A DNA stretch of 64,000 nucleotides. It comes from Gluconacetobacter sacchari (GTDB taxonomy: Bacteria > Pseudomonadota > Alphaproteobacteria > Acetobacterales > Acetobacteraceae). The stretch lies in the NCBI RefSeq assembly GCF_014174255.1, contig NZ_JABEQJ010000023.1:1-64000 (forward strand), given 5' to 3'. A model generated the notes under the pieces. That model did no database searches. It was given only the letters and a program-made list of their open reading frames with translations, and had not been told where the DNA came from. Positions 1 to 64,000 of this stretch are shown piece after piece. A program made the translations under genes and the position numbers. Each line of letters begins with the position of its first letter. Position 1 is the first letter of the stretch.

Positions 1-278
1 AACCGGTCTTTGGAATTATCAAAAGTGTCATGGGTTTCAGGAGATTCAGCCTGCGTGGCCTTGCAAAAGTCACAACTGAATGGACACTCGTCGCACTCGC
101 ATACAACTGCAGAAGAATGGCGCGGCTTCAGGCAGCATAAGCCCGCTCAGCCGCGGCGTTATCAGCCCCCAAATGCCCAATCCGACAGGCTGCTAGAGCA
201 AATCCACTGAATTATGAATCGCATGGGGTGACGCGGGGCGTGGATTGTGATTCACCATTTTCATGGATGGAGATGGTG
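1..278. other. no supported gene; flank of IS630 element
   Basis: No convincing gene was found here. A 66-codon open frame at 10-210 has no recognisable motif and is not called. The last part should contain the left end of the IS630-type element, but its inverted repeat could not be fixed because the right end of the element is missing. Confidence 0.4.
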
Positions 279-1213
279 ATGGCGCGAGCATTGAGTGACG
301 ATCTTCGGGCGCGGGTTCTGGAAGCCGGAGCAGCGGGTGGATCGGCCCGTTCAGTGGCGAAGCGGTTTGGGGTCGGGATTTCGACGGCGATCCGATGGCT
401 TCGGCGTGAGCGCGAGAACGGCGAGCGGACAGCGCGCCGCCAAGGCAAGCCGCGCGGTTCGCGGCTGGACGGGCATGAAGCCTTTATCGTCGGCATGATC
501 GAAGCGCAGAAAGATATCACGCTCAACGAGATGGTGGCCCATCTGAAGGGTGAACTGTCCGTCGGGATCGGCCGCAGCATGCTCAGCCGATGGCTGCGGC
601 AGCGTGAGTGGACATTCAAAAAAAGACCGCCCATGCATTGGAGCAGGAACGCGAAGATGTCCTGAAATGCCGGCAGGACTGGTTCGACGGCCAGCCTGAC
701 CTTGATCCGCACCGCCTGGTCTTCATTGATGAAACCAGTCTCTCCACGAAGATGGCCCGCCTGCGTGGTCGCGCTTTATGCGGAGAACGCTGTCGGGCCG
801 GCGTTCCTCATGGTCATTGGAAAACCACGACTTTCACCGCCGGCCTGCGCCTCACGGGCATGACCGCACCCTTCGTGCATGATGGCGCCATGAACGGCGA
901 GATTTTTCAAGCCTATGTCGAACAGGTTCTCGTGCCGACGCTGAGCCCGGGCGATATCGTCGTGCTGGACAATCTGCCCGCCCACAAGGTGCCGGGAGCA
1001 CGAAAGGCCATCGAACAAGCGGGGGCACAGATGATGTTCCTCCCTCCCTACAGTCCGGATTTCAACCCGATCGAAATGGCATTCGCCAAGCTCAAGGCCC
1101 TTTTACGCGCCAAGGCAGCAAGAACCGTCACAGCCTTATGGGACGCCGCTGGTTTAGCCGGGCCGGTAGGGCCGGCCGTATGGCCAAGCATCTCGGACGC
1201 CTGGACTTCGTGA
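279..1213 (+). pseudogene. IS630-family transposase, two frames, C-terminus replaced
   Basis: The first frame starts at ATG 279 (GGAG six bases upstream) and encodes a helix-turn-helix domain of the IS630 N-terminal type. It ends at 665. The second frame, entered by a -1 shift on a run of seven A near 617-623, carries the DDE catalytic core: Asp in FIDET, Asp in [10 protein letters not shown] and Glu in [11 protein letters not shown]. Two-frame transposases joined by programmed -1 frameshifting are known in IS630 relatives. After about 1145 the protein no longer resembles a transposase, because the DNA switches to an IS21 istB sequence. The last catalytic residue is kept, but the normal C-terminal segment and the right inverted repeat are lost, so the element is probably immobile. 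Confidence 0.85.
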
Positions 1214-1452
1214 TCCTCGATGAACTCGGTTACCTCCCGTTTGCCCAATCCGGCGGCCAACTTCTGTTCCATATGATCAGTCGCCTTTACGAACAGACCT
1301 CGGTGATCGTGACAACCAACCTCTCCTTTGGAGAGTGGGCCAGCGTGTTCGCCGACGCCAAGATGACCACGGCTCTGCTCGACCGTCTGACCCATCATTG
1401 CGACATCGTCGAGACCGGCAACGAAAGCTGGCGGTTCAAGAACCGCTCCTGA
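1156..1452 (+). pseudogene. IS21-family IstB helper ATPase, C-terminal fragment
   Basis: The frame ending at 1452 gives the C-terminal half of an IstB-type ATPase: the Walker-B region [14 protein letters not shown], then [12 protein letters not shown] (sensor-1 type), then [13 protein letters not shown]. The Walker A segment and all of istA are missing. The 5' junction with the IS630 sequence lies at roughly 1145-1170 and is approximate. IstB normally assists the IstA transposase; this fragment should be inactive. Confidence 0.8.
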
Positions 1453-1482
1453 CCTGCCCTCGACAAGAACGGACGATCGAGA

Positions 1483-1525
1483 CCGGGCTTCTCCCTTGCG
1501 CCTACGGCTCCAGGGAGAAGCCCGG
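1483..1525. repeat. 14-bp inverted repeat after istB remnant
   Basis: The arms CCGGGCTTCTCCCT (1483-1496) and AGGGAGAAGCCCGG (1512-1525) are perfectly complementary around a 15-base loop. It follows the istB stop, has no T tract, and may act as a transcription block inside the IS21 right end. Confidence 0.7.
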
Positions 1526-1540
1526 CCTCAATTCCAAGGG

Positions 1541-1588
1541 GTCATTTTTAGATGCCGATTGGGGGGCAAATTTCAATGCCGATTGACA
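1541..1588. mobile_element. IS21-type right terminus with repeated ATGCCGATTG boxes
   Basis: ATGCCGATTG occurs at 1552-1561 and again at 1576-1585, and the second copy is followed by ACA to give a terminal CA at 1588. Multiple short terminal repeats and a CA-3' end are typical of IS21 elements. The end lies inside the 3' end of the neighbouring dehydrogenase gene. Confidence 0.65.
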
Positions 1589-3294
1589 TCCAGCAGCTTG
1601 CTCGCGTCAAAGCCCGCGATGTAGCCGTAAATCATGGCCGGCCCCAAATTGATGCCGCCCGACGGATAGAATCCTCCCATCACGCTGGCCTGGTCCGAAC
1701 CTGCGACCCACAGGCCCGGGATCGGCTGTCCGTCATTGTCCAGCGCCCGCGCCCGTTGATCCGCACGGATGCCGGCGAAGGTGCCGAAACTGCCGGGTAG
1801 GACGCGCAAGGCCAGATAGGGACCCTTTTCGATCGGCGCGACACAAGGGTTCGGTGTCTGCCGGGCATCGCCGCCCGAGCGGTTGAAGGCAGTGGAGCCG
1901 CGGCCGAACGCGGGGTCCTCGCCGTGGCGTGCGTCCTTGTTGTAGGCGCGCACCGTCTCTTCCATCCCTTCGGGGGAAATGCCGCATCTGGCCGCCAGTT
2001 CGCGCAGCGTGGTGCCTTCGACAATATATCCCGAGCGGATGAAAGGACGCAGCGGGAATGGCGCTGGCCGTGAATAGCCCAGACCCCAGCGGCGCTGGAA
2101 GGCGCGCGTGCAGATCAGCCACGATACCGGCGCCTCGCCCGGTTCCAGCGTTCGAAACAGGGCGGTGACGTAATCGTAATAGCCGTCGGCCTCGTTTACG
2201 AAGCGCCGGCCGTTGGCGCGTACCGCGATGATCCCCGGCTTTGCCCGCTCGATGATATGCGGATAATGCCCCGTCGTGCCATCGGGGAACGGTACTAACG
2301 AGACCGGGCACCATGCCGCTGGCGATGCCACGGACAGGTCGATGGCCGCCCCGACCGATTCCGCCAGCGACAGCCCGTCGCCCGTGGTGCCGGGGGCGGC
2401 GACCGTCCAATGTTCCCGCCCGGTCGGTGTATGCGGGAACAGCGCCTTGCGGCGGGCTACATCATGCGGAAACCCGCCGGTCGCCAGCACCACGCCGGCA
2501 CGGGCCCTGACGGTCAGATTGCCCTGTGCCCTTTCCAGTACCGCGCCCGCGACTCGTCCCTGTTCCACGACCAGTTCCCGCGCCGGGCTGGCGGGCAGTA
2601 AGCGCACCCCGGCCTTGCTGGCCGACAGCATCAGGCGAGCGATCAGCGCGTTGCCGTTGACCAGATGCGTCCCCCGCCCATAGCGCAGCAGATCCAGCGT
2701 ATGGCGGCCGAGGCGTGACAGCGCATGCAGGCAGGCCCTGGGCGAGCGGGTGGCATTGAGGAACGCACGCAGGTCCGGTCCGGCCTGGATGCCCATGCCG
2801 TTCAGCGTCGTCTCGCGCATCGGGCGCCGCAGGAGCGGCCACAGGTCGCCCAGCTTCCGCCCGTCGAACGGCGCCGCGACGATAGAGCGCGCGCCGGTGC
2901 CGGCGCCAGGCGTGCGCCCATGGATGTCGCAGATCCAGGTGCCCGACTGGAAGGTGACGTCCGTCTCGCGGTCCAGGAAATCGATCATCTCCGGCCCGGC
3001 TTTCAGCATCGCGCGGACTCGGCTTGCGTCGAAGCGGTCGCGGAGTTCATGGCGCAGATAGGTCTCGGGGCCGTCCAGCCCCTCCTCGTTGCCGTCGCGG
3101 CGCGCGTATTGCGTGCAGGGTACCCACATCCACCCGCCGGACCACGCCGTCGTGCCGCCCAGCACCGGCTCCTTTTCTGCGACGACGACCTTCAGGCCGC
3201 GATGCGCCGCGGTGACTGCGGCACACAGTCCGGCCGCCCCGGACCCGATGACGAGGAGATCGCACTGTTCGACGCGTGCTTCGGCAACAGACAT
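1573..3294 (-). CDS. FAD-dependent dehydrogenase (3-ketosteroid dehydrogenase / fumarate reductase flavoprotein superfamily)
   Basis: The predicted protein is 573 residues. A dinucleotide-binding GSGAAGLCAA motif sits near residue 14, GGTTAWSGG near 45, and the C-terminal FAD motif around GLWVAGSDQASVMGG with GGINLGPAM follows at the end, as in KstD-like flavoproteins. ATG 3294 was chosen because the Rossmann motif starts shortly after it; an upstream start at 3495 would add 67 residues unlike the family. The substrate is unknown. Its neighbours (IclR regulator, porin, quinate cluster) make a cyclic carboxylic acid or alicyclic substrate plausible, but this is inference. The last codons (about V-N-R-H and the stop) come from the IS21 terminus, so the native C-terminus was slightly altered. 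Confidence 0.85.
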   Translation of the reverse strand: MSVAEARVEQCDLLVIGSGAAGLCAAVTAAHRGLKVVVAEKEPVLGGTTAWSGGWMWVPCTQYARRDGNEEGLDGPETYLRHELRDRFDASRVRAMLKAGPEMIDFLDRETDVTFQSGTWICDIHGRTPGAGTGARSIVAAPFDGRKLGDLWPLLRRPMRETTLNGMGIQAGPDLRAFLNATRSPRACLHALSRLGRHTLDLLRYGRGTHLVNGNALIARLMLSASKAGVRLLPASPARELVVEQGRVAGAVLERAQGNLTVRARAGVVLATGGFPHDVARRKALFPHTPTGREHWTVAAPGTTGDGLSLAESVGAAIDLSVASPAAWCPVSLVPFPDGTTGHYPHIIERAKPGIIAVRANGRRFVNEADGYYDYVTALFRTLEPGEAPVSWLICTRAFQRRWGLGYSRPAPFPLRPFIRSGYIVEGTTLRELAARCGISPEGMEETVRAYNKDARHGEDPAFGRGSTAFNRSGGDARQTPNPCVAPIEKGPYLALRVLPGSFGTFAGIRADQRARALDNDGQPIPGLWVAGSDQASVMGGFYPSGGINLGPAMIYGYIAGFDASKLLDVNRH

Positions 3295-3608
3295 GGGTAT
3301 GACTTTCAATTGGCTTCCGGGGGGGCGCCAGCATGCTTGGCGCGGATAGGACATCTCGCCCGATTGCAGGTCCGCGATCGCGGCTGGCAGGGCCTGTGGG
3401 ATGCCCTTGCTCGACGCCTCGTCGCCGATGCTGTCGAGGCTTCGACGTTTCACAAACAGCGCCGTAATCATGCCGCCGGCTCTGGCGCCGATCACCTACA
3501 GATCGGTCGTGGTGATGGCGGGCGCGATCGCGGATGGGGTGACTCGGGCATGATTCGACCTCTTATTGTCACGGTTTTCGGCAGGGGAATGGTGGGGCGT
3601 GTGCGCGT
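3295..3608. other. intergenic gap, no supported gene
   Basis: This 314-base stretch lies between the IclR stop and the dehydrogenase start, both on the minus strand. An open frame continuous with the dehydrogenase crosses it without recognisable protein content. It presumably holds the leader of the dehydrogenase gene. A weak GAAAG lies nine bases upstream of ATG 3294. Confidence 0.4.
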
Positions 3609-4469
3609 TCAGACAGCGCCGCTCTGCGGAGGGCGTGCGACCTCCTTCGGCACGATCTGCATGTCTCCGAGTTCGCGCGCGGTTTCGCGCAGTATCGCGC
3701 CGAGTTCCATTGCGCGGGATTCGGGGATGCGCATCGTGGGTCCGGCGATGCTCAGCGTGCCCAGCAACTCGTTGGTGGAGCGGGCGCGGATGACGCAGGC
3801 CAGTGCCGTCATCCAGGGAGTGAAGGTCGCGATGGTCAGGCTGAACCCCCGTTTGCGCGTCAGGCGCAGCATGGCCAGCAGTTGCTTGTCGTCCTGCGGC
3901 ACGTTGGGGCCGTAGCCCTCCTCCACGCTGCCATAGCCCTGTTCCTGCGCCAGCTTGATCGCAACGCCGTCGGGCATGGCGGCCAGCCAGGCGATGCCGG
4001 TGGCGGTGGAGGACAGATGTGCAACCTGGCCCATCTCCGGGTCGTATTTCAGCCCGCTGCGGCTGCCCTGCGCCCTGGCGATCCAGTTCAGCTTCTGCCC
4101 GTCGGGCACCGCAAGGCGCACCAACTCGCCGCTCTCCGCCGCCAGCCGGTCGAGCAGCGGCTGGGCCAGGTCGGTGATCCCGCAGGAGGCCAGGAAGGTG
4201 AAGGCGATCGAAACCGGCTTCATCGTCAGCCGGTACCGCCCGCCCGAGCCGCCTTCCTGCTGGACATAGCCCAGGACCTGAAGCTCGGAGGCCAGGCGAT
4301 GGGCGGCGCTGAGCGGAATCCCGAGGTCGGAACTGATCGAGGAGATCGGCAGGCCCTCCGCATGGCGCGAGAGCAGTTCGATGATTGCGAGCGTGCGTTC
4401 CATGACCCCCGAAGGCGTCGCTTTCGCCTCCTTGCCGACGGCGGAGGCGGTGGTGGGTTTGCGGCTCAT
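3609..4469 (-). CDS. IclR-family transcriptional regulator
   Basis: A 286-residue protein with a winged-helix DNA-binding domain at about residues 20-85 (ERTLAIIELLSRHAEGLP then ISSDLGIPLSAAHRLASEL) followed by the IclR effector domain (TGIAWLAAMP, GTLSIAGP). Regulators of this family control aromatic, sugar-acid and glyoxylate catabolism. It lies upstream of the FAD dehydrogenase on the same strand and is divergent from the OprB porin, so it probably controls both. The divergent promoter region contains a GGAAA-N3-TTTCC dyad resembling the published IclR recognition sequence. The effector is not predictable from sequence. Confidence 0.9.
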   Translation of the reverse strand: MSRKPTTASAVGKEAKATPSGVMERTLAIIELLSRHAEGLPISSISSDLGIPLSAAHRLASELQVLGYVQQEGGSGGRYRLTMKPVSIAFTFLASCGITDLAQPLLDRLAAESGELVRLAVPDGQKLNWIARAQGSRSGLKYDPEMGQVAHLSSTATGIAWLAAMPDGVAIKLAQEQGYGSVEEGYGPNVPQDDKQLLAMLRLTRKRGFSLTIATFTPWMTALACVIRARSTNELLGTLSIAGPTMRIPESRAMELGAILRETARELGDMQIVPKEVARPPQSGAV

Positions 4470-4515
4470 CTGTCTGTTCCAGGCCCATGGGTTGACGATC
4501 TGTTGACTTTAATAA

Positions 4516-4530
4516 TGGAAAATGTTTCCG
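4516..4530. promoter_or_regulatory. candidate IclR operator TGGAAAATGTTTCCG
   Basis: A perfect GGAAA/TTTCC dyad with a three-base centre lies 47 bases upstream of the IclR start, in the divergent region before the porin. It closely matches the E. coli IclR-type consensus TGGAAAT-N-ATTTCCA. A second half-site, ATGTTTCCATTTT, lies at about 4554-4566. Binding is inferred. Confidence 0.5.
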
Positions 4531-4553
4531 GTAACAATGAATCAGGTCGCACA

Positions 4554-4566
4554 ATGTTTCCATTTT
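4554..4566. promoter_or_regulatory. second TTTCCA half-site in iclR-porin region
   Basis: ATGTTTCC is repeated here from 4522-4529 (about three helical turns apart) and is extended to TTTCCATTTT. It may be a secondary IclR contact site. Confidence 0.3.
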
Positions 4567-4778
4567 CGATGCCCCCAGGGGGCATGAAGGTGGCGATGCG
4601 ATCCAACGACAAGAACGTCGATAGAAGCGTCATGATGAAAAACCATGGAATAAAAAAGGGACCTCTCTTTTCGGACGATGGTGGGCGGCGTTGCCGCCTG
4701 CGCCGGTTTCCCTAGCCGGGTCCACGCATGGATCCGGTCAGGCAGGATTGTTCCGTCTTGTAGAAATGGTTTCTTCCG

Positions 4779-6389
4779 ATGTCATTTCCCCGCTTGTCAC
4801 GGGCGGCGCTGTTCGGCGTTGTCCTCTGTTGTCTTGGATTCCAGGCCCATGACGTGGCGGCCGCCGCAGACAGGGTCCCGCAGGCCACGGACACGGCCGC
4901 TCTGGGGCATATCCGGGCCGTTCCTCGTCACCCGCGTGGCAGGAAGGCGCCGCATCCACCCATTCGGGCAGCGCGTTCGTCGCAGCCCGTGCAGGTGGCG
5001 GCAGCCACCGACTCGGCCAGGGCCAGCCCCCCGTGGAACGCAAAGGCGCTGGCGTTGGATAACGCCGCCACCACGACGCAGGAGCGGATCAATACCGGCG
5101 TCAACGCCTCGGCGCTGGGGTCCTCCTGGACCGAAGTCCGCGTGGTGCCCAAGAACGATCGTCTGCTCGGCTCGCTCGGCGGCTGGCGGGAACGGCTGTC
5201 GAGGGCCGGTTTCAATTTCACCCTGACCTATATGTCGGAATCGCTGGGCGACGTGGCGGGCGGTCGCCGGACGGGCTTCGATTATTCGCACCAGGTGGTC
5301 ATGGGCACCGATTTCGACCTGGAGAAACTGATCGGCCTCAAGGGCCTGTCCTTTCACATGCTCGGCGTCCAGCGGGCCGGGCGCAGCGTCGCGACCGATT
5401 ACCTGGAAAAGACCGGGCTGATCCAGCCGCAGCAGGATTACGGCGTGGGTGGCAACGTGCTGTACAAGCTGGTCTATATGTATTTCGAGGAGGCCCTGTT
5501 CGACCGCAAGCTGGTAATCGATGTCGGGCGCATGCCGGCGAACCTGAAATACGGCACGTCATATTTCGGATGCTATGCCGTGAGCAACGTGATCTGCGCC
5601 CATCCGACGGCCCTGTCCGTCGGGTCGAAATGGCGTTCCTGGCCGTTCTCGCAATGGGGTGTGACGGCGCGCCTGAATCCCGGCCAAGACCTGTATGCCC
5701 AGGCCGGATTCTTCGAGGCCTCGGCGACCGAGGGCGGCCGGGCCGGCTTCAATTTCTCGTTCCAGGCGCTGGGCTATGTCGTGCCGGTCGAACTGGGCTG
5801 GGAGCCCGCGCTGGGGCATGACAAATTGACCGGGCATTACAAGATCGGCGGCTATATCGATACGTCCGACCACCCCGATCCGTTCACCTCCGTCGACGGC
5901 ACCCCGATCCTGATTTCGCACCTGCCGGCGCGGGTCGAACACCAGCGCGGCGCGTGGTATGTCGGAGCCGACCAGATGGTGACGCGCTTCGGGCCGGCGA
6001 AGGACCAGGGATTGATCCTGTTCGGGCTTGCCGGCTGGGATCAGGGTGCTTCATTGCAGGGGCAGAGCCAGTATACGGTCGGCATTATCGGGCAGGGCAT
6101 GTTCCCCAGCCGGGTCACCGACGCGATTTCCCTGTTCTGGACATGGCAGAACGTGAACAAGAAGATCACCCGCTACCAGGAATTGCAGCAGGATCTGGGC
6201 TATGCGACCCTGAAGAACGGCGTGACACTGCCGCAATCCAATTTCCAGGTGCTGGAACTGACCTACACGGCCTTCATCACGCGCGGACTGAAATTGCTGC
6301 CGGACCTGCAATATATCGTCCACCCGGACGCGACCCGCACCTACCCCAACGCCCTGGTGGCCGGATTCCGCCTGCTGGCGCAGTTCTAG
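4779..6389 (+). CDS. oprB: OprB-family carbohydrate-selective porin
   Basis: A 536-residue outer-membrane protein. Residues 1-30 form a signal peptide (hydrophobic LFGVVLCCLGF, Ala-rich cleavage region), followed by a low-complexity linker of about 90 residues. The OprB barrel domain begins near LGSLGGWRERLSRAGF and includes NVLYKLVYMYFEEALFDRKL and IDVGRMPANLKY. OprB porins form channels for sugars and small polar solutes across the outer membrane. Here it sits between an IclR gene and the protocatechuate cluster, so uptake of polyhydroxylated acids such as quinate or shikimate is a reasonable guess. It converges on the PcaR-like gene with only two bases between stop codons. Confidence 0.85.
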   Translation: MSFPRLSRAALFGVVLCCLGFQAHDVAAAADRVPQATDTAALGHIRAVPRHPRGRKAPHPPIRAARSSQPVQVAAATDSARASPPWNAKALALDNAATTTQERINTGVNASALGSSWTEVRVVPKNDRLLGSLGGWRERLSRAGFNFTLTYMSESLGDVAGGRRTGFDYSHQVVMGTDFDLEKLIGLKGLSFHMLGVQRAGRSVATDYLEKTGLIQPQQDYGVGGNVLYKLVYMYFEEALFDRKLVIDVGRMPANLKYGTSYFGCYAVSNVICAHPTALSVGSKWRSWPFSQWGVTARLNPGQDLYAQAGFFEASATEGGRAGFNFSFQALGYVVPVELGWEPALGHDKLTGHYKIGGYIDTSDHPDPFTSVDGTPILISHLPARVEHQRGAWYVGADQMVTRFGPAKDQGLILFGLAGWDQGASLQGQSQYTVGIIGQGMFPSRVTDAISLFWTWQNVNKKITRYQELQQDLGYATLKNGVTLPQSNFQVLELTYTAFITRGLKLLPDLQYIVHPDATRTYPNALVAGFRLLAQF

Positions 6390-6391
6390 CA

Positions 6392-7192
6392 TCAGGCGCG
6401 GGTCTGCCCTTTCAGGGCATGGCCCAGCGCGGTGGCGGCGTCGACCACCGCCGGGATCACCAGCTTGCGCAGATCCCGCATCGAGGTACGTGCGGCCTGT
6501 GTGCTGACATTCAGCGCGGCGACTACGGTGCCGTCCGGCCCGCGTACCGGGGCGGCGACCGATCGCAGGCCGGTCTCCAGTTCCTGGTCCTGCACGCAAT
6601 AGCCGTCGCGTCGGATCTGCGCGAACAGCCGGCCCAGCGCCGCCAGGTCGGTTGTGGTCCTGGGCGTGCGGGCGTCCAGCACCGGCGGCATGTGGCCCCG
6701 GCGTTCCGTGTCGGGCAGAGCGGCCAGCAGCACCCGCCCCATCGAGGTACACCAGGCCGGCAGGCGCGCCCCGACTGTGAGATCCACGGCCAGGATGCGG
6801 CGGGTTTCGGTGCGCGCGATATACAGGATGTCCCGGCCGTCCAGGATCGCCAGCGACGCGCTTTCGTTCAGCGTCTCGCTCAACTGGTTCAGGATCGGCT
6901 GGGCCAGGCGCGGCAGTGGCAGGTCCTTCATCCGCGCCGAAAGGTCGAGAACACGCGGCGTGACCTGGAACAACCGCCCGTACTGGACCAGGTAACCCGT
7001 GGTCACCAGCGTCAGCAGCGCGCGGCGCACGGCGGCACGCGGCAGGTCGACCTGCCGCGCCACGTCGGCCAGCGTCAGCCCCTCGGGCGCCTGGGCGCAC
7101 ACCCGCAGTACATCCAGCCCGCGGGCCAGCGCGGTGACGAAATCCCGGCTTTCGGCGGGTTCGTCCGCGATGCCGACCGATCCTGTGTTCAT
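6392..7192 (-). CDS. pcaR: IclR-family regulator, PcaR/PcaU-like
   Basis: A 266-residue IclR-type protein: a winged helix-turn-helix (ALARGLDVLRVC, LADVARQVDLPRAAVRRALL) and an effector domain (LPAWCTSMGRVLLAALP, VAALNVSTQAART). The pattern of short helix-turn-helix plus SMGRVLLA matches the PcaR/PcaU/PobR branch, which senses beta-ketoadipate or protocatechuate. ATG 7192 is used; an upstream ATG at 7237 would overlap the gap after the AraC gene. It lies 48 bases downstream of the AraC-type gene on the same strand and may be cotranscribed. The GTTCGCTATACGC inverted repeat before pcaI is its likely target. Confidence 0.8.
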   Translation of the reverse strand: MNTGSVGIADEPAESRDFVTALARGLDVLRVCAQAPEGLTLADVARQVDLPRAAVRRALLTLVTTGYLVQYGRLFQVTPRVLDLSARMKDLPLPRLAQPILNQLSETLNESASLAILDGRDILYIARTETRRILAVDLTVGARLPAWCTSMGRVLLAALPDTERRGHMPPVLDARTPRTTTDLAALGRLFAQIRRDGYCVQDQELETGLRSVAAPVRGPDGTVVAALNVSTQAARTSMRDLRKLVIPAVVDAATALGHALKGQTRA

Positions 7193-7240
7193 CTTCGTTT
7201 TCTGCCCGAGAAGGCAAGGCCGGGCAAGAGAGCGCACCGC

Positions 7241-8134
7241 CTAGCTCGTCTGCCGTTCCTCGCGGAAGGCGCGGATCGTGATCCCTTCCCGGACCCGGAA
7301 CCAGCGCGAGAAATAGGCATGGTCGCTGAAACCGAGCCGCTCGGCGATCTGGGCGGCGCTGAGACCGGAAAACAGTAGCAGGCGCCGCGCCTCGGCCGCG
7401 ATCCGGCCCTGGATGATCTCTTTCGGCGCTTCCTGTCCCGTGCGGGCGCAGGCCCGCCGCAAGGTGCGTTCGGTGGTGCCCAGAGCGTCCAGATAGGCCG
7501 CCAGCATCGGGCGCGCGGTGAAATCGCGTTCCACCAGCGCCCGGAACGCCGCCACCAGCGCCGCGTCGCGGCGGCCGGGCAGCGGGGCATCGGCCGTGCG
7601 CAGGAGGCGGCAGGCCGTCGCCAGGACGATCCGGGCCATCGCGTCGCGAACCGTCTCCGACAGGCCGTCCTCGACGCCATGCTGATGGTCGGCCAGCGTG
7701 AAGATGCGGTCGAATTCCACGATGTCGGCCGGTACGGCGCGGGGGGCCGCCAGCAAGGCGGCGGCCTCGGGATTCTGCTCCCGCAGGGCCAGCAGGTGGC
7801 CGTGGCCGATCGTCACCACACGGCCGTGCGTGGGCGGGTGGTAGGCCAGTGAATGGACCGACCGCGCCGGTATCCAGACGAATCCCGGCGCCGCGAAATC
7901 CTGCGTGGCGCCGTCGAGTTCGATGAGACCGCCCCCTGACGACAGCACAAAAAGCTGGGCGAGTGCCGCATGGCTGTGCCGGCGTACGCGCCAGTTGGCG
8001 GGACGCGAACGGCGCTCCAGCGGTTCGATGTCCAGGAAATGCCGCAGGCCGGTATGGCCGATCCGGTCGTGGATCAGGAACGGGTCCTGATCCCCCTTTT
8101 TCTTTTCAGCGTTTTTCCCGTCCGATCCGCTCAT
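7241..8134 (-). CDS. AraC-family transcriptional regulator
   Basis: The protein is 297 residues from ATG 8134; an alternative ATG lies at 8143. The N-terminal half is a cupin-like sensor (RRHSHAALAQLFVLSSGGG, WIPARSVHSLAYHPP). The C-terminal part is a two-helix-turn-helix AraC domain ending with AQIAERLGFSDHAYFSRWFRVREG. Such PobR/PcaQ-like AraC proteins often activate hydroxybenzoate or protocatechuate genes. It is divergent from pcaHGBL, and the 141-base shared region contains the likely control sites. The open frame continues far upstream as an antisense shadow of pcaH/pcaG; that extension was rejected. Confidence 0.85.
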   Translation of the reverse strand: MSGSDGKNAEKKKGDQDPFLIHDRIGHTGLRHFLDIEPLERRSRPANWRVRRHSHAALAQLFVLSSGGGLIELDGATQDFAAPGFVWIPARSVHSLAYHPPTHGRVVTIGHGHLLALREQNPEAAALLAAPRAVPADIVEFDRIFTLADHQHGVEDGLSETVRDAMARIVLATACRLLRTADAPLPGRRDAALVAAFRALVERDFTARPMLAAYLDALGTTERTLRRACARTGQEAPKEIIQGRIAAEARRLLLFSGLSAAQIAERLGFSDHAYFSRWFRVREGITIRAFREERQTS

Positions 8135-8196
8135 GGATCGCATTATCGTGAACTGTCCGGAAACTGCAAGTTCGGACGGCTTTATGCATCGACCGC

Positions 8197-8234
8197 GATC
8201 GCTATGCGCCCCATTGTGTGCCTGTCGGCCGAAC
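8197..8234. promoter_or_regulatory. candidate second PcaR site upstream of pcaH
   Basis: GATCGCTATGCGC (8197-8209) differs by two bases from the perfect half-site GTTCGCTATACGC found upstream of pcaI. It is followed at similar spacing by a decayed inverted half ending in CCGAAC. Its position, about 40 bases before pcaH, fits control of the pcaHGBL operon. Confidence 0.4.
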
Positions 8235-8275
8235 CACGCATCGGTCGTTCGGGAGCAGAAGAAGGAAGAAGAATC

Positions 8276-8980
8276 ATGGACGTGCTCCAATATTCGCCAC
8301 AGATCCTGTCGGAGCCGCCGTCGCTCTTCCCGGGTTACGCGAGCACGGTCGCGCGCTCGCCCCGCCAGCCGCTGGTGCGGATTCCGCAGACCCTTACCGA
8401 GGTAACCGGCCCGGTGGATTTCGGCACCAGCCTGCTGCGCCCGCCGGCCCATGACATGACGCGCCAGGGCAAGGGCGAGCCGCTGGGCGAGCGCATCATC
8501 GTCTCGGGCCGGATTCTCGACGATCGCGGCCGCCCGGTCCCCAATACGGTGGTCGAGGTCTGGCAATGCAACGCCGCCGGCCGCTATATCCACAAGAAAG
8601 ACCAGCACGACGCCCCGCTGGACCCGAACTTCACCGGCCAGGGACGGGTCGTGACCGACGAGCAGGGCCGCTATCGCTTCGTCACCATCAAGCCGGGGGC
8701 CTATCCCTGGCGCAACCATTACAATGCCTGGCGCCCCGCCCATATCCATTTCTCGCTGTTCGGGGCCGGGTTCGCGACGCGGCTGATCACGCAGATGTAT
8801 TTCCCCGGCGACCCGCTGATCGATATCGATCCGATCGCCGGCGCGGTGCCGGTCGAGGCGCGCGGGCGCATGGTTTCGCGCTTCGATATCGAGACGACGG
8901 AAAATGAATGGGCACTCGGCTATGTCTTCGACATTGTGCTGAGGGGCCGCGACGCGACGCCGATGGAGAATCCGCTGTGA
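8276..8980 (+). CDS. pcaH: protocatechuate 3,4-dioxygenase beta subunit
   Basis: A 234-residue protein starting at ATG 8276 with AAGGAAGAAG just upstream. It is the iron-carrying subunit of the intradiol dioxygenase that opens protocatechuate to 3-carboxy-cis,cis-muconate. The expected Fe(III) ligands are visible: Tyr in AAGRYIHKKDQHDAP, Tyr in NHYNAWRPAHIHFS, and the two His of HIH in that motif. Length is close to the family's usual 235-240. It is the first gene of a tightly overlapping pcaHGBL operon. Confidence 0.95.
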   Translation: MDVLQYSPQILSEPPSLFPGYASTVARSPRQPLVRIPQTLTEVTGPVDFGTSLLRPPAHDMTRQGKGEPLGERIIVSGRILDDRGRPVPNTVVEVWQCNAAGRYIHKKDQHDAPLDPNFTGQGRVVTDEQGRYRFVTIKPGAYPWRNHYNAWRPAHIHFSLFGAGFATRLITQMYFPGDPLIDIDPIAGAVPVEARGRMVSRFDIETTENEWALGYVFDIVLRGRDATPMENPL

Positions 8981-9576
8981 ACGACATGACTGCTCCCGCC
9001 CCCCTGGCGCTGACCCCGTGGCAGACGGTCGGCCCATTCTTCCATTACGCCCTGCCGTGGGAGGGGGGGGGAATCCTGGCGCATGACGGCGCGCGGGGTG
9101 AGCGCATCGTGGTGCGCGGCCGCGTGGTGGATGCCGACGGCGCCCCGATCCCCGATGCGCTGGTCGAAATCTGGCAGGCCAATGCCGCTGGTCGCTACGC
9201 CCATCCCGACGACCAGCGCGACGGCCTCCCGGTCGATCCCGCCTTCATCGGCTTCGGTCGCTGCCCGACGGACGAAGAGGGGATGTTCACCTTTCACACC
9301 GTGCGTCCAGGCGTGGTGCCGGGGCCGGGCAACATGGCCCAGGCGCCGCATATCGCCGTCGGCCTGCTGGGGCGTGGGCTGCTGCGGCGTCTGGTGACGC
9401 GGCTTTATTTCCCGGAATCTGACGCCAACGCCACCGATCCGATTTTGGCCCTGGTCGATCCCGCCCGGGTCGAGACGCTGATCGCCGTTCGTGATGGCGC
9501 GGTTGACGGTGTGCCGGCCTACCGGTTCGATATCCGCATCCAGGGCGAGAACGAGACCGTGTTTTTCGATGTCTGA
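8977..9576 (+). CDS. pcaG: protocatechuate 3,4-dioxygenase alpha subunit
   Basis: A 199-residue protein that pairs with PcaH to form the dioxygenase. The conserved fold motifs VGPFFHYALPW, VEIWQANAAGRYAHP and QAPHIAVGLLGRGL are present, and as usual for alpha subunits the iron ligands are absent. GTG 8977 is preferred because it overlaps the pcaH stop in a GTGA arrangement that suggests translational coupling; an in-frame ATG lies at 8986. Its stop overlaps the start of pcaB. Confidence 0.93.
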   Translation: MNDMTAPAPLALTPWQTVGPFFHYALPWEGGGILAHDGARGERIVVRGRVVDADGAPIPDALVEIWQANAAGRYAHPDDQRDGLPVDPAFIGFGRCPTDEEGMFTFHTVRPGVVPGPGNMAQAPHIAVGLLGRGLLRRLVTRLYFPESDANATDPILALVDPARVETLIAVRDGAVDGVPAYRFDIRIQGENETVFFDV

Positions 9577-10975
9577 CGAAGCGATGCGTGGGGATGGAGC
9601 GATGGTGGGGGGCGGGGCGGAGCCAGAGGGCGACAGGCTGCTGGACGGCATGTTCGCCACGCCTGCTGTCCTGGTCGCGCTGGACGATGGCGCGCGGCTG
9701 CGGACTATGCTGGCATTCGAAGTTGCGCTGGCGGCGGCGCAGGCCGATCTCGGCATCGTGCCCCGTGACGCCGCCGACATGATCGCCGCATGCGCCAGCC
9801 CCAAAGCCTTCGACATCGCCGCCATCGCGCAGGCCGCCGGCCGGGCAGGCAATATCGCCATCCCCTTCGTCGCCGCCTTCACCGCCATCGTGGCGCGGCG
9901 GGATGGCGCGGCCGCGCGTTACGTCCATTGGGGCGCCACCAGCCAGGATGTGATCGACACGGCGACCGTGCTGCAACTGCGCGCGGCGGTTTCCGCGTTG
10001 CGGATCGACCTGCTGCGGCTGGAAACCGCGCTGGCCCGGATCGTGGCTGATCACGCCGCGACCGTGCTGCCGGGCCGGACCTGGTTGCAGCATGCCGTGC
10101 CCACTACGCTGGGGCTCAAGGCCGCCGGCTGGCTGACGGCGGTTGCGGCTGCGCGAAGGGCGGTGGATGACGCCGCCGCGCGCGCCGCCAGCCTGCAATT
10201 CGGTGGCGCCGCCGGGACGCTCGCCTCGCTGACCGGCCAGGGGCTGGATGTCGCGCGCCGGGTGGCCGCGCGCCTGGACCTACGCCTGCCACCGCTGCCG
10301 TGGCATACGCTGCGCGGCGAACTGGCCGCGTGCGGGGGCGCGCTGGGCGTGCTCTGCGGCGCGCTGGGCAAGCTGGCCCGCGACCTTTCGTTGATGATGC
10401 AGACCGAAATCGTCGAATTGCTGCCGCCGGGCGGCAAGGGGCAGGGCGGATCTTCCACCATGCCGCATAAGCGCAATCCAGTCGGCTGCGCCATTGCGCT
10501 CTCGGTTGCCACCCAGGCCCCCGGCCTGGTCGCGACCCTGCTTTCCGCCATGGTACAGGAGCACGAACGCGGCCTGGGTGGCTGGCACGCCGAATGGCAG
10601 ACCCTGCCCGCCCTGCTGCGCCTCGCCGCCGCCTCCGCCGCGCGAATGGCCGAAACGGTTGAGGGGACGGAAATCCGCCCCGGGGCGATGCGGGCCGACC
10701 TGGGCCGCACGCATGGATTGATGATGGCCGAGGCCGTGAGCATGGACCTGGCGCGCTCGATCGGCAAGGAAGACGCCCACCATGTGCTCGAAGAGGCCAG
10801 CCGCACCGCCCTGGCCGAAGGCCGGCCGCTGGAACAGGTCCTGAAGCAGGACCGCCGCGTCACCGTCGCCCTGTCGGCCGACGAGATCGGGCGGCTGATG
10901 GACCCGGCGCATTATCTTGGAAACGCAAGGGATTTCTGCGAACGGGCCCTTCAGGCCTGGCGCGGAGGAGAGTGA
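9569..10975 (+). CDS. pcaB: 3-carboxy-cis,cis-muconate cycloisomerase
   Basis: A 468-residue member of the fumarase/aspartase superfamily, recognised by the signature GGSSTMPHKRNPVGC near residue 290, with HWGATSQDVIDTA earlier. It converts 3-carboxymuconate to 4-carboxymuconolactone. ATG 9569 lies inside the last codons of pcaG (eight-base overlap), showing tight coupling. The length is slightly above the 450 residues typical of bacterial PcaB because of an N-terminal Gly/Glu-rich extension. Confidence 0.93.
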   Translation: MSDEAMRGDGAMVGGGAEPEGDRLLDGMFATPAVLVALDDGARLRTMLAFEVALAAAQADLGIVPRDAADMIAACASPKAFDIAAIAQAAGRAGNIAIPFVAAFTAIVARRDGAAARYVHWGATSQDVIDTATVLQLRAAVSALRIDLLRLETALARIVADHAATVLPGRTWLQHAVPTTLGLKAAGWLTAVAAARRAVDDAAARAASLQFGGAAGTLASLTGQGLDVARRVAARLDLRLPPLPWHTLRGELAACGGALGVLCGALGKLARDLSLMMQTEIVELLPPGGKGQGGSSTMPHKRNPVGCAIALSVATQAPGLVATLLSAMVQEHERGLGGWHAEWQTLPALLRLAAASAARMAETVEGTEIRPGAMRADLGRTHGLMMAEAVSMDLARSIGKEDAHHVLEEASRTALAEGRPLEQVLKQDRRVTVALSADEIGRLMDPAHYLGNARDFCERALQAWRGGE

Positions 10976-10978
10976 TCG

Positions 10979-12148
10979 ATGTTCGTGACACTTTCGGATC
11001 TGAACGTGAATGTCCGGCTGGACGGCCCGCCCGGTGCGCCGGCGCTGCTGCTGCTGCACTCGCTCGGCACCTCGTCCGACATCTGGGACGGGCTGGTCGG
11101 TGCCCTGTCCGGTGGCTTCAGGATCATCCGCCCCGATATGCGCGGGCACGGGCTGACCGGCGTGACGCCGGGTCCCTACACGATCGAGGGCCTGGCCGCC
11201 GACGCCTGCGCAGTGTTGGACGCGCTGGGGGTCGAGGCCGCGCATGTCGCCGGCGTGTCGATCGGCGGGCTGATCGCGCAGGCGATGGCGCTGCATGCTC
11301 CCGCCCGCGTCCGCTCGCTGGTCCTGATCGACACCGCGCCGGTCTTCCCGACCGAGGCCTCGTGGCGTGAACGCGCGGCATTGGTCCGCGCGGCCGGTCT
11401 GGCCGGCATGGCCGATGCGGTCATGGGCCGCTGGATCACTCCCGCCGGCCTCGACACCCCCGCCGCGCGCGGCCTGCGCCAGATCTTCCTGCGTACCGAC
11501 CCCGAGGGCTATGCCGCCGCCTGCGAGGCGCTTGCCGCCTGCGATCTCAGCGCCCGCATCGGCACCATTGCCGTGCCCACGCTGGTCGTGGTCGGGGAAG
11601 ATGACCCTTCCACCCCCGTTGCCACCGCACGGGCACTGGCGGACAGCGTGCCGTCGTCGCGACTGGTGATCTTGCCCCAGGCCTCGCACATCCCGACCGT
11701 CGAACAGCCCGACGCCGTCGCCGCCGCGCTGCTCGACGCTTTCTCTCCCGCCACGCGGGACGACGTTCCCCCCGATCTCTATGCGGCCGGAATGGCGGTC
11801 AGGCGCGCCGTCCTCGGCACGGCCCATGTCGATCGGTCCACTACCCGCATCACCGATTTCGACCGTTATTTCCAGACTTTCATCACCCGCACCGCCTGGG
11901 GTCAGGTCTGGTCCCGCCCGCAGTTCGATCGCCGCACGCGCTCCATCGTCACGCTGGCCCTGCTGGCCGGCCTGGGTTGCGAGGAGGAATTCGCGCTGCA
12001 TATCCGCGCCTCGCGCAATACTGGCTGTTCGGACGAGGATATCGCCGAACTGCTGTTGCACGTCGCCGTGTATGCCGGCATCCCGAAAGCCAACGGTGCG
12101 GTGCGGTGCGCGAAGGAGATCCTCGCCGAGATGGCGGCCCAGGTATAG
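10979..12148 (+). CDS. pcaL: fused beta-ketoadipate enol-lactone hydrolase / 4-carboxymuconolactone decarboxylase (PcaL)
   Basis: A 389-residue bifunctional protein. Residues 1-255 are an alpha/beta hydrolase (PcaD): oxyanion region LLLLHSLGTSSDIW, nucleophile Ser in GVSIGGLIAQ, Asp in GEDDPSTP and His in ASHIPTVEQP. Residues about 260-389 are the carboxymuconolactone decarboxylase (PcaC), with MAVRRAVLGTAHVDRS and FALHIRASRNTG. Together they convert 4-carboxymuconolactone to beta-ketoadipate. The fusion order D-C is that known as PcaL. It starts four bases after the pcaB stop. Confidence 0.93.
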   Translation: MFVTLSDLNVNVRLDGPPGAPALLLLHSLGTSSDIWDGLVGALSGGFRIIRPDMRGHGLTGVTPGPYTIEGLAADACAVLDALGVEAAHVAGVSIGGLIAQAMALHAPARVRSLVLIDTAPVFPTEASWRERAALVRAAGLAGMADAVMGRWITPAGLDTPAARGLRQIFLRTDPEGYAAACEALAACDLSARIGTIAVPTLVVVGEDDPSTPVATARALADSVPSSRLVILPQASHIPTVEQPDAVAAALLDAFSPATRDDVPPDLYAAGMAVRRAVLGTAHVDRSTTRITDFDRYFQTFITRTAWGQVWSRPQFDRRTRSIVTLALLAGLGCEEEFALHIRASRNTGCSDEDIAELLLHVAVYAGIPKANGAVRCAKEILAEMAAQV

Positions 12149-12159
12149 GGTTGCGTCTC

Positions 12160-12182
12160 CGTTCTTTTTTGAAAGAAAGAAC
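12160..12182. repeat. short A/T palindrome after pcaL
   Basis: GTTCTTT and AAAGAAC flank a short A/T-rich centre just downstream of the pcaL stop. It is a weak dyad without a GC stem. It may act in transcription termination, but this is uncertain. Confidence 0.3.
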
Positions 12183-12319
12183 GCCTTGTCTTGCGCCATC
12201 GGCAGCATGACGGTCGACCGCATGTCCGGTAACAACCAGTCCGGCCCGCCCTTCGGCAGCTACGTGCCCGCATCGACCGGCTCCGCCGCAGGCTGTTCCG
12301 CGCGTCAGGCCCTATAAAT

Positions 12320-12583
12320 TCGCCATCGCCGAACTGTTGTGCCACGGCCTCAGCCGGCGGGCCGGCATTCTTGCACGCGCAGCGCGATGCGGGCGCCGAA
12401 CCGGCGGGTGTATCGGCCCTGCTGGTCGGCGACGTCGTCGCCCGGACCGCCGTCACGCATCTGGTCGCCGCCGCGCGGGAAAGAGGCTGCCGCACCGCTG
12501 CCGGCACGCAGATGTATGACGTTGTTCAAAGACTGACGTTGGATTTTTTGCTATCCCGCAATGATTCTCGAGATATCACATGA
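12320..12583 (+). pseudogene. aroE-like (shikimate/quinate dehydrogenase) C-terminal remnant
   Basis: In the frame ending at 12583 the peptide LLVGDVVARTAVTHLVAAARERGC followed (in sequence at 12430-12550) by an AAGTQMYDVVQRLTLDFLL stretch resembles the C-terminal lobe of shikimate dehydrogenases, where DVV-x-P-x-T-PL-x-AAR-x-xGC and G-x-x-M are usual. No N-terminal substrate-binding lobe, catalytic Lys or Rossmann motif is found upstream, and the other frames are broken. An intact relative lies at 16799-17629, so this looks like the decayed tail of a second copy. The left edge is approximate. Confidence 0.5.
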
Positions 12584-12637
12584 TCGGGAGAAGCCGCATC
12601 GGCGCTTGCCCTCGGGGGTCGGTTTGGTCTGAATAAT

Positions 12638-12671
12638 GTTCGCTATACGCCCTAGTGTGCGTATAGCGAAC
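12638..12671. promoter_or_regulatory. perfect 13-bp inverted repeat, candidate PcaR operator
   Basis: The arms GTTCGCTATACGC (12638-12650) and GCGTATAGCGAAC (12659-12671) are exact reverse complements separated by eight bases, 62 bases upstream of pcaI. The half-site resembles the GTTCGAT-type repeats bound by PcaR and PcaU in Pseudomonas and Acinetobacter. It most likely controls pcaIJF. Confidence 0.65.
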
Positions 12672-12732
12672 AAAACGGGCAACGCGACCGCAGGCCGCGA
12701 GCCGCCCGGGAAAGAGCGCGGGAAACAGGGCG

Positions 12733-13434
12733 ATGATCAACAAGGAAGTCCGCGACATCGCGGACGCACTTTCCGGCATCGAGGACGGACAGGTGGTGAT
12801 GGTCGGGGGGTTCGGCTCCGTGGGCCAGCCCGATGCCCTGATCGAAGGGCTGATCGAACGGGGCGCACGTGACCTCACCATCGTCGCCAACAATGCCGGG
12901 GCAGGCCGCATAGGGCTGGCGAAGCTGATGGAAGCGGGGCGAGTGCGGAAGATCATCTGCTCCTTCCCCCGCTCCGCCGGGTCGGTAGTGTTCGAGGAAC
13001 TGTTCCGCGCGGGCAAGCTGGAACTGGAAATCGTGCCGCAGGGCACGCTGGCCGAGCGGATTCGCGCGGCCGGTGCCGGGATCCCCGGCTTTTATACCGC
13101 GACGACGGTGGGCACCCTTTTGGCTCGCGGGAAGGAAAGCCGGGTCTTCGACGGCCGGACCTATGTGCTGGAACAGGCGCTTCATGCCGATGTCGCGCTG
13201 GTCGAAGCCTGGCGGACGGACCGAATGGGCAATTGCATCTATCGCGAAAGCGGCCGCAATTTCAACGCCGTGATGGCGATGGCCGCGCGCACGACGGTGG
13301 TGCAGAGCTGCGGCATGGTCGCGGCCGGTGTGCTGGACTCTGAAGCGATCGTCACACCCGGCATCTTCGTCGACCGTATCGTCGTCGTGCCTGAGACCGC
13401 GAACGCCCGGATCGCAGAAGCGGGAGCCGCATGA
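12733..13434 (+). CDS. pcaI: 3-oxoadipate CoA-transferase subunit A
   Basis: A 233-residue class I CoA-transferase alpha subunit. The family loop VMVGGFGSVGQPDALIEGL is near residue 22 and GFYTATTVGTLLARGKE follows around 117. With PcaJ it moves CoA from succinyl-CoA to beta-ketoadipate. ATG 12733 is in the first frame after the palindromic operator. Its stop overlaps the start of pcaJ (ATGATC). Together with pcaF it forms a second pca operon, separate from pcaHGBL. Confidence 0.93.
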   Translation: MINKEVRDIADALSGIEDGQVVMVGGFGSVGQPDALIEGLIERGARDLTIVANNAGAGRIGLAKLMEAGRVRKIICSFPRSAGSVVFEELFRAGKLELEIVPQGTLAERIRAAGAGIPGFYTATTVGTLLARGKESRVFDGRTYVLEQALHADVALVEAWRTDRMGNCIYRESGRNFNAVMAMAARTTVVQSCGMVAAGVLDSEAIVTPGIFVDRIVVVPETANARIAEAGAA

Positions 13435-14099
13435 TCATGATCGCCTACAAATCCCTGTCCCGCAAGGACCTCGCCGCGCGGATCGCGCGCGACATCCCCG
13501 AAGGATGGTACGTCAATCTCGGCATTGGCATCCCGACCCTGGTGGCCGACGCGATCCCCGCCGGGCGCGAGGTCATCCTGCATAGTGAGAACGGCATTCT
13601 GGGCTTCGGCCCGGCACCGGCGCCGGATGCGATCGATCCGTGGCTGATCAATGCCGGCAAGCAGCATGTCACGCTCAATCCGGGCGGCAGCTTCTTCCAT
13701 CATGCCGACAGTTTCGCGATAATCCGCGGTGGCCATCTCGACCTGTGCGTGCTGGGTGCGTTCGAGGTCGCGGCGAATGGTGACCTGGCCAATTGGGCGA
13801 CCTCGGCCCAGGACAGCGCGCCGGCGGTCGGCGGCGCGATGGATTTGGCGGTAGGCACGCCCCGCGTCTGGGTGGCTACCGAACACACGACGCGCGACGG
13901 CGCGCCGAAGCTGGTGGAACGCTGCGCCTATCCGTTGACGGCGCCGGGGGTGGTCAACCGCGTCTATACGAATCTCGCGGTCATCGACGTGCGGGATGGG
14001 CATTTCGTGGTGACGGAAATGGTCGCGGGCCTGACTCGTGATGCCCTCCAGGCCCAGACCGGGGTCGAACTGATGTTCGAGGTGCCGGAATATGCGTGA
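13431..14099 (+). CDS. pcaJ: 3-oxoadipate CoA-transferase subunit B
   Basis: A 222-residue beta subunit of the succinyl-CoA:3-ketoadipate CoA-transferase. The catalytic Glu is visible in the SENGILGFGP motif near residue 52, and GIGIPTLVAD and NPGGSFFHHADSF are family hallmarks. ATG 13431 overlaps the pcaI stop; a second in-frame ATG at 13437 is possible. Its last codons overlap the start of pcaF by eight bases, consistent with a translationally coupled pcaIJF unit. Confidence 0.93.
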   Translation: MIMIAYKSLSRKDLAARIARDIPEGWYVNLGIGIPTLVADAIPAGREVILHSENGILGFGPAPAPDAIDPWLINAGKQHVTLNPGGSFFHHADSFAIIRGGHLDLCVLGAFEVAANGDLANWATSAQDSAPAVGGAMDLAVGTPRVWVATEHTTRDGAPKLVERCAYPLTAPGVVNRVYTNLAVIDVRDGHFVVTEMVAGLTRDALQAQTGVELMFEVPEYA

Positions 14100-15297
14100 C
14101 GCCTATATCTGTGATTTCACGCGCAGCCCGATCGGGCGCTACGCCGGGGCGTTGCGCGATGTCCGCGCCGACGACCTGGCGGCCCATCCGCTGCGCGTCC
14201 TGCGCGAACGCAACGCGAAGGTCGATTGGGACGCGCTGGACGATTGCATCTTGGGGTGCGCCAACCAGGCGGGCGAAGACAATCGCAATGTCGCGCGCAT
14301 GGCCGTGCTGCTGGCAGGTTTTCCGGTCGGCACGCCGGGCACGACCATCAACAGGCTGTGCGGCTCGGGCCTCGACGCCGTCGGTCAGGCCGCCCGCGCG
14401 ATCCGAGCGGGCGAGGCCGACCTGATGCTTGCGGGCGGGGTCGAGAGCATGTCGCGCGCGCCCTTCGTGATGGCCAAGGCGACCGAGGCTTTTTCGCGCG
14501 AGGCCGCGATCCATGACACCACCATTGGATGGCGTTTCGTCAATCCGGCGCTGCGAGACGCCTGGGGCTGCGATTCCATGCCCGAGACCGGCGAGAATGT
14601 CGCCGCTCGCTACGCGATCTCGCGCGCGGATCAGGATGCGTTCGCCCTGGCCTCGCAGCACAAGGTTGAGCGTGCGCGCCGGGCCGGCTATTTCGCACGT
14701 GAGATCACGCCACTGGTCGTGCGCACCCGCCGAGCGGAGGTCACGGTCAGCGAGGACGAGCATCCGCGTCCCGAAACCACTGCGGAAGGGCTGGCAAAGC
14801 TGAAAACCCCATTCCGGAAGGAGGGCGGCACCGTCACAGCCGGCAATGCCTCCGGCGTCAATGACGGCGCGGCCTGCCTGCTGCTGGCCAGTGAGGACGG
14901 GGCCAGGCGCCACGGCCTGACGCCCAGGGCGCGGGTGGTGGCGATGGCGATGGCGGGGGTAGAACCGGCGGTCATGGGCATCGGCCCCGTTCCAGCGGTG
15001 CGGCGCGTGCTGGAAAAGACCGGATTTTCTCTGGATGATATCGATCTGGTCGAACTGAATGAGGCCTTCGCCAGCCAGTCGCTGGCCGTGCTGCGCGCGC
15101 TGGGGCTGCCGGACGATTGCGAGCGGGTCAATCCGCACGGCGGCGCCATCGCGCTGGGCCATCCGCTGGGCATGTCGGGCGCGCGCCTGTCGCTGACGGC
15201 GGTCAACGGTTTGGAACAGCGTGGAGGCCGGCGCGCGCTGGTGACCATGTGCATCGGCGTCGGGCAGGGTATCGCGGCGATCATCGAGCGTATATAG
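14092..15297 (+). CDS. pcaF: 3-oxoadipyl-CoA thiolase
   Basis: A 401-residue thiolase that cleaves beta-ketoadipyl-CoA to succinyl-CoA and acetyl-CoA, the last step of the pathway. The nucleophile Cys sits in INRLCGSGLDAVGQ (about residue 90), the acid/base His in GGAIALGHPLGMSGAR and the second Cys in TMCIGVGQG near the C-terminus. The length matches PcaF/PaaJ enzymes. It is the last gene of the pcaIJF operon; a 113-base gap follows before the transporter. Confidence 0.95.
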   Translation: MRDAYICDFTRSPIGRYAGALRDVRADDLAAHPLRVLRERNAKVDWDALDDCILGCANQAGEDNRNVARMAVLLAGFPVGTPGTTINRLCGSGLDAVGQAARAIRAGEADLMLAGGVESMSRAPFVMAKATEAFSREAAIHDTTIGWRFVNPALRDAWGCDSMPETGENVAARYAISRADQDAFALASQHKVERARRAGYFAREITPLVVRTRRAEVTVSEDEHPRPETTAEGLAKLKTPFRKEGGTVTAGNASGVNDGAACLLLASEDGARRHGLTPRARVVAMAMAGVEPAVMGIGPVPAVRRVLEKTGFSLDDIDLVELNEAFASQSLAVLRALGLPDDCERVNPHGGAIALGHPLGMSGARLSLTAVNGLEQRGGRRALVTMCIGVGQGIAAIIERI

Positions 15298-15410
15298 GCT
15301 CGCGGAAAGGGACTCGTACCGATCGATTCCCACGTAGGCCGTTTGCTCCAACAATAACAAGAAAACGAAGAGCCGGCAGTCGTCGACCGGGATCTTCAAT
15401 GGAGTCCGCA

Positions 15411-16799
15411 ATGTCTGGTTCTATTCTGTACGAGGCAAAGCCGGCCACGCCGCTGCCACATCACGACGCAAGCGGCGGCTCGTCCTTGTCCACCGCAGAC
15501 GTGGCCGCGCCGGCTGGCTGGACGATCATGCGCGCCATCATCATCGCGCTATGCTTCGGCGTGAACATGGTCGATGGCGTCGATGTGTTGATGCTGTCCT
15601 ATGTCGCGCCGACGCTTTCGAAAAGCCTTGGCCTGAGTGCCGAGCAACTCGGGCTGGTATTCAGCTCCGGCCTGGCCGGCATGGCGTTCGGCGGATTGGT
15701 GATTGCCCCGTTCTCGGACAAGACCGGGCGGCGGCCGCTGATTATCTTTTCGGTCGCATTGATGTCGGTCTGCATGCTCGCCAGCGGCTATGCCACATCG
15801 TTGACCGAACTCATGGTCCTGCGCCTGGGCGTGGGGGCGGGCATCGGCGCCGCCCTGGCCGGAATCTCGACGCTCGCCGCCGAATACGCGCCGCCGAAAC
15901 ATCATGATTTCGCGGTAGCCATGCTACAAGGCGGCTATCCCATCGCCGCGACGATCACTGGCTTCATCGTGGCACCGCTGATCCATGTCCGGAGCTGGAA
16001 CGTTCTATTGATCGGGGCCGGTCTGTTTTCGGCCTCCGCGTTGCTGCCGTTGATCTTCTTCTTGCCGGAGTCGATGGCGTTCCTCGTGCAGCGCCAGCCG
16101 CGCGATGCGCTGCGTCGCATCCAAGCGATCGAACGCCGGTTACGCTTGTCCCAAACGACGGAACTGCCCGCCGTCGCCTCCGTCGAGCGTGCGAACGCGG
16201 GGGTGGGCGGCTTGTTCCGCGAGGGTCGGTCGCTCCGGACCATCCTGTTATGGACCTCGATCGTCTGCGGATTCATGACGCTCTATTTCATCATCAGCTG
16301 GATTCCCAAGCTGGCGGTCGAGGCCGGGCTGGAAATCTCGGACAGCATCTATGCTGGCGCGCTGTATAATATCGGCGCCTTTGTCGGTTGTGCGACCATC
16401 GGCATCGTCGCCATGCGGCTGACCCTGCATCGCACGATCATGCTCTATCTGCTGATCGCGGCGGTGGCGCTCAGCATCTTCGGCTCGGTCACGATGTCGG
16501 TCTGGCAGGTGCTGGGCGTGGCATTCGTGATCGGCATTTTCCTCCAGGGCGGGTTCAACGGTCATTATCCGCTCGCTGCCGGCCTCTATCCGGTCAAGGT
16601 CCGGGCCACCGGGATGGGTTGGGCGATGGGCGTGGGCCGCATCGGTGCCGTGATCGGCCCGTATATGGGCGGCATGCTGCTTCAGCACCATGTCCGCCTG
16701 TCCATCATCTTTCAGATCTATGCGATACCGCTCCTGGTTTGCGCCGGCTGCGTCTTCGCCATGTCGGTGATCCAGCGTTCCATCAACAGGGGGGTGTGA
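15411..16799 (+). CDS. MFS aromatic acid transporter (AAHS family, PcaK-like)
   Basis: A 462-residue inner-membrane protein with about twelve hydrophobic segments. The AAHS signature DGVDVLMLSYVAPTL in helix 1, the SDKTGRRPL loop between helices 2 and 3, and GLYPVKVRATGMGWAMGVGRIG in the second half are all visible. Family members bring 4-hydroxybenzoate, protocatechuate, shikimate or related acids into the cell by proton symport. ATG 15411 has GGAG six bases upstream; ATG 15399 would add four residues. Its stop overlaps the dehydrogenase start (TGATG), linking uptake with the shikimate branch. Confidence 0.88.
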   Translation: MSGSILYEAKPATPLPHHDASGGSSLSTADVAAPAGWTIMRAIIIALCFGVNMVDGVDVLMLSYVAPTLSKSLGLSAEQLGLVFSSGLAGMAFGGLVIAPFSDKTGRRPLIIFSVALMSVCMLASGYATSLTELMVLRLGVGAGIGAALAGISTLAAEYAPPKHHDFAVAMLQGGYPIAATITGFIVAPLIHVRSWNVLLIGAGLFSASALLPLIFFLPESMAFLVQRQPRDALRRIQAIERRLRLSQTTELPAVASVERANAGVGGLFREGRSLRTILLWTSIVCGFMTLYFIISWIPKLAVEAGLEISDSIYAGALYNIGAFVGCATIGIVAMRLTLHRTIMLYLLIAAVALSIFGSVTMSVWQVLGVAFVIGIFLQGGFNGHYPLAAGLYPVKVRATGMGWAMGVGRIGAVIGPYMGGMLLQHHVRLSIIFQIYAIPLLVCAGCVFAMSVIQRSINRGV

Positions 16800-17629
16800 T
16801 GAACTGGCTTTGTGGCCTCATCGGCGAAGGCATCGCCAAATCGCGCAGTCCGGCCATGCACGAGCGCGAGGCTCGCAATCTCGGACTGCCGCTGGTCTAC
16901 CGGCTGGTCGATACCGACAATTGGCAGAGCGATTCCCGCGGGCTGGCCGACATCCTCCGCTGGATGGAGCGTTTCCATTTCAACGGGACCAACGTCACCC
17001 ATCCATACAAACAGGCGGTCATCCCGCTGCTGGACGAACTGTCCGATGCCGCCCTGGCGATCGGTGCGGTCAATACCGTCGTCTTCCAGGGCGGCCGGCG
17101 CATCGGGCATAATACCGATTGGTCGGGCTATGCCGCCAATTTCCGCCGTACACTGCCCGACGTGTCGCTGAACCGGGTCGGGCAGGTGGGCGCGGGTGGT
17201 GCGGCGGCGGCGGTCGCCTATGCGCTGCTGTCCATGGGTGCGGCGCGACTCGATATCTTCGATGTCGCCAGCCGGCGCGCCGCGGATCTGGCGGAACGGC
17301 TGGGCAGCCTGTTCCCCGAAGCCCGCGTGTCGGCCGCAAGCTGTGTCGAGGACGTGATCTCGGGTGCTGACGGCATCGTGCAGACCTCGCCAATCGGCAT
17401 GGACTCGCATCCCGGATCGCCCTTCTCATCGGATCTTCTTGATGCAAGCCAGTGGTTTTCGGAAGTAATCTATTTCCCGTGCGAGACGCCGCTCCTGGCC
17501 GCAGCCCGGGCGAAGGGCTGCCGCACCGTCAGCGGCGTTGGCATGGCGGTATTTCAAGCGGCCGATGCCTTCGCGCTCTTTACCGGCGTGGCGCCCGACC
17601 GTGACCGCATGTTGAGCGAGTTTGATTGA
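16799..17629 (+). CDS. shikimate/quinate dehydrogenase (AroE family), probably catabolic
   Basis: A 276-residue AroE-type enzyme. The catalytic Lys is in NVTHPYKQAV, the catalytic Asp in GHNTDWSGYA, and the nucleotide loop is GAGGAAAAVAYALL. The strand after the loop ends in LDIFDVASRRA: an Asp stands where NADPH-dependent biosynthetic AroE has an Asn-Arg-Thr motif, which suggests NAD as cofactor. Such enzymes oxidise shikimate (or quinate) to 3-dehydro compounds. The gene is coupled by TGATG overlaps to the transporter before it and the TIM-barrel gene after it. Confidence 0.85.
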   Translation: MNWLCGLIGEGIAKSRSPAMHEREARNLGLPLVYRLVDTDNWQSDSRGLADILRWMERFHFNGTNVTHPYKQAVIPLLDELSDAALAIGAVNTVVFQGGRRIGHNTDWSGYAANFRRTLPDVSLNRVGQVGAGGAAAAVAYALLSMGAARLDIFDVASRRAADLAERLGSLFPEARVSAASCVEDVISGADGIVQTSPIGMDSHPGSPFSSDLLDASQWFSEVIYFPCETPLLAAARAKGCRTVSGVGMAVFQAADAFALFTGVAPDRDRMLSEFD

Positions 17630-18483
17630 TGAATCGTGATCTTGTCCTGGCCCATCTGACGGTGATAACGCTGTCGCCGCCTGAAATGGTCCGCGTGGCG
17701 GCCAGGACTGGCTACCAAGCTGTGGGGCTGCGTCTGATCCGCGTCACGCCGCACAGCCCCGGCTATCCGCTGATGGACGACCCATCGCTGATGCGCGAGA
17801 CGCGATCCGCGCTGCGGGACACTGGGACGCGGGTGCATGACATCGAATTCGTGAAGCTGGAGCCGGAACTGGAGGTCGTCGATCTGGAACGGTTCTGCGC
17901 AGCCGGGGCCGAACTGGGCGCCGCGCGTATCATCGCGGCCCCCTATGACCCCGACCTTGATCGTATGGCCGACCGCTATGCCGCCCTGTGCGCGCTGGCG
18001 GGTCGATACGGCCTAGGTGTGGTGCTGGAATTCTTTCCTTGGACCGTAGTGCCGAGCCTGGCCGATGCCTTGGCGATCCGCCGCCGTGCGGGCGCGCCGG
18101 CCAATGGCGGGATACTGGTCGACGCCCTGCATTTCTATCGTTCGGGCAGCCGCCTGTCCGATCTGGACGGGCTGGATGCGGGCGTACTGCCGTTCATGCA
18201 TCTCTGCGATGGGCCGGCCCATGGGGCGGAGGATTTGCCGTGCCGCCTGCTGGAAGCGCGGGCGGAACGCCTGCCTCCCGGAGACGGCGCGCTGGCGCTG
18301 GGTGCGTTGATTGCGAGAATGCCGCCTGGCATTCCCATAAGCCTTGAGGTACCCATGGAGCGCATGATGGCCGAACGCGGTGCCGAAGTGGTTGCCCGGC
18401 GTGTGCGCGAGGCCGCGGTCCGCCTGCTGGTCGGCCTGGGGGTCCAGACCACGCGGGCGTCTTCGCCCGCGTTCGGACGGTGA
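17629..18483 (+). CDS. TIM-barrel sugar phosphate isomerase/epimerase-like protein
   Basis: A 284-residue xylose-isomerase-like TIM barrel. Candidate metal ligands occur on successive strands: Glu in VVLEFFPWTVV, Asp and His in GGILVDALHFY, His in PFMHLCDGPA and Glu in ISLEVPMERM. The start ATG 17629 overlaps the dehydrogenase stop. It lies between the dehydrogenase and the quiC-like gene, and resembles the N-terminal domain of QuiC in fold. It could be a second dehydroshikimate dehydratase, an epimerase or a hydroxyacid isomerase of the same pathway; the exact reaction is not recognisable. Confidence 0.75.
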   Translation: MNRDLVLAHLTVITLSPPEMVRVAARTGYQAVGLRLIRVTPHSPGYPLMDDPSLMRETRSALRDTGTRVHDIEFVKLEPELEVVDLERFCAAGAELGAARIIAAPYDPDLDRMADRYAALCALAGRYGLGVVLEFFPWTVVPSLADALAIRRRAGAPANGGILVDALHFYRSGSRLSDLDGLDAGVLPFMHLCDGPAHGAEDLPCRLLEARAERLPPGDGALALGALIARMPPGIPISLEVPMERMMAERGAEVVARRVREAAVRLLVGLGVQTTRASSPAFGR

Positions 18484-18508
18484 CAATGCAGTGAAGAGGA
18501 CCCGGACC

Positions 18509-20398
18509 ATGCTGGATTCGATCGCGACCGTCTCGCTGGGCGGGACATTGCGCGAAAAGCTGGAGGCGATTGCCGAGGCCGGTTTCGAGGCCGCGGAGAT
18601 CTTCGAGAACGATTTCGTCGCCTCGGATCTATCGGCGGTGGATTTGCGCCTGCTGATGGCCGACCTGGGTCTGCGCAACGTCGTCTACCAGCCCTTTCGC
18701 GATTTCGAGGGGTTGGCGGGCGCGGAGCGGGTTCGCGCCTTCGACCGGGCGCAGCGGAAATTCGACCTGATGCAGGCGATGGGTACCGACCTGCTGCTGG
18801 TCTGTTCCAGCACGCTGGAGGACGCCAGCGGCGAACATGGGCGGATCGTCGCCGATTTCCGGGAATTGGGAGAACGCGCGGCGGACCGTGGATTGCGTGT
18901 CGCCTATGAGGCACTGGCCTGGGGGCGCCACGTCAACGACCATCGCGTGGTCGCGGATATCGTGCGCCAGGTCGCGTTGCCCTCGGTCGGCATCGTACTG
19001 GACAGCTTTCATTCCCTGTCGCGGAACATCCCCGTCTCGTCGCTGGAGGAACTCGATCCGCGATCTATCTTTCTGGTGCAGATGGCCGATGCGCCGGTCA
19101 TGGACATGGACCTTCTGCAATGGAGCCGGCATTTCCGGTGCATGCCCCTGCAAGGCGGCCTTCCGGTGGCGGAATGGGTCGCCGCCCTGATGCGGATCGG
19201 CTATCAAGGCCCGCTCTCGCTCGAAATTTTCAATGACCGGTTCCGTACCGGCTTTTCCAAGACCATCGCCGTCGATGGCCGGCGGTCGCTGATCGCCCTG
19301 CGCGACGACGCCGCCCGCTTGGCCGGCGCTCCCCCGATATTGCCCCCGCGCTCCGCCGCTGCCCTGGAATTTGTGGAATTCTCCGCCGTCCAGGATGACG
19401 AGGGCGCCCTGGCCGGAATGTTGCAGGCAATCGGTCTGCGGAAAGTGGGGCGCCACCGGCAGCGCGCCGTCGAACTGTGGCAGGGGGCGGGGAACACCCA
19501 TGTGGTGATCAATCGCGAGAGCCAGTCCATGGCCGGGAGTTTCGGCCTGATGCACGGGCAGGGTATTTGCGCCGTCGGCGTACGGGTGCCGAACCGTGCC
19601 GATGCCGCCCTGCGGGGAAAAGCGCTCGGCATGTCCATTCTCGAAGACCTTGCCGATGATCTTTCGCGACAGGCCATTCCTGCCGTCCGCGGTGTCGGGG
19701 GCAGTCTCGTCTATCTGCTGGATGATGAGGCGCTGGATGGATTGTGGCAGCGTGAATTTGATCTTGAGGCTGTGGACCCGTCTCCGGTTACGGAGCCGAT
19801 TCTTGGCTTCGATCATCTGGCGTCGATCGTCCGATATGACGAATTTCTGTCCTGGCTTTTATACTGGACAACATTGTTCGACCTGCGTGCCTGCCAGGAG
19901 ATCGATTTGATCGACCCAGGTGGTGTCGTGCAAAGCCAGGCCTTGGAGAATCACGATGGTTCCCTGCGCCTGACGCTGAACGGCGCATTGGGCGCGCGTA
20001 CGCTCGCCTCGCGGTTCGAGCGTAATTTCCTCGGTTCCGGCTATCAGCACCTGGCTTTGCGAACGAACGACATTTTCGCCAGTGCTGGCCAGATGAAGCG
20101 GGCGGGACTGCCCACGCTGAGCATCGGGCGAAATTATTATGACGATTTACAGGCGCGCTTCGGCCTGGATGATGCATTTGTTGCTCGTCTTGCCGCATAC
20201 AACATTCTTTATGACCGCGACGCGGCGGGGGGCGAGTTCTTCCAGATTTTCTCACGCGCTATCGACCGCGTGTTTTTTTTCGAGATTGTACAGAGGAAAA
20301 ATTCTTATAATGGGTATGGAGCGGCTAATACCCAGGTACGCCTTACCGCTCAACGGCGCGCTGGGGACGCATCCAATACCGACTGGCTGCCAGGCTGA
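18509..20398 (+). CDS. quiC: 3-dehydroshikimate dehydratase, two-domain QuiC type
   Basis: A 629-residue protein. Residues 1-280 form a TIM barrel with the metal-binding set expected for bacterial dehydroshikimate dehydratases: Glu in RVAYEALAWG, Asp in GIVLDSFHSL, Gln in FLVQMADAP and Glu in LSLEIFNDRF. Residues 290-629 form a VOC domain resembling 4-hydroxyphenylpyruvate dioxygenase (LGFDHLASIV, SGYQHLALRTNDIF), as in the two-domain QuiC1 enzymes of Pseudomonas. It turns 3-dehydroshikimate into protocatechuate, feeding PcaHG. ATG 18509 has AGAGGA at good spacing; GTG 18491 is an alternative. Confidence 0.9.
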   Translation: MLDSIATVSLGGTLREKLEAIAEAGFEAAEIFENDFVASDLSAVDLRLLMADLGLRNVVYQPFRDFEGLAGAERVRAFDRAQRKFDLMQAMGTDLLLVCSSTLEDASGEHGRIVADFRELGERAADRGLRVAYEALAWGRHVNDHRVVADIVRQVALPSVGIVLDSFHSLSRNIPVSSLEELDPRSIFLVQMADAPVMDMDLLQWSRHFRCMPLQGGLPVAEWVAALMRIGYQGPLSLEIFNDRFRTGFSKTIAVDGRRSLIALRDDAARLAGAPPILPPRSAAALEFVEFSAVQDDEGALAGMLQAIGLRKVGRHRQRAVELWQGAGNTHVVINRESQSMAGSFGLMHGQGICAVGVRVPNRADAALRGKALGMSILEDLADDLSRQAIPAVRGVGGSLVYLLDDEALDGLWQREFDLEAVDPSPVTEPILGFDHLASIVRYDEFLSWLLYWTTLFDLRACQEIDLIDPGGVVQSQALENHDGSLRLTLNGALGARTLASRFERNFLGSGYQHLALRTNDIFASAGQMKRAGLPTLSIGRNYYDDLQARFGLDDAFVARLAAYNILYDRDAAGGEFFQIFSRAIDRVFFFEIVQRKNSYNGYGAANTQVRLTAQRRAGDASNTDWLPG

Positions 20399-20559
20399 GA
20401 AGAGGGAAAGGATGACTTTTGCTCTGCGTCTGGAGCGGAGCGGGAGGCATTATGGCCTCGCGCTCTGGCAGGCTGTCGGGTTGGGCTCTGCTTCGATGAT
20501 GGATGACGGAGGCGACGGCGTTCATGCGGGCGTCAGTCGCGTGATCCTGCGGTGCCAGC

Positions 20560-20775
20560 AGGAGCACATGCACGAACGCCGCCTCGATCGCCGTGCCGTT
20601 GCCGCGCCGGAACGTCGCGATCGTGTCATGGTCAGGATGCAGGTTCGTCGCGACAAAGCGCATGCCGATGGCACGATACGTCGCCCGTTCGATCCGATGC
20701 GATGAGAAGACGCCGTTCGTATAGGCGTAAATCAGCAGCGCCAGCATCAGGTGTGGAAGTTCGTACTTAATCTGA
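20560..20775 (-). pseudogene. IS1182-like transposase, N-terminal fragment
   Basis: On the minus strand the peptide HLMLALLIYAYTNGVFSSHRIE, shown here only up to its core, continues into PDHDTIATFRRGNGTAIEAAF. This is the usual N-terminal (DUF772-like) region of IS1182/IS5-group transposases. The DDE core is absent and the frame decays into unrelated sequence before 20400. The fragment abuts the toxin remnant at about 20775. Limits are approximate. Confidence 0.6.
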
Positions 20776-21030
20776 CGGACGGCTTCTGTTGAAGCCCAAG
20801 CCGCGCTCCGCGACCTCAAGGGCCTGCCCAAGGCCGATGCCAAGCGGATCATGGAGGCGCTTCGTCTGGTCGTCGATCGCCACCCCCAACGCCAGTCCTT
20901 CGTGACCGAGATGCAGGGGGCGCCGGGTTACTGGCGGCTGTGGAAAGGTGACTGGCGCGCCATCTATCGCCAGACCGAGACAAGCATTGAGGTCGTCCGG
21001 GTCGGCAAGAGAGGGGAGATTTACGAATGA
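20776..21030 (+). pseudogene. RelE/HigB-type toxin, 5' end lost
   Basis: The frame open from 20776 to the stop at 21028-21030 reads AALRDLKGLPKADAKRIMEAL, then YWRLWKGDWRAIYRQ and VVRVGKRGEIYE, the typical pattern of RelE/ParE-superfamily ribonuclease toxins. No start codon remains upstream of the Met at 20851; the first few codons were replaced by the IS fragment. The stop overlaps the antitoxin start (ATGA). Translation from 20851 would give 59 residues lacking the first helix, so toxicity is doubtful. Confidence 0.7.
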
Positions 21031-21395
21031 ACCATATTGCACCCATCTCCGAGACTCCGGAGACGATTACCCTCAACCGGTCGGATTGGGAGGCCATCCT
21101 TGATCGTCTGGAAGACAGGAGCGACCTGGATGCTATTCGCCGCTCCGAACAGACCAATGCGCATGCCCATGCCTATACGGACGCCGAGACGCAGCGCATG
21201 GTGTTGGATGACGTGTCGGCGTTTATCATCTGGCGCGAACGCGCGGGCCTGACGCAAAAAGCCCTGGCGGCCGCATCTGGCGTGTCGCAGAGCTACGTCG
21301 ATGAAATCGAGGCCGGGAAGAAGCGAGGCAGTACGTCGGCGCTCGCGAAGATCGCGAAGACGCTGGGCGTCAGCATCGAACGGCTATTGGACTGA
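21027..21395 (+). CDS. XRE-family antitoxin
   Basis: A 122-residue protein. The N-terminal 65 residues carry a Phd-like acidic stretch (TLNRSDWEAILDRLEDRSDL) and the C-terminal part is a helix-turn-helix of the Cro/CI type (LTQKALAAASGVSQSYVDEIEAGKKRG). This arrangement is common in antitoxins encoded directly downstream of RelE-like toxins. It would neutralise the toxin and repress the operon, but the toxin gene here lacks its start, leaving an orphan antitoxin. Confidence 0.8.
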   Translation: MNHIAPISETPETITLNRSDWEAILDRLEDRSDLDAIRRSEQTNAHAHAYTDAETQRMVLDDVSAFIIWRERAGLTQKALAAASGVSQSYVDEIEAGKKRGSTSALAKIAKTLGVSIERLLD

Positions 21396-21755
21396 GGAAC
21401 CGCGGGAGTCGACCTGCTGCCGGAGATGCCGCTGCATCATGCGGTCCCAGTTTGCTCATTGGCTCTGACTGCTACGGTGGTTATGTTGATGATCTCCTGC
21501 ACCGCGACCTCAATCGGTAACCCGCGTTCAAGATCATGGCGCGGCGCGTCTTCTGTCGCACGCCTCGCGTTCCGTAAGAACGTGGTGCTGTCGTGCCGAT
21601 ATATGACGCGGGTCTTGGCCAGGTGCATGCCGAGCCCGGACGGACAAAACGGGATAACTTTCTTGTGTTTATACGGCAATGTGGGGACAGTCATGCTGAA
21701 ACCTGATAGGTTGCGTGCTCTTTCCTCCTGATTCAGTGGTCAGTTTCCCTCCTCA
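21396..21755. other. gap of 360 bases, no supported gene
   Basis: Open frames exist on both strands (21426-21731 plus, 21437-21694 minus), but neither shows recognisable motifs or a convincing ribosome binding site. The segment should include the promoter of the second OprB porin. Confidence 0.4.
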
Positions 21756-23228
21756 ATGCAGTTTCTTTCCGTCCGGCGCATCGACCGGTCCTTTCTCCGC
21801 GGGCTGGCGGTCTGCGTGCTCGGAGCCCTTCCGCTGCGTTGCATCCCCGCTGCACACGCGCAGGTGCTCGATAACGATATCGGCTCGGCCCCCAGCATCC
21901 GCGTCAGCACACCGCTGCCGGCGGCGGCGCCGCTGACGACATCGGTGCCGCCCTTTTCCCAGCCCGAGGCGTTGTTTCCCAACCCGTTCGGGCTGACGAA
22001 ATATCTGCGCGATCGCGGTGTCAATTTCCTGTTCGACAACACCAACGAATTCGCGGGCGCGCTGACGCAGCCGACCCCCGGATTCCGGAATTATCGCCAG
22101 GGTGCCAGCAATGCGGGGCAATACGCCAACGAACTGGACATCAACTGGGAGAAGTTGGCGGGTCTGACCGGCTTTGCTACCCATGTCATCACGGTGGGAC
22201 GGTACGGCACCACCGCCAACCGCATGTTCGGCGACTGGCTGGATCACGCGTCGGAAGATTACGGCGGTGGCGGCAACGTCGCTGTGCATCTGGTGTTGGC
22301 CTATGGCGAGGAGACTCTGCTCGGCGGCCGCGTCGCCATTGCGGCGGGGCGCATTCCGCTGGCATCGGATTTCGCGGCCAGCCCGCTGTTCTGCAATTTC
22401 ATGAACGGCAGCATGTGCGGCCGCCCCAAGGGCATTACGGATTCGAACTACATGCCGGGCTATCCGGCTTCGACCTGGGGGTTTCGCGTCCGGGGGCGGC
22501 CCACCCGCTCCACCTATATCCAGACCGGCGTCTATCCGATGGAAAACGGCATCTATGCCGTCGCCCAGCACCGTACTGGGTTCAAGTTCAACGGGGCCAA
22601 CATCCTGGGCTACACCATCCCCGTCGAAACGGGATGGGAACCCGTGTTCGCGCACGGCACGCTGCCAGGACATTACAAGGTCGGGGCGGCGGCGCTGGAC
22701 GAGCCGATGCCCGACAACCTGTTCGACAGCGATGGCCGGCCCTACGCACTGAGTGGCCGTGCGCCGCGCATGCATAGCGCGGGGTGGGAAAGCTGGGTGA
22801 TGTTCGACCAGCGGATCCATCACCCGAAAGGTGGCGGCAAGGATGCCGGAATCACGATTCTGACCGGCATTACCTACAACGACCCGCATACGTCACTGCG
22901 GAACTATGTGGGCTATCTTGCTTTCCTGGACCGGGGTTTCTGGCCCTCGCGCCCCTTCGATACGATCGGCGCCGCGTTTACCTATACCAAAATCGACCGT
23001 GGGGTGTCGTTGACCGACGGGTACCTGATGGACGTGGGAAAGTCCCTGCCGAACCATGCGACCGGCATCCAGGGCCATGCCGAGGTACTGGAAGTGAACT
23101 ACGCTATCCATGTCTGTCGTGGCGTGGTGTTCCAGCCGGTGTTCGAATATTACTTCAACCCCAACGCGCAGTCCAACCTGCGAAACGCGACCCTGCTCGG
23201 CTTCAAGAGCCATATCGAAATTCTGTGA
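21756..23228 (+). CDS. oprB: OprB-family porin, second copy
   Basis: A 490-residue outer-membrane porin with a signal peptide (LRGLAVCVLGALPL, cleavage after AHA near residue 35). The OprB domain follows: LTKYLRDRGVNFLFDN, ELDINWEKLAGLTGF, RVAIAAGRIPLASDF and a C-terminal strand ending in hydrophobic residues. It is clearly diverged from the porin at 4779. The same solute class (sugars, polyols, sugar acids) is expected. It stands alone between the toxin-antitoxin remnant and the accessory island. Confidence 0.85.
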   Translation: MQFLSVRRIDRSFLRGLAVCVLGALPLRCIPAAHAQVLDNDIGSAPSIRVSTPLPAAAPLTTSVPPFSQPEALFPNPFGLTKYLRDRGVNFLFDNTNEFAGALTQPTPGFRNYRQGASNAGQYANELDINWEKLAGLTGFATHVITVGRYGTTANRMFGDWLDHASEDYGGGGNVAVHLVLAYGEETLLGGRVAIAAGRIPLASDFAASPLFCNFMNGSMCGRPKGITDSNYMPGYPASTWGFRVRGRPTRSTYIQTGVYPMENGIYAVAQHRTGFKFNGANILGYTIPVETGWEPVFAHGTLPGHYKVGAAALDEPMPDNLFDSDGRPYALSGRAPRMHSAGWESWVMFDQRIHHPKGGGKDAGITILTGITYNDPHTSLRNYVGYLAFLDRGFWPSRPFDTIGAAFTYTKIDRGVSLTDGYLMDVGKSLPNHATGIQGHAEVLEVNYAIHVCRGVVFQPVFEYYFNPNAQSNLRNATLLGFKSHIEIL

Positions 23229-23599
23229 CTGAGTGTGCCGGTCCATGAGTACGGTCGAGTGCGGGCCGCCTCTGGATGACGTGGCCCGGGTAACGGGAAC
23301 AGCTTCGGCAAAATCCGGACGCGGGGGCTGCGCCTTACCGGCGGCAAGACGGTTTTGCTTGGTTGAAGCGCCGATCGTGTAGCGAACCTGGTTCTGTTGC
23401 GGAATGGCGGGCCACGACCGATAGTGATGATCACTACGTTTACGCTATAGCCCTACCATAGGTTCATCGACGTCCCGATACATTGCAAGCTGCCACGCCG
23501 CCCACTCTGTGGGCTTCCCATATACAGCAAAGCAGGATGGAAACATGAATAGTGCTGGATTCCATCTTGGTGAGTGATCAGGCCGGATAAAGGCCGAAA
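23229..23599. other. gap of 371 bases, possible left edge of the island
   Basis: No gene is supported. The style of genes changes across this stretch, from the acetic-acid-bacterial porin to the regulator and cargo of the island, so the left junction probably lies here. No copy of the tRNA-Ser 3' end was found by eye. Confidence 0.35.
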
Positions 23600-26452
23600 T
23601 TAGCTTAGTGTCACCAAGAGGCTTGCCGCAGCCTTCAGATCAACCGTATCCAACCCCTCCGTGAAGCTCTCGAACGGTGGATCAAGAATCTCTCGGGCAT
23701 GCCTGCGCTCATTGCGAGCAGCTAGAAGGCCCGCGAGGTCGATAGCGGTGCGTAACTCCCATGCGCGAGCGCCCTGATGACGGCTATGTTCTAGCGACCG
23801 CGCAAAGTATGTTTCTGCCTCATCGGTGTCAGGCCGTGACGTTGCGAGAGCAAGGTTGGCCTTCACGCGCAGCAATTCCGGCATGTAGCAGAGATCGCCA
23901 TTCGCTTCGACCGATTGGATCGTCTCGTCGATTAGTGCGAGCGCTTCCGCGAAGCGACGCGTTGCCCCGAGGCCCTGAACGAGCGCGATGTTGAGCGGCG
24001 TCGTGAGCAGTTCATAGGGTGCAGTGTGAAGCTCGGTGAGACCGTGTTGCAAACTCCTGACCCCAGCGTCGGCGTCGCCTCGCCGGATGGCGAGTTCCCC
24101 CTGGAAGCCGCGCCCTACCGCGAGATAGGGGCCGAGAGAATGAAGGGTGGCACGCGCGAAAAGACGGTCGATATGCTCCTCAGCACGCGCGAGATCACCG
24201 ACCCAGAGGAATACCGAAACAGCCCAAACAAGAGCGATGGAGAGCGTCAGAGGATGGTCCAGGGTCTCTGCATCCTCGATTGTCAGGAGGGCCCGCTCCA
24301 CCGCCCGATCCGGGTGGCCTCTCAGCCAAAGTGTTCGGGCCAGGATCGCACCGGCTAGAAGCCGCCCGTCGAAGCCGAGATAGTCCGTCGTTGTCCGGTC
24401 GGCGCGCGGCCCGCATCGCAACGCCGCTTCGAGCGCTGTTTGCGCTCGGCCGAGTTCTCCGCTGAGGTGAAGCGAGATTCCCATCAACGAATGCGCCAAG
24501 GTGGTGGAGACCGAATCTCCAAGGATTCCGGCGAGGTCGGAACAGCGCTCTGCATAAGTCAGCGCTGTTTTGAACTCTCCAGTGCGCAGGTAGAACATCT
24601 GAAGCGGGCCGAGAACCTGGATCTGGTCAAGGGTATTGCCGTGCTCTTCGGCAAGGACGAAGCTTATGTTTAAGGCCTCGCGGGCGGCATCCCTTCCTCC
24701 GCGCGTGAACATCAGGGATACTCCGAGAGCCGCCTGAAGATGCATCTCCTCGCGCCCAGCACTTCCGGCGTCGTGGAGCGCCTCGATCGCTCGGGCTGTC
24801 CAACGATGACATTCGGTCAAAAGAGACATCGACAGAAGAACCGGAGCGGCGGCAACGGCGAGCCGAATACCGATTTTGGTGTTCCCCGTGGGTCCAAAGC
24901 ACCATTCCAGAGCCGCCCGCACATTGGCGAGGCCGGCAAGGTGCTGCGAGCGTTGCGCTGCGCTCGACAAGGTCGGCCATTCGGCTCCCGTCTCCTCCAG
25001 CCATCGCAAGTAGTGGGCAGCATGACGCGCGGCTAAATCGGTGACCTCAGTGTCGTCGATGTCGATCTGGAGGGCGTAAGCGCGCGTCGTGTCGAGCAGC
25101 CGGTAGCGCATCGTCGCGCCGGTGGGCCTTGTTGCGACCATCGACTTGCCGACGAGGCTGTCGATGGCGCTGAACACAAGCGCCTTGTCAATGTCAGGGC
25201 CGGCCACGACCGCGAGCGCGGCCTCAACTGAAAAGTGGCCTACGAATACGGCGAGCCGGCGAAGCGCGAGACGCTCGAACTCAGAAAGAAGCCCGTAGCT
25301 CCAATCCAGTGTGGCCTGGAGGGTCTTCTGACGCAGGGGCGCCATGCGCTGGCCCGGCCAGAGCAAGGTCAGGCGCTCATCGAGAAGGGCTGCGGTTTCT
25401 TGCAACCCAAAGCTTGCGACTCGTCCGGCTGCCAGCTCGATCGCGAGCGGCACGCCATCGAGTTTTCGGCAGATGCCGGCCACGACCATCGCATTCGCCT
25501 CATCGAGGTCGAGACGGGCGCCGCTCGCCACGGCGCGTTCCATGAACAGTTGGGCTGCCGGGAACCCCTGCACGATCGCCGCGGTGATCGCCGGATCATC
25601 GGGCGGATATGCCAGTGGCGCGAGCCTGTAGACATGCTCGCCCTCGACATTGAGCGGCTCACGGCTCGTTGCCAGAATGTGGGCTTCAGGCGCTGCGGCG
25701 AAGATACGTGCAGCCAACTCTGCGGCCGCATCGATGACATGCTCGCAGGTGTCGAGAATCAGGAGAATTCGCCTGCTCGCCAGATATGCGAGTAGGCCCG
25801 AGACGGCATCGTCGGATTCGAGCGACAAACCGAGCATTGAGGCCACGGTCGTCGCAACAAGATTGGGATCACTCAGCGCACCGAGATCGACGAGATGCGC
25901 GGCGCCTGCGAACGTCTCAATCAGAGCATGCCCCACAGCCACCGCGACAGTAGTCTTGCCGACTCCGCCCACGCCTACAATCGTAACGAAGCGCGTTGCG
26001 GTAAGTTGCGCCGAGAGCGAGGCAGTATCATCGGTTCGCCCGACTATCCGGGTCAGACGGCTCGGCAAATTGGCGTGTGGATAGCCCGTCGCAACTTCGC
26101 TTTGCACATCTTCACGACCGCCAGATCGCCAAACCGGCGCCACGAAACAATAGCCGCGCCCCGCCAGGGTGGTGATGTAACGGGCGCCGTCCTTGCCATC
26201 GCCCATTGCCTTTCGCAGGTTGGCGATGTGAAACCGCAGGCTGCCTTCCTCGACCGTGACATCGGGCCATACGCGCGCCAGCAAATCTGCCTTCGTGACC
26301 ACTTCATTCGGGCGCGTCGCCAAAGCAGTCAGGATGTCGAAAGCACGCGCGCCCAGGTCGACAGGCGCCCCTTGCCGTAGCAGGAGCCGCTCATCCACAA
26401 TCAGCGTAAATGGGCCAAACGCGATTTCTTCGGTCATCCACATTTTCGGCAT
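23600..26452 (-). CDS. winged-helix transcriptional regulator with NB-ARC-type ATPase and TPR-like domain
   Basis: A 950-residue multidomain regulator. Residues 5-105 form an OmpR/CadC-type winged helix (FGPFTLIVDERLLL, GARAFDILTALATRPNEVV, GARYITTLAGRGYCF). Residues 130-480 are a STAND ATPase with Walker A GVGGVGKTTVAVAVG, Walker B-like ILLILDTCEHVI and ILATSREPL. The remainder is helical, TPR-like. Such proteins act as one-component switches whose ligand is unknown. It is divergent from the epoxide hydrolase gene and probably controls the cargo operon. ATG 26437 is an alternative start. Confidence 0.85.
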   Translation of the reverse strand: MPKMWMTEEIAFGPFTLIVDERLLLRQGAPVDLGARAFDILTALATRPNEVVTKADLLARVWPDVTVEEGSLRFHIANLRKAMGDGKDGARYITTLAGRGYCFVAPVWRSGGREDVQSEVATGYPHANLPSRLTRIVGRTDDTASLSAQLTATRFVTIVGVGGVGKTTVAVAVGHALIETFAGAAHLVDLGALSDPNLVATTVASMLGLSLESDDAVSGLLAYLASRRILLILDTCEHVIDAAAELAARIFAAAPEAHILATSREPLNVEGEHVYRLAPLAYPPDDPAITAAIVQGFPAAQLFMERAVASGARLDLDEANAMVVAGICRKLDGVPLAIELAAGRVASFGLQETAALLDERLTLLWPGQRMAPLRQKTLQATLDWSYGLLSEFERLALRRLAVFVGHFSVEAALAVVAGPDIDKALVFSAIDSLVGKSMVATRPTGATMRYRLLDTTRAYALQIDIDDTEVTDLAARHAAHYLRWLEETGAEWPTLSSAAQRSQHLAGLANVRAALEWCFGPTGNTKIGIRLAVAAAPVLLSMSLLTECHRWTARAIEALHDAGSAGREEMHLQAALGVSLMFTRGGRDAAREALNISFVLAEEHGNTLDQIQVLGPLQMFYLRTGEFKTALTYAERCSDLAGILGDSVSTTLAHSLMGISLHLSGELGRAQTALEAALRCGPRADRTTTDYLGFDGRLLAGAILARTLWLRGHPDRAVERALLTIEDAETLDHPLTLSIALVWAVSVFLWVGDLARAEEHIDRLFARATLHSLGPYLAVGRGFQGELAIRRGDADAGVRSLQHGLTELHTAPYELLTTPLNIALVQGLGATRRFAEALALIDETIQSVEANGDLCYMPELLRVKANLALATSRPDTDEAETYFARSLEHSRHQGARAWELRTAIDLAGLLAARNERRHAREILDPPFESFTEGLDTVDLKAAASLLVTLS

Positions 26453-26641
26453 TGTCGAACATCATCCTTCAAGGTCGCGTGCGCCTTGGGCTACCGGCCA
26501 GCGTTGCAGGAATTTCGGGTCCAAGACTTGCTGCTTCTGGCAAGCGCTAACACCTCATAATAACGCATAACGGGTGCATCGGTCGATCTCTGTCTATGTG
26601 TTGACGCAGCAAGACCTTCTGCTGACGCATGGAGAACGCTC

Positions 26642-27916
26642 ATGCCCGCACCGACGCTGCCGCTCACGCGGCGCACCCTACTTGCCGGGATGGCGGCTGC
26701 TAGCGCCCTCCGAGCGGTTCCCGTGGCGGCGCAGGCTGGTGTCAAGAGCGAAGCCATCCGGCCCTTCCGCGTCGATATTCCGGACGACGAGATTATCGGG
26801 CTGCGCCGGCGTCTAGCGGAGACGCGATGGCCGATGCGGGAAACTGTCACGGATCAGTCCCAAGGAGTTGAACTGGCGAGACTCCAGGAACTCGTCCGCT
26901 ACTGGATGACCGACTATGACTGGCGGAAGGTCGAGGCGCACCTGAACGCGCTGCCGATGTTCCTCACAGAGATCGACGGCCTCGACATTCACTTCATCCA
27001 TGTCCGTTCGACGCATGCGAACGCCATGCCGATGATCATGACGCATGGTTGGCCCGGCTCGATCCTGGAGTTCATGAAGGTCGTCGGTCCTCTTACCGAT
27101 CCCGTCACGCATGGCGGTTCGGTCGGGGATGCCTTCCACCTCGTCGTGCCCTCGATCCCTGGCTTCGGCTTCTCCGGTAAGCCGGCGGAAACGGGTTGGG
27201 GCTCGGACCATATCGGCCGCGTCTGGTCCATGCTGATGCGGCGCCTGGGCTATGATCGCTTCGTCAGCCAAGGCGGCGACTGCGGTTCGGTGATCTCCCA
27301 GCGCATGGCGCTGCAGAAGGTGCCCGGTCTGCTCGGCATCCACCTCAACATGCCGGCTGTGGTTCCAGCTGAGATCGCCAAGATACTGGCCGCGGGGGAC
27401 CCGGCCCCGACCAGCCTTTCGGCCGTAGAGCGCGGAGCCTTCGACCAGTTGGAAGCCTTCTATCGCGACAACTCCGCCTACGCAGCGATGATGAACACCC
27501 GGCCGCAGACCATAGGCTATTCGCTGGTCGACTCCCCGGTCGGCATGTCCGCTTGGATGTACGAGAAGATTGCCCAATGGACCTATAGCGGCGGCCAGCC
27601 CGAGCGTGTCCTAACCCGCGACGAAATCCTCGACGATATCTCGCTTTACTGGCTGACGGGGACCGGTGCATCGGCGGCCCGAATCTACTGGGAAGACCAC
27701 TCCAACAACTTCAACGCGCGCGGCGTCATCGACGTGCCGGTCGCTGTGAGCGTCTTTCCCGGCGAGATTTTCCGCGCGCCCAGAACCTGGGCCGAGCGCT
27801 GCTACAAGAACCTCTTCTACTTCAGCGAGGTGAACAACGGCGGCCATTTCGCGGCGTGGGAGCAGCCACAGCTTTTCACGCAAGAGGTTCGGGCGGCCTT
27901 CAGGCCGCTGCGCTGA
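26642..27916 (+). CDS. epoxide hydrolase, exported (EHN plus alpha/beta hydrolase)
   Basis: A 424-residue protein with a twin-arginine signal (LTRRTLLAGMAAASA, cleavage near residue 30). An epoxide hydrolase N-terminal domain follows (PFRVDIPDDEIIGLRRRLAETRWP), then the alpha/beta hydrolase core: MTHGWPGSILEF (oxyanion), QGGDCGSVISQ with the nucleophilic Asp, and NNGGHFAAWEQP with the catalytic His. It would hydrolyse epoxides to diols, probably in the periplasm. GGAGAA precedes the ATG. It is the first gene of an eight-gene co-directional set. Confidence 0.88.
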   Translation: MPAPTLPLTRRTLLAGMAAASALRAVPVAAQAGVKSEAIRPFRVDIPDDEIIGLRRRLAETRWPMRETVTDQSQGVELARLQELVRYWMTDYDWRKVEAHLNALPMFLTEIDGLDIHFIHVRSTHANAMPMIMTHGWPGSILEFMKVVGPLTDPVTHGGSVGDAFHLVVPSIPGFGFSGKPAETGWGSDHIGRVWSMLMRRLGYDRFVSQGGDCGSVISQRMALQKVPGLLGIHLNMPAVVPAEIAKILAAGDPAPTSLSAVERGAFDQLEAFYRDNSAYAAMMNTRPQTIGYSLVDSPVGMSAWMYEKIAQWTYSGGQPERVLTRDEILDDISLYWLTGTGASAARIYWEDHSNNFNARGVIDVPVAVSVFPGEIFRAPRTWAERCYKNLFYFSEVNNGGHFAAWEQPQLFTQEVRAAFRPLR

Positions 27917-27950
27917 CCGCACCCCTTCTCTCCAAGAGGAACAGAGATCA

Positions 27951-28367
27951 ATGACCGCACAGGCCAAATCGCTTTACACTGCAAAGGTTCGCACAACAGG
28001 CGGCCGGGACGGAGCCTCTCGCAGCTCCGATGGCCGGCTGGATATCAGGCTTTCAACGCCTGGAGGTCCAGGCAGCGGCACCAATCCGGAACAGCTCTTC
28101 GCCGCCGGCTGGTCGGCCTGCTTCGAGGGCGCGATGGTGATTGCCGCCCGCAAGATGAACGTCGCGCTGCCTGCTGATCTGGCGATCGATGCGGAAGTTG
28201 ATCTGAATGCCGCTGATGGCGGCTATTTCCTCGGCGCGCGCCTCAATGTGAGCCTGCCTGGTCTCGACCGAGCAACTGCCCAGGCTGTCGTGGATGCCGC
28301 GCATCAGACCTGCCCGTACTCCAAAGCCACACGCGGCAACATCGACATCGCGATCAATCTCCTCTGA
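27951..28367 (+). CDS. ohr: organic hydroperoxide resistance protein (Ohr/OsmC family)
   Basis: A 138-residue Ohr-type thiol peroxidase. Both redox cysteines are present, in AAGWSACFEGAM and in HQTCPYSKATRGNIDI. NPEQLFAAGWSACF is the family signature. It reduces organic hydroperoxides in the cytoplasm using lipoylated or dithiol partners. It lies 34 bases after the epoxide hydrolase. Unlike many Ohr genes it has no MarR-type OhrR regulator beside it. Confidence 0.9.
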   Translation: MTAQAKSLYTAKVRTTGGRDGASRSSDGRLDIRLSTPGGPGSGTNPEQLFAAGWSACFEGAMVIAARKMNVALPADLAIDAEVDLNAADGGYFLGARLNVSLPGLDRATAQAVVDAAHQTCPYSKATRGNIDIAINLL

Positions 28368-28427
28368 GGACGCTTCCTGCGAGCCGCCTGCCAACCGAAT
28401 CCACTGCCCCTCGAAGGAGATTCACCA

Positions 28428-29492
28428 ATGGATACGACCACGAAGCCCGAGCAAATCGATTATTTGCGCCGTCGCCTTTTTGGAGCCGCGGCCATGACCA
28501 TCGCCGTCGCGCAGCTTGGCATGAGCGGGACCGCAAACGCACAGTCTACGAAGACGTCATCGAAGCTGCTGACAACCATGCCGGGGACACACACATCGTT
28601 CCGCGCGCTCAAGCAAATCGAGGCTGGCGTGTTGAACGTCGGATATGCCGAGGACGGTCCTGACAACGGACCCGCCGTTATTCTGCTACATGGCTGGCCT
28701 TATGACATTCACAGCTATGTGGATGTCGCGCCGTTGCTGGCCTCGGCCGGATACCGGGTCATCATCCCGTATCTTCGCGGTTACGGCACGACCCGTTTCC
28801 TTTCAAGCGAAACGCCTCGCAACGGCCAGCAAGCCGCGCTCGGAGCCGACATTATCGCCTTTATGGATGCGCTCAAGATCGAGAAGGCGACCGTTGCCGG
28901 CTACGATTGGGGTGCGCGAACGGCCAATATCGTCGCCGCTCTTTGGCCTGAGCGCTGCAAGGCGATGGTTTCCGTGAGCGGCTATCTCATTGGCAGCCAG
29001 GAACTGAACCGGGCGCCGCTGCCGCCCAAGGCCGAATTGCAGTGGTGGTATCAATACTACTTCGCCACCGAGCGTGGCCGGGCCGGCTATGAGAAATACA
29101 CGCACGATTTCGTCCGCCTGATCTGGGAGCTCGCGTCGCCAAAATGGGCCTTCGACGACGCCACCTTCGACCGCTCGGCTGCTGCGTTCGACAATCCCGA
29201 CCATGTTGCCGTCTCGATTCATAACTATCGTTGGCGGCTTGGCCTGGCGCAAGGCGAGCCGAAATATGATGACTTGGAAGGGAAGCTCGCAGAGTTGCCG
29301 GCGATCGGAGTGCCGACGATCACCATGGAAGGCGACGCGAACGGCGCGCCGCATCCCGATCCGGCAGCTTACGCCAGGAAGTTCTCCGGCAGATACGAGC
29401 ACCGGCTGATCACGGGCGGCATCGGCCACAACCTGCCGCAAGAGGCGCCTCAAGCCTTCGCGCAGGCGGTCATCGATGTCGATAGGTTTTGA
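28428..29492 (+). CDS. alpha/beta hydrolase, epoxide hydrolase / dehalogenase-like, exported
   Basis: A 354-residue protein with a Tat-type leader (LRRRLFGAAAMTIAVAQ). The catalytic region has LLHGWPYDIHSYVDVAP (oxyanion), VAGYDWGARTANIV with Asp in the nucleophile position, and GGIGHNLPQEAP with the catalytic His. An Asp rather than Ser nucleophile points to epoxide hydrolases or haloalkane/haloacetate dehalogenases rather than esterases. It has GGAGA upstream of ATG 28428. Its role beside a second epoxide hydrolase suggests two related substrates. Confidence 0.83.
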   Translation: MDTTTKPEQIDYLRRRLFGAAAMTIAVAQLGMSGTANAQSTKTSSKLLTTMPGTHTSFRALKQIEAGVLNVGYAEDGPDNGPAVILLHGWPYDIHSYVDVAPLLASAGYRVIIPYLRGYGTTRFLSSETPRNGQQAALGADIIAFMDALKIEKATVAGYDWGARTANIVAALWPERCKAMVSVSGYLIGSQELNRAPLPPKAELQWWYQYYFATERGRAGYEKYTHDFVRLIWELASPKWAFDDATFDRSAAAFDNPDHVAVSIHNYRWRLGLAQGEPKYDDLEGKLAELPAIGVPTITMEGDANGAPHPDPAAYARKFSGRYEHRLITGGIGHNLPQEAPQAFAQAVIDVDRF

Positions 29493-29516
29493 TCACGCAC
29501 CCGGCGGAGCTTTCCA

Positions 29517-30029
29517 ATGAAGCCTCTCTACCTCCTGCCATGCGTCGTCGCGGCGCTGGTGTCGCTCGTCTTTGTAATGATCTCCGGGGCCAAAGGCGAT
29601 ACGAAGAGCAAAGACGCGGCGCCGATCTACGGTGTCACCGTCCCCGAGGGATACCGGCAATGGGAGTTGATCGCGCCGGCACTTGAGGCGGAACCCCTCG
29701 ACGAGCTTCGCGCTGTCGTCGGAAACAGCATGGCGATCGATGCCTATCGCGCCGGTACGTTGCCGTTCCCGGACGGAACGGTCCTCGTCAAGCTCGCCTG
29801 GAAGCAGATGCGATCCACGGAGTTCGAACCCGCGACCGTTCCAGGGGTTGCCACCACCGTCCAGGTGATGGTCAAGGACTCGAAAAAATACGCCGCCACC
29901 GGCGGCTGGGGATTCGGCCGATTCATCGGCGGCAAGCCGGTCGATGAGGCGCAGCACCAAACCTGTTTTGCCTGCCACGAAGCCCGCGTCAGGGGACACG
30001 ACTTCGTCTTCACCCGGTTCGCGCCGTAA
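29517..30029 (+). CDS. cytochrome P460-family c-type heme protein
   Basis: A 170-residue exported protein with an N-terminal hydrophobic leader (LLPCVVAALVSLVFVM). The P460 fold is suggested by VPEGYRQWELIAP near the start, LPFPDGTVLVKLAWK and GGWGFGRF. The single heme-binding motif CFACHEAR is close to the C-terminus. Known members oxidise hydroxylamine or act in nitric oxide detoxification; others have unknown roles. It starts 24 bases after the hydrolase and is in the same operon. Confidence 0.8.
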   Translation: MKPLYLLPCVVAALVSLVFVMISGAKGDTKSKDAAPIYGVTVPEGYRQWELIAPALEAEPLDELRAVVGNSMAIDAYRAGTLPFPDGTVLVKLAWKQMRSTEFEPATVPGVATTVQVMVKDSKKYAATGGWGFGRFIGGKPVDEAQHQTCFACHEARVRGHDFVFTRFAP

Positions 30030-30082
30030 CGCGGCCGCGAACGGATAACGGCACGCCGGAAATCAACCTGAAAGAGCAAGCT

Positions 30083-30928
30083 ATGTCGCAACGATGGCTC
30101 ATCACTGGAAGCTCGCGTGGCCTCGGCCGTGCCCTGTCCGAGGCTGTTCTGCAAGCCGGCCATCGGCTTGTGGCTACAGCCCGAGAGCCTGCGCGACTGA
30201 GTGATCTTGCGAAGTGCTATGGCGATGCCATCCGGACATTCGCGTTGGACGTGACTGACCCTATCGCCGCGCAGGCGGCCGTTCGTGTCGCCGTGGACAG
30301 CTTCGGAGGCATCGACGTCCTCGTCAACAATGCCGGCTACGGCAATGTCAATTCGGTCGAGGACACGGAGCTGGATGATTTCCGCCAGCAGATCGAGACG
30401 AACCTGTTCGGCACGATCATCGTGACGAAGGCCGCGATCCCCGTCATGCGCGAACAGCGCGGCGGCCATATCATCCAGTTCTCGTCCGTCGGCGGGCGTA
30501 TCGGCGCGCCAGGCCGCGCCCCCTATTCCGCGGCGAAATGGGGCATCGAAGGTTTCTCCGAAGTGCTCGCGCAGGAAATGGCCCTGATCGGGGTCAGGGT
30601 CACGGTAATCGAGCCAGGAGGCTTTCGGACCGACTTCGCGGGATCCTCGACCATGCTGAAGGAGGGGCGTCCCGAATATGACGAGGTCGTGGGCGCAACC
30701 GCACGCTTGCAGCGGACATATGACGGCCGGCAGCCCGGCGACCCGACGCGCGCGGCACAGGCCATTCTTGAGATAGCCGCGATGGAACAGCCGCCGTTCC
30801 GACTGCCGCTTGGAAGCGATGCCGTGAAGATCATCGAGCAGGCTGATCTCAAAAAGCTGGACGACCTCAAGCAATGGCGTGCGCTGAGCGTGTCCACTGA
30901 TTTTCCGCAGCAAAGCGACGCTCCATGA
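30083..30928 (+). CDS. short-chain dehydrogenase/reductase
   Basis: A 281-residue classical SDR: cofactor loop ITGSSRGLGRALSEA, NNAGYGN motif near residue 87, Ser in FSSVGGRIG, and YSAAKWG with the catalytic Tyr and Lys. EPGGFRTDF follows. It probably uses NADP(H) on an alcohol or carbonyl. Its stop overlaps the next ATG at 30925. It lies in the middle of the cargo operon. Confidence 0.88.
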   Translation: MSQRWLITGSSRGLGRALSEAVLQAGHRLVATAREPARLSDLAKCYGDAIRTFALDVTDPIAAQAAVRVAVDSFGGIDVLVNNAGYGNVNSVEDTELDDFRQQIETNLFGTIIVTKAAIPVMREQRGGHIIQFSSVGGRIGAPGRAPYSAAKWGIEGFSEVLAQEMALIGVRVTVIEPGGFRTDFAGSSTMLKEGRPEYDEVVGATARLQRTYDGRQPGDPTRAAQAILEIAAMEQPPFRLPLGSDAVKIIEQADLKKLDDLKQWRALSVSTDFPQQSDAP

Positions 30929-30942
30929 AAGGAATTACTCAG

Positions 30943-31719
30943 ATGAACAAGCTCTTCGCAGGACTGGCAATAACTGCCGCCATACTCAGCAATTCCAGCG
31001 CACGCGCGCAGCCCGACAAGCCCACCATTATCCTGGTGCATGGCGCATTCGCCGACGCATCGAGCTGGAACGGCGTCATTGGAATACTTGAGAAGGACGG
31101 TTATCCCGTCGTAGCCGCCGCCAATCCTCTGCGTGGCGTCCGGACCGACTCGAAATACATCTCCGATATTCTGTCCGGCATCAAATCGCCCGTTGTCCTG
31201 GTGGGTCATTCTTATGGCGGCTCTGTCATCAGCGAAGCCGCCAACGGCCACGCCGATGTCAAGGGGCTGGTCTACGTTGCGGCATTCGCACCGGACGTTG
31301 GCGAGACAGCCGCCGGGCTTGCGGGCAAGTTTCCAGGCAGCACGCTTGCTCCAACGCTTGCGCCGCCGGTGACGCTGTCCGGCGGTGGAATCGATCTCTA
31401 CATCCGGCGGGACAAATTCCACGATCAATTCGCGGCAGATGTTTCGGAGGCCGATGCGCGGTTGATGGCCGCCACGCAGCGACCGATCACCGAAGCCGCG
31501 CTCAACGAGCCGGAGACAGCGCCGGCGTGGAAGACCATTCCGGCCTGGTTCGTCTATGGCGACAAGGACAAGAACATCCCGCCGGAAGCTTCCGCTTTCA
31601 TGGCCGCACGCGCCCACTCAAGAGAAACCGTCGTGATCAAAGGCGCCTCGCATGTGGTGATGGTGTCCAATCCCGGACGAGTCGCAAGACTGATCGAGAA
31701 GGCCGCTGCGGCAGAGTGA
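30943..31719 (+). CDS. exported alpha/beta hydrolase
   Basis: A 258-residue protein with a signal peptide (LFAGLAITAAILSNSSARA). The hydrolase core shows IILVHGAFADASSW, nucleophile Ser in VGHSYGGSVISEA, and a C-terminal His in GASHVVMVSNP. It resembles the arylester/haloperoxidase-like hydrolases of soil bacteria. ATG 30943 is preferred because AAAGGA lies nine bases upstream; ATG 30925 overlaps the SDR stop and is also possible. Substrate unknown. Confidence 0.83.
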   Translation: MNKLFAGLAITAAILSNSSARAQPDKPTIILVHGAFADASSWNGVIGILEKDGYPVVAAANPLRGVRTDSKYISDILSGIKSPVVLVGHSYGGSVISEAANGHADVKGLVYVAAFAPDVGETAAGLAGKFPGSTLAPTLAPPVTLSGGGIDLYIRRDKFHDQFAADVSEADARLMAATQRPITEAALNEPETAPAWKTIPAWFVYGDKDKNIPPEASAFMAARAHSRETVVIKGASHVVMVSNPGRVARLIEKAAAAE

Positions 31720-31743
31720 GCATTCTCCAGCGAGGATCAGAAT

Positions 31744-33381
31744 ATGTCGGTAACATCCGAGTTCGATGAGTTCGCCGAACGCCTCCGGCGCAACCAGCAC
31801 GAGTTAGGACGCGAACTGCGATTGCAGTATGACTTTATCGTGTGCGGCTCCGGTTCTTCCGGCTCGGTGGTCGCGCGCAGGCTCGCGGAGAATCCCAACG
31901 TCAGCGTGCTGCTGATTGAGGCCGGATCCAGCGACGACGTTCCGGCCGTCATTCAGGCAAATCAATGGCCCTTGAATCTCGGAAGCGAGAGGGATTGGGG
32001 CTTTCAAGGCGAACCCAATCCGCACATTAACGGGCGCTCGATTCCCTACTCGATGGGCAAGGTTCTCGGCGGCGGCTCCAGCATCAACGTCATGGTTTGG
32101 GCTCGGGGGCACAAACAGGACTGGGATTCCTTCGCATCAGCGGCAGGTGATCCGGCCTGGAGTTACGACTCGGTTCTGAAACTCTATCGCCGTATTGAAG
32201 ACTGGCGGGGCACGCCCGACCCGGACTACCGCGGCGCGGGAGGATTAGTGTTCGTGGAGCCGGCGCCCGATCCCAATCCCCTTGCCCCCGCCACGGTGAA
32301 CGGGGCGCGCGCAATCGGCATCCCGACATACGAAACCCCCAACGGCCGCATGATGGAAAGTGATGGCGGCGCATCCATCACAGATGTGCGCGCGCGCAAC
32401 GGACTGCGAGAGTCGATATTCCGCTCATATGTCTATCCCTACATGGACAGGCCGAACCTGACGGTTCTGACCGAGGCGCTGGTTGTCCGTGTGACGTTCG
32501 ATGGAAAGCGCGCCACCGGCGTCGAGATCGCGCGGAAGGGAGAGATGCTGAAGATCGCAGCCTGCCTTGAGGTGGTGCTTTCGCTCGGCGCAATTCATAC
32601 GCCCAAAGTTCTAATGCAATCCGGCATTGGCGATCGGGCGGATTTGGAAAGGCTCGGACTTCCCGTCGTCGCGCATCTGCCGGGTGTGGGCCAGAATCTT
32701 CAGGACCACGTCGCATTCGACTGCATCTGGGAATATCAGGAGTCCTTGCCGCCGCGCAACACTATGTCGGAGGCGATCATCTTTTGGAAAAGCAGATCAG
32801 AGCTGACCTGTCCGGACATTCTCATCTGCGAGGCCGAGGTTCCGAAATCGACTCCGGAGAACGCAGCGAGGTTCGGACTGCCTTCGGCAGGTTGGATATT
32901 GTTGGGAGGCGTCGCGCATCCGAGAAGCAGAGGCCGTCTACGTCTAAGCGGTCGCGATCCGCTCGACCCCGTTCGTATCGAAGCGAACGTGCTGGCCGAT
33001 ATGGATGACATGAAGACGGCGATCGCTTGCGTCGAGTTCTGCCGTGAGATCGGCAATTCGGCTCCTCTGCGTCCTTTTGTGAAACGGGAAGTGATGCCGG
33101 GGACTTTGAAGAGTGCCGAACTGGAAGATTTCGTGCGAAATGCAGCCACCAGCTTCTGGCATTTGTGCGGCACCGCCAAGATGGGTCGTGACGGCATGTC
33201 GGTCGTCGACAGCCAACTCAAGGTGTACGGGGTTACCAATCTTCGTGTGGCGGACGCCTCGATCATGCCCCGCATAACGACCGGGAACACGATGGCGCCT
33301 TGCGTCATCATCGGTGAGCGCGCGGCCGAGGCGCTGCGAACCGACTATGGACTAGCCGCGTCCAGACACGAGCTGACATAG
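31744..33381 (+). CDS. GMC-family FAD oxidoreductase (choline dehydrogenase-like)
   Basis: A 545-residue flavoprotein. The FAD motif DFIVCGSGSSGSVVARRLAE begins near residue 31, followed by LIEAGSS, the GMC signature GKVLGGGSSINVMVWARG, and the C-terminal catalytic region FWHLCGTAKMG with LRVADASIMP. Family members oxidise alcohols such as choline, glucose or long-chain alcohols. It starts 24 bases after the hydrolase gene. There is no leader peptide, so the enzyme is probably cytoplasmic or peripheral. Confidence 0.88.
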   Translation: MSVTSEFDEFAERLRRNQHELGRELRLQYDFIVCGSGSSGSVVARRLAENPNVSVLLIEAGSSDDVPAVIQANQWPLNLGSERDWGFQGEPNPHINGRSIPYSMGKVLGGGSSINVMVWARGHKQDWDSFASAAGDPAWSYDSVLKLYRRIEDWRGTPDPDYRGAGGLVFVEPAPDPNPLAPATVNGARAIGIPTYETPNGRMMESDGGASITDVRARNGLRESIFRSYVYPYMDRPNLTVLTEALVVRVTFDGKRATGVEIARKGEMLKIAACLEVVLSLGAIHTPKVLMQSGIGDRADLERLGLPVVAHLPGVGQNLQDHVAFDCIWEYQESLPPRNTMSEAIIFWKSRSELTCPDILICEAEVPKSTPENAARFGLPSAGWILLGGVAHPRSRGRLRLSGRDPLDPVRIEANVLADMDDMKTAIACVEFCREIGNSAPLRPFVKREVMPGTLKSAELEDFVRNAATSFWHLCGTAKMGRDGMSVVDSQLKVYGVTNLRVADASIMPRITTGNTMAPCVIIGERAAEALRTDYGLAASRHELT

Positions 33382-33498
33382 CGCCTCGCCCGCATGTCCT
33401 TTCGGGACAGCCGCACGCGGCGGCATCAGCGACGAGGAGTTGCGCACCTTCGGCCAAGTCGGCGTGCGAGCGACAGTTACAGAAAATGGAGATGTGCA

Positions 33499-34467
33499 AT
33501 GAAAGCCATTGTCATGACCCGAACGGGCGGACCTGAGGTGATCGAGTTTGTCGAGCGCTCAGACCCGATGCCAGGCCCGGGCGAGGCACTCGTCAAGATC
33601 GCAGTCGCCGGCGTCAACTTCATGGATATAGGGGTCCGCCGCGGCACCGCGTGGCGCGAGACGCCTGACCCGAAGATACTGGGCGTCGAAGGCGTCGGCC
33701 GTGTTCTGGCAGTTGGCCAAGGTGTCGATGACATCCAGCGCGGCCAGCGCGTGGCTTGGGTTTATTCGCCCGGCAGCTATGCCGAAAAGGCTGTAATCCC
33801 GGCTGCCGCGCTTGTAACTGTACCGGACGAGATCGATGACCGGACCGCTGCGGCGGTGATGATGCAGGGGCTGACCGCCAGCCACTTCGCGACGGATTTC
33901 TACCCTGTGCAGTCAGGTGACATTGCGCTTGTCCACGCGGCCGCCGGTGGCCTCGGTCTGCTCCTGACACAGATCATCAAGTTGAGGGGCGGCCATGTCA
34001 TCGGCCGGGTCTCTTCGCGGAGCAAGATCGCGGTGGCCAAGGAGGCTGGCGCAGATGACATCATCATCGATACCGAAGGCCGGTTCGCCGACGAAGCGAT
34101 TCGTCTGTCGGGAGGCGAAGGCGTGCACGTCGTCTACGACGGCTCCGGCCCGAAAACTTTCCAGGGCTCGCTTGATGCGCTCCGGATTTCAGGCACTTTC
34201 TGCTGGTATGGCCCCGTTCTGGGCGGTCCTGGCCCGATCGACATCATGACGCTCCCGAAGAGTATCAAGATCGGTTACCCTACCTTCTACGACCATATCC
34301 ACACGCCCGAACTATTCCGCGCCCGTTCGGCCCGGCTGTTCGACTGGCTTATCGAGGGCAACCTCAAGATTCGGATCGGCGGCGAATATCCGCTGGCGGA
34401 TGCGGCGAAAGCCCATGCTGATATGGAACGCCGCGTCACGACGGGCAAACTGTTGCTCATACCCTAG
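33499..34467 (+). CDS. zinc-independent quinone oxidoreductase (MDR superfamily)
   Basis: A 322-residue medium-chain reductase. MKAIVMTRTGGPEVIEF is a typical quinone oxidoreductase start. The NADPH loop is HAAAGGLGLLLTQIIKL near residue 143, and the structural zinc cysteines of alcohol dehydrogenases are absent. It probably reduces quinones or enones. ATG 33499 was taken; an upstream frame at 33394 lacks family similarity. It closes the cargo set. Confidence 0.87.
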   Translation: MKAIVMTRTGGPEVIEFVERSDPMPGPGEALVKIAVAGVNFMDIGVRRGTAWRETPDPKILGVEGVGRVLAVGQGVDDIQRGQRVAWVYSPGSYAEKAVIPAAALVTVPDEIDDRTAAAVMMQGLTASHFATDFYPVQSGDIALVHAAAGGLGLLLTQIIKLRGGHVIGRVSSRSKIAVAKEAGADDIIIDTEGRFADEAIRLSGGEGVHVVYDGSGPKTFQGSLDALRISGTFCWYGPVLGGPGPIDIMTLPKSIKIGYPTFYDHIHTPELFRARSARLFDWLIEGNLKIRIGGEYPLADAAKAHADMERRVTTGKLLLIP

Positions 34468-34527
34468 AAACGCGAACGACCCGAGACAGAGCCCGCACGG
34501 AAGAACCCAGCGGCCTGCATCGCTGCG

Positions 34528-34725
34528 ATGGGCGCCGCCATGCCTGAAGATCACCGGCGGTTCCTTGTCGGCTTCAAACGAGGCGAACCGGATTGGACGC
34601 TTCTCGGGATACCGGAAGCGCAGCATTTGCCCGCCGTCATGTGGAAACAGTGCAACCTTGCCAAGCTGCCCGATGCCAAACGGGGCGAGCTGGTCGATGC
34701 GTTGGCGTGCGTTCTCTTTCCCTGA
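34528..34725 (+). pseudogene. AbiEii/AbiGii-type nucleotidyltransferase toxin, C-terminal fragment
   Basis: The 65-residue frame (EDHRRFLVGFKRGEPDWTLLGI, LPAVMWKQCNLAKLP) resembles the C-terminal tail of AbiEii-type nucleotidyltransferase toxins, where KRGEPDW-x-LLG and LPA-x-x-WK-x-xNL are common. The nucleotidyltransferase domain and the AbiEi partner are missing. It lies between the cargo operon and the transfer genes. Confidence 0.5.
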
Positions 34726-34769
34726 CCGCAACGCCATCGAAGGGGCGTGTCCTATGGCGCTGCTGATGC

Positions 34770-35006
34770 TCAGTTATCCTCGAACGCCTGCTTTCCCTTC
34801 GCGGTCCAGAGCGCCCGTGCGTGTTCACCCTGCTCGCTTTTGAGCCTGTCGGCCATCCAGAGCAGCGCGCCGTAGATCATGGCGCGATCATCGCTGGTCA
34901 GGTCCACGATACCGGCCTTGACGACAAGGCCGCCGAGTTCGATCAAATGCCGCGTCCGCTTGCGACGTTTGACCTGCCAGGTGCGCATGTCATGACGTGC
35001 TTGCAC
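34770..35006 (-). CDS. traD: conjugal transfer protein TraD
   Basis: A 78-residue protein of the Ti-type TraD family: MRTWQVKRRKRTRHLIELGGLV and LTSDDRAMIYGALLWMAD are typical. In Agrobacterium-type systems TraC and TraD accompany the relaxase at oriT. It overlaps the end of traC by 17 bases on the same strand. The translation begins at 35006 (alternative Met a few codons later). Confidence 0.8.
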   Translation of the reverse strand: MQARHDMRTWQVKRRKRTRHLIELGGLVVKAGIVDLTSDDRAMIYGALLWMADRLKSEQGEHARALWTAKGKQAFEDN

Positions 35007-35316
35007 CGTTTGATGCCGATTGCGCGCCGCCTGGTTGCGTCGCAGCGCCGCCCGAGTCGCGGTCAGGCGGAGATGCAGATCGCCGTGCCCGCCCTTGAAA
35101 GAACGCGGCCCCGCGTTTCGCCCATGCCTCCCTCTTTCCGGCGTCCTTGGTTTCGGCCAGCACGATCAGCGCGCCCGCCAGTTCCTCGGCGCTGAGGGCG
35201 TCGGCGCCGGTCAAGATGACCAACTCGCCGAGTTGCTGTACCTTGCGGGCTTTCAGGTCTCGCGTCTTGTCTTCCAGTGACTTCAGTTCCGCGTCAAAGT
35301 CCCGTGGCTTGCGCAT
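34990..35316 (-). CDS. traC: conjugal transfer protein TraC
   Basis: A 108-residue protein: MRKPRDFDAELKSLEDKTRD at the start, coiled-coil-rich, then LGELVILTGADALSAEELAGAL and WAKRGAAFFQ, as in Ti-type TraC. ATG 35316 was chosen because GGAGG lies five bases upstream; the longer open frame upstream is non-coding. It is divergent from traA across the candidate oriT and overlaps traD downstream. Confidence 0.82.
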   Translation of the reverse strand: MRKPRDFDAELKSLEDKTRDLKARKVQQLGELVILTGADALSAEELAGALIVLAETKDAGKREAWAKRGAAFFQGRARRSASPPDRDSGGAATQPGGAQSASNGASTS

Positions 35317-35487
35317 CATATCCTCCATAAGCTGTCGATGAAGCGATGATAGTTGAGCGCCTACCACAATGCTGTAAGGTCGCCGGGACGAGCTGACGCG
35401 GCGCGGGCTGTCCCGAGAAATTAGTTTCGAGGGCGCGCTTATACGTCGTTCCGACGTGCGCTTCGCTGTGATGATGTTCGGATCGCG
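35317..35487. other. candidate origin of transfer (oriT)
   Basis: The gap between divergent traC and traA is the usual place of oriT in Ti-type plasmids. It contains GGGCGCGCTTATACG directly followed by an inverted repeat ACGTCG-TTC-CGACGT (35443-35457), an arrangement like relaxase nick regions. Function is inferred from position and structure only. Confidence 0.5.
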
Positions 35488-38395
35488 ATGGCGATCTATC
35501 ATCTTCACGTCAAGGTCATCGGCCGCAAATCCGGCTCCAGCGCGGTGGCCTCCGCCGCCTACCGTTCGGCCTCGCGGCTGCGCGACGACCGGCTGGACCG
35601 CGACCACGACTTCTCGAATAAGTCCGGCGTCGTCCATTCCGAGGTCATGCTACCGGAGAACGCGCCGGAGCAAATGGCGCGACCGCGAACGGCTTTGGAA
35701 CGATGTAGAGGCGTTCGAGAAGAGGAAGGACGCCCAACTTTCTCGTGAGATCGAGTTCGCCCTTCCGCACGAGATGACGCAAGCGCAGGGCGTCGAACTC
35801 GCCCGCGACTTCGTGCAGGCGGAGTTTGTCGATCAGGGCATGATCGCCGACCTCAATGTGCATTGGGACATGGCCGAGGACGGGACGCCCAAGCCCCATG
35901 CCCATGTCATGCTGACCATGCGCGAGGTGAGCGAGGATGGTTTCGGCCAGAAGGTGCGGGACTGGAACCGCACGGAGCTGGTCGAGCATTGGCGCGAGCG
36001 TTGGGCCGATCACGTCAACGAGCGGCTGGCCGAACTCGACATCGACGCGCGCATCGACCATCGGAGCCTGGAAGCGCAGGGCATCGGCCTTGAGCCGCAA
36101 TCGAAGATTGGCGCACCCGCGCAGCGCATGGAAGCCGCCGGGCTTGAGGCCGACCGCGCGGACGAACACCGCGAGATCGCACGGGCCAACGGCGAGCGGA
36201 TCATCGCCGATCCTTCGGTGGCGTTCGACGCGATCACCCACCAGCAATCGACCTTCACGCGGCGCGACATGGCGATGTTCGCGCATCGGCACAGCGACGG
36301 GATCGAGCAGTTCAACGCAGTCATGGGCGCGATGCGGAGCGCGCCCGAGTTGGTCGAACTCGGCGCGGATGGACGCGGCGAGGACCGCTTCACCACCCGC
36401 GAGATGATCGAGACCGAGCAGCGCCTGCACCGCGCCGCCACGATGATGGCGGAACGGGAACGTCATGAGGTCAGCGGTAGCGACCGCAAAGCCGCATTGG
36501 CCCACGCGGCGGATCGCGGTCTTGTCCTGTCTGACGAGCAGGTCGACGCTCTGGCGCATGTCACGGATGGGCGCGATCTCGGCATTGTCGTCGGCTATGC
36601 CGGGACGGGAAAGAGCGCGATGCTGGGTGTGGCGCGCGAAGCCTGGGAAGCGGCTGGCTACGAGGTCCGGGGCGTCGCGCTGTCCGGCATCGCCGCCGAG
36701 AATCTGGAAAGCGGATCGGGCATCGCGTCGCGCACCATCGCCAGCATGGAACACGGCTGGGGACAGGGCCTCGACGTAATCACGTCCCGCGATGTGCTTG
36801 TCATCGACGAGGCGGGCATGGTCGGCACGCGGCAGTTGGAGCGCGTTCTGTCCCATGCCGCCGAGGCCGGCGCCAAGGTCGTGCTGGTCGGCGATCCGCA
36901 GCAGTTGCAATCCATTGAAGCGGGCGCGGCGTTCTGCTCGATCTTCGAGCGCCACGGCGGGGCGGAGATCGGCGAGGTGCATCGCCAGCGCGAGGACTGG
37001 CAGCGCGATGCCACCCGCGACTTGGCAACCGGCAGGACCGGCGATGCGATCCATGTCTATGACAGTCACGGCATGGTCCATGCCGCGCAGACGCGGGAAC
37101 AGGCGCGTGACGATTTGATCGACCGCTGGGACCGCGACCGGCAGGCCGCACCAGACAGCAGCCGCATCATCCTCACCCACACCAACGACGAGGTGCGCGT
37201 GCTCAACGAGGCGGCGCGTGGGCGGATGCGGGAAGCTGGCGATCTTGGCGAGGACGTGCGCATCACGGTCGAGCGTGGCGCACGAACCTTCGCCCCCGGC
37301 GACCGCGTGATGTTCTTGGCTAACGAGCGCGGCCTTGGCGTAAAGAACGGCACGCTCGGGACTATCGAGCAGGTCAGCGCGCAGAGCATGACCGTCCGCA
37401 CCGATGACGGCCGCGATGTCGCGTTCGACATGAAGGACTACAATCGCATCGACCACGGCTATGCCGCCACGATCCATAAGGCGCAGGGCATGACGGTGGA
37501 CCGCGCCCATATTCTGGCGACACCGGGCCTGGACGCTCACGGCAGCTATGTCGCCCTGTCGCGTCACCGCGACGGCATGGACCTGCACTATGGCCGCGAC
37601 GACTTCGCCAGCCAGGACAAACTCATCAACACCCTGTCGCGCGACCGCTCCAAGGACATGGCGAGCGACTACGAACCCGCCCGTGACTACGCCGAGCGGC
37701 GCGGCATCACCTTCCGCGAGCGGGTGGAGCGGGGTGTCGAGATCGTGCGCCAAGTTCCCGAAAAGGTGCGCGGCATGTTCGACGGGCTGCGCCTGCCCGC
37801 CGAAGGCGGACAGGGGCCGGAAAGGAAGGTGGAGGAAGACCCGGAGGCGGCGTTGCGCCGCGCCCGTGGCCGGGCGCTCGTCCGCCATGCCCGCACCGTC
37901 GATGCGATCTTCGCGGCGCAGGAGCAGGGCGGCAAGGCCAGCCCCGATCAGGTTAGGGAATTGCAGGAGGCGCGCCAGCGGTTCGAGGAGGTGCGCCCCT
38001 ACGGCTCGCATGATGCCGAAGCGGCCTACAAGAAGAACCCGGAGCTTGCGACGGAGGCGGCGTCAGGCAACACGCGGCGCGCCATCCGCGCCCTGCAACT
38101 GGAAACCGAGCTACGCACCGATCCCGGCCTGCGCGCCGACCGCTTCGTGGAACGCTGGCAGAATCTCCACAGGACCAGCGACCAACGGTATGCGGCGGGC
38201 GACTATGCCGGCCATAGGGCCGCGCGGGCGGAGATGGGCAACATGGCGCACAGTCTCGAACGCGACCCGCAGATGGAGTCCCTTCTGGCTGGCCGCAAGC
38301 GCGAACTCGGCATCGCATTCGATTCGGGGATGGGCGTCGGCCGCGACCTCACCCTCACGTTCGGGCTTGGCCGGGGCCGGGGTCTCGGGCTGTAG
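35488..38395 (+). pseudogene. traA: Ti-type TraA relaxase/helicase with a +1 frameshift
   Basis: The intact product would be about 969 residues. The MobA/MobL relaxase N-terminus (MAIYHLHVKVIGRKSGSSAV, AAYRSASRL) reads from ATG 35488 to LPENAPEQ. An extra A in the AAA at 35672-35674 then moves the rest to another frame, which continues WRDRERLWNDVEAFEKR. The histidine motif PKPHAHVMLTMREV, the helicase Walker A VGYAGTGKSAML, Walker B VLVIDEAGMVG and GYAATIHKAQGMTVD are all intact afterwards. The relaxase nicks oriT and unwinds DNA for transfer. Either a sequencing error or a true inactivating mutation explains the shift. Confidence 0.88.
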
Positions 38396-38525
38396 AACCA
38401 TCCTATTTACCGCCTTTTTTTCGCCACACTACTACGGCGCCTAAATATCTATTGTGTAACAACAAATCATTGCTCTTGCCTGACTTGGAAGTTCTCAGAA
38501 ACAGTCAGCAGGAGGCATCGCGGCC

Positions 38526-38744
38526 ATGCGCCAACCAGACCGTATCATCCGCATGGACACCGTCCGCGACCGGACGGGTCTCTCAAGGTCCACCATCTAC
38601 CGCAAGATCGCCGAGGGTACGTTCCCGCCCCAGATCAAGATCAGCATCAACGGCGCGGGCTGGCGGGAATCCGACATCGACCGATGGGTCGCCAACCCCG
38701 TGGCATGCCGGCCAGGAAGCGGGCGCGGCCTCGATGCCGTCTGA
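38526..38744 (+). CDS. alpA: AlpA-family DNA-binding protein
   Basis: A 72-residue MerR-like winged-helix protein: RIIRMDTVRDRTGLSRSTIYR, then IAEGTFPPQIKIS and WRESDIDRWVA. AlpA proteins act as excisionase-like or transcriptional activators for integrated elements. Position after traA and before the recombinase fits control of excision or transfer. Confidence 0.85.
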   Translation: MRQPDRIIRMDTVRDRTGLSRSTIYRKIAEGTFPPQIKISINGAGWRESDIDRWVANPVACRPGSGRGLDAV

Positions 38745-38979
38745 TCGCGGCGCGCGCTCCCGCGCCCGGCGCGTCAGGCCGCCCACGGCATCCGAGCAGC
38801 TTGAGGCGCTGTTGGGCTATCCGTGGCCGTTCCCCGGCAGGCCGCCGAAACATGACCTCTCGACCTGGACCGTTACCGACGACTAGCCCGATCCCGTTCC
38901 GGTCACGGAAGCCGAGATCGAGGTGTTCGAGCAATGGTTCGGCGACCTGTTCGACGAGTTGTTCGGTTCTGGCGGCTGA
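38734..38979 (+). pseudogene. small element-associated protein with internal amber codon
   Basis: From ATG 38734 (overlapping the end of alpA) the frame reads ASEQLEALLGYPWPFPGRPP and ends at TAG 38884. The same frame continues after it as VPVTEAEIEVFEQWFGDLFDEL to the stop at 38977-38979. The continuation is acidic and looks coding, so TAG probably replaced a Trp TGG codon in TDD-W-PDP. Function unknown. Confidence 0.55.
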
Positions 38980-39026
38980 CGCTCCAAGCGTCGAAATCGA
39001 CGTTGAAATCCGCCCTCCAATAGATT

Positions 39027-39053
39027 ACATGTAGTCACATATGTCTACATATG
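39027..39053. promoter_or_regulatory. three ACAT boxes phased by 10 bp, candidate Phd operator
   Basis: ACATG (39027), ACATATG (39037) and ACATATG (39047) begin exactly ten bases apart, and TGTAG/CTACA flank the middle box. They sit directly before the ribosome binding site GGAGGTG (39053-39059) of the antitoxin gene, as expected for an autoregulated toxin-antitoxin promoter. Confidence 0.45.
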
Positions 39054-39063
39054 GAGGTGCAAC

Positions 39064-39312
39064 ATGCTGACCATCAACCTCAGAGACGCCAAGGCTGGAT
39101 TTTCCAGCCTGGTCGATGAAGCCGTCAAAGGAGAGATCGTGACCATCACCCGTCATGGCAAGCCCGTTGCGGCCCTGGTTTCGGTCGAGGCGGCGGAGAT
39201 TGCGCGCAAGGCGCTGACGCGCAAACGGGCGGGCCTTGTCAGCTATCTCAGGACGTTCCCAGGCGGAGAGTTCCCGCGCAACCGCAAACCATCGCGGGAT
39301 GTCGAGCTTTGA
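39064..39312 (+). CDS. Phd/YefM-family antitoxin
   Basis: An 82-residue antitoxin. The N-terminal DNA-binding fold reads INLRDAKAGFSSLVDEAVKG and IVTITRHGKPVAALVS, the standard Phd/YefM motif. The C-terminal tail is the toxin-binding part. GGAGGTG precedes ATG 39064. Its stop overlaps the toxin start by three bases (TTGA). Confidence 0.88.
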   Translation: MLTINLRDAKAGFSSLVDEAVKGEIVTITRHGKPVAALVSVEAAEIARKALTRKRAGLVSYLRTFPGGEFPRNRKPSRDVEL

Positions 39313-39766
39313 GCGGCTTCCTTCTCGACACCAACGTCGTTTCCATGCTGGCGCCGTCGAAGGCGGAAGCATCCGCTGACTTCCTCACCTGGCTGGATCG
39401 CATGGACGCCGATGGACGGCTATTTCTGTCGGTCGTCTCCATCCATGAGATCGAGAAGGGAATCGCGCTCCTTGACCACAAGGGGGCAACGGCGAAGGCC
39501 GCGAGCCTGAAAGCATGGCTCAGTGGACTTGTCTCCACATACGATGACAAGATCATTGGCTTCGATGCGCAGGCCGCCGCTATTGGCGGGCGGCTGGAAG
39601 CGAAGGCGCTTGCGGCCGGTCACGACCCCGGCATGGCTGACGCAGTGATTGCCGGGACCGCCGCAGCGCATGAACTCATCGTTGTCACCCGCAACACAAA
39701 GCATTTCCTGCCGTTCGGCGTCGCCGTGTTGTCGCCTGACGAAGCGGCTGCACAAGGAGGCCCGGC

Positions 39767-39770
<4 letters not shown>
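39309..39770 (+). CDS. vapC: VapC-like PIN-domain toxin
   Basis: A 153-residue PIN nuclease. The acidic residues of the active site are visible in FLLDTNVVSML (Asp), SIHEIEKGIALL (Glu), HDPGMADAVIAGTA (Asp) and VVTRNTKHFLPFGV. Such toxins cleave tRNA or rRNA. It starts at an unusual TTG (39309) inside the antitoxin stop. Its own stop overlaps the ATG of the recombinase gene, coupling all three. Confidence 0.87.
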
Positions 39771-42034
<2,264 letters not shown>

Positions 42035-42087
42035 CAAGCGCCCCACGAAATTTTTCCCTTGCCGCGCGCGGAACGGGCCGTCCGGGG

Positions 42088-42570
42088 TCAGGCTGCCGGG
42101 CCGCCCTTGCGGGCCAGAGGCGGGATGAACAGGGGCGCGGTGTCCCAGGGGAACAGCACCCAGGTCTCCTGCGGCACCTCGACCACGAACAGGTCGGTCA
42201 GCGGCTTGCCGGACGGTTTGGCGTACAGGCAGGCGAACAGGGCCTTGGGCAGGTGCTGGCGCACGATCTGGGCGGTGACGCCGGAATCGACCAAGTCGTC
42301 GATGATCAGGAAGCCCTCGCCGTCGCCGGCGGCGGCGGGTGCCTTCAGGACCTCGGGGTGGCCCTGTGCTTCCTCGTCATAGGTCACGACCGAGATCGTT
42401 TCGATCAACCGGCAGTCGATTTCCCGCGCGATGATGGCCGCAGGAATCAGGCCGCCCCGGGTGACCGCCACGATTCCCTTGAACGGCCCGCGCGGGATCA
42501 GGATTTCGGCCAACTGGCGGGCGTCGCGATGAAGCTGGTCCCAGGTTACGGTCGCGTAGTTGGTGGCCAT
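42088..42570 (-). CDS. gpt: xanthine-guanine phosphoribosyltransferase
   Basis: A 160-residue type I phosphoribosyltransferase. The PRPP-binding loop FLIIDDLVDSGVTAQIV is near residue 88 and IVAVTRGGLIPAAIIARE near 30. It salvages guanine and xanthine by transfer of phosphoribose from PRPP. ATG 42570 overlaps the csaA stop (TGATG); the larger open frame upstream is the shadow of csaA. Confidence 0.93.
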   Translation of the reverse strand: MATNYATVTWDQLHRDARQLAEILIPRGPFKGIVAVTRGGLIPAAIIAREIDCRLIETISVVTYDEEAQGHPEVLKAPAAAGDGEGFLIIDDLVDSGVTAQIVRQHLPKALFACLYAKPSGKPLTDLFVVEVPQETWVLFPWDTAPLFIPPLARKGGPAA

Positions 42571-42935
42571 CAGAACAGCTTTCCTCCATCTGGCACGGTC
42601 AGGTCGGGTTTGATCAGGACGACGTCGCCCTGCCTGTCGGGCATGCCCAAGGTCAGGACCTCGCTCAGGAACGGTCCGATCTGGCGCGCCGGGAAGTTGA
42701 CGACCGCGCAGACCTGCCGGCCGACCAGCGTATCGGGCGTGTAGTGGACCGTGACCTGCGCCGACGAGCGCTTCACGCCGATCTGCGGCCCGAAATCGAT
42801 CCATAACTGGTAGGCGGGCTTGCGGGCCGCTGGAAAAGGCCGGGCTTCCACGATCGTGCCGACGCGGATGTCGAGGCGCGCGAAAGTCTCGATATCCGTG
42901 GGAGGCAGCGGGCCGGATGGGACGGGTTCTGTCAT
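42570..42935 (-). CDS. csaA: tRNA-binding protein CsaA
   Basis: A 121-residue single OB-fold protein. FARLDIRVGTIVEARPFP near residue 18, KRSSAQVTVHY and CAVVNFPARQIGPFLSEVLTLG are typical of CsaA, a dimeric tRNA-binding chaperone-like protein. ATG 42935 is supported by family length. It is translationally coupled to gpt and divergent from the MFS gene. Confidence 0.9.
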   Translation of the reverse strand: MTEPVPSGPLPPTDIETFARLDIRVGTIVEARPFPAARKPAYQLWIDFGPQIGVKRSSAQVTVHYTPDTLVGRQVCAVVNFPARQIGPFLSEVLTLGMPDRQGDVVLIKPDLTVPDGGKLF

Positions 42936-43069
42936 GGAACGGTTTTGCCCGCGTGGCGGCGGATTTGCAAACGGTTCGCGCGGCCATGACCGCCGGATCG
43001 GCGTGCCGTGACGCGGTGCCGAAGACAATGGATGGAAAAAGGCGGCCAGCCGGCTATTGTCCGCCCACC

Positions 43070-44350
43070 ATGCCAGATCATTCCGACCGGGAGGACGACA
43101 CGCCGGCGTCGTCCGCGACGCCGATACAGCCGCCGGCGCCTCTGTTCAGCCATCGGGGCTTTGCCGTCTTTCTGGCGGCGCGGACCTTGTCCTCGTTCTC
43201 GTCGCAGGTTCAGGCCGTCGCGGTCGGGTGGCAGATCTACATGCTGACCCACAGCGCGAGCGCGCTCGGCTGGGTGGGGCTGGCGCAGTTCGCCCCCATG
43301 TTCTGCCTCACGCTGCTGGCGGGGCATGCGGCCGATCATTTCGACCGCCGCCTGATCACCGCGACGTGCCAGGCGCTGGAGTCCTGCGGGGCGCTGGTGA
43401 TGGCGATCGGGTCGTTCGGCGGCTGGCTGACCCCCGGCATGATCTACGCCATGGTCGCGCTGTTCGGGACCGCCCGCGCGTTCGAGATGCCCAGCCAGCA
43501 GACCTTCCTGCCGGCGCTGGTGCCGCCCGCGTTGTTCGCGCGCGCGGCGGCGCTGTCGTCGTCGCTGTTTCAGGTGGCCTCGATCATGGGGCCGTCGTTG
43601 GGTGGGCTGCTGTATGGCGTCGGGGCCGCGCTCTGCTACAGCGTCTGCACGGCCGGCTTCGGGCTGGCCGCGGTGGCCACCCTGTTCATGCGGCTGGATT
43701 TTCCGGCACGGGTCCGGCGGCCCATGACGCTGGAAACCGTCCTGGGAGGACTCCATTTCATCCGCAGGAATCCCGAGATGATGGGGGCGATCTCGCTGGA
43801 CCTGTTCGCGGTGCTGCTGGGCGGCGCGACCGCGATGCTGCCGCTCTATGCCGATGCGATCCTGCATGCCGGGCCGACCGGCCTGGGTGTTCTGCGGATG
43901 GCGCCGGCGCTGGGGGCGCTGCTGGTCGCCGTGATCTTCGCCCGCTGGCCGCTGAAGCGCCGGGCGGGGGAAGCGATGTTCGCCGCCGTTACCGTCTTTG
44001 GTGTCGCGACGATCGTCTTCGGCCTGTCCCGGTCGCTGGTGCTGTCGGTCGCGGCGCTGGCGGTGCTGGGGGGCGCCGATGTCATCAGCGTGGTCGTGCG
44101 CGGCGCGTTGGTGCAGTTGCGCACGCCGGACGAGATGCGCGGCCGGGTTTCGGCGGTGAACATGCTGTTCATCGGATCGTCGAACCAACTGGGCGAGTTC
44201 GAGAGCGGCATGCTGGCCAGCCTGATCGGTCCGGTGGAGGCGGTGGTGCTGGGCGGCATCGGCACGATCGCGGTCACGCTGCTATGGATACGCCTGTTTC
44301 CATCCCTGTGGCGGCTGGACCGGCTGGACGATATCCGGCCGGCGGAGTGA
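43070..44350 (+). CDS. MFS exporter (EntS-like)
   Basis: A 426-residue integral membrane protein with about twelve helices. FAVFLAARTLSSFSSQVQAVAVGWQIY in the first helix (only the core is diagnostic), AGHAADHFDRRLI in the loop 2-3 and TPDEMRGRVSAVNMLFIG in the second half place it with the enterobactin-exporter/MFS_3 group. The solute is unknown. ATG 43070 fits the family; ATG 43028 would add 14 residues. Confidence 0.85.
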   Translation: MPDHSDREDDTPASSATPIQPPAPLFSHRGFAVFLAARTLSSFSSQVQAVAVGWQIYMLTHSASALGWVGLAQFAPMFCLTLLAGHAADHFDRRLITATCQALESCGALVMAIGSFGGWLTPGMIYAMVALFGTARAFEMPSQQTFLPALVPPALFARAAALSSSLFQVASIMGPSLGGLLYGVGAALCYSVCTAGFGLAAVATLFMRLDFPARVRRPMTLETVLGGLHFIRRNPEMMGAISLDLFAVLLGGATAMLPLYADAILHAGPTGLGVLRMAPALGALLVAVIFARWPLKRRAGEAMFAAVTVFGVATIVFGLSRSLVLSVAALAVLGGADVISVVVRGALVQLRTPDEMRGRVSAVNMLFIGSSNQLGEFESGMLASLIGPVEAVVLGGIGTIAVTLLWIRLFPSLWRLDRLDDIRPAE

Positions 44351-44377
44351 CCCGGCCGCGCGCCGTGGGGCAGCCGG

Positions 44378-45658
44378 GTGGAATGGGGGGCGTATGACGG
44401 TATGATGACGCCTCAATATGGATCGGGATATCCGTTCTTCATGTTCCTCGCCACCCTGCCCACCGGGCCGTCCATCGCGCTTGTCTCGCTGCTGGTCGGG
44501 TTTCTGTGCCGGGTTGCCCGCCAATATCATCCCGAGCCGACCCTGCGCCTGCTGGAGATCGGGACGTTTGCCGCGGCGGTGGGGATTCCGCTGGTGGTGA
44601 TGCGCCCGCAGGTGCCGGATGTCATTGCCGTACCGCTGGGCAATGGCCTCCTGCTCTTTGCGCTGGCCCTGTTCTGGCAGGCGACCGTCCGGCTGGACGG
44701 CAAGCGGCTGTCATGGCCCGGCCTGGCGGCCCCGGTCGTGATCTGGCTGGGCTTTTACACCCTGCCGCACTTCCGGCATTCGCTCGTCATGCGGGTGGAG
44801 ATCGCGATGGCCATGGCGATCGTGCTGGTGCTGCTGGCGCTGTACCAGTTGATCCGGCTTCCTCGCGCAACCCGCTCGCACCAGGTGCTGATCGGTGTCT
44901 GCGTGCTGCATGTCGTCAGTTGCATCGCCCGGGCGATCCTGGTGGGATCGCCGGTACTGGCATCCTGGCTGCCCGTCATGGCCGCGACCATTCCCTTCGA
45001 GATGCTGACCTATGTCGTGCTGTGGCCGGGGCTGATGCTGATGCTGGTCGCCGAACGGTCCATCCTCCAGGCGCGGGCGGCGGCTCTGCGCGACGACATG
45101 ACCGGCGTGCTGAACCGGCGGGGATTCTGGCAGATGGCGGAGACGGTGCCGCAGCGCGGGATCCTGCTGTTCGACATCGACCATTTCAAGCGGGTCAACG
45201 ATACGTTCGGTCATGCGACGGGTGACCGCGTGATCGCGCATTTCAGTACCGTGGCGACGGCGGTCCTGGGCACCGACGCGGTCTTCGGCCGGATCGGTGG
45301 CGAGGAGTTCGCCGCGGCGGTCAGCCTTCCGTCCCGTGACGCGCTGGGGGCGCTGGCCGAACGAGTGCGTGCCACCTTCGAGCGGGTGCCGCTGTCCGGC
45401 GATCTGCCGGCCACGGTCAGTATCGGCTATGCGGCCGCCACCATTCCCGACCGGCCTCTCGGCGAGCAGATGGCGCTGGCCGACACCGCCCTCTATCGCG
45501 CCAAGCAGCGGGGGCGCAATCGGGTGGAGGGGGCTGGTCCGGACGGGGCCGCCGGTATCGGCATGCTCCCCCGCATCCGCCGCAGGGACCTCCAAACCGG
45601 GGAAAGCCCCGCCGCAGGCCGCGACCCGACGAGCGCCGGGTCGGACCGCCAGCCCTGA
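44378..45658 (+). CDS. membrane-bound diguanylate cyclase (GGDEF)
   Basis: A 426-residue protein. About six hydrophobic helices occupy residues 20-230, and the GGDEF domain occupies 240-385: DDMTGVLNRRGFW, LLFDIDHFKRVNDTFGHATGD and the active-site GGEEF near 308. It should make cyclic di-GMP. The RxxD inhibitory site is not present (the position before GGEEF reads LGTDAVFGRI). The GTG at 44378 is listed; ATG 44402 is equally possible. A 30-residue polar tail follows the domain. Confidence 0.88.
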   Translation: MEWGAYDGMMTPQYGSGYPFFMFLATLPTGPSIALVSLLVGFLCRVARQYHPEPTLRLLEIGTFAAAVGIPLVVMRPQVPDVIAVPLGNGLLLFALALFWQATVRLDGKRLSWPGLAAPVVIWLGFYTLPHFRHSLVMRVEIAMAMAIVLVLLALYQLIRLPRATRSHQVLIGVCVLHVVSCIARAILVGSPVLASWLPVMAATIPFEMLTYVVLWPGLMLMLVAERSILQARAAALRDDMTGVLNRRGFWQMAETVPQRGILLFDIDHFKRVNDTFGHATGDRVIAHFSTVATAVLGTDAVFGRIGGEEFAAAVSLPSRDALGALAERVRATFERVPLSGDLPATVSIGYAAATIPDRPLGEQMALADTALYRAKQRGRNRVEGAGPDGAAGIGMLPRIRRRDLQTGESPAAGRDPTSAGSDRQP

Positions 45659-45681
45659 CCTGTCCGCGATCGCGGGTCAGG
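45654..45681. terminator. hairpin at the end of the GGDEF gene
   Basis: CCTGACC (45654-45660) pairs with GGTCAGG (45675-45681), with an inner self-complementary CGCGATCGCG. It spans the stop codon. There is no T tract, so intrinsic termination is only possible, not sure. Confidence 0.35.
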
Positions 45682-46017
45682 CCGCGTATGGGAAGAACGA
45701 TTTCATAACAGTCGTTTAGCGGGAGAATGGCGGGCGCACAGCGCCCGGACGGCAAAATTTTTTCGTTAAGATGTGTGACGAATTGGATCGTCCGTGGCGC
45801 ACGGACGTTCCTTGTTCCGAGATTGCCGCCGATCGGTCCTTCTCGGAGTGAGGAATGACGTGCGGCACCTGTCCATCATCGGTCGGCCTTTTTTTGGGCA
45901 TTATGGACTGATATCGCTTGATGAGCGGCTTCCGGAAGGAAGCGCGATGCGTTTTCGGCATGGTATGTAGAAAAACTAAATAATAAATAATATTAATGAT
46001 TTTCTGAGGAGGTGGAA
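45682..46017. promoter_or_regulatory. gap with AT-rich leader of the glycan operon
   Basis: No gene supported. An 81-codon minus frame (45716-45961) shows no family features. The last 45 bases (about 45965-46005) are strikingly A/T-rich against the high-GC background and run straight into AGGAGG (46007-46012). This is the probable promoter and leader of the plus-strand glycosyltransferase operon. Confidence 0.45.
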
Positions 46018-46020
46018 TTG

Positions 46021-46938
46021 TTGTCGAATATGGAGGGTGAAGGGAGAGTTTCTGTTGTCATTCCGTTATATAATCATTCTTCATATATCGAATGCGCTCT
46101 TGAGAGCGTCATAGAGCAGGGGAATATTGTCAGGGAAGTCATTGTTATCGATGATGGGTCGCAAGATGACTCATTGCAGATTGCGAGGCAGTTCGCAGCC
46201 GGGCATTCGCGGATCCGGATTGCCGGCCAGACGAATTGCGGGGCCGCCGTGACCTTGAATCGCGGGGTGCGGGCGGCGACCGCCGAATATGTGGCCATCC
46301 TGAATTCCGATGATGTCTGGGCGCCGAACCGGCTCGATCACCTCGTCAGGGCGCTGGACCGGGATGCCGGGCTGGATCTCGTGGCCAGCGGACTATCATT
46401 CGTCAATGACGAGGGCGTTGCGATCCGCAATGCCTGGTATGAGGAGGGACTGGACAGTTTCATCGCGCGCCGCGACCCCGGACTGGCGCTGATGGATGCC
46501 AATGTCCTGATGACGACATCGAATTTCGTCGCCAGGCGCAGGGTATTCGACGAACTCGGCGGTTTTGCGGACCTGCGATATGCTCATGACATGGATTTCG
46601 GCCTGCGGCTGGCGCTCAACCGCCGCCGGATCGGTTTTATCGACAGGGAGCTTCTGTCTTATCGGGTGCATGAGACCAACACGATCAAGGAAAACCATGC
46701 CGGTGTGCGCGTCGACTGGGCTATGGTGGCGTCCTTCTTTCTCTGGGGCCTGTCGCATGACGAGGCCGCGAATGGCGCCCGGGTTCAGCAGGCCTGGCAG
46801 ATCCTGGAGAAGCATGGCCTGACCCGCGCCGCGCAGGCATGCATCGCCTATTTCGATGCCAATCCCTCCGGCTCGCTGGCCACCAACGGCCTGCCGGCCG
46901 ACGCGGACATGAAGTCCAAGCTGCTGCTGGCAGTGTGA
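46021..46938 (+). CDS. glycosyltransferase family 2
   Basis: A protein of about 305 residues with the GT-A fold: VSVVIPLYNHSSYIECALES, VIDDGSQDDS (nucleotide-sugar binding) and AILNSDDVW (metal-binding DxD-like). It adds a sugar to a surface glycan. The best Shine-Dalgarno AGGAGG (46007-46012) favours a TTG start at 46021 (or 46018) over ATG 46030, which lies 17 bases away. Its stop overlaps the next gene's ATG (TGATG). Sugar donor unknown. Confidence 0.85.
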   Translation: MSNMEGEGRVSVVIPLYNHSSYIECALESVIEQGNIVREVIVIDDGSQDDSLQIARQFAAGHSRIRIAGQTNCGAAVTLNRGVRAATAEYVAILNSDDVWAPNRLDHLVRALDRDAGLDLVASGLSFVNDEGVAIRNAWYEEGLDSFIARRDPGLALMDANVLMTTSNFVARRRVFDELGGFADLRYAHDMDFGLRLALNRRRIGFIDRELLSYRVHETNTIKENHAGVRVDWAMVASFFLWGLSHDEAANGARVQQAWQILEKHGLTRAAQACIAYFDANPSGSLATNGLPADADMKSKLLLAV

Positions 46939-48158
46939 TGAAGCTCCTCTTTATCAGCAATCTTTTCCCCCCCAACCAGATCGGCGGCTATGAGGTGCTC
47001 TGTGCCCGTGTCGCCGGGGCGATGGCACAGCGTGGCCATGAGGTGCGTGTCCTGACAAGCTGCTATGGCGGCAGGATATCCGACCATGAGGGAATGCGTG
47101 TGGCCCAGGGGCTGCGGCTGCTCTGTGGCGACACCATCTACCAGTCCTTCGCCAAAGGGGAACTGCGCCGGCAGGTCATTTCGGACGACAATGCGATCGT
47201 CACGCGTGAACTGGTGGAACGTTTGCGCCCCGACGTCGTTTTCGCCTGGAACCTTTATGGATTGCATAAAGATTATTTCCATATGATCGAGCGTCTTGGC
47301 GTGCCCGCCGTCTGCATGCTGACCGACAACTGGCTGGCTGAAATGATGGCGCCGGCGTTTATCGGCACCTATTTCGAGCGCCATATCTATGGCGATCGGC
47401 CGGGTGGAGGGCTGGTGCCGGCCGAGACCATTCACAAGATGGAGGTTGCGGCGATCTTCGGTGCCCGCTCGATGCAGGCTCTCCATGAAGCCGCCGGGCT
47501 GGGCTTTCGCGACGCTACCGTCATCCATAATGGCGTCGATCTGACGGATGTGCTGGCCCGGACGCGCAAACCCCGCCGGGAACTGGGGGAGGGACCCGTC
47601 CGGCTGCTGTTCGCCGGCCGTCTCGTCCGGCTGAAGGGGGTGCATACCGCGATCGAGGCGCTGGGCGAACTCGACCGGCGTTCCGGCGCCGACCGGCGAT
47701 CCTTCTCGCTGACGATCGTGGGCGACGACACGGATGCGGTGTATCTCGCCCATCTGATGTCCCTGGTTGCCCGGCTGGGGCTGGCGGAGAAGGTGACGTT
47801 CCTGCCGCCGGTGGCCGAGGCTGACCTTGGCGACCTGTTCGATCGGCACGATCTCTATCTTTTCCCGTCGTTGTACGAGCCGTTCTCGCTGACGCTGATC
47901 CATGCCATGGCAACGGGAATCCCGACCATCGCCTCCGCTGTCGGAGGGAATGTCGAGATCGTGGAGGACAGGCGTACCGGCCTGATCTTCGCGCCGGGAA
48001 ATGCCACCGATCTGGCGGCCATGATCGCGTTCCTGGCGGAAGACGGGGAACTGCGCGAGCGGATATCGCAGGCCGCGCGGGATGCCGCGGCGCAGTTCAC
48101 CACCACACGGATGGTCGAGCAGATGGAAGCCTATCTCGCCCGGCAGATCATGCGATGA
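46938..48158 (+). CDS. glycosyltransferase family 4 (GT-B)
   Basis: A 406-residue GT-B enzyme. The N-terminal acceptor domain begins LLFISNLFPPNQIGGYEVL; the C-terminal domain has LLFAGRLVRLKGVHTAIEAL and the E-x7-E region EPFSLTLIHAMATGIPTIAS. This is the retaining GT4 pattern of exopolysaccharide and O-antigen assembly. ATG 46938 overlaps the previous stop; its own stop overlaps the epimerase ATG at 48155. Confidence 0.9.
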   Translation: MKLLFISNLFPPNQIGGYEVLCARVAGAMAQRGHEVRVLTSCYGGRISDHEGMRVAQGLRLLCGDTIYQSFAKGELRRQVISDDNAIVTRELVERLRPDVVFAWNLYGLHKDYFHMIERLGVPAVCMLTDNWLAEMMAPAFIGTYFERHIYGDRPGGGLVPAETIHKMEVAAIFGARSMQALHEAAGLGFRDATVIHNGVDLTDVLARTRKPRRELGEGPVRLLFAGRLVRLKGVHTAIEALGELDRRSGADRRSFSLTIVGDDTDAVYLAHLMSLVARLGLAEKVTFLPPVAEADLGDLFDRHDLYLFPSLYEPFSLTLIHAMATGIPTIASAVGGNVEIVEDRRTGLIFAPGNATDLAAMIAFLAEDGELRERISQAARDAAAQFTTTRMVEQMEAYLARQIMR

Positions 48159-49123
48159 CGGCCCTGCCGATGGCCGGCCGGACCTGCCTGGTCCTTGGTG
48201 CCGGCGGATTTATCGGCCAGGCGCTTGTCGACCGGCTGGTGGAGGAGGGGGGGCTTGTCCGTGCCTATGGGCGGCCGCCCCGGCTGCGCGATGCCGATCC
48301 GCATCTCGACTGGCGGGGCTATGAGTTTTCCGACGAATCCGCTCTGGCCCGTGCCGTCGACGGCTGCGATTACGTTTTCCACCTGATCGGCGGCACGCTG
48401 CCCGAAAGCGCGAACCGGAATCCGGAAGCCGAGATCCTGGGCAGCGTCAACCGCACGATCCATCTGCTCGATCTGTGCAGGACAGCGGGCGTCCGAAAGC
48501 TTGTGTTCGCATCGTCGGGAGGTACCGTCTACGGTATTCCGAAACATGTTCCGATCCGGGAGACCATGGAGACGTTTCCGATCTCGGCCTATGGCATCGC
48601 CAAGCTGACCATCGAGAAATTCCTCTATCTCTATGAATATCTCCACGGGCTGAACTCGGTGGCCCTGCGGATTGCCAATCCGTTCGGTCCCTATCAGGAT
48701 CCCGGCAAGAAGCAGGGGATCATTGCCGCCGCGATTGCCAGCATCTTCGCTGACCGGCCCGTCGAGATATGGGGGGACGGAACGGTCGTGCGTGACTTCA
48801 TCTATATCGACGACGTGATATCGGCCTTTATCGCCGCCGCCGTTTACGATGGCCCCGAGCGGATTTTCAATATCGGGTCCGGTATCGGCCGTAGCATCAA
48901 CGATGTCGTCGCCTCGGTCGGGCGGGCGATGGGCGTGGAGGCGCCGCGCAGGATCTATCGGCAGGGACGGGCAAGCGACGTGCCGGTCAATGTGCTCGAT
49001 ATCGCGCTGGCCCGCCGGGAACTGGCATGGGCGCCGACGGCAGACTGGGCCGGATCGCTGCGGGTCACGGCCGAGCGCCTGAAGGCCTTGCAGGCGCCGC
49101 AGCCGTCGATTCGACCCATATAA
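48155..49123 (+). CDS. NAD-dependent nucleotide-sugar epimerase/dehydratase
   Basis: A 322-residue extended SDR: cofactor loop LVLGAGGFIGQALVDRL, Ser in FASSGGTVYG, and catalytic YGIAK near residue 149, then VRDFIYIDDVISAF. It resembles UDP-glucose 4-epimerase-type enzymes and would supply a nucleotide sugar to the glycosyltransferases around it. It is joined to the GT4 gene by ATGA. Confidence 0.88.
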   Translation: MTALPMAGRTCLVLGAGGFIGQALVDRLVEEGGLVRAYGRPPRLRDADPHLDWRGYEFSDESALARAVDGCDYVFHLIGGTLPESANRNPEAEILGSVNRTIHLLDLCRTAGVRKLVFASSGGTVYGIPKHVPIRETMETFPISAYGIAKLTIEKFLYLYEYLHGLNSVALRIANPFGPYQDPGKKQGIIAAAIASIFADRPVEIWGDGTVVRDFIYIDDVISAFIAAAVYDGPERIFNIGSGIGRSINDVVASVGRAMGVEAPRRIYRQGRASDVPVNVLDIALARRELAWAPTADWAGSLRVTAERLKALQAPQPSIRPI

Positions 49124-49138
49124 GGAACGTTATCCGCC

Positions 49139-52000
49139 GTGTCCGATTCGAATCAGATTGAGACGATCTTTCAGGCGTTGCTGGGCCGCGCGCCGTTGCC
49201 GCATGAGGTGCAGGCCTATGAAAGCCTGCAGGAGTCGCCGCAGGTTCTCGGTCTTCGGCTGATGGAATCACGGGAATTTCGCCGGCGCGCGGTGCTGGGC
49301 GCGTTTTCGGCGGGAGCGACGCAGTGGGTCTGTGCGGAAATCCGCGACGGACTCAGGATCTGGGCTGACCTGATGGATGTCGGCGTGTCCGCCGGAGCGA
49401 TCGCCGATAATTGGGAGCCAGCGGAAACCGCCTTCATTCTCTCCATCCTGCGAAAGGGCGGCACATTCATCGATATCGGCGCGCATATCGGCTGGTTTAC
49501 CATCCTTGGCGCCCATAAGGTCGGGCCGGAAGGCCGGGTCTATGCGTTCGAACCTCGTCCGGCGATTTTCGAACGGCTGCGGGCGTCCGTCGAAGCGAAT
49601 GGCTTTCAGGATCGCTGCATCCTGCATTGCGCGGCGCTGTCGGACACCGCCGGTACCGTCAGCATGGCGACCTTCAGTCGCGAGTTCAATTCGGGCCATG
49701 CCGTCATGGTCTCCGGCACGATTCCCGAAGATGCCAGTCTGGTCGAGGATATCCCGACCATCGTGCTCGACGGGCTGGCATGGGACCGTCGGATCGACCT
49801 GATCAAGATCGATGTCGAAGGTGCCGAGGCCCTGGTGCTGCGCGGGGGGCGGGCCCTGCTGCTGCGGGATCGGCCGATCATCGTCAGCGAGTTCTTTCCG
49901 ATGTGGCTGCGAAAGGTCAGCCTCGTTTCGCCCGATGAATTCATGACCTTTCTGAAGGGGCTGGGATACCGGGTGTTCGAGCTGGCCTCTCACGGGATCG
50001 GCCGCGAGATTCATGCGCTGGAACGCAATCGATCGTTCGATGAGGATTATTACACGAATATCGTCGCGCTGACCGACGCGCATATCGACCAGTACCTCCT
50101 GCGTCCACTTGACGGACGTGTGCAGGCTTATGAGGCGGCCTTGGCGCGCCTGGAGGGGGAGGCCCATGCGCATGAGGCCGAACTGGCGCGGCTGCGGGCC
50201 GAGCGCACCGCGGAACAGGCGGCCCATGAGGCGGAAGCCCGCGCGCATGAAGCCGAGCTGGTGCGCCTGCGGGCCGAGTGTGCCGCCGAACGGGTGGTTC
50301 GTGAGGGGGAGGCCCGCGTGCATGAAGCGGCCCTGGCGCAATTGCGGGCCGGGCAGGACGCGGAAAGAGCGGGGCGGGAGACGATTCTGGAGGGCCTGAA
50401 GGCGGAACTGGCCGCGGAAAAGGCAGCCTATGCGCGACAGGCGGAGACGCTGGCCCAGCGTGAGGCGGAACTTCAGGGCCTGCAAGGCAGGACGGAGAAT
50501 CGGGTCCAGCAGATCGCGCGCGAAAACAGCGCCCTGATGGCCCAGTTGCGAACCTTGCATGAGCAGAAGGCGGCCCTGGCGGCGCAGAGCGAGGCCTTGC
50601 AGGCGAGCAATATCTGGCGGGCCTGCATGGTGCTGATGCGCGTGGGGCGGCGGGTGCCCGCGCCAGTGCGCAAGCTGTCGGTCCGGAGCGCGAAGCTTGG
50701 GTGGTGGAGCGCGACGGGGCAGTTGCCCCAGCGTTGGCGGGCGTGGCAGCAGATCAGGCGGCGCGGCGGACTGACGGTGGTGGCGCCCCAACCGGCGCTG
50801 CCGGCCCCGGTCGCGGACCCGGCTGGCGAACTGGCCCGGTGGGCGGGGCGCCGGGGGCCGGTGGCCCTGATCGTGGATGATCGCTGGCCGGAGCCCGACC
50901 GGGATTCCGGCTCGCTGGATGCGGTCAATCTGATCCGCAACCTGATCTCCATGGGGTTTGAGGTTGTCTTTGGGGTGGCCAGCGACCTGATTCAGGACGA
51001 GCGGTATCGTGACGGACTGGCCGCCCTGGGGGTCAGGCTGGTGCCGCAGAATGGTTCGGCCCAGGTCCAGCGCTATATCGAGGAGAATCGGGATGTCTTT
51101 ACGCTGGTCATCCTCGTGCGGTTCAATTGTGGCGGTGCGCTGTTCGAACTGGTCCGCTACAATTGTCCCGACGCCAGGATCATCTTCAATACCGTCGATC
51201 TGTATTTCCTGCGGGAGCAGCGCGCGGCACTGTTGAGCGGCGACCGGGATGCGCTGGAACAGGCCGGCAGGACGCGCGACCGTGAGGAATGGCTGGTCGG
51301 GCACGCCGACCTGACCATTGTCGTCTCGGAGACCGAGAAGGAGATCCTCTCGACCGCGGTTCCGCGCGCGCCGGTCCTGCTTCAGCCTCTTGTCCGCGAT
51401 ATCGTGCCGCCCGCCGCGCCCTTTTCAGCGCGACGGGGAGTCGGATTCGTGGGCGGGTTCGCCCACCAGCCGAACCTGGATGCCATCCGCTGGTTTCTGG
51501 CTGAAATCTGGCCCCTTGTTCGACGGCAATGTCCTGACCTGACCTTTTCGATCGTGGGCAGCCATCTTCCGGACGGTATCGCCAGGCCGGAAGACGGCGT
51601 GACCTATCTCGGGCCGATCGACGACCTGCATGCGTGGTTCGAGACCTTGCGTGCCTCGGTGGCGCCGTTGCGTTTCGGTGCCGGTGCGAAGGGCAAGGTG
51701 GCTTCCAGCCTCGCCAGCGGATTGCCCTGTGTCCTGTCGACCGTCGCCGCCGAAGGCATGAACCTGGTCGACGGCGAAAATGTTCTGATCGCGGATACGC
51801 CGGAAATGTTCGCCGACAGGGTCGTCGCGCTCGCCTCTGACGAGGGATTGTGGCAGCGGATGTCGGCCGCGGCGCTCGACATGGCCCGGCAGCAATTCTC
51901 CCATCAGGCCAATCGGCGAGGCCTGCATGAAGCGTTGATCAAAATGGGCGTTCCGGTGCCGGATGTCTTTCCGGGGTCAGATGTTATCCAGCCGGGTTGA
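49139..52000 (+). CDS. FkbM methyltransferase / coiled-coil / glycosyltransferase fusion
   Basis: A 953-residue fusion starting at GTG 49139. Residues 1-60 resemble a DUF4214-like module (IETIFQALLGRAPLPHEV). Residues 95-300 are a FkbM-type methyltransferase (GGTFIDIGAHIGWFT, VYAFEPRP, IDLIKIDVEGAEALVLRG). Residues 320-490 form a long coiled coil with three 25-residue repeats. Residues 570-950 are a GT-B glycosyltransferase (VGFVGGFAHQPNLDAIRWF, GAKGKVASSLASGLPCVLS). It probably methylates and extends the same surface glycan. Its 3' end overlaps the convergent gene by 24 bases. Confidence 0.85.
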   Translation: MSDSNQIETIFQALLGRAPLPHEVQAYESLQESPQVLGLRLMESREFRRRAVLGAFSAGATQWVCAEIRDGLRIWADLMDVGVSAGAIADNWEPAETAFILSILRKGGTFIDIGAHIGWFTILGAHKVGPEGRVYAFEPRPAIFERLRASVEANGFQDRCILHCAALSDTAGTVSMATFSREFNSGHAVMVSGTIPEDASLVEDIPTIVLDGLAWDRRIDLIKIDVEGAEALVLRGGRALLLRDRPIIVSEFFPMWLRKVSLVSPDEFMTFLKGLGYRVFELASHGIGREIHALERNRSFDEDYYTNIVALTDAHIDQYLLRPLDGRVQAYEAALARLEGEAHAHEAELARLRAERTAEQAAHEAEARAHEAELVRLRAECAAERVVREGEARVHEAALAQLRAGQDAERAGRETILEGLKAELAAEKAAYARQAETLAQREAELQGLQGRTENRVQQIARENSALMAQLRTLHEQKAALAAQSEALQASNIWRACMVLMRVGRRVPAPVRKLSVRSAKLGWWSATGQLPQRWRAWQQIRRRGGLTVVAPQPALPAPVADPAGELARWAGRRGPVALIVDDRWPEPDRDSGSLDAVNLIRNLISMGFEVVFGVASDLIQDERYRDGLAALGVRLVPQNGSAQVQRYIEENRDVFTLVILVRFNCGGALFELVRYNCPDARIIFNTVDLYFLREQRAALLSGDRDALEQAGRTRDREEWLVGHADLTIVVSETEKEILSTAVPRAPVLLQPLVRDIVPPAAPFSARRGVGFVGGFAHQPNLDAIRWFLAEIWPLVRRQCPDLTFSIVGSHLPDGIARPEDGVTYLGPIDDLHAWFETLRASVAPLRFGAGAKGKVASSLASGLPCVLSTVAAEGMNLVDGENVLIADTPEMFADRVVALASDEGLWQRMSAAALDMARQQFSHQANRRGLHEALIKMGVPVPDVFPGSDVIQPG
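50162..50380 (+). repeat. three tandem 75-bp coding repeats in the coiled coil
   Basis: Units at about 50162-50236, 50237-50311 and 50312-50380 encode variants of HEAELARLRAERTAE (25 residues per unit). They form the spacer between the methyltransferase and glycosyltransferase modules. The last unit is shorter and more diverged. Confidence 0.75.
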
Positions 52001-53917
52001 CGGTCGGGGCGCTGTGCGATGGCGCCGGTCATGCCGGGGAGGGGTCGCGAGGGAAAAATTCGCGTTCTTCAATGTATAATTCGGGTTGTAATAGGGATCG
52101 TTCAATAGAGCGTCCCCCCAGCGCGCGATCATGAAATCTTCCTCGCGCCGAAAACGTTCGGCATTGCTGCCGGACTGGTCGGGGCCGCGCGACGCGCTTT
52201 CATGATGATAGAGTTCCGCAAACGGCGTCCAGACGATGCGAAGCCCCAGGGCGCGGATTTTGAGGCATAGATCGACATCGTTGAAAGCGACGGCGAGGTT
52301 GATGTCGTCCATTCCGCCCACCTGCCGCCAGACGTCGCGCCGCAATGCGAGGCAGGCGGCCGTGACCGCGCTGGCGCTGCGCAGCAGGCCCAGGACTCCG
52401 AACGGGCCGTAATCGTCCCGCCGCGCGCCGGTCAGAATATGGCCGCCGATCCGCCCGACGCCCAGCGCCGTGCCCCCATGCTGTAGCCGGCCATTCGGAT
52501 AGAGCAGGCGGCACCCCACCGCGCCGACATCGGGCCTGACGGCGTGCGATACCATCTCGCGCAGCCAGCCGCTTTCGATGACTTCGATATCATTGTTGAG
52601 CAGAAGGAGGATTTCACCCCGTGCCTCGGCGGCGACCCGATTCGTGATCCGCGCGAAATTGAACGGGCCGGGCTGGGGGATGACCCGCACGCGTGGATCG
52701 GACTGCACGTGTTTGAGCAATGCGCGCGCGTCCGGTTCGGTACTGTCATTGTCGGCGATCAGGACTTCGATGGCCGGGTAGTCCGTCCGTTTCAGCACGC
52801 CATCGAGGCAGACGCGCAGCAGGTCCGCCCGGTTGCGGGTGGGGATCAGGATCGAAACCAGTGGCGCGGGATCCGGCACCGGAAAGACGATCCGGTGATG
52901 GATGCCGGCGGCGGGGAGAATGGCGGCCTCGACCCCGCGGGCCGCCAGGTGCCCGGCGATGGCCGTGCGCGCCGCGGCGATGCATCGGGCCATGGCGGAC
53001 TGGGAAAAGGACCGCCGGCTTGTCTGCTGGCGCCAGTGATACAGTATGCGTGGGATATGGCGCACGGCATTCGGCCCGCAGGCGCCGGTCGCGCGGAGGG
53101 CCAGGTCATGGTCCTGCGAGCCTTCCAGCCCTTCACGGAAACCGTTGAGCGAGAGGATGAGATCGCGCCGGTAGGCCGTGAGATGGCTGAGAAGATTCTG
53201 GCCCAGCAGCAGGTCGGGGTCGAAATCCGGCTTGAAATAGGGATTGTAGCGGCGATCGCGGTCGTCGATCTTGTCTTCGTCGGTATAGATGACCTGTGCG
53301 TCCGGGTGTGCGACGATTTCGGCGGCCAGTTCGTAGAGCGCGTCTGGCGGCAGCAGGTCGTCGTGATCCATCAGGACGACCCATTCTCCGGTCGCCAGGT
53401 CGAGCGCGGAGTTGGACGCCGCCGAAATATGGCCGCGTACCGGGCGGTGGATGACGCGGACGCGCGGGTCGGCCGCCGCGGCCTCGTCGAGGATGCGCGC
53501 GACATGCGTGGCCGACGAGGCGTCGTCGGCCACGCAGAGTTCCCATTCCTCATAGATCTGGCCCTGGAGCGACGCGATCGCCGCCCGCAGGTAGCGCTCG
53601 GGCGTCTCGTAGGTCGCCATGACGACCGACAGCAGCGGACGGCGCGGGAAGCGGGTGATGTCGGCGCGGATGGCGACTTCATCCTGCGCCGTGAGGGTGT
53701 CGTGCCGGGCTATCCAGTCTTCGTAGTCATGCCGGGGAATGTGCGCGGCATGGAACGAGACGAGCGACGGGAAGACACGCTGTGCGATGGGTCGGAGCGC
53801 CCTCCTGATGGCCGGGTGCTTCCGCAGGAAGCGATATGCGGCGCCCGCGGTCCGGGAGAGCCGGTCGGCGGCCATCCTGCGGAGTGCTGGTGGCGCCCGG
53901 AGGGCGGACAGGGTCAT
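51977..53917 (-). CDS. bifunctional glycosyltransferase with two GT2 domains
   Basis: A 646-residue protein. The first GT2 domain (about residues 90-320) has LLSVVMATYETPERYLRAAI, VADDASS and VLMDHDDLLPPDALY. The second (350-620) has LVSILIPTRNRADLLRVCL, VLIADNDST and LLLLNNDIEVI. Such tandem enzymes alternate two sugar additions in O-antigen or rhamnan chains. It is last in the minus operon, 24 bases after the ABC ATPase gene. Its 3' end overlaps the convergent fusion gene. Confidence 0.88.
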   Translation of the reverse strand: MTLSALRAPPALRRMAADRLSRTAGAAYRFLRKHPAIRRALRPIAQRVFPSLVSFHAAHIPRHDYEDWIARHDTLTAQDEVAIRADITRFPRRPLLSVVMATYETPERYLRAAIASLQGQIYEEWELCVADDASSATHVARILDEAAAADPRVRVIHRPVRGHISAASNSALDLATGEWVVLMDHDDLLPPDALYELAAEIVAHPDAQVIYTDEDKIDDRDRRYNPYFKPDFDPDLLLGQNLLSHLTAYRRDLILSLNGFREGLEGSQDHDLALRATGACGPNAVRHIPRILYHWRQQTSRRSFSQSAMARCIAAARTAIAGHLAARGVEAAILPAAGIHHRIVFPVPDPAPLVSILIPTRNRADLLRVCLDGVLKRTDYPAIEVLIADNDSTEPDARALLKHVQSDPRVRVIPQPGPFNFARITNRVAAEARGEILLLLNNDIEVIESGWLREMVSHAVRPDVGAVGCRLLYPNGRLQHGGTALGVGRIGGHILTGARRDDYGPFGVLGLLRSASAVTAACLALRRDVWRQVGGMDDINLAVAFNDVDLCLKIRALGLRIVWTPFAELYHHESASRGPDQSGSNAERFRREEDFMIARWGDALLNDPYYNPNYTLKNANFSLATPPRHDRRHRTAPRPSTRLDNI

Positions 53918-53941
53918 GGAGCGGCCTTTTCCTGGTGCGTC

Positions 53942-54724
53942 TTACGGCGCAGCTTCCGCTTTCGCCAGTTCTTTGAACGCTGAAGACGGGAGGTAGTGTT
54001 CGAGAATGCGCATCGGGGCGCCATCGCCCCTGATCTGGCCGTTCTCGATCCAGAGCAGGCGATTGCACCATTCGAGCAGGATCGAAGGCGAGTGGCTGGC
54101 CAGTACCAGGATGTCGGCATGCCGGACCATGCCTTCGACCCTTTTCTTGGCCTTTTCCATGAAAACGGCGTCGCCCGCGAGGATCCATTCATCCATCAGC
54201 AGGATTTCGGGCGGGAAGGCGGTGGCCATCGCGAAGGCCAGCCGGATCGTCATCCCCGAGGAGTAATTGCGGACCGGAAGATCGAGAAAATGGCCGAGTT
54301 CGGAAAAATCTTCCACATCCTTGACGAGTTCCTGCGTCTGGGAAACGGACAGGCCGAGATACAGGCCGCGCAGCCGGATGTTCTCCCGTCCGGTGAGCTG
54401 GTGGTTCATGCCCTGGCCGGGATCGAGCAGGGCGGTCATGCGGCCTTTCGCCGACAGGGTGCCGCCTGTGGGCTGGTAGATCCCGGACAGAACGCGCAGC
54501 AGGGTGGTCTTGCCCGATCCGTTCGAGCCGATCAGCCCGAGGCGATCGCCGGAATTGAGGGAAAAGGAAATGTCATGGAGTGCCTGGACGACGGGACGGT
54601 TGTTGTTGTCCCGCCCGAAGCGCGCCGAGGCCTGCCCCAGAATGGTCTTCTTCAATGAGCGGCTGTCGCTGTGATAGAGCGGAAAACCGATCGAGACATT
54701 GGATGCTGTGAGGTTTGCCATCAT
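53942..54724 (-). CDS. glycan ABC exporter ATPase (KpsT/Wzt-like)
   Basis: A 260-residue ABC ATPase: Walker A LIGSNGSGKTTLLRVL near residue 65, signature NYSSGMTIRLAFAMA, Walker B ILLMDEWILAGD, and H-loop VLASHSPSIL. It belongs to the polysaccharide/O-antigen exporter group. It ends after the nucleotide-binding domain, so the C-terminal carbohydrate-binding domain of Wzt proteins is absent. ATG 54724 (or 54721) follows the permease stop by two bases. Confidence 0.9.
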   Translation of the reverse strand: MMANLTASNVSIGFPLYHSDSRSLKKTILGQASARFGRDNNNRPVVQALHDISFSLNSGDRLGLIGSNGSGKTTLLRVLSGIYQPTGGTLSAKGRMTALLDPGQGMNHQLTGRENIRLRGLYLGLSVSQTQELVKDVEDFSELGHFLDLPVRNYSSGMTIRLAFAMATAFPPEILLMDEWILAGDAVFMEKAKKRVEGMVRHADILVLASHSPSILLEWCNRLLWIENGQIRGDGAPMRILEHYLPSSAFKELAKAEAAP

Positions 54725-54726
54725 AT

Positions 54727-55608
54727 TCAGACCCAAAAGGCGATCCGGCCGCGCGTTCGTGCAAAGGCGATCCATGAAAGGAAAATGAGGATACCGGAAA
54801 TGACCAGGGCCCAGCCCCAGGTCATGACGGACAATGGCGTGCCGAGAAGAGGCGCCCTGAGAATTTCGAGCATATAATAAAACGGGTTGAACCGGATCAG
54901 CAGCAGGGCCTCGCGATGGCCGGTAAGGATCGTCGTGGACCACATGACCGGGGTGACGAAAAAGGCGATCTGCATGATTGCCGAAATGATCTGCGGAACG
55001 TCGCGAAACCTGGCGCACAGGGCGCCGAAGAACAGCGAGAACGCGAAGCCGTCGACGAGCCACAGGCCTAATGCCGGCAGCGCCAGAAGGGATGAAAGCG
55101 ATTGATGCACGCCCATGATGGCGAACACGACGACGATCACCACGACATTATGGGCGAGTATGATCGTGTTGCGGACGATGCTGCGCCCCGCATGGACGCT
55201 GAAGGGCATGCGCATGCCCTTGATGACGGCATCGGACTGGATGAAGCAGCCGCAGCCTTCGGTCACCAGCGCGTTCAGGTAGCTCCAGGCGATGATGGAG
55301 AGGCACAGGAACGGCAGGTAGGAGTGGATGTCGGTGTGGAACAGGTCGGCATAGATGAAGGCCATCGCCCCGACCTGCACCCCCATCGAAATGGTCAGCC
55401 AGAAGGGGCCGAGCGCCGAGCCGCGATATTTGAGCTTGATGTCCAGAAAGCCCAGGACCGCGATGAGCCTCCACAGATGCGCGCCCTCGCGCATGTCCGC
55501 CCATGCCAGGTGGAACCGCTGTTTCCATCCGCTGTCCGCGGATAGATGGAAATGGACCGGTCGTCGCAGGGCTCCGTTTCGCGACATCGTGGGGGCTGCT
55601 TTTGTCAT
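54727..55608 (-). CDS. glycan ABC exporter permease (KpsM/Wzm-like)
   Basis: A 293-residue ABC-2-type permease with about six membrane helices (FWLTISMGVQVGAMAFIYADLF, LPFLCLSIIAWSYLNAL, ALVISGILIFLSWIAF). The conserved loop NPFYYMLEILRAPLLG is typical. With the ATPase it moves a lipid-linked glycan across the inner membrane. ATG 55608 is preferred; the frame upstream lacks family sequence. It follows the GT2 gene at 55705. Confidence 0.88.
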   Translation of the reverse strand: MTKAAPTMSRNGALRRPVHFHLSADSGWKQRFHLAWADMREGAHLWRLIAVLGFLDIKLKYRGSALGPFWLTISMGVQVGAMAFIYADLFHTDIHSYLPFLCLSIIAWSYLNALVTEGCGCFIQSDAVIKGMRMPFSVHAGRSIVRNTIILAHNVVVIVVVFAIMGVHQSLSSLLALPALGLWLVDGFAFSLFFGALCARFRDVPQIISAIMQIAFFVTPVMWSTTILTGHREALLLIRFNPFYYMLEILRAPLLGTPLSVMTWGWALVISGILIFLSWIAFARTRGRIAFWV

Positions 55609-55704
55609 GGGAGGGAAGCCTTTGAGAACCTTGTATCCGGCAAGGTGCCGACCATACGCGGATCGATGCGCGGGACGCAAACCTGGCCGGGCGGCGAGGC
55701 CGGG

Positions 55705-56673
55705 TTAACCCAGCAGGAACCAGGATCGGAAAACCATCTGTTCCGCGCGGGTGCCGCGCCGCAGGCCCGGCAGCCGGCGCAGTAGCCGAAAGCGAGCCAG
55801 CCAACCGGCGGGGCCTCGGATGGCCAATGCCTGCTGGAGGGTGGTGAGCGTGGCCGTATTCCGGTCGCTCAACAGGTCGGCGTGACAGAGGAGCTGGGCC
55901 ACGTTGGTACGGAAGGCGGACATGAAAGGGCCCGGACCCCGCCGGAAGGCCGCCAGTGCGCGCGCCGCGACATGCGCGGGCGCGCCCACGGCGTTGCTCT
56001 GGTGCTGGCGATAATAGAGGCTTGGCCGGTTGTCGGTCACGACCTGACCGTCGGCGCCGCTGACCAGCAGATAGCTCCACCAATCATGCAGGGTGCGGGC
56101 CGGCGGCGGCATGGCGGCCCGCACCAGCCGGATCGCGGCGGGCGAGAGCGTGATCGTGCAGCCGGTGGCGATATTCTGGGCCAAAGCCATGGAAAAAGTC
56201 GGCGCGGAGGGGAGGAGGGGGGACAGGCCGAGCCGGGCGAGTGCCGCGTCCGTCAGGACCTGGCGGGAGCAATACAGGGCCGGCCGGCCCGTCGCATGCA
56301 AAGGCAACAGGGCCTGCGCGGCGCGTTCCAGCTTGTCGGGAAACCATACGTCGTCCTGGTCGCAGAAGGCCGCCAGGTGACCGTCCGGGACCTGGTCCAG
56401 CAGGAGAGCGAACGATCGGGCCACGCCCAGGCGCTCGGTGATCCGGGTGATCTGCACGCATCGTCCGGCGGGCTGGGTGTCGGCGAAGTGCTGTACGATC
56501 CGCGCGCTGTCGTCGGTGGATCCGTCATCCCGCCAGATCAGCGCCCAGTCCTGGTGGGTCTGTTGCACCAGCGAGCGTAGCTGGTCCGCCAGGAAGGTCG
56601 CGCCGTTATGGACAGACAGCAGGATGCAGACCGGCATCGCGCCGCGCGAAGGGAAGCTGTCGGAACTGTTCAC
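55705..56673 (-). CDS. glycosyltransferase family 2 (rhamnosyltransferase-like)
   Basis: A 322-residue GT2 enzyme: CILLSVHNGATFLADQLRSL, WRDDGSTDDSARIVQ and FCDQDDVWFPDKL, the last motif common in rhamnosyltransferases. It heads the minus-strand operon. ATG 56673 is listed; ATG 56637 would remove 12 residues. Confidence 0.87.
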   Translation of the reverse strand: MNSSDSFPSRGAMPVCILLSVHNGATFLADQLRSLVQQTHQDWALIWRDDGSTDDSARIVQHFADTQPAGRCVQITRITERLGVARSFALLLDQVPDGHLAAFCDQDDVWFPDKLERAAQALLPLHATGRPALYCSRQVLTDAALARLGLSPLLPSAPTFSMALAQNIATGCTITLSPAAIRLVRAAMPPPARTLHDWWSYLLVSGADGQVVTDNRPSLYYRQHQSNAVGAPAHVAARALAAFRRGPGPFMSAFRTNVAQLLCHADLLSDRNTATLTTLQQALAIRGPAGWLARFRLLRRLPGLRRGTRAEQMVFRSWFLLG

Positions 56674-56899
56674 GCAGAGCGAGCCCGTGTTGGAGCGGTG
56701 GTTTCAGGGAGGGAGAACGATTTCCCGCGGAGGGCCGCGAAGGGGAGAGGGTGGCGCGGGCGCGTGGCGGTGCCTCCTCGTACGCGGGAGACATTAAGCA
56801 GGTCCGCGCATGGCCGGCAAGCAACGATTTGAAAAGGATGTCATGATACGCCCATAGGGCCTATATCGTTATGTTTCACGAGGTATCGGGGCGTTCAGG

Positions 56900-57151
56900 A
56901 TGGTGGATGAACAGTTCGAGGCGAAGCTGGAAGAAGGAGTGGGCCGGCTTCAGGACGGGCTTGGAGGGGTATTGGGCGATCCGGCGCCTCGACTGACGGG
57001 CCAGGGCCGGATACTGCGCACGAGAGTTCGTGCCGCCTGCTTCGCCGCCGGCGATGCCGTGCGCGACCTGACGGTTGACCAGCCTCTGGTCGCCGTGGTG
57101 ACGGCAGGAATGGCGGGCTTTGCCCTGGCGATGGCGTGGGTGCGTCGCTGA
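56900..57151 (+). CDS. CsbD-like small stress protein with C-terminal membrane helix
   Basis: An 83-residue protein: [20 protein letters not shown] resembles CsbD/YjbJ repeats, and the tail has one hydrophobic helix ([19 protein letters not shown]) like DUF883 proteins. Such proteins are stress-induced in many proteobacteria. Promoter and binding partners are unknown. It is followed by the DUF1328 gene. Confidence 0.7.
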
Positions 57152-57209
57152 GGAACCGCCGGCCCGACCCGGCGTTCGACCGTCAGGTCCCATGCATGGA
57201 GCGCAATTG

Positions 57210-57383
57210 ATGTTGAAGCTGGCTCTTTTTTTTCTGGTGATTTCGATCATTGCCGGACTGTTCGGATTTACCGGGATTTCCGCCGCGTCCGCCGGTATTG
57301 CGAAGATCCTTTTCTTTCTCTTTATCCTTGCCTTTGTCGTCTTCCTGCTGATCGCCTTGCTTACCGCCAAGACGATCTTGTGA
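57210..57383 (+). CDS. DUF1328-family membrane protein (YtjA-like)
   Basis: A 57-residue protein of two helices: [19 protein letters not shown] and [19 protein letters not shown]. Its size and [12 protein letters not shown] loop are diagnostic of DUF1328. The function of the family is unknown; stress induction is common. It lies 58 bases after the CsbD-like gene. Confidence 0.85.
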
Positions 57384-57388
57384 AGGAT

Positions 57389-57418
57389 CGCCCCGGCCCC
57401 CTTGCCGGCGCCGGGGCG
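57389..57418. terminator. strong GC hairpin after DUF1328 gene
   Basis: CGCCCCGGC (57389-57397) pairs perfectly with GCCGGGGCG (57410-57418) around a 12-base loop, six bases after the stop codon. No T tract follows, so Rho-independent termination would be weak. Confidence 0.45.
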
Positions 57419-57510
57419 CTGTCTCGCGGGATGGCCTTCATGCCGAGGGTGTGCGGCGTCGGCCTGGAATCTATCGCCTCGCGTGCCTGCGGCGCCCGAT
57501 CTGACATTGG

Positions 57511-58305
57511 ATGGATCGTGCGGTGCGGACGTGGGCCGCGTCGATAATGATCGATATGAAATCAGAACCCGCTGTTCGGCACCGATATTGTCTCGAAAGC
57601 GGTGCTTTCAGTTATGCGGTGGGCTCACTGACGGCTGGCAACAGTACTGGCGACGCGACGACTTCCATCGCTGGGGCATCGGTTATCCAGGTGGCGGGTA
57701 AGAATTATGAGTTCACGACCGATACCGGTACCGTGACGGGCGGGACGCCGAAAGATGGCAACACGGCCATTCAGGTCACATCAGGTGCCAATTCGTCGGC
57801 TATGCTGACGGCATTGGCGACCCAACTCGGGTCGGGCTATTCCGTCTCCGCCGATGGCACGAGTCTGGTGTATGCGGGTTCGGCGAAGCCGGATGTGAGC
57901 ATGTCTACCGTCACGAAGGAAGCGATCGGGGCGTTTACGTCGGTCACTCCGTCGGGAGGGGCGGTCAGCGCGTTTGCGACGGGCGCCGGGCAGGCGGCGG
58001 ACCAGTTGGCCGTCGGTTTCAAGGGCGGCGTGACGACCGCGGTGTCGGCGATCCAGGCGGCCATCACCAATATGAGTTCGGTTGCCCAGACGGTGGGGAA
58101 CTACAGCAACCAGATCACCGGCCTGACCACGTATACGTCGCACATTACAGATGCGCTGACGAACGGTGTGGGCGCCCTGACCGATGCCGACATGGCGGCG
58201 GCCAGCGCCAAGCTGACGTCGTTGCAGACCAAGCAGCAGCTTGCCATCAAGGCTTTTACGATCGCCAACGGCCAGTCGCAGAATATTCTGTCGCTGTTCC
58301 AGTAA
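57511..58305 (+). pseudogene. flagellin remnant lacking the N-terminal domain
   Basis: The open frame gives 264 residues. From about residue 33 it reads as a variable flagellin middle part rich in Ser, Thr, Gly and Ala, and it ends with the conserved D1/D0 C-terminal region (LTDADMAAASAKLTSLQTKQ then AFTIANGQSQNILSLFQ). The N-terminal D0/D1 helix (usually starting SINTN...) is absent and the upstream residues have no flagellin features. Without it no filament can assemble. The true 5' limit of the remnant is near 57590. A strong terminator follows. Confidence 0.75.
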
Positions 58306-58340
58306 CGCGTTACGACCGACGCATGGCCTGATTGGCGAAA

Positions 58341-58367
58341 CCCCGGCTTCTGGCCGGGGTTTTTTTT
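58341..58367 (+). terminator. intrinsic terminator after flagellin remnant
   Basis: CCCCGGC (58341-58347) pairs with GCCGGGG (58353-58359) around TTCTG, followed by eight T (58360-58367). It is a textbook Rho-independent terminator for the plus strand, 36 bases after the flagellin stop. Confidence 0.85.
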
Positions 58368-58496
58368 GTGGTTTTGCCACGGATTCGAAACGAGAGCACC
58401 TTTGGTGCGTCCTGGGGGCTTCCTGGGCCGATCGATGAGGCGTTCCGGCCCCGTGCCGGGCAGACGTACAAACGGCGAAAACGTGGAACCAGTGTC

Positions 58497-60068
58497 TTAC
58501 TGGTTCTTGTCCCGCTGGATGAAGGAGGGCAGCAGCGGATTATCGGTCTGGAGCGATGCCTTGGAGGGCAGGCGCGTGGCGCTCCATCCGCCACCGAGGG
58601 CCTGGACCAGCGCCACGCTGTCGACCATGCGCTGCTGCTGGATCGACAGGGCCGTCTCGGCAATGCCCAGGGACGTGGTCTCGTTGGTGATGACGGTGGT
58701 GTAGATCTGCGTTCCGGCCTCGTACTGGTTCAGCGAGACCTGGACAGCGCGGTTGGCGTAATCCAGGGCGACTTCCTGCTGCGTGGCTTGCTGGGCCAGT
58801 ATGCGCAGGTTGGACAATTGATCCTCGGTATTCTGCAAGGCCGTCAGCACGGTCTGGCGATAGGTGGCCACCGCGCTGTCGTACTGGGCGTCGGCCGAAT
58901 GAACCGCGGCGGTACGCGAGCCGCCGCTGAACAGGGTTTCGGTGGCCGAGGCGCCCAGCGACCAGACACGGTTGGCGACGCTCATCAGCGAGGTCACCGG
59001 GTCGCCGCCGCTTTGCGAATAGCTGGCGTTGATCGTCACGCTTGGGTAGAAGGCGGCGATGGCGGCGCCGATCTGGGCGTTGTACTGCTCCATCGCCCGC
59101 TCCGCGGCGGCGATGTCCGGCCGGCGTTGCAGCAGGTCGGCCGGGACGCCGACCGGGATGGGCGGGATGGCCTGGCTGAGTGTGCCGGGCTTGATCGTCA
59201 GTTCGGCGGGCGCGCGGCCGACCAGCACGGCGATGGCGTGTTCGTACTGCGCGCGGGCGACGCCGGCCTGGATCAATGACGCGCGGTTCTGTTCCAACTG
59301 GGTGCGGGCCTGCATCACCGCCGTCGGGTCGGCGACGCCGGCATCGTATTGGTTCTGGGCGATTTCGAGGGCCCTGGTGTTGAACGCAACGTAGCGGCGC
59401 AGCAGGTCCTGGAGCGAATCCTGGTAGCGCAGGTTGAAATAGGCGGTCGCGAGTTGTGCCTGATAGGACAGGGTGGCGTTGGCCAGATCGGCGGCGCTGG
59501 CCTGGGCGGCCGTGACCTGGCTTTGGATATTGCGGCGAATCCGGCCCCACAGATCGAGATCCCAACTGGCGCTGGGGCCGATGCTGTAGGAATTGTACTG
59601 CGTGCCGGAGTTGGCGTAGGAATTGCCCGATGACGAGAGGGACGAGCCGCCATGGGCATTGCGGTTGAAGCCGATGCTGCCGCTGATGGTCGGGAACAAC
59701 TGCGCGCGGATGCTGTCGATGGTGGCGCGTGCCTGGCGGTAATTGGCCTCGTACATCTTGATGTTCTGGTTGGAGATCGCGACCCTCGATTCGAGATCGT
59801 TCAGGATCGGATCGTCATAGATCGTCCACCATGCGTCCTTGGGCAGTTCGGCCAAGGCCGGCCGGGCCCTTTCCCACCCAGGGGCGGGCACCAGTTCCTT
59901 GAACCGCGCAGAGACCGGGGCGGTGGGACGGTGGTAGGACGGGCCGACCATGCAGCCTGCCAGCAACAGGGGCGACAGGACGGCGCGCGCCAATAATACG
60001 TGCCGGCGCGGTGCGGGGGCACCGGGGTGGGATTTCGGGGCGATCAAGCGGGAGGGCGGCGGGGACAT
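58497..60068 (-). CDS. RND efflux outer-membrane lipoprotein, NodT/OprM family
   Basis: A 523-residue outer-membrane channel subunit. A lipobox LLLAGC with Cys near residue 39 follows a positively charged leader. Two OEP (outer membrane efflux) repeats follow, with VGPSYHRP, WDLDLWGRIRRNIQSQ and VPADLLQRRPDIAAAERAM as family signatures. It completes the tripartite pump with the two permeases upstream. ATG 60068 lies six bases after the permease stop; GTG 60152 was rejected. Confidence 0.9.
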   Translation of the reverse strand: MSPPPSRLIAPKSHPGAPAPRRHVLLARAVLSPLLLAGCMVGPSYHRPTAPVSARFKELVPAPGWERARPALAELPKDAWWTIYDDPILNDLESRVAISNQNIKMYEANYRQARATIDSIRAQLFPTISGSIGFNRNAHGGSSLSSSGNSYANSGTQYNSYSIGPSASWDLDLWGRIRRNIQSQVTAAQASAADLANATLSYQAQLATAYFNLRYQDSLQDLLRRYVAFNTRALEIAQNQYDAGVADPTAVMQARTQLEQNRASLIQAGVARAQYEHAIAVLVGRAPAELTIKPGTLSQAIPPIPVGVPADLLQRRPDIAAAERAMEQYNAQIGAAIAAFYPSVTINASYSQSGGDPVTSLMSVANRVWSLGASATETLFSGGSRTAAVHSADAQYDSAVATYRQTVLTALQNTEDQLSNLRILAQQATQQEVALDYANRAVQVSLNQYEAGTQIYTTVITNETTSLGIAETALSIQQQRMVDSVALVQALGGGWSATRLPSKASLQTDNPLLPSFIQRDKNQ

Positions 60069-60073
60069 CCGGG

Positions 60074-63000
60074 TCAGGCATCCTGTTGGGAAAGGGGGCC
60101 CCGCCGGCCCTTGAGGGCAATGGCCAGGGAACGGAATTGATGTCGGCACCATAGGCCGAAGCGGTCGAGATACAGATAGACGACCGGTGTGGTGTAGAGC
60201 GTCAGCGCCTGGCTGACGATCAGGCCGCCGACGATGGCGATCCCGAGCGGGCGCCGCAGTTCCGAACCGTATCCCTGGCCCAGGATCAGCGGCAATGCCC
60301 CCAGGGCGGCGGCCAGGGTCGTCATCATGATCGGCCGGAAGCGCAGCAGGCAGGCGGCATGGATGGCCTGCGTCGCCGGCTGGCCGTCGCGTTCGGCCGC
60401 GATCGCGAAATCGACCAGCATGATCGCGTTCTTCTTCACGATGCCGATCAGCAGGATGACGCCGATCATCGCGATCAGCGAGAAATCCTCGCCCGCCAGG
60501 TCCAGTGCCAGCAGCGCGCCGACGCCGGCCGAGGGCAGGGTGGAGAGGATGGTCAGCGGGTGGACATAGCTTTCGTACAGGACGCCCAGCACCATATAGA
60601 CCGCCGCCAGGGCAGCCAGGATCAGCAGTGGCTCGTTATTGACCGATTTCTGGAGCTGACCGGCATTGCCGGCGAAGCTGCCGTGAATGTCGGCGGGCAT
60701 GTGCAGACGCACCATCTCGGTGCTGACGATCTGGATCGCCTGCTGCAACGGCACGCCGGTCGCGAGGTTGAAGGAGGCGGTCGCGGCGACCGACTGGCTC
60801 TGGTGATTGACGGAGAGCGGCGTGAGTTGAGCCGCGACGGTCGAGACGATGCCGATCGGAACCATCGTTTCGGAACTGGTCGATACCGCAGACCCGTTGG
60901 ATGCCGATGTGCCGCCGGCCAGGCTGTTGGCGATCTGATTGCGGAAGGACTGGCTGCTGAGGCTGGTGGCCTGGCTGGCGGTGGAGGAGGCGGGAACGCG
61001 GATCGTGTTCGACCGCGTGCCGCCCGATGCGGATCCGCCGGCGGTGCTGATCCAGACCTGCTGGAGGCTGGCGGGGTCTTTCCAGAAGCGGGGTTCGACC
61101 TCCATCACCACGTGATACTGGTTCAGTGCGTTATAGATGGTCGAGGCCGAGCGCTGCCCGTAGGCGTCGAACAACGTATTGGCCACCAGTTGCGGCGTGA
61201 TCAGCGTGCGGGCTGACGTCTCGCGGTCGAGGGCCACGTTCAGGGCCGAGCCGCCCTGCTGCACGTCCGAGGAAACATCGGTCAGTTCCCGATGTTTCTG
61301 CAACGCCGCGACCAGCTTGGGCATCCATGCGTACAGCTCGGTCGGCGAGTCGGATTCCAGCGTGTATTGATATGCGGCATTGGATTGGCGCGCGCCCATG
61401 CGCAGCGTGCCGGGGGCCATGGCATAGAAATGCGCGCCCACCATGTTTTGCAGACGGGTGCCGATGCGGGCGATCGTGGTGCTGGGCGGACCGTCGCGCT
61501 GCGATTTATCCTTGAGCACGACGAACATGTTGGCCTGGTTGGACGAGCCGCGCCCACCGGTGAAGCCGGTGACGCTGGCGACGTCGCGATCCGCCAGCAC
61601 CGCCTTCTGGACCTCGTCGATCTTGCCGGTCAGCGCCTGGAAGGAAATCGACTGGTCGCCTTGCAGATGGCCGATCAGCAGGCCGGTATCGCTGTCGGGA
61701 AAGAAGCCCTTGGGCATGTGGATGAACAGCGCCACCATCAGGACGATCGTACAGGGCAGCGACAGCAATACTGTGCGCGGGTGGGCCAGTGCCGCATCCA
61801 GCGTGTGACCGTAGCCGCGCTGCATGGCGTGCAGGAGGCGTTCCAGCATGACGGTGATCGGGCCCCAGGGGCCGGTCGCTGCCTGCTGCCGATCATGCGA
61901 AGGCAGGAACAGGGCGGCCATCATCGGCGTGAGGGTGAGGGACAGGACCATCGAGACGATGATCGTGATCGACATCGTCATCGCGAATTCGTGGAACAGG
62001 CGCCCCGCGACCCCGCCGAGCAGCAGGATCGGCAGGAAGACCGCGATCAGCGACATCGAGATCGAGAAGACGGTGAATCCGACTTCCTGCGCGCCCATCA
62101 GCGTGGCATCCAGCCGGTTCATGCCCTCTTCGAGGTAGCGGCTGATATTCTCGATGACCACGATCGCGTCATCGACGACGAAGCCGGTGGAGACCGTCAG
62201 CGCCATCAGCGACAGGTTGTCCAGAGAATAGCCGAGCAATTGCATCGCCCCGAAGGTGGCGATGATCGAGGTCGGCACCACGATGGCCGGGATCAGCGTC
62301 GTGCGTCCCGAGCGCAGGAAGACCAGCACCACCAGCACCACCAGCAGGACCGAGATGACCAGGGTATATTGAGTGTCGGCCAGGGCTGCGCGGATGGTGA
62401 CGGACCGGTCGAGCACGCCGTGCAGTTCGACATTGGGAGGAAGCGCCGCGCGCAGGGCGGGAATTTCGGCGTTGATCTGGTCGATCGTGTGGATGACGTT
62501 GGCGCCGGACTGGGCGAAGATGATCGCCAGCACCGCCGGCTGGCGATTGTAATAGCCTGCGTTGCGCAGGTCCTCGACGCCGTCATTGACACTGGCCACG
62601 TCCGCCAGGCGCACCGGCCGGCTGTTGTGATAGGCGATGACCAGGTCGCGATAAGCCTGGGCATTATGGGCCTGGTCGTTGGTGTCCAGCGTGTAGCGCA
62701 CGCCCTGCTGGTCGATGAAGCCCTTGGGGGTGTGGGCGTTGGCCGAGGCCAGCGCGGCGCGGACGTCTTCGAACCCGATCCCGAATTTGTAGAGCGGCAG
62801 CGGATTCATCTCGACGCGCACCGCCGGCAGCGAACTGCCGCCGACCTCGACCTCGCCCACGCCGCGGATCTGCGACAGATGCTGTTGCAGCACGTTGGTC
62901 GTCAGGTCGTAAAGCTGCGACATCGTGCGGGTCTTCGATGTCAGCGCCAGGATCATGATCGGCGCGCCGTTGGGGTTCGCCTTGAAATAGCTGGGGTTCT

Positions 63001-63373
63001 GGCGCAGCGACGACGGCATGTCGGCGCGGGCTGCCTGCAACGCGGCCTCGACATCGCGGGCGGCGCCGTTGATGTCGCGGTTCAGGGCGAATTGCAGGGT
63101 GATGCGGACCTGGTTCTGCGTCGATTGGGACGTCATTTCCGTCAGGTCGGCGATGGCGCCCAGGCGGCGTTCCAGGGGGGCCGCGACCGAACTGGCGATT
63201 TCCTCGGGCGAGCCGCCGGCCTGGCGGGCCTGAACCTGGATTACCGGGAAATCGACATTCGGCAGGTCGGCCACCGGGAGCGCCCGGTAGCCGATGATGC
63301 CGGCGATCAGCAGCGCGATCGTCAGCAGCGTCGTCGCGACCGGCCGCAGGACGAAGAGCCGGACCGTATTCAT
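60074..63373 (-). CDS. RND efflux permease, MdtC-like
   Basis: A 1099-residue inner-membrane RND transporter with twelve expected helices. The proton-relay Asp pair is in [16 protein letters not shown] and the Lys partner in [34 protein letters not shown] follows helix 2. Its length exceeds the usual 1020-1040 residues because of a Ser/Gly/Thr-rich insertion (about residues 780-850) in the second periplasmic loop. It forms heteromultimers with MdtB-type partners. Its start overlaps the stop of the partner permease (ATGA). Confidence 0.92.
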
Positions 63374-64000
63374 GTCGCGGTTTGTTGCGGCGGCAGGTTA
63401 CGCGTCGCGGGTCCGAACCGGCGCCGCAGATCCAGGCTGATCCGGTCCATCAGCAGGTAGATGACCGGGGTGGTGAACAGGGTCAGCAACTGGCTGAGCA
63501 GCAGCCCGCCGACGATGGCGATGCCGAGCGGGCGGCGCAGTTCCGACCCGGTGCCGGTGCCGATCACCATCGGCAGCGCGCCCAGCATGGCGGCCAGCGT
63601 CGTCATCAGGATCGGCCGGAAGCGCAGCAGGGCGGCGTGGTGGATGGCTTTCATCGGCGCCATGCCTTCGATCCGCTCCGCCTCCAGCGCGAAATCGATC
63701 ATCATGATCGCGTTCTTCTTCACGATGCCGATCAGCAGCACCAGCCCGATGATGCCCATGACGCCGAGGCCGGCGCCGCTGAGTTGCAGGGCCAGCAGGG
63801 CGCCGACGCCCGCCGACGGCAGGGTGGAGAGGATGGTGATGGGGTGGATGAAGCTCTCGTACAGGATGCCCAGCACGATATAGACCGCGACCAGGGCGGC
63901 GAGCACCAGCCACATCTCGTTGCCCAGGCTGTTGCGGAATGCCGCCGCCGTGCCCTGGAAGGAGGTCTGGAAGCTCGCCGGCAGGTGCAGCGTGCGCTCC
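63370..64000 (-). CDS. RND efflux permease, MdtB-like, C-terminal part (cut by window edge)
   Basis: The frame is open to the window edge; 209 C-terminal residues are visible. [49 protein letters not shown] and [17 protein letters not shown] are RND signatures of the second membrane half. In MdtABC/MuxABC operons two different permeases are adjacent in this order, and a membrane-fusion protein gene is expected upstream, beyond the window. Confidence 0.92.

Follow-up and report, generated by a model that had tools for sequence, protein, structure and literature searches.

Ohr and its MarR-type regulator OhrR form an organic hydroperoxide system, and the Cif system of Pseudomonas aeruginosa combines an exported epoxide hydrolase with a dedicated TetR-type regulator; we know of no Ohr or P460 protein in the latter. 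Among transcription factors, MalT and AfsR are activators of the STAND/LAL type, and activators of the OmpR/PhoB family bind direct repeats situated just 5′ of the −10 element (class II layout). The locus analyzed here is part of a 64,000-nucleotide stretch of Gluconacetobacter sacchari DNA (the window; contig NZ_JABEQJ010000023.1). Like the Ohr/OhrR system, it encodes an Ohr with both cysteines kept, but the gene set lacks a MarR-type gene and comprises a STAND regulator and extra enzymes. As in the Cif system, an epoxide hydrolase, here predicted to be exported, is accompanied by a dedicated regulator; however, this hydrolase (EH2) is nearest to 5bov and the regulator is of the STAND and not of the TetR type. 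Neither the gene combination nor the regulator (REG) was found described in the open PMC literature.

According to the open reading frame list and Pfam/NCBIfam profiles, eight co-directional genes (26642–34467) lie opposite the regulator gene (Table 1). This arrangement had been proposed from the sequence alone, and all nine open reading frames were recovered with unchanged coordinates and strands. With the start codons chosen in this analysis, the intergenic gaps among the eight genes are 14–117 nt, and we infer that these genes are co-transcribed. A consensus scan of 23300–35000 yielded 2 promoters versus 2.6 expected from shuffles and 10 terminators versus 8.7, numbers that are neutral as to a single transcript. 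The start of QOR at 33499 is likelier than that at 33394 because the model matches begin at residue 1–2 of the shorter form; the score of the PIG3 model on this protein was below its cut-off. Upstream of the operon, a beta-ketoadipate/quinate-type gene cluster (9491–20398) and an OprB porin gene (21756–23228) are located. The cargo-like setting suggested earlier for the gene set was supported, and a search of the window for a repeat of the 3′ part of tRNA-Ser, sought as the left end of the element, returned the tRNA itself only.

Table 1. Features of the regulator–operon locus, with positions in the window.
Feature	Position	Strand	Basis
REG, 950-aa STAND regulator: OmpR-type winged helix, NB-ARC ATPase, TPR solenoid	23600..26452	-	profiles, structure model
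Operator, three direct repeats CTAACACCT / CATAATAAC / GCATAACGGG	26547..26574	+	PWM, genome pattern scan
Predicted -10 element	26595..26600	+	TA 20 nt past operator; predicted transcription start ~26607
EH1, microsomal-type epoxide hydrolase, twin-arginine start	26642..27916	+	EHN + Abhydrolase_1
Ohr, organic hydroperoxide peroxiredoxin	27951..28367	+	TIGR03561
EH2, soluble-type epoxide-hydrolase-like enzyme, twin-arginine start	28428..29492	+	Abhydrolase_1; closest solved chain 5bov
P460-type c-heme protein: CxxCH, K92, R65, Q116	29517..30029	+	Cytochrome_P460 128.7 bits, cut-off 27
SDR family oxidoreductase	30083..30928	+	SDR; PRK06180 subfamily model above cut-off
ABH, serine alpha/beta hydrolase, Sec-like start	30943..31719 (alternative start 30925)	+	Abhydrolase_6
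GMC oxidoreductase	31744..33381	+	GMC_oxred N and C; nearest solved relatives are choline oxidases
QOR, quinone-oxidoreductase-like enzyme	33499..34467 (first possible ATG 33394)	+	zinc-type ADH / PIG3-like

REG is a STAND ATPase with separate sensor and effector domains. Profile matches above the cut-offs were obtained for Trans_reg_C (63.2 bits, cut-off 26.2), with chains of OmpR, PhoB and CadC also matched, for the P-loop ATPase domain NB-ARC (24.6 bits, cut-off 23.5) and for the repeat sensor domain TPR_12 (34.3 bits, cut-off 30.1). The P-loop residues G163, G165, K166, and T167 are invariant across 13 regulator sequences. The structure model (mean pLDDT 80.8, pTM 0.66) contains a winged helix at residues ~9–110 and a helical solenoid at ~465–949; its best structure matches include Apaf-1 and CED-4, and the top match is the STAND-TPR protein 6mfv, whose similarity is confined to the level of domains (TM 0.30 by query, rmsd 16.1). 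REG, 6mfv and STAND/LAL activators of the MalT and AfsR kind share an NB-ARC-type ATPase with a TPR sensor behind it. REG differs from these activators in its N-terminal OmpR-type winged helix, its own direct-repeat operator and its detoxification neighbors, and the AfsR model matched it weakly (45.2 bits, cut-off 1430). With the OmpR/PhoB family REG shares the Trans_reg_C domain and the direct repeats just 5′ of the −10 element, although it has no receiver domain, is fused to a STAND ATPase and is associated with a different repeat sequence.

The operator between REG and the operon, a 28-bp triple direct repeat of the approximate form CTMACAnnnnCTMACAAnnCMTAACGGG, is new here. The loose operator pattern has a single match in the 4.83-Mb genome, and one operator-like site is found in the window (position weight matrix, PWM, score at least 12), 5′ of the first operon gene. 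In leave-one-out scoring, the 13 first sites reached 30.9–44.8, with the best of 300 shuffles each at 13.9 or below. Ten regulator-bearing genomes, some of them possibly from species that also supplied training loci, contained 38 matches to the operator pattern versus none to the reversed pattern. For the 30 of these 38 sites that were analyzed as loci, a non-regulator module gene started at most 450 nt from the operator in 22 cases, or in 19 without SnoaL genes, which joined the module list only after the sites had been inspected; seven of the 30 were without a nearby module gene start. The TA of the predicted −10 element stands exactly 20 nt 3′ of the operator at 35 of 42 sites (22 of 28 outside the training loci); no other offset between 10 and 31 has it at more than one of the 42. 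The operator was present in 13 of 15 regulator loci versus 2 of 72 (Fisher test), a comparison that is partly circular because 10 of those 13 had served to train the matrix; three of the five other regulator loci contained a site. In loci L042 and L077 the operator occurs without a regulator within the stretch examined. These observations suggest that REG binds the 28-bp site and acts as an activator.

A search for conserved gene order, as proposed in the sequence-only reading, revealed that the divergent regulator with Ohr-EH2-P460 recurs in other genera, namely Mesorhizobium, Phyllobacterium, Bradyrhizobium, Skermanella, and Rhizobium, with EH1, SDR, esterase, and quinone reductase as variable parts. 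The lack of such a neighborhood in every other genome, named beforehand as a refutation of that reading, is thereby discounted. Chance assembly of unrelated genes is excluded by this conserved order together with the operator. Scans anchored on the regulator alone covered 13 of 15 places other than its own (the other two, with 36 and 40% identity, lie on contigs of 4.5 and 4.0 kb), a second set of 35 new places in 34 stretches and, for plasmid regulators of at least 51.9% identity, 7 of 13 records (L094–L096, L227–L230). All nine homologs of at least 56% identity are located near an epoxide hydrolase and/or Ohr and adjoin the operator, eight of them with divergent Ohr-EH2-P460; at locus L060, a 57% homolog is accompanied by a site scoring only 12.2, with EH2 ~8 kb off. 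For homologs of at most 51% identity, 10 of 38 lie near an epoxide hydrolase, Ohr or P460, and a near-start site scoring at least 12 was found in 5 of 38. Plasmid pRL9 of Rhizobium johnstonii 3841 encodes the 52% homolog RL_RS27395, outside the training set, with a divergent EH-VOC-Ohr set and an operator scoring 40.2 with TA at +20. No operator site was found for a 52% homolog beside EH1 in Variovorax, nor for homologs at 47 and 39%, which have other gene neighbors; homologs of 38–46% identity have SDR, ADH, GMC, and hydrolases as neighbors. The family to which REG belongs extends beyond the regulon.

Around EH2 relatives (87 loci, clustered on the basis of codon-scored open reading frames), Ohr was found 44 times, a redoxin fusion 39 times, a serine hydrolase 34 times, EH1 26 times, and P460 23 times. 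As clustered, MsrA occurs in only 5 of the 87 loci and is absent from the G. sacchari operon; both MsrA and the redoxin fusion are also found beside some operators. GMC was present in 1 of 80 loci in one survey and 1 of 47 in another, in neither case beside a close REG homolog. It is a local addition outside the conserved core.

Judging from the alignments, both epoxide-hydrolase-like enzymes appear to possess the aspartate nucleophiles attributed to them earlier, within intact sets of catalytic residues. In EH1 (EHN 134.3 bits), D213, Y280, E375, and H402 are present in 28 of 28 rows and Y349 in 24, with Phe in the other four; these residues, aligned with 1qo7, are presumably the aspartate (D213), the two tyrosines (Y280, Y349), the acid (E375) and the histidine (H402) of a microsomal-type epoxide hydrolase. 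In EH2, whose closest solved relative is 5bov (E 2.2e-136), with the Cif-like 7jqx (E 1.2e-12) among weaker matches, D160, H334, Y208, and Y267 are found in 88 of 88 rows, and D160 and Y208 align with EphB. We take D160 to be the nucleophile, H334 the base and Y208/Y267, the latter by the same assumption, the ring-opening residues. ABH had been a further candidate for an Asp-nucleophile epoxide hydrolase and was rejected, as it contains a conserved Ser-Asp-His set instead. Ohr matched TIGR03561 with 165 bits (cut-off 88.85), with C57 in 44 and C121 in 45 of 45 rows. Export of several products, as previously suggested, is likely: the twin arginines R14R15 of EH2 are present in 77 of 88 rows, the remaining 11 being gapped at that point, those of EH1 in 10 and 12 of 28 rows with 13 gapped, and P460 and ABH have N-termini that look Sec-like by eye.

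According to PMC11928373, Lys78 of McP460 is the cross-link, Arg50 the capping residue and Asp102 the distal carboxylate, and hydroxylamine-oxidizing P460s carry such a carboxylate. The P460 protein of the operon resembles the cytochrome P460/cytochrome c′-beta superfamily in its CxxCH motif (both Cys and His in 22 of 22 rows), its lysine at the cross-link position (K92, aligned with Lys78; 20 of 22 rows, Arg in two) and its capping arginine (R65, aligned with Arg50). By CxxCH and lysine it would be classified as a cross-linked cytochrome P460. Unlike McP460, it has a glutamine (Q116, 22 of 22 rows) in place of Asp102; with the distal carboxylate missing, a role as hydroxylamine oxidase was rejected.

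We consider it fairly probable that the locus is an acquired, inducible detoxification operon in which a signal-switched STAND regulator activates transcription via the operator. Its function is best read as the inducible detoxification, in part within the envelope, of oxidants and of electrophiles arising from them, and not as catabolic. An oxidative or electrophilic stress signal would switch REG, probably by ATP/ADP exchange and oligomerization. Its OmpR-type winged helices would occupy the three ~10-bp repeats at about −60 to −33, and bound REG, covering the usual −35 position, would activate the promoter with its −10 element 20 nt downstream. Ohr would reduce organic hydroperoxides, EH1 and EH2 would act as epoxide hydrolases that are probably exported, as probably are the P460-type heme protein and the serine hydrolase, and SDR and quinone reductase would reduce carbonyls and quinones in the cytoplasm. 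The enzyme families found support the epoxide, peroxide and carbonyl chemistry that the sequence-only reading had assigned to the operon. Of the two uses it had considered, detoxification fits: relatives of the same hydrolase and Ohr elsewhere adjoin methionine sulfoxide reductase, the redoxin fusion, and glyoxalase-like and SnoaL-like proteins, neighbors more in keeping with damage control than with carbon use. In B. japonicum, Ohr genes are reported to be induced by H2O2 (PMC3420878), as is a putative epoxide hydrolase; these are possible counterparts of the operon enzymes.

The other use, degradation of one plant-derived or xenobiotic compound (e.g., a terpene) via epoxide, hydroperoxide, and carbonyl intermediates, appears unlikely. 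The enzyme types would match, the beta-ketoadipate/quinate-type cluster and the OprB porin lie upstream, and the 38–46% REG homologs have neighbors of a similar kind; however, neither an oxygenase, a ring-cleavage enzyme nor a transporter is encoded in 26642–34467, gene composition differs between genomes, two relatives from the same genus that lack the operon have OprB porin DNA of 92% identity, and the Ohr, MsrA, and redoxin context argues against it. GMC and SDR could nevertheless serve metabolism. More doubtful still is a response to hypohalous acid or another strong oxidant, answering protein and lipid chlorination, in which the epoxide-hydrolase-like enzymes would act on halohydrin- or lipid-derived products. 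Several oxidants strike the cell envelope first, and the occurrence of MsrA and the redoxin fusion next to EH2 relatives and some operators would suit such a response, but the scarcity of MsrA in the EH2-anchored loci and its absence from the operon do not. That REG is a repressor or an unrelated neighbor, with the repeats belonging to another factor, is very improbable in spite of the two loci with an operator and no regulator in view and the 52% homolog without a site, since operator and regulator co-occur and the site lies 5′ of the fixed −10 element and not over it, as in OmpR/PhoB-type activators.

As a detoxification unit of bacteria associated with soil and plants, the traveling gene set probably removes reactive products of oxidation, among them peroxides and epoxides. 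A further-reaching version, advanced here tentatively, is that a previously undescribed NLR-like (STAND) activator family might sense oxidized lipids or other electrophiles directly via TPR and control a transferable CTMACA triple-repeat regulon, with exported epoxide hydrolases, Ohr, and a new-pocket P460 working as an envelope damage-control unit; the new pocket denotes the cross-link lysine, the capping arginine, and the glutamine replacing the carboxylate. Because pRL9 carries both the 52% homolog and a strong operator, REG, its inducer and its targets are directly testable in the legume symbiont R. johnstonii 3841. If true, the proposed reading would provide a concrete operator for a widespread, uncharacterized class of STAND transcription factors and would tie exported epoxide hydrolases, enzymes with mostly obscure functions in bacteria, to oxidant defense. 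The conserved heme-pocket glutamine offers a natural test of the roles of P460 relatives outside nitrifiers and methanotrophs.

The core of the gene order described in the sequence-only reading, which had suggested looking for that order elsewhere, was found in other genomes, and the neighbourhood is conserved. The set anchored on EH2, the soluble-type epoxide-hydrolase-like enzyme, consisted of 87 loci, namely 80 of at least 594 loci and seven plasmid loci obtained via DNA similarity and picked for their similarity to the operon. The divergent order regulator / (EH1) Ohr EH2 P460 (SDR) (esterase) (quinone reductase), with variable members in brackets, was present in Mesorhizobium (L002, L047), Phyllobacterium (L017, L095), Bradyrhizobium (L045, L069, L078), Skermanella (L079) and Rhizobium (L094, L096). 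Clusters around EH2 comprised Ohr (44 of the 87 loci), histidine kinases (35), serine hydrolase (34), response regulators (33), EH1 (26), P460 (23) and the regulator (15), and 39/87 had, near EH2, a redoxin/thioredoxin fusion whose DsbD-like membrane part scored below the DsbD cut-off; as these loci are nearest relatives, many of them from Rhizobium, the counts are not independent. At L031 (7864-13219) and similar Rhizobium loci, an EH2 relative was accompanied by a histidine kinase, an OmpR-type response regulator, the redoxin fusion and Ohr; here the STAND regulator is swapped for another regulator, with the same enzymes. Winged-helix proteins of about 515-525 residues with no STAND part were found divergent to EH2 at L010 (8296-9837), L008, L023, L039 and L058, with P460 mostly behind EH2, and are a third regulator type for the EH2-P460 pair.

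Since this set was anchored on EH2, the regulator alone was used as query against 385 genomes from the class and 397 from the order to which genome G384 belongs, and 47 stretches of about 20 kb were examined. All nine homologues with at least 56% identity had epoxide hydrolase and/or Ohr genes in the stretch, eight of them in the divergent Ohr-EH2-P460 arrangement. For homologues with at most 51% identity, EH1, EH2, Ohr or P460 was present in 10/38. Thirteen plasmid records carried a regulator with at least 51.9% identity, and all seven examined (L094-L096, L227-L230) adjoin epoxide hydrolase and/or Ohr genes; plasmid homologues at 47% and 39% identity had other genes as neighbours. Exceptional was L060 of the EH2 set, where a 57% homologue lies about 8 kb from EH2.

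Side-by-side comparison of the divergent spacers revealed a predicted operator, in the window the triple direct repeat CTAACACCTCATAATAACGCATAACGGG. Leave-one-out scores of the first 13 sites were 30.9-44.8, versus at most 13.9 for the best of 300 plain base shuffles per sequence. Using a matrix trained on 11 sites, the operator was found beside the regulator in all nine close homologues (scores 24.6-38.4), in eight as the top score of the stretch; among the 38 with at most 51% identity, a site scoring at least 12 was located near the regulator start in five and anywhere in the stretch in 13. Within the EH2 set, 13/15 regulator-bearing loci contained the operator versus 2/72 lacking the regulator; ten of these 13 had trained the matrix, and three of the other five regulator loci have a site. 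A loose operator pattern matched once in the genome from which the window comes. The stricter pattern (at most three mismatches) gave 38 matches in ten genomes picked for bearing the regulator, some of which may be species that supplied training loci, and none for the reversed control. Of these 38 sites, 30 were examined within their loci, and at 22 of the 30 a non-regulator module gene (EH1, EH2, Ohr, P460, SDR, the unassigned C32 or SnoaL) started within 450 nt of the operator, or at 19/30 without the SnoaL genes, which were added after the sites had been seen; a few of these gene matches are weak (28-29% identity). In L218, L225 and L226, from Bradyrhizobium-like genomes, a SnoaL-like gene follows the operator at a distance of 61-80 nt, with the operator oriented away from this gene.

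Exactly 20 nt past the operator, a TA was present at 35 of 42 distinct sites (score at least 22), and at any other offset from 10 to 31 nt at no more than one. Outside the training loci it was found at 22/28 sites, and the sites of L227, L228 and L229 likewise have it, as judged by eye from four sites. We read this TA as part of a predicted -10 element, in which case the operator would cover approximately -60 to -33, which is where OmpR/PhoB-type activators sit.

All nine open reading frames of the sequence-only reading are present, and domain matches agree with the families it named, apart from some corrections. In the regulator, Trans_reg_C, NB-ARC and TPR scores exceed their cut-offs in a profile search, and the P-loop residues are invariant among 13 homologues. 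Its AlphaFold model (mean pLDDT 80.8, pTM 0.66) contains a winged helix, an ATPase and a long helical solenoid; among solved structures, the STAND-TPR protein 6mfv, Apaf-1 and CED-4 come nearest, the resemblance being confined to the domain level. EH2 is closest to the putative epoxide hydrolase 5bov, with H88, D160, Y208, Y267, E301, D303 and H334 kept in 88/88 rows. The microsomal-type EH1 aligns lengthwise with solved epoxide hydrolases including 1qo7 and retains D213, Y280, E375 and H402 in 28/28 and Y349 in 24/28; the Ohr cysteines are also kept. Alignment of P460 with McP460 showed a lysine at the cross-link position in 20/22, an arginine at the capping position in at least 95% and, in all 22 relatives in these loci, a glutamine at the position of the distal carboxylate Asp102. 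According to the review PMC11928373, hydroxylamine oxidation by P460 requires this carboxylate and the cross-link suppresses peroxidase-like activity; from its residues, neither activity would thus be predicted for the operon P460.

Features of the window
Feature	Position	Remarks
Beta-ketoadipate/quinate-type genes	9491-20398	Upstream of OprB porin; lyase, hydrolase/decarboxylase, CoA transferase, thiolase, shikimate dehydrogenase, xylose-isomerase-like/HPPD-like fusion
206-bp stretch	20553-20758	Genus relatives carry several 90-93% matches per genome; at least five each in G004, G012
Regulator	23600-26452 (-)	950 aa
Operator	26547-26574	
Predicted -10	begins 26595	
Expected transcription start	near 26607	35 nt before EH1
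Operon	26642-34467 (+)	
P460	29517-30029	
TraD and TraA/MobA-type relaxase	34990-38395	Downstream of operon
Phd/YefM-type antitoxin and PIN-domain toxin	39064-39770	Between relaxase and recombinase
Serine recombinase	39767-42034	Frame of 755 aa; adjoins tRNA cluster
tRNA-Ser and tRNA-Arg	41366-41531	Directly joined, zero spacer (41455/41456), beside recombinase

The G+C content is 60-63% over 20-36 kb versus 63-71% for most of the remaining 2-kb blocks in the window. The DNA of 40 relatives, including 13 from the same genus, was searched, and none of the listed matches spans the operon. EH2 and Ohr are matched at 68-75% by separate pieces, lying about 0.1-1.3 kb from each other, in G001 and G008 (same genus) and G037 (same class), and both genes thus have resident relatives. 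The operon is therefore likely to be cargo of an acquired element, whose ends were looked for and not found in the window. The recombinase frame continues through the tRNA genes, while its recombinase domains stop near residue 365; it may have an earlier true stop or be a fusion at the insertion point. Matches to tRNA-Ser and tRNA-Arg are separated in several genus relatives, for example by about 0.07 kb (G011), 0.15 kb (G006) and 2.2 kb (G004), and this varying spacing suggests that their junction is an insertion hot spot.

STAND activators, Ohr and epoxide hydrolases are already known kinds of protein; in the open PMC literature, the sole literature searched, no paper on this regulator, operator or gene combination was found. 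Ohr, chemically the clearest operon member, points to organic hydroperoxides, and lipid and phenol oxidation is typically accompanied by epoxides, quinones and aldehydes. Elsewhere, EH2 neighbours a two-component system, the redoxin fusion, MsrA and Ohr; pairs of regulator and operator occur beside EH1, a glyoxalase-like protein and MsrA. Two reports describe possibly orthologous genes: in B. japonicum, H2O2 induces a putative epoxide hydrolase together with Ohr genes (PMC3420878), and in R. leguminosarum a GMC enzyme is required for full H2O2 tolerance (PMC7105596). Taking the Ohr chemistry, these gene contexts and the H2O2 studies together, we lean towards damage control, rather than catabolism, as the role of the operon.
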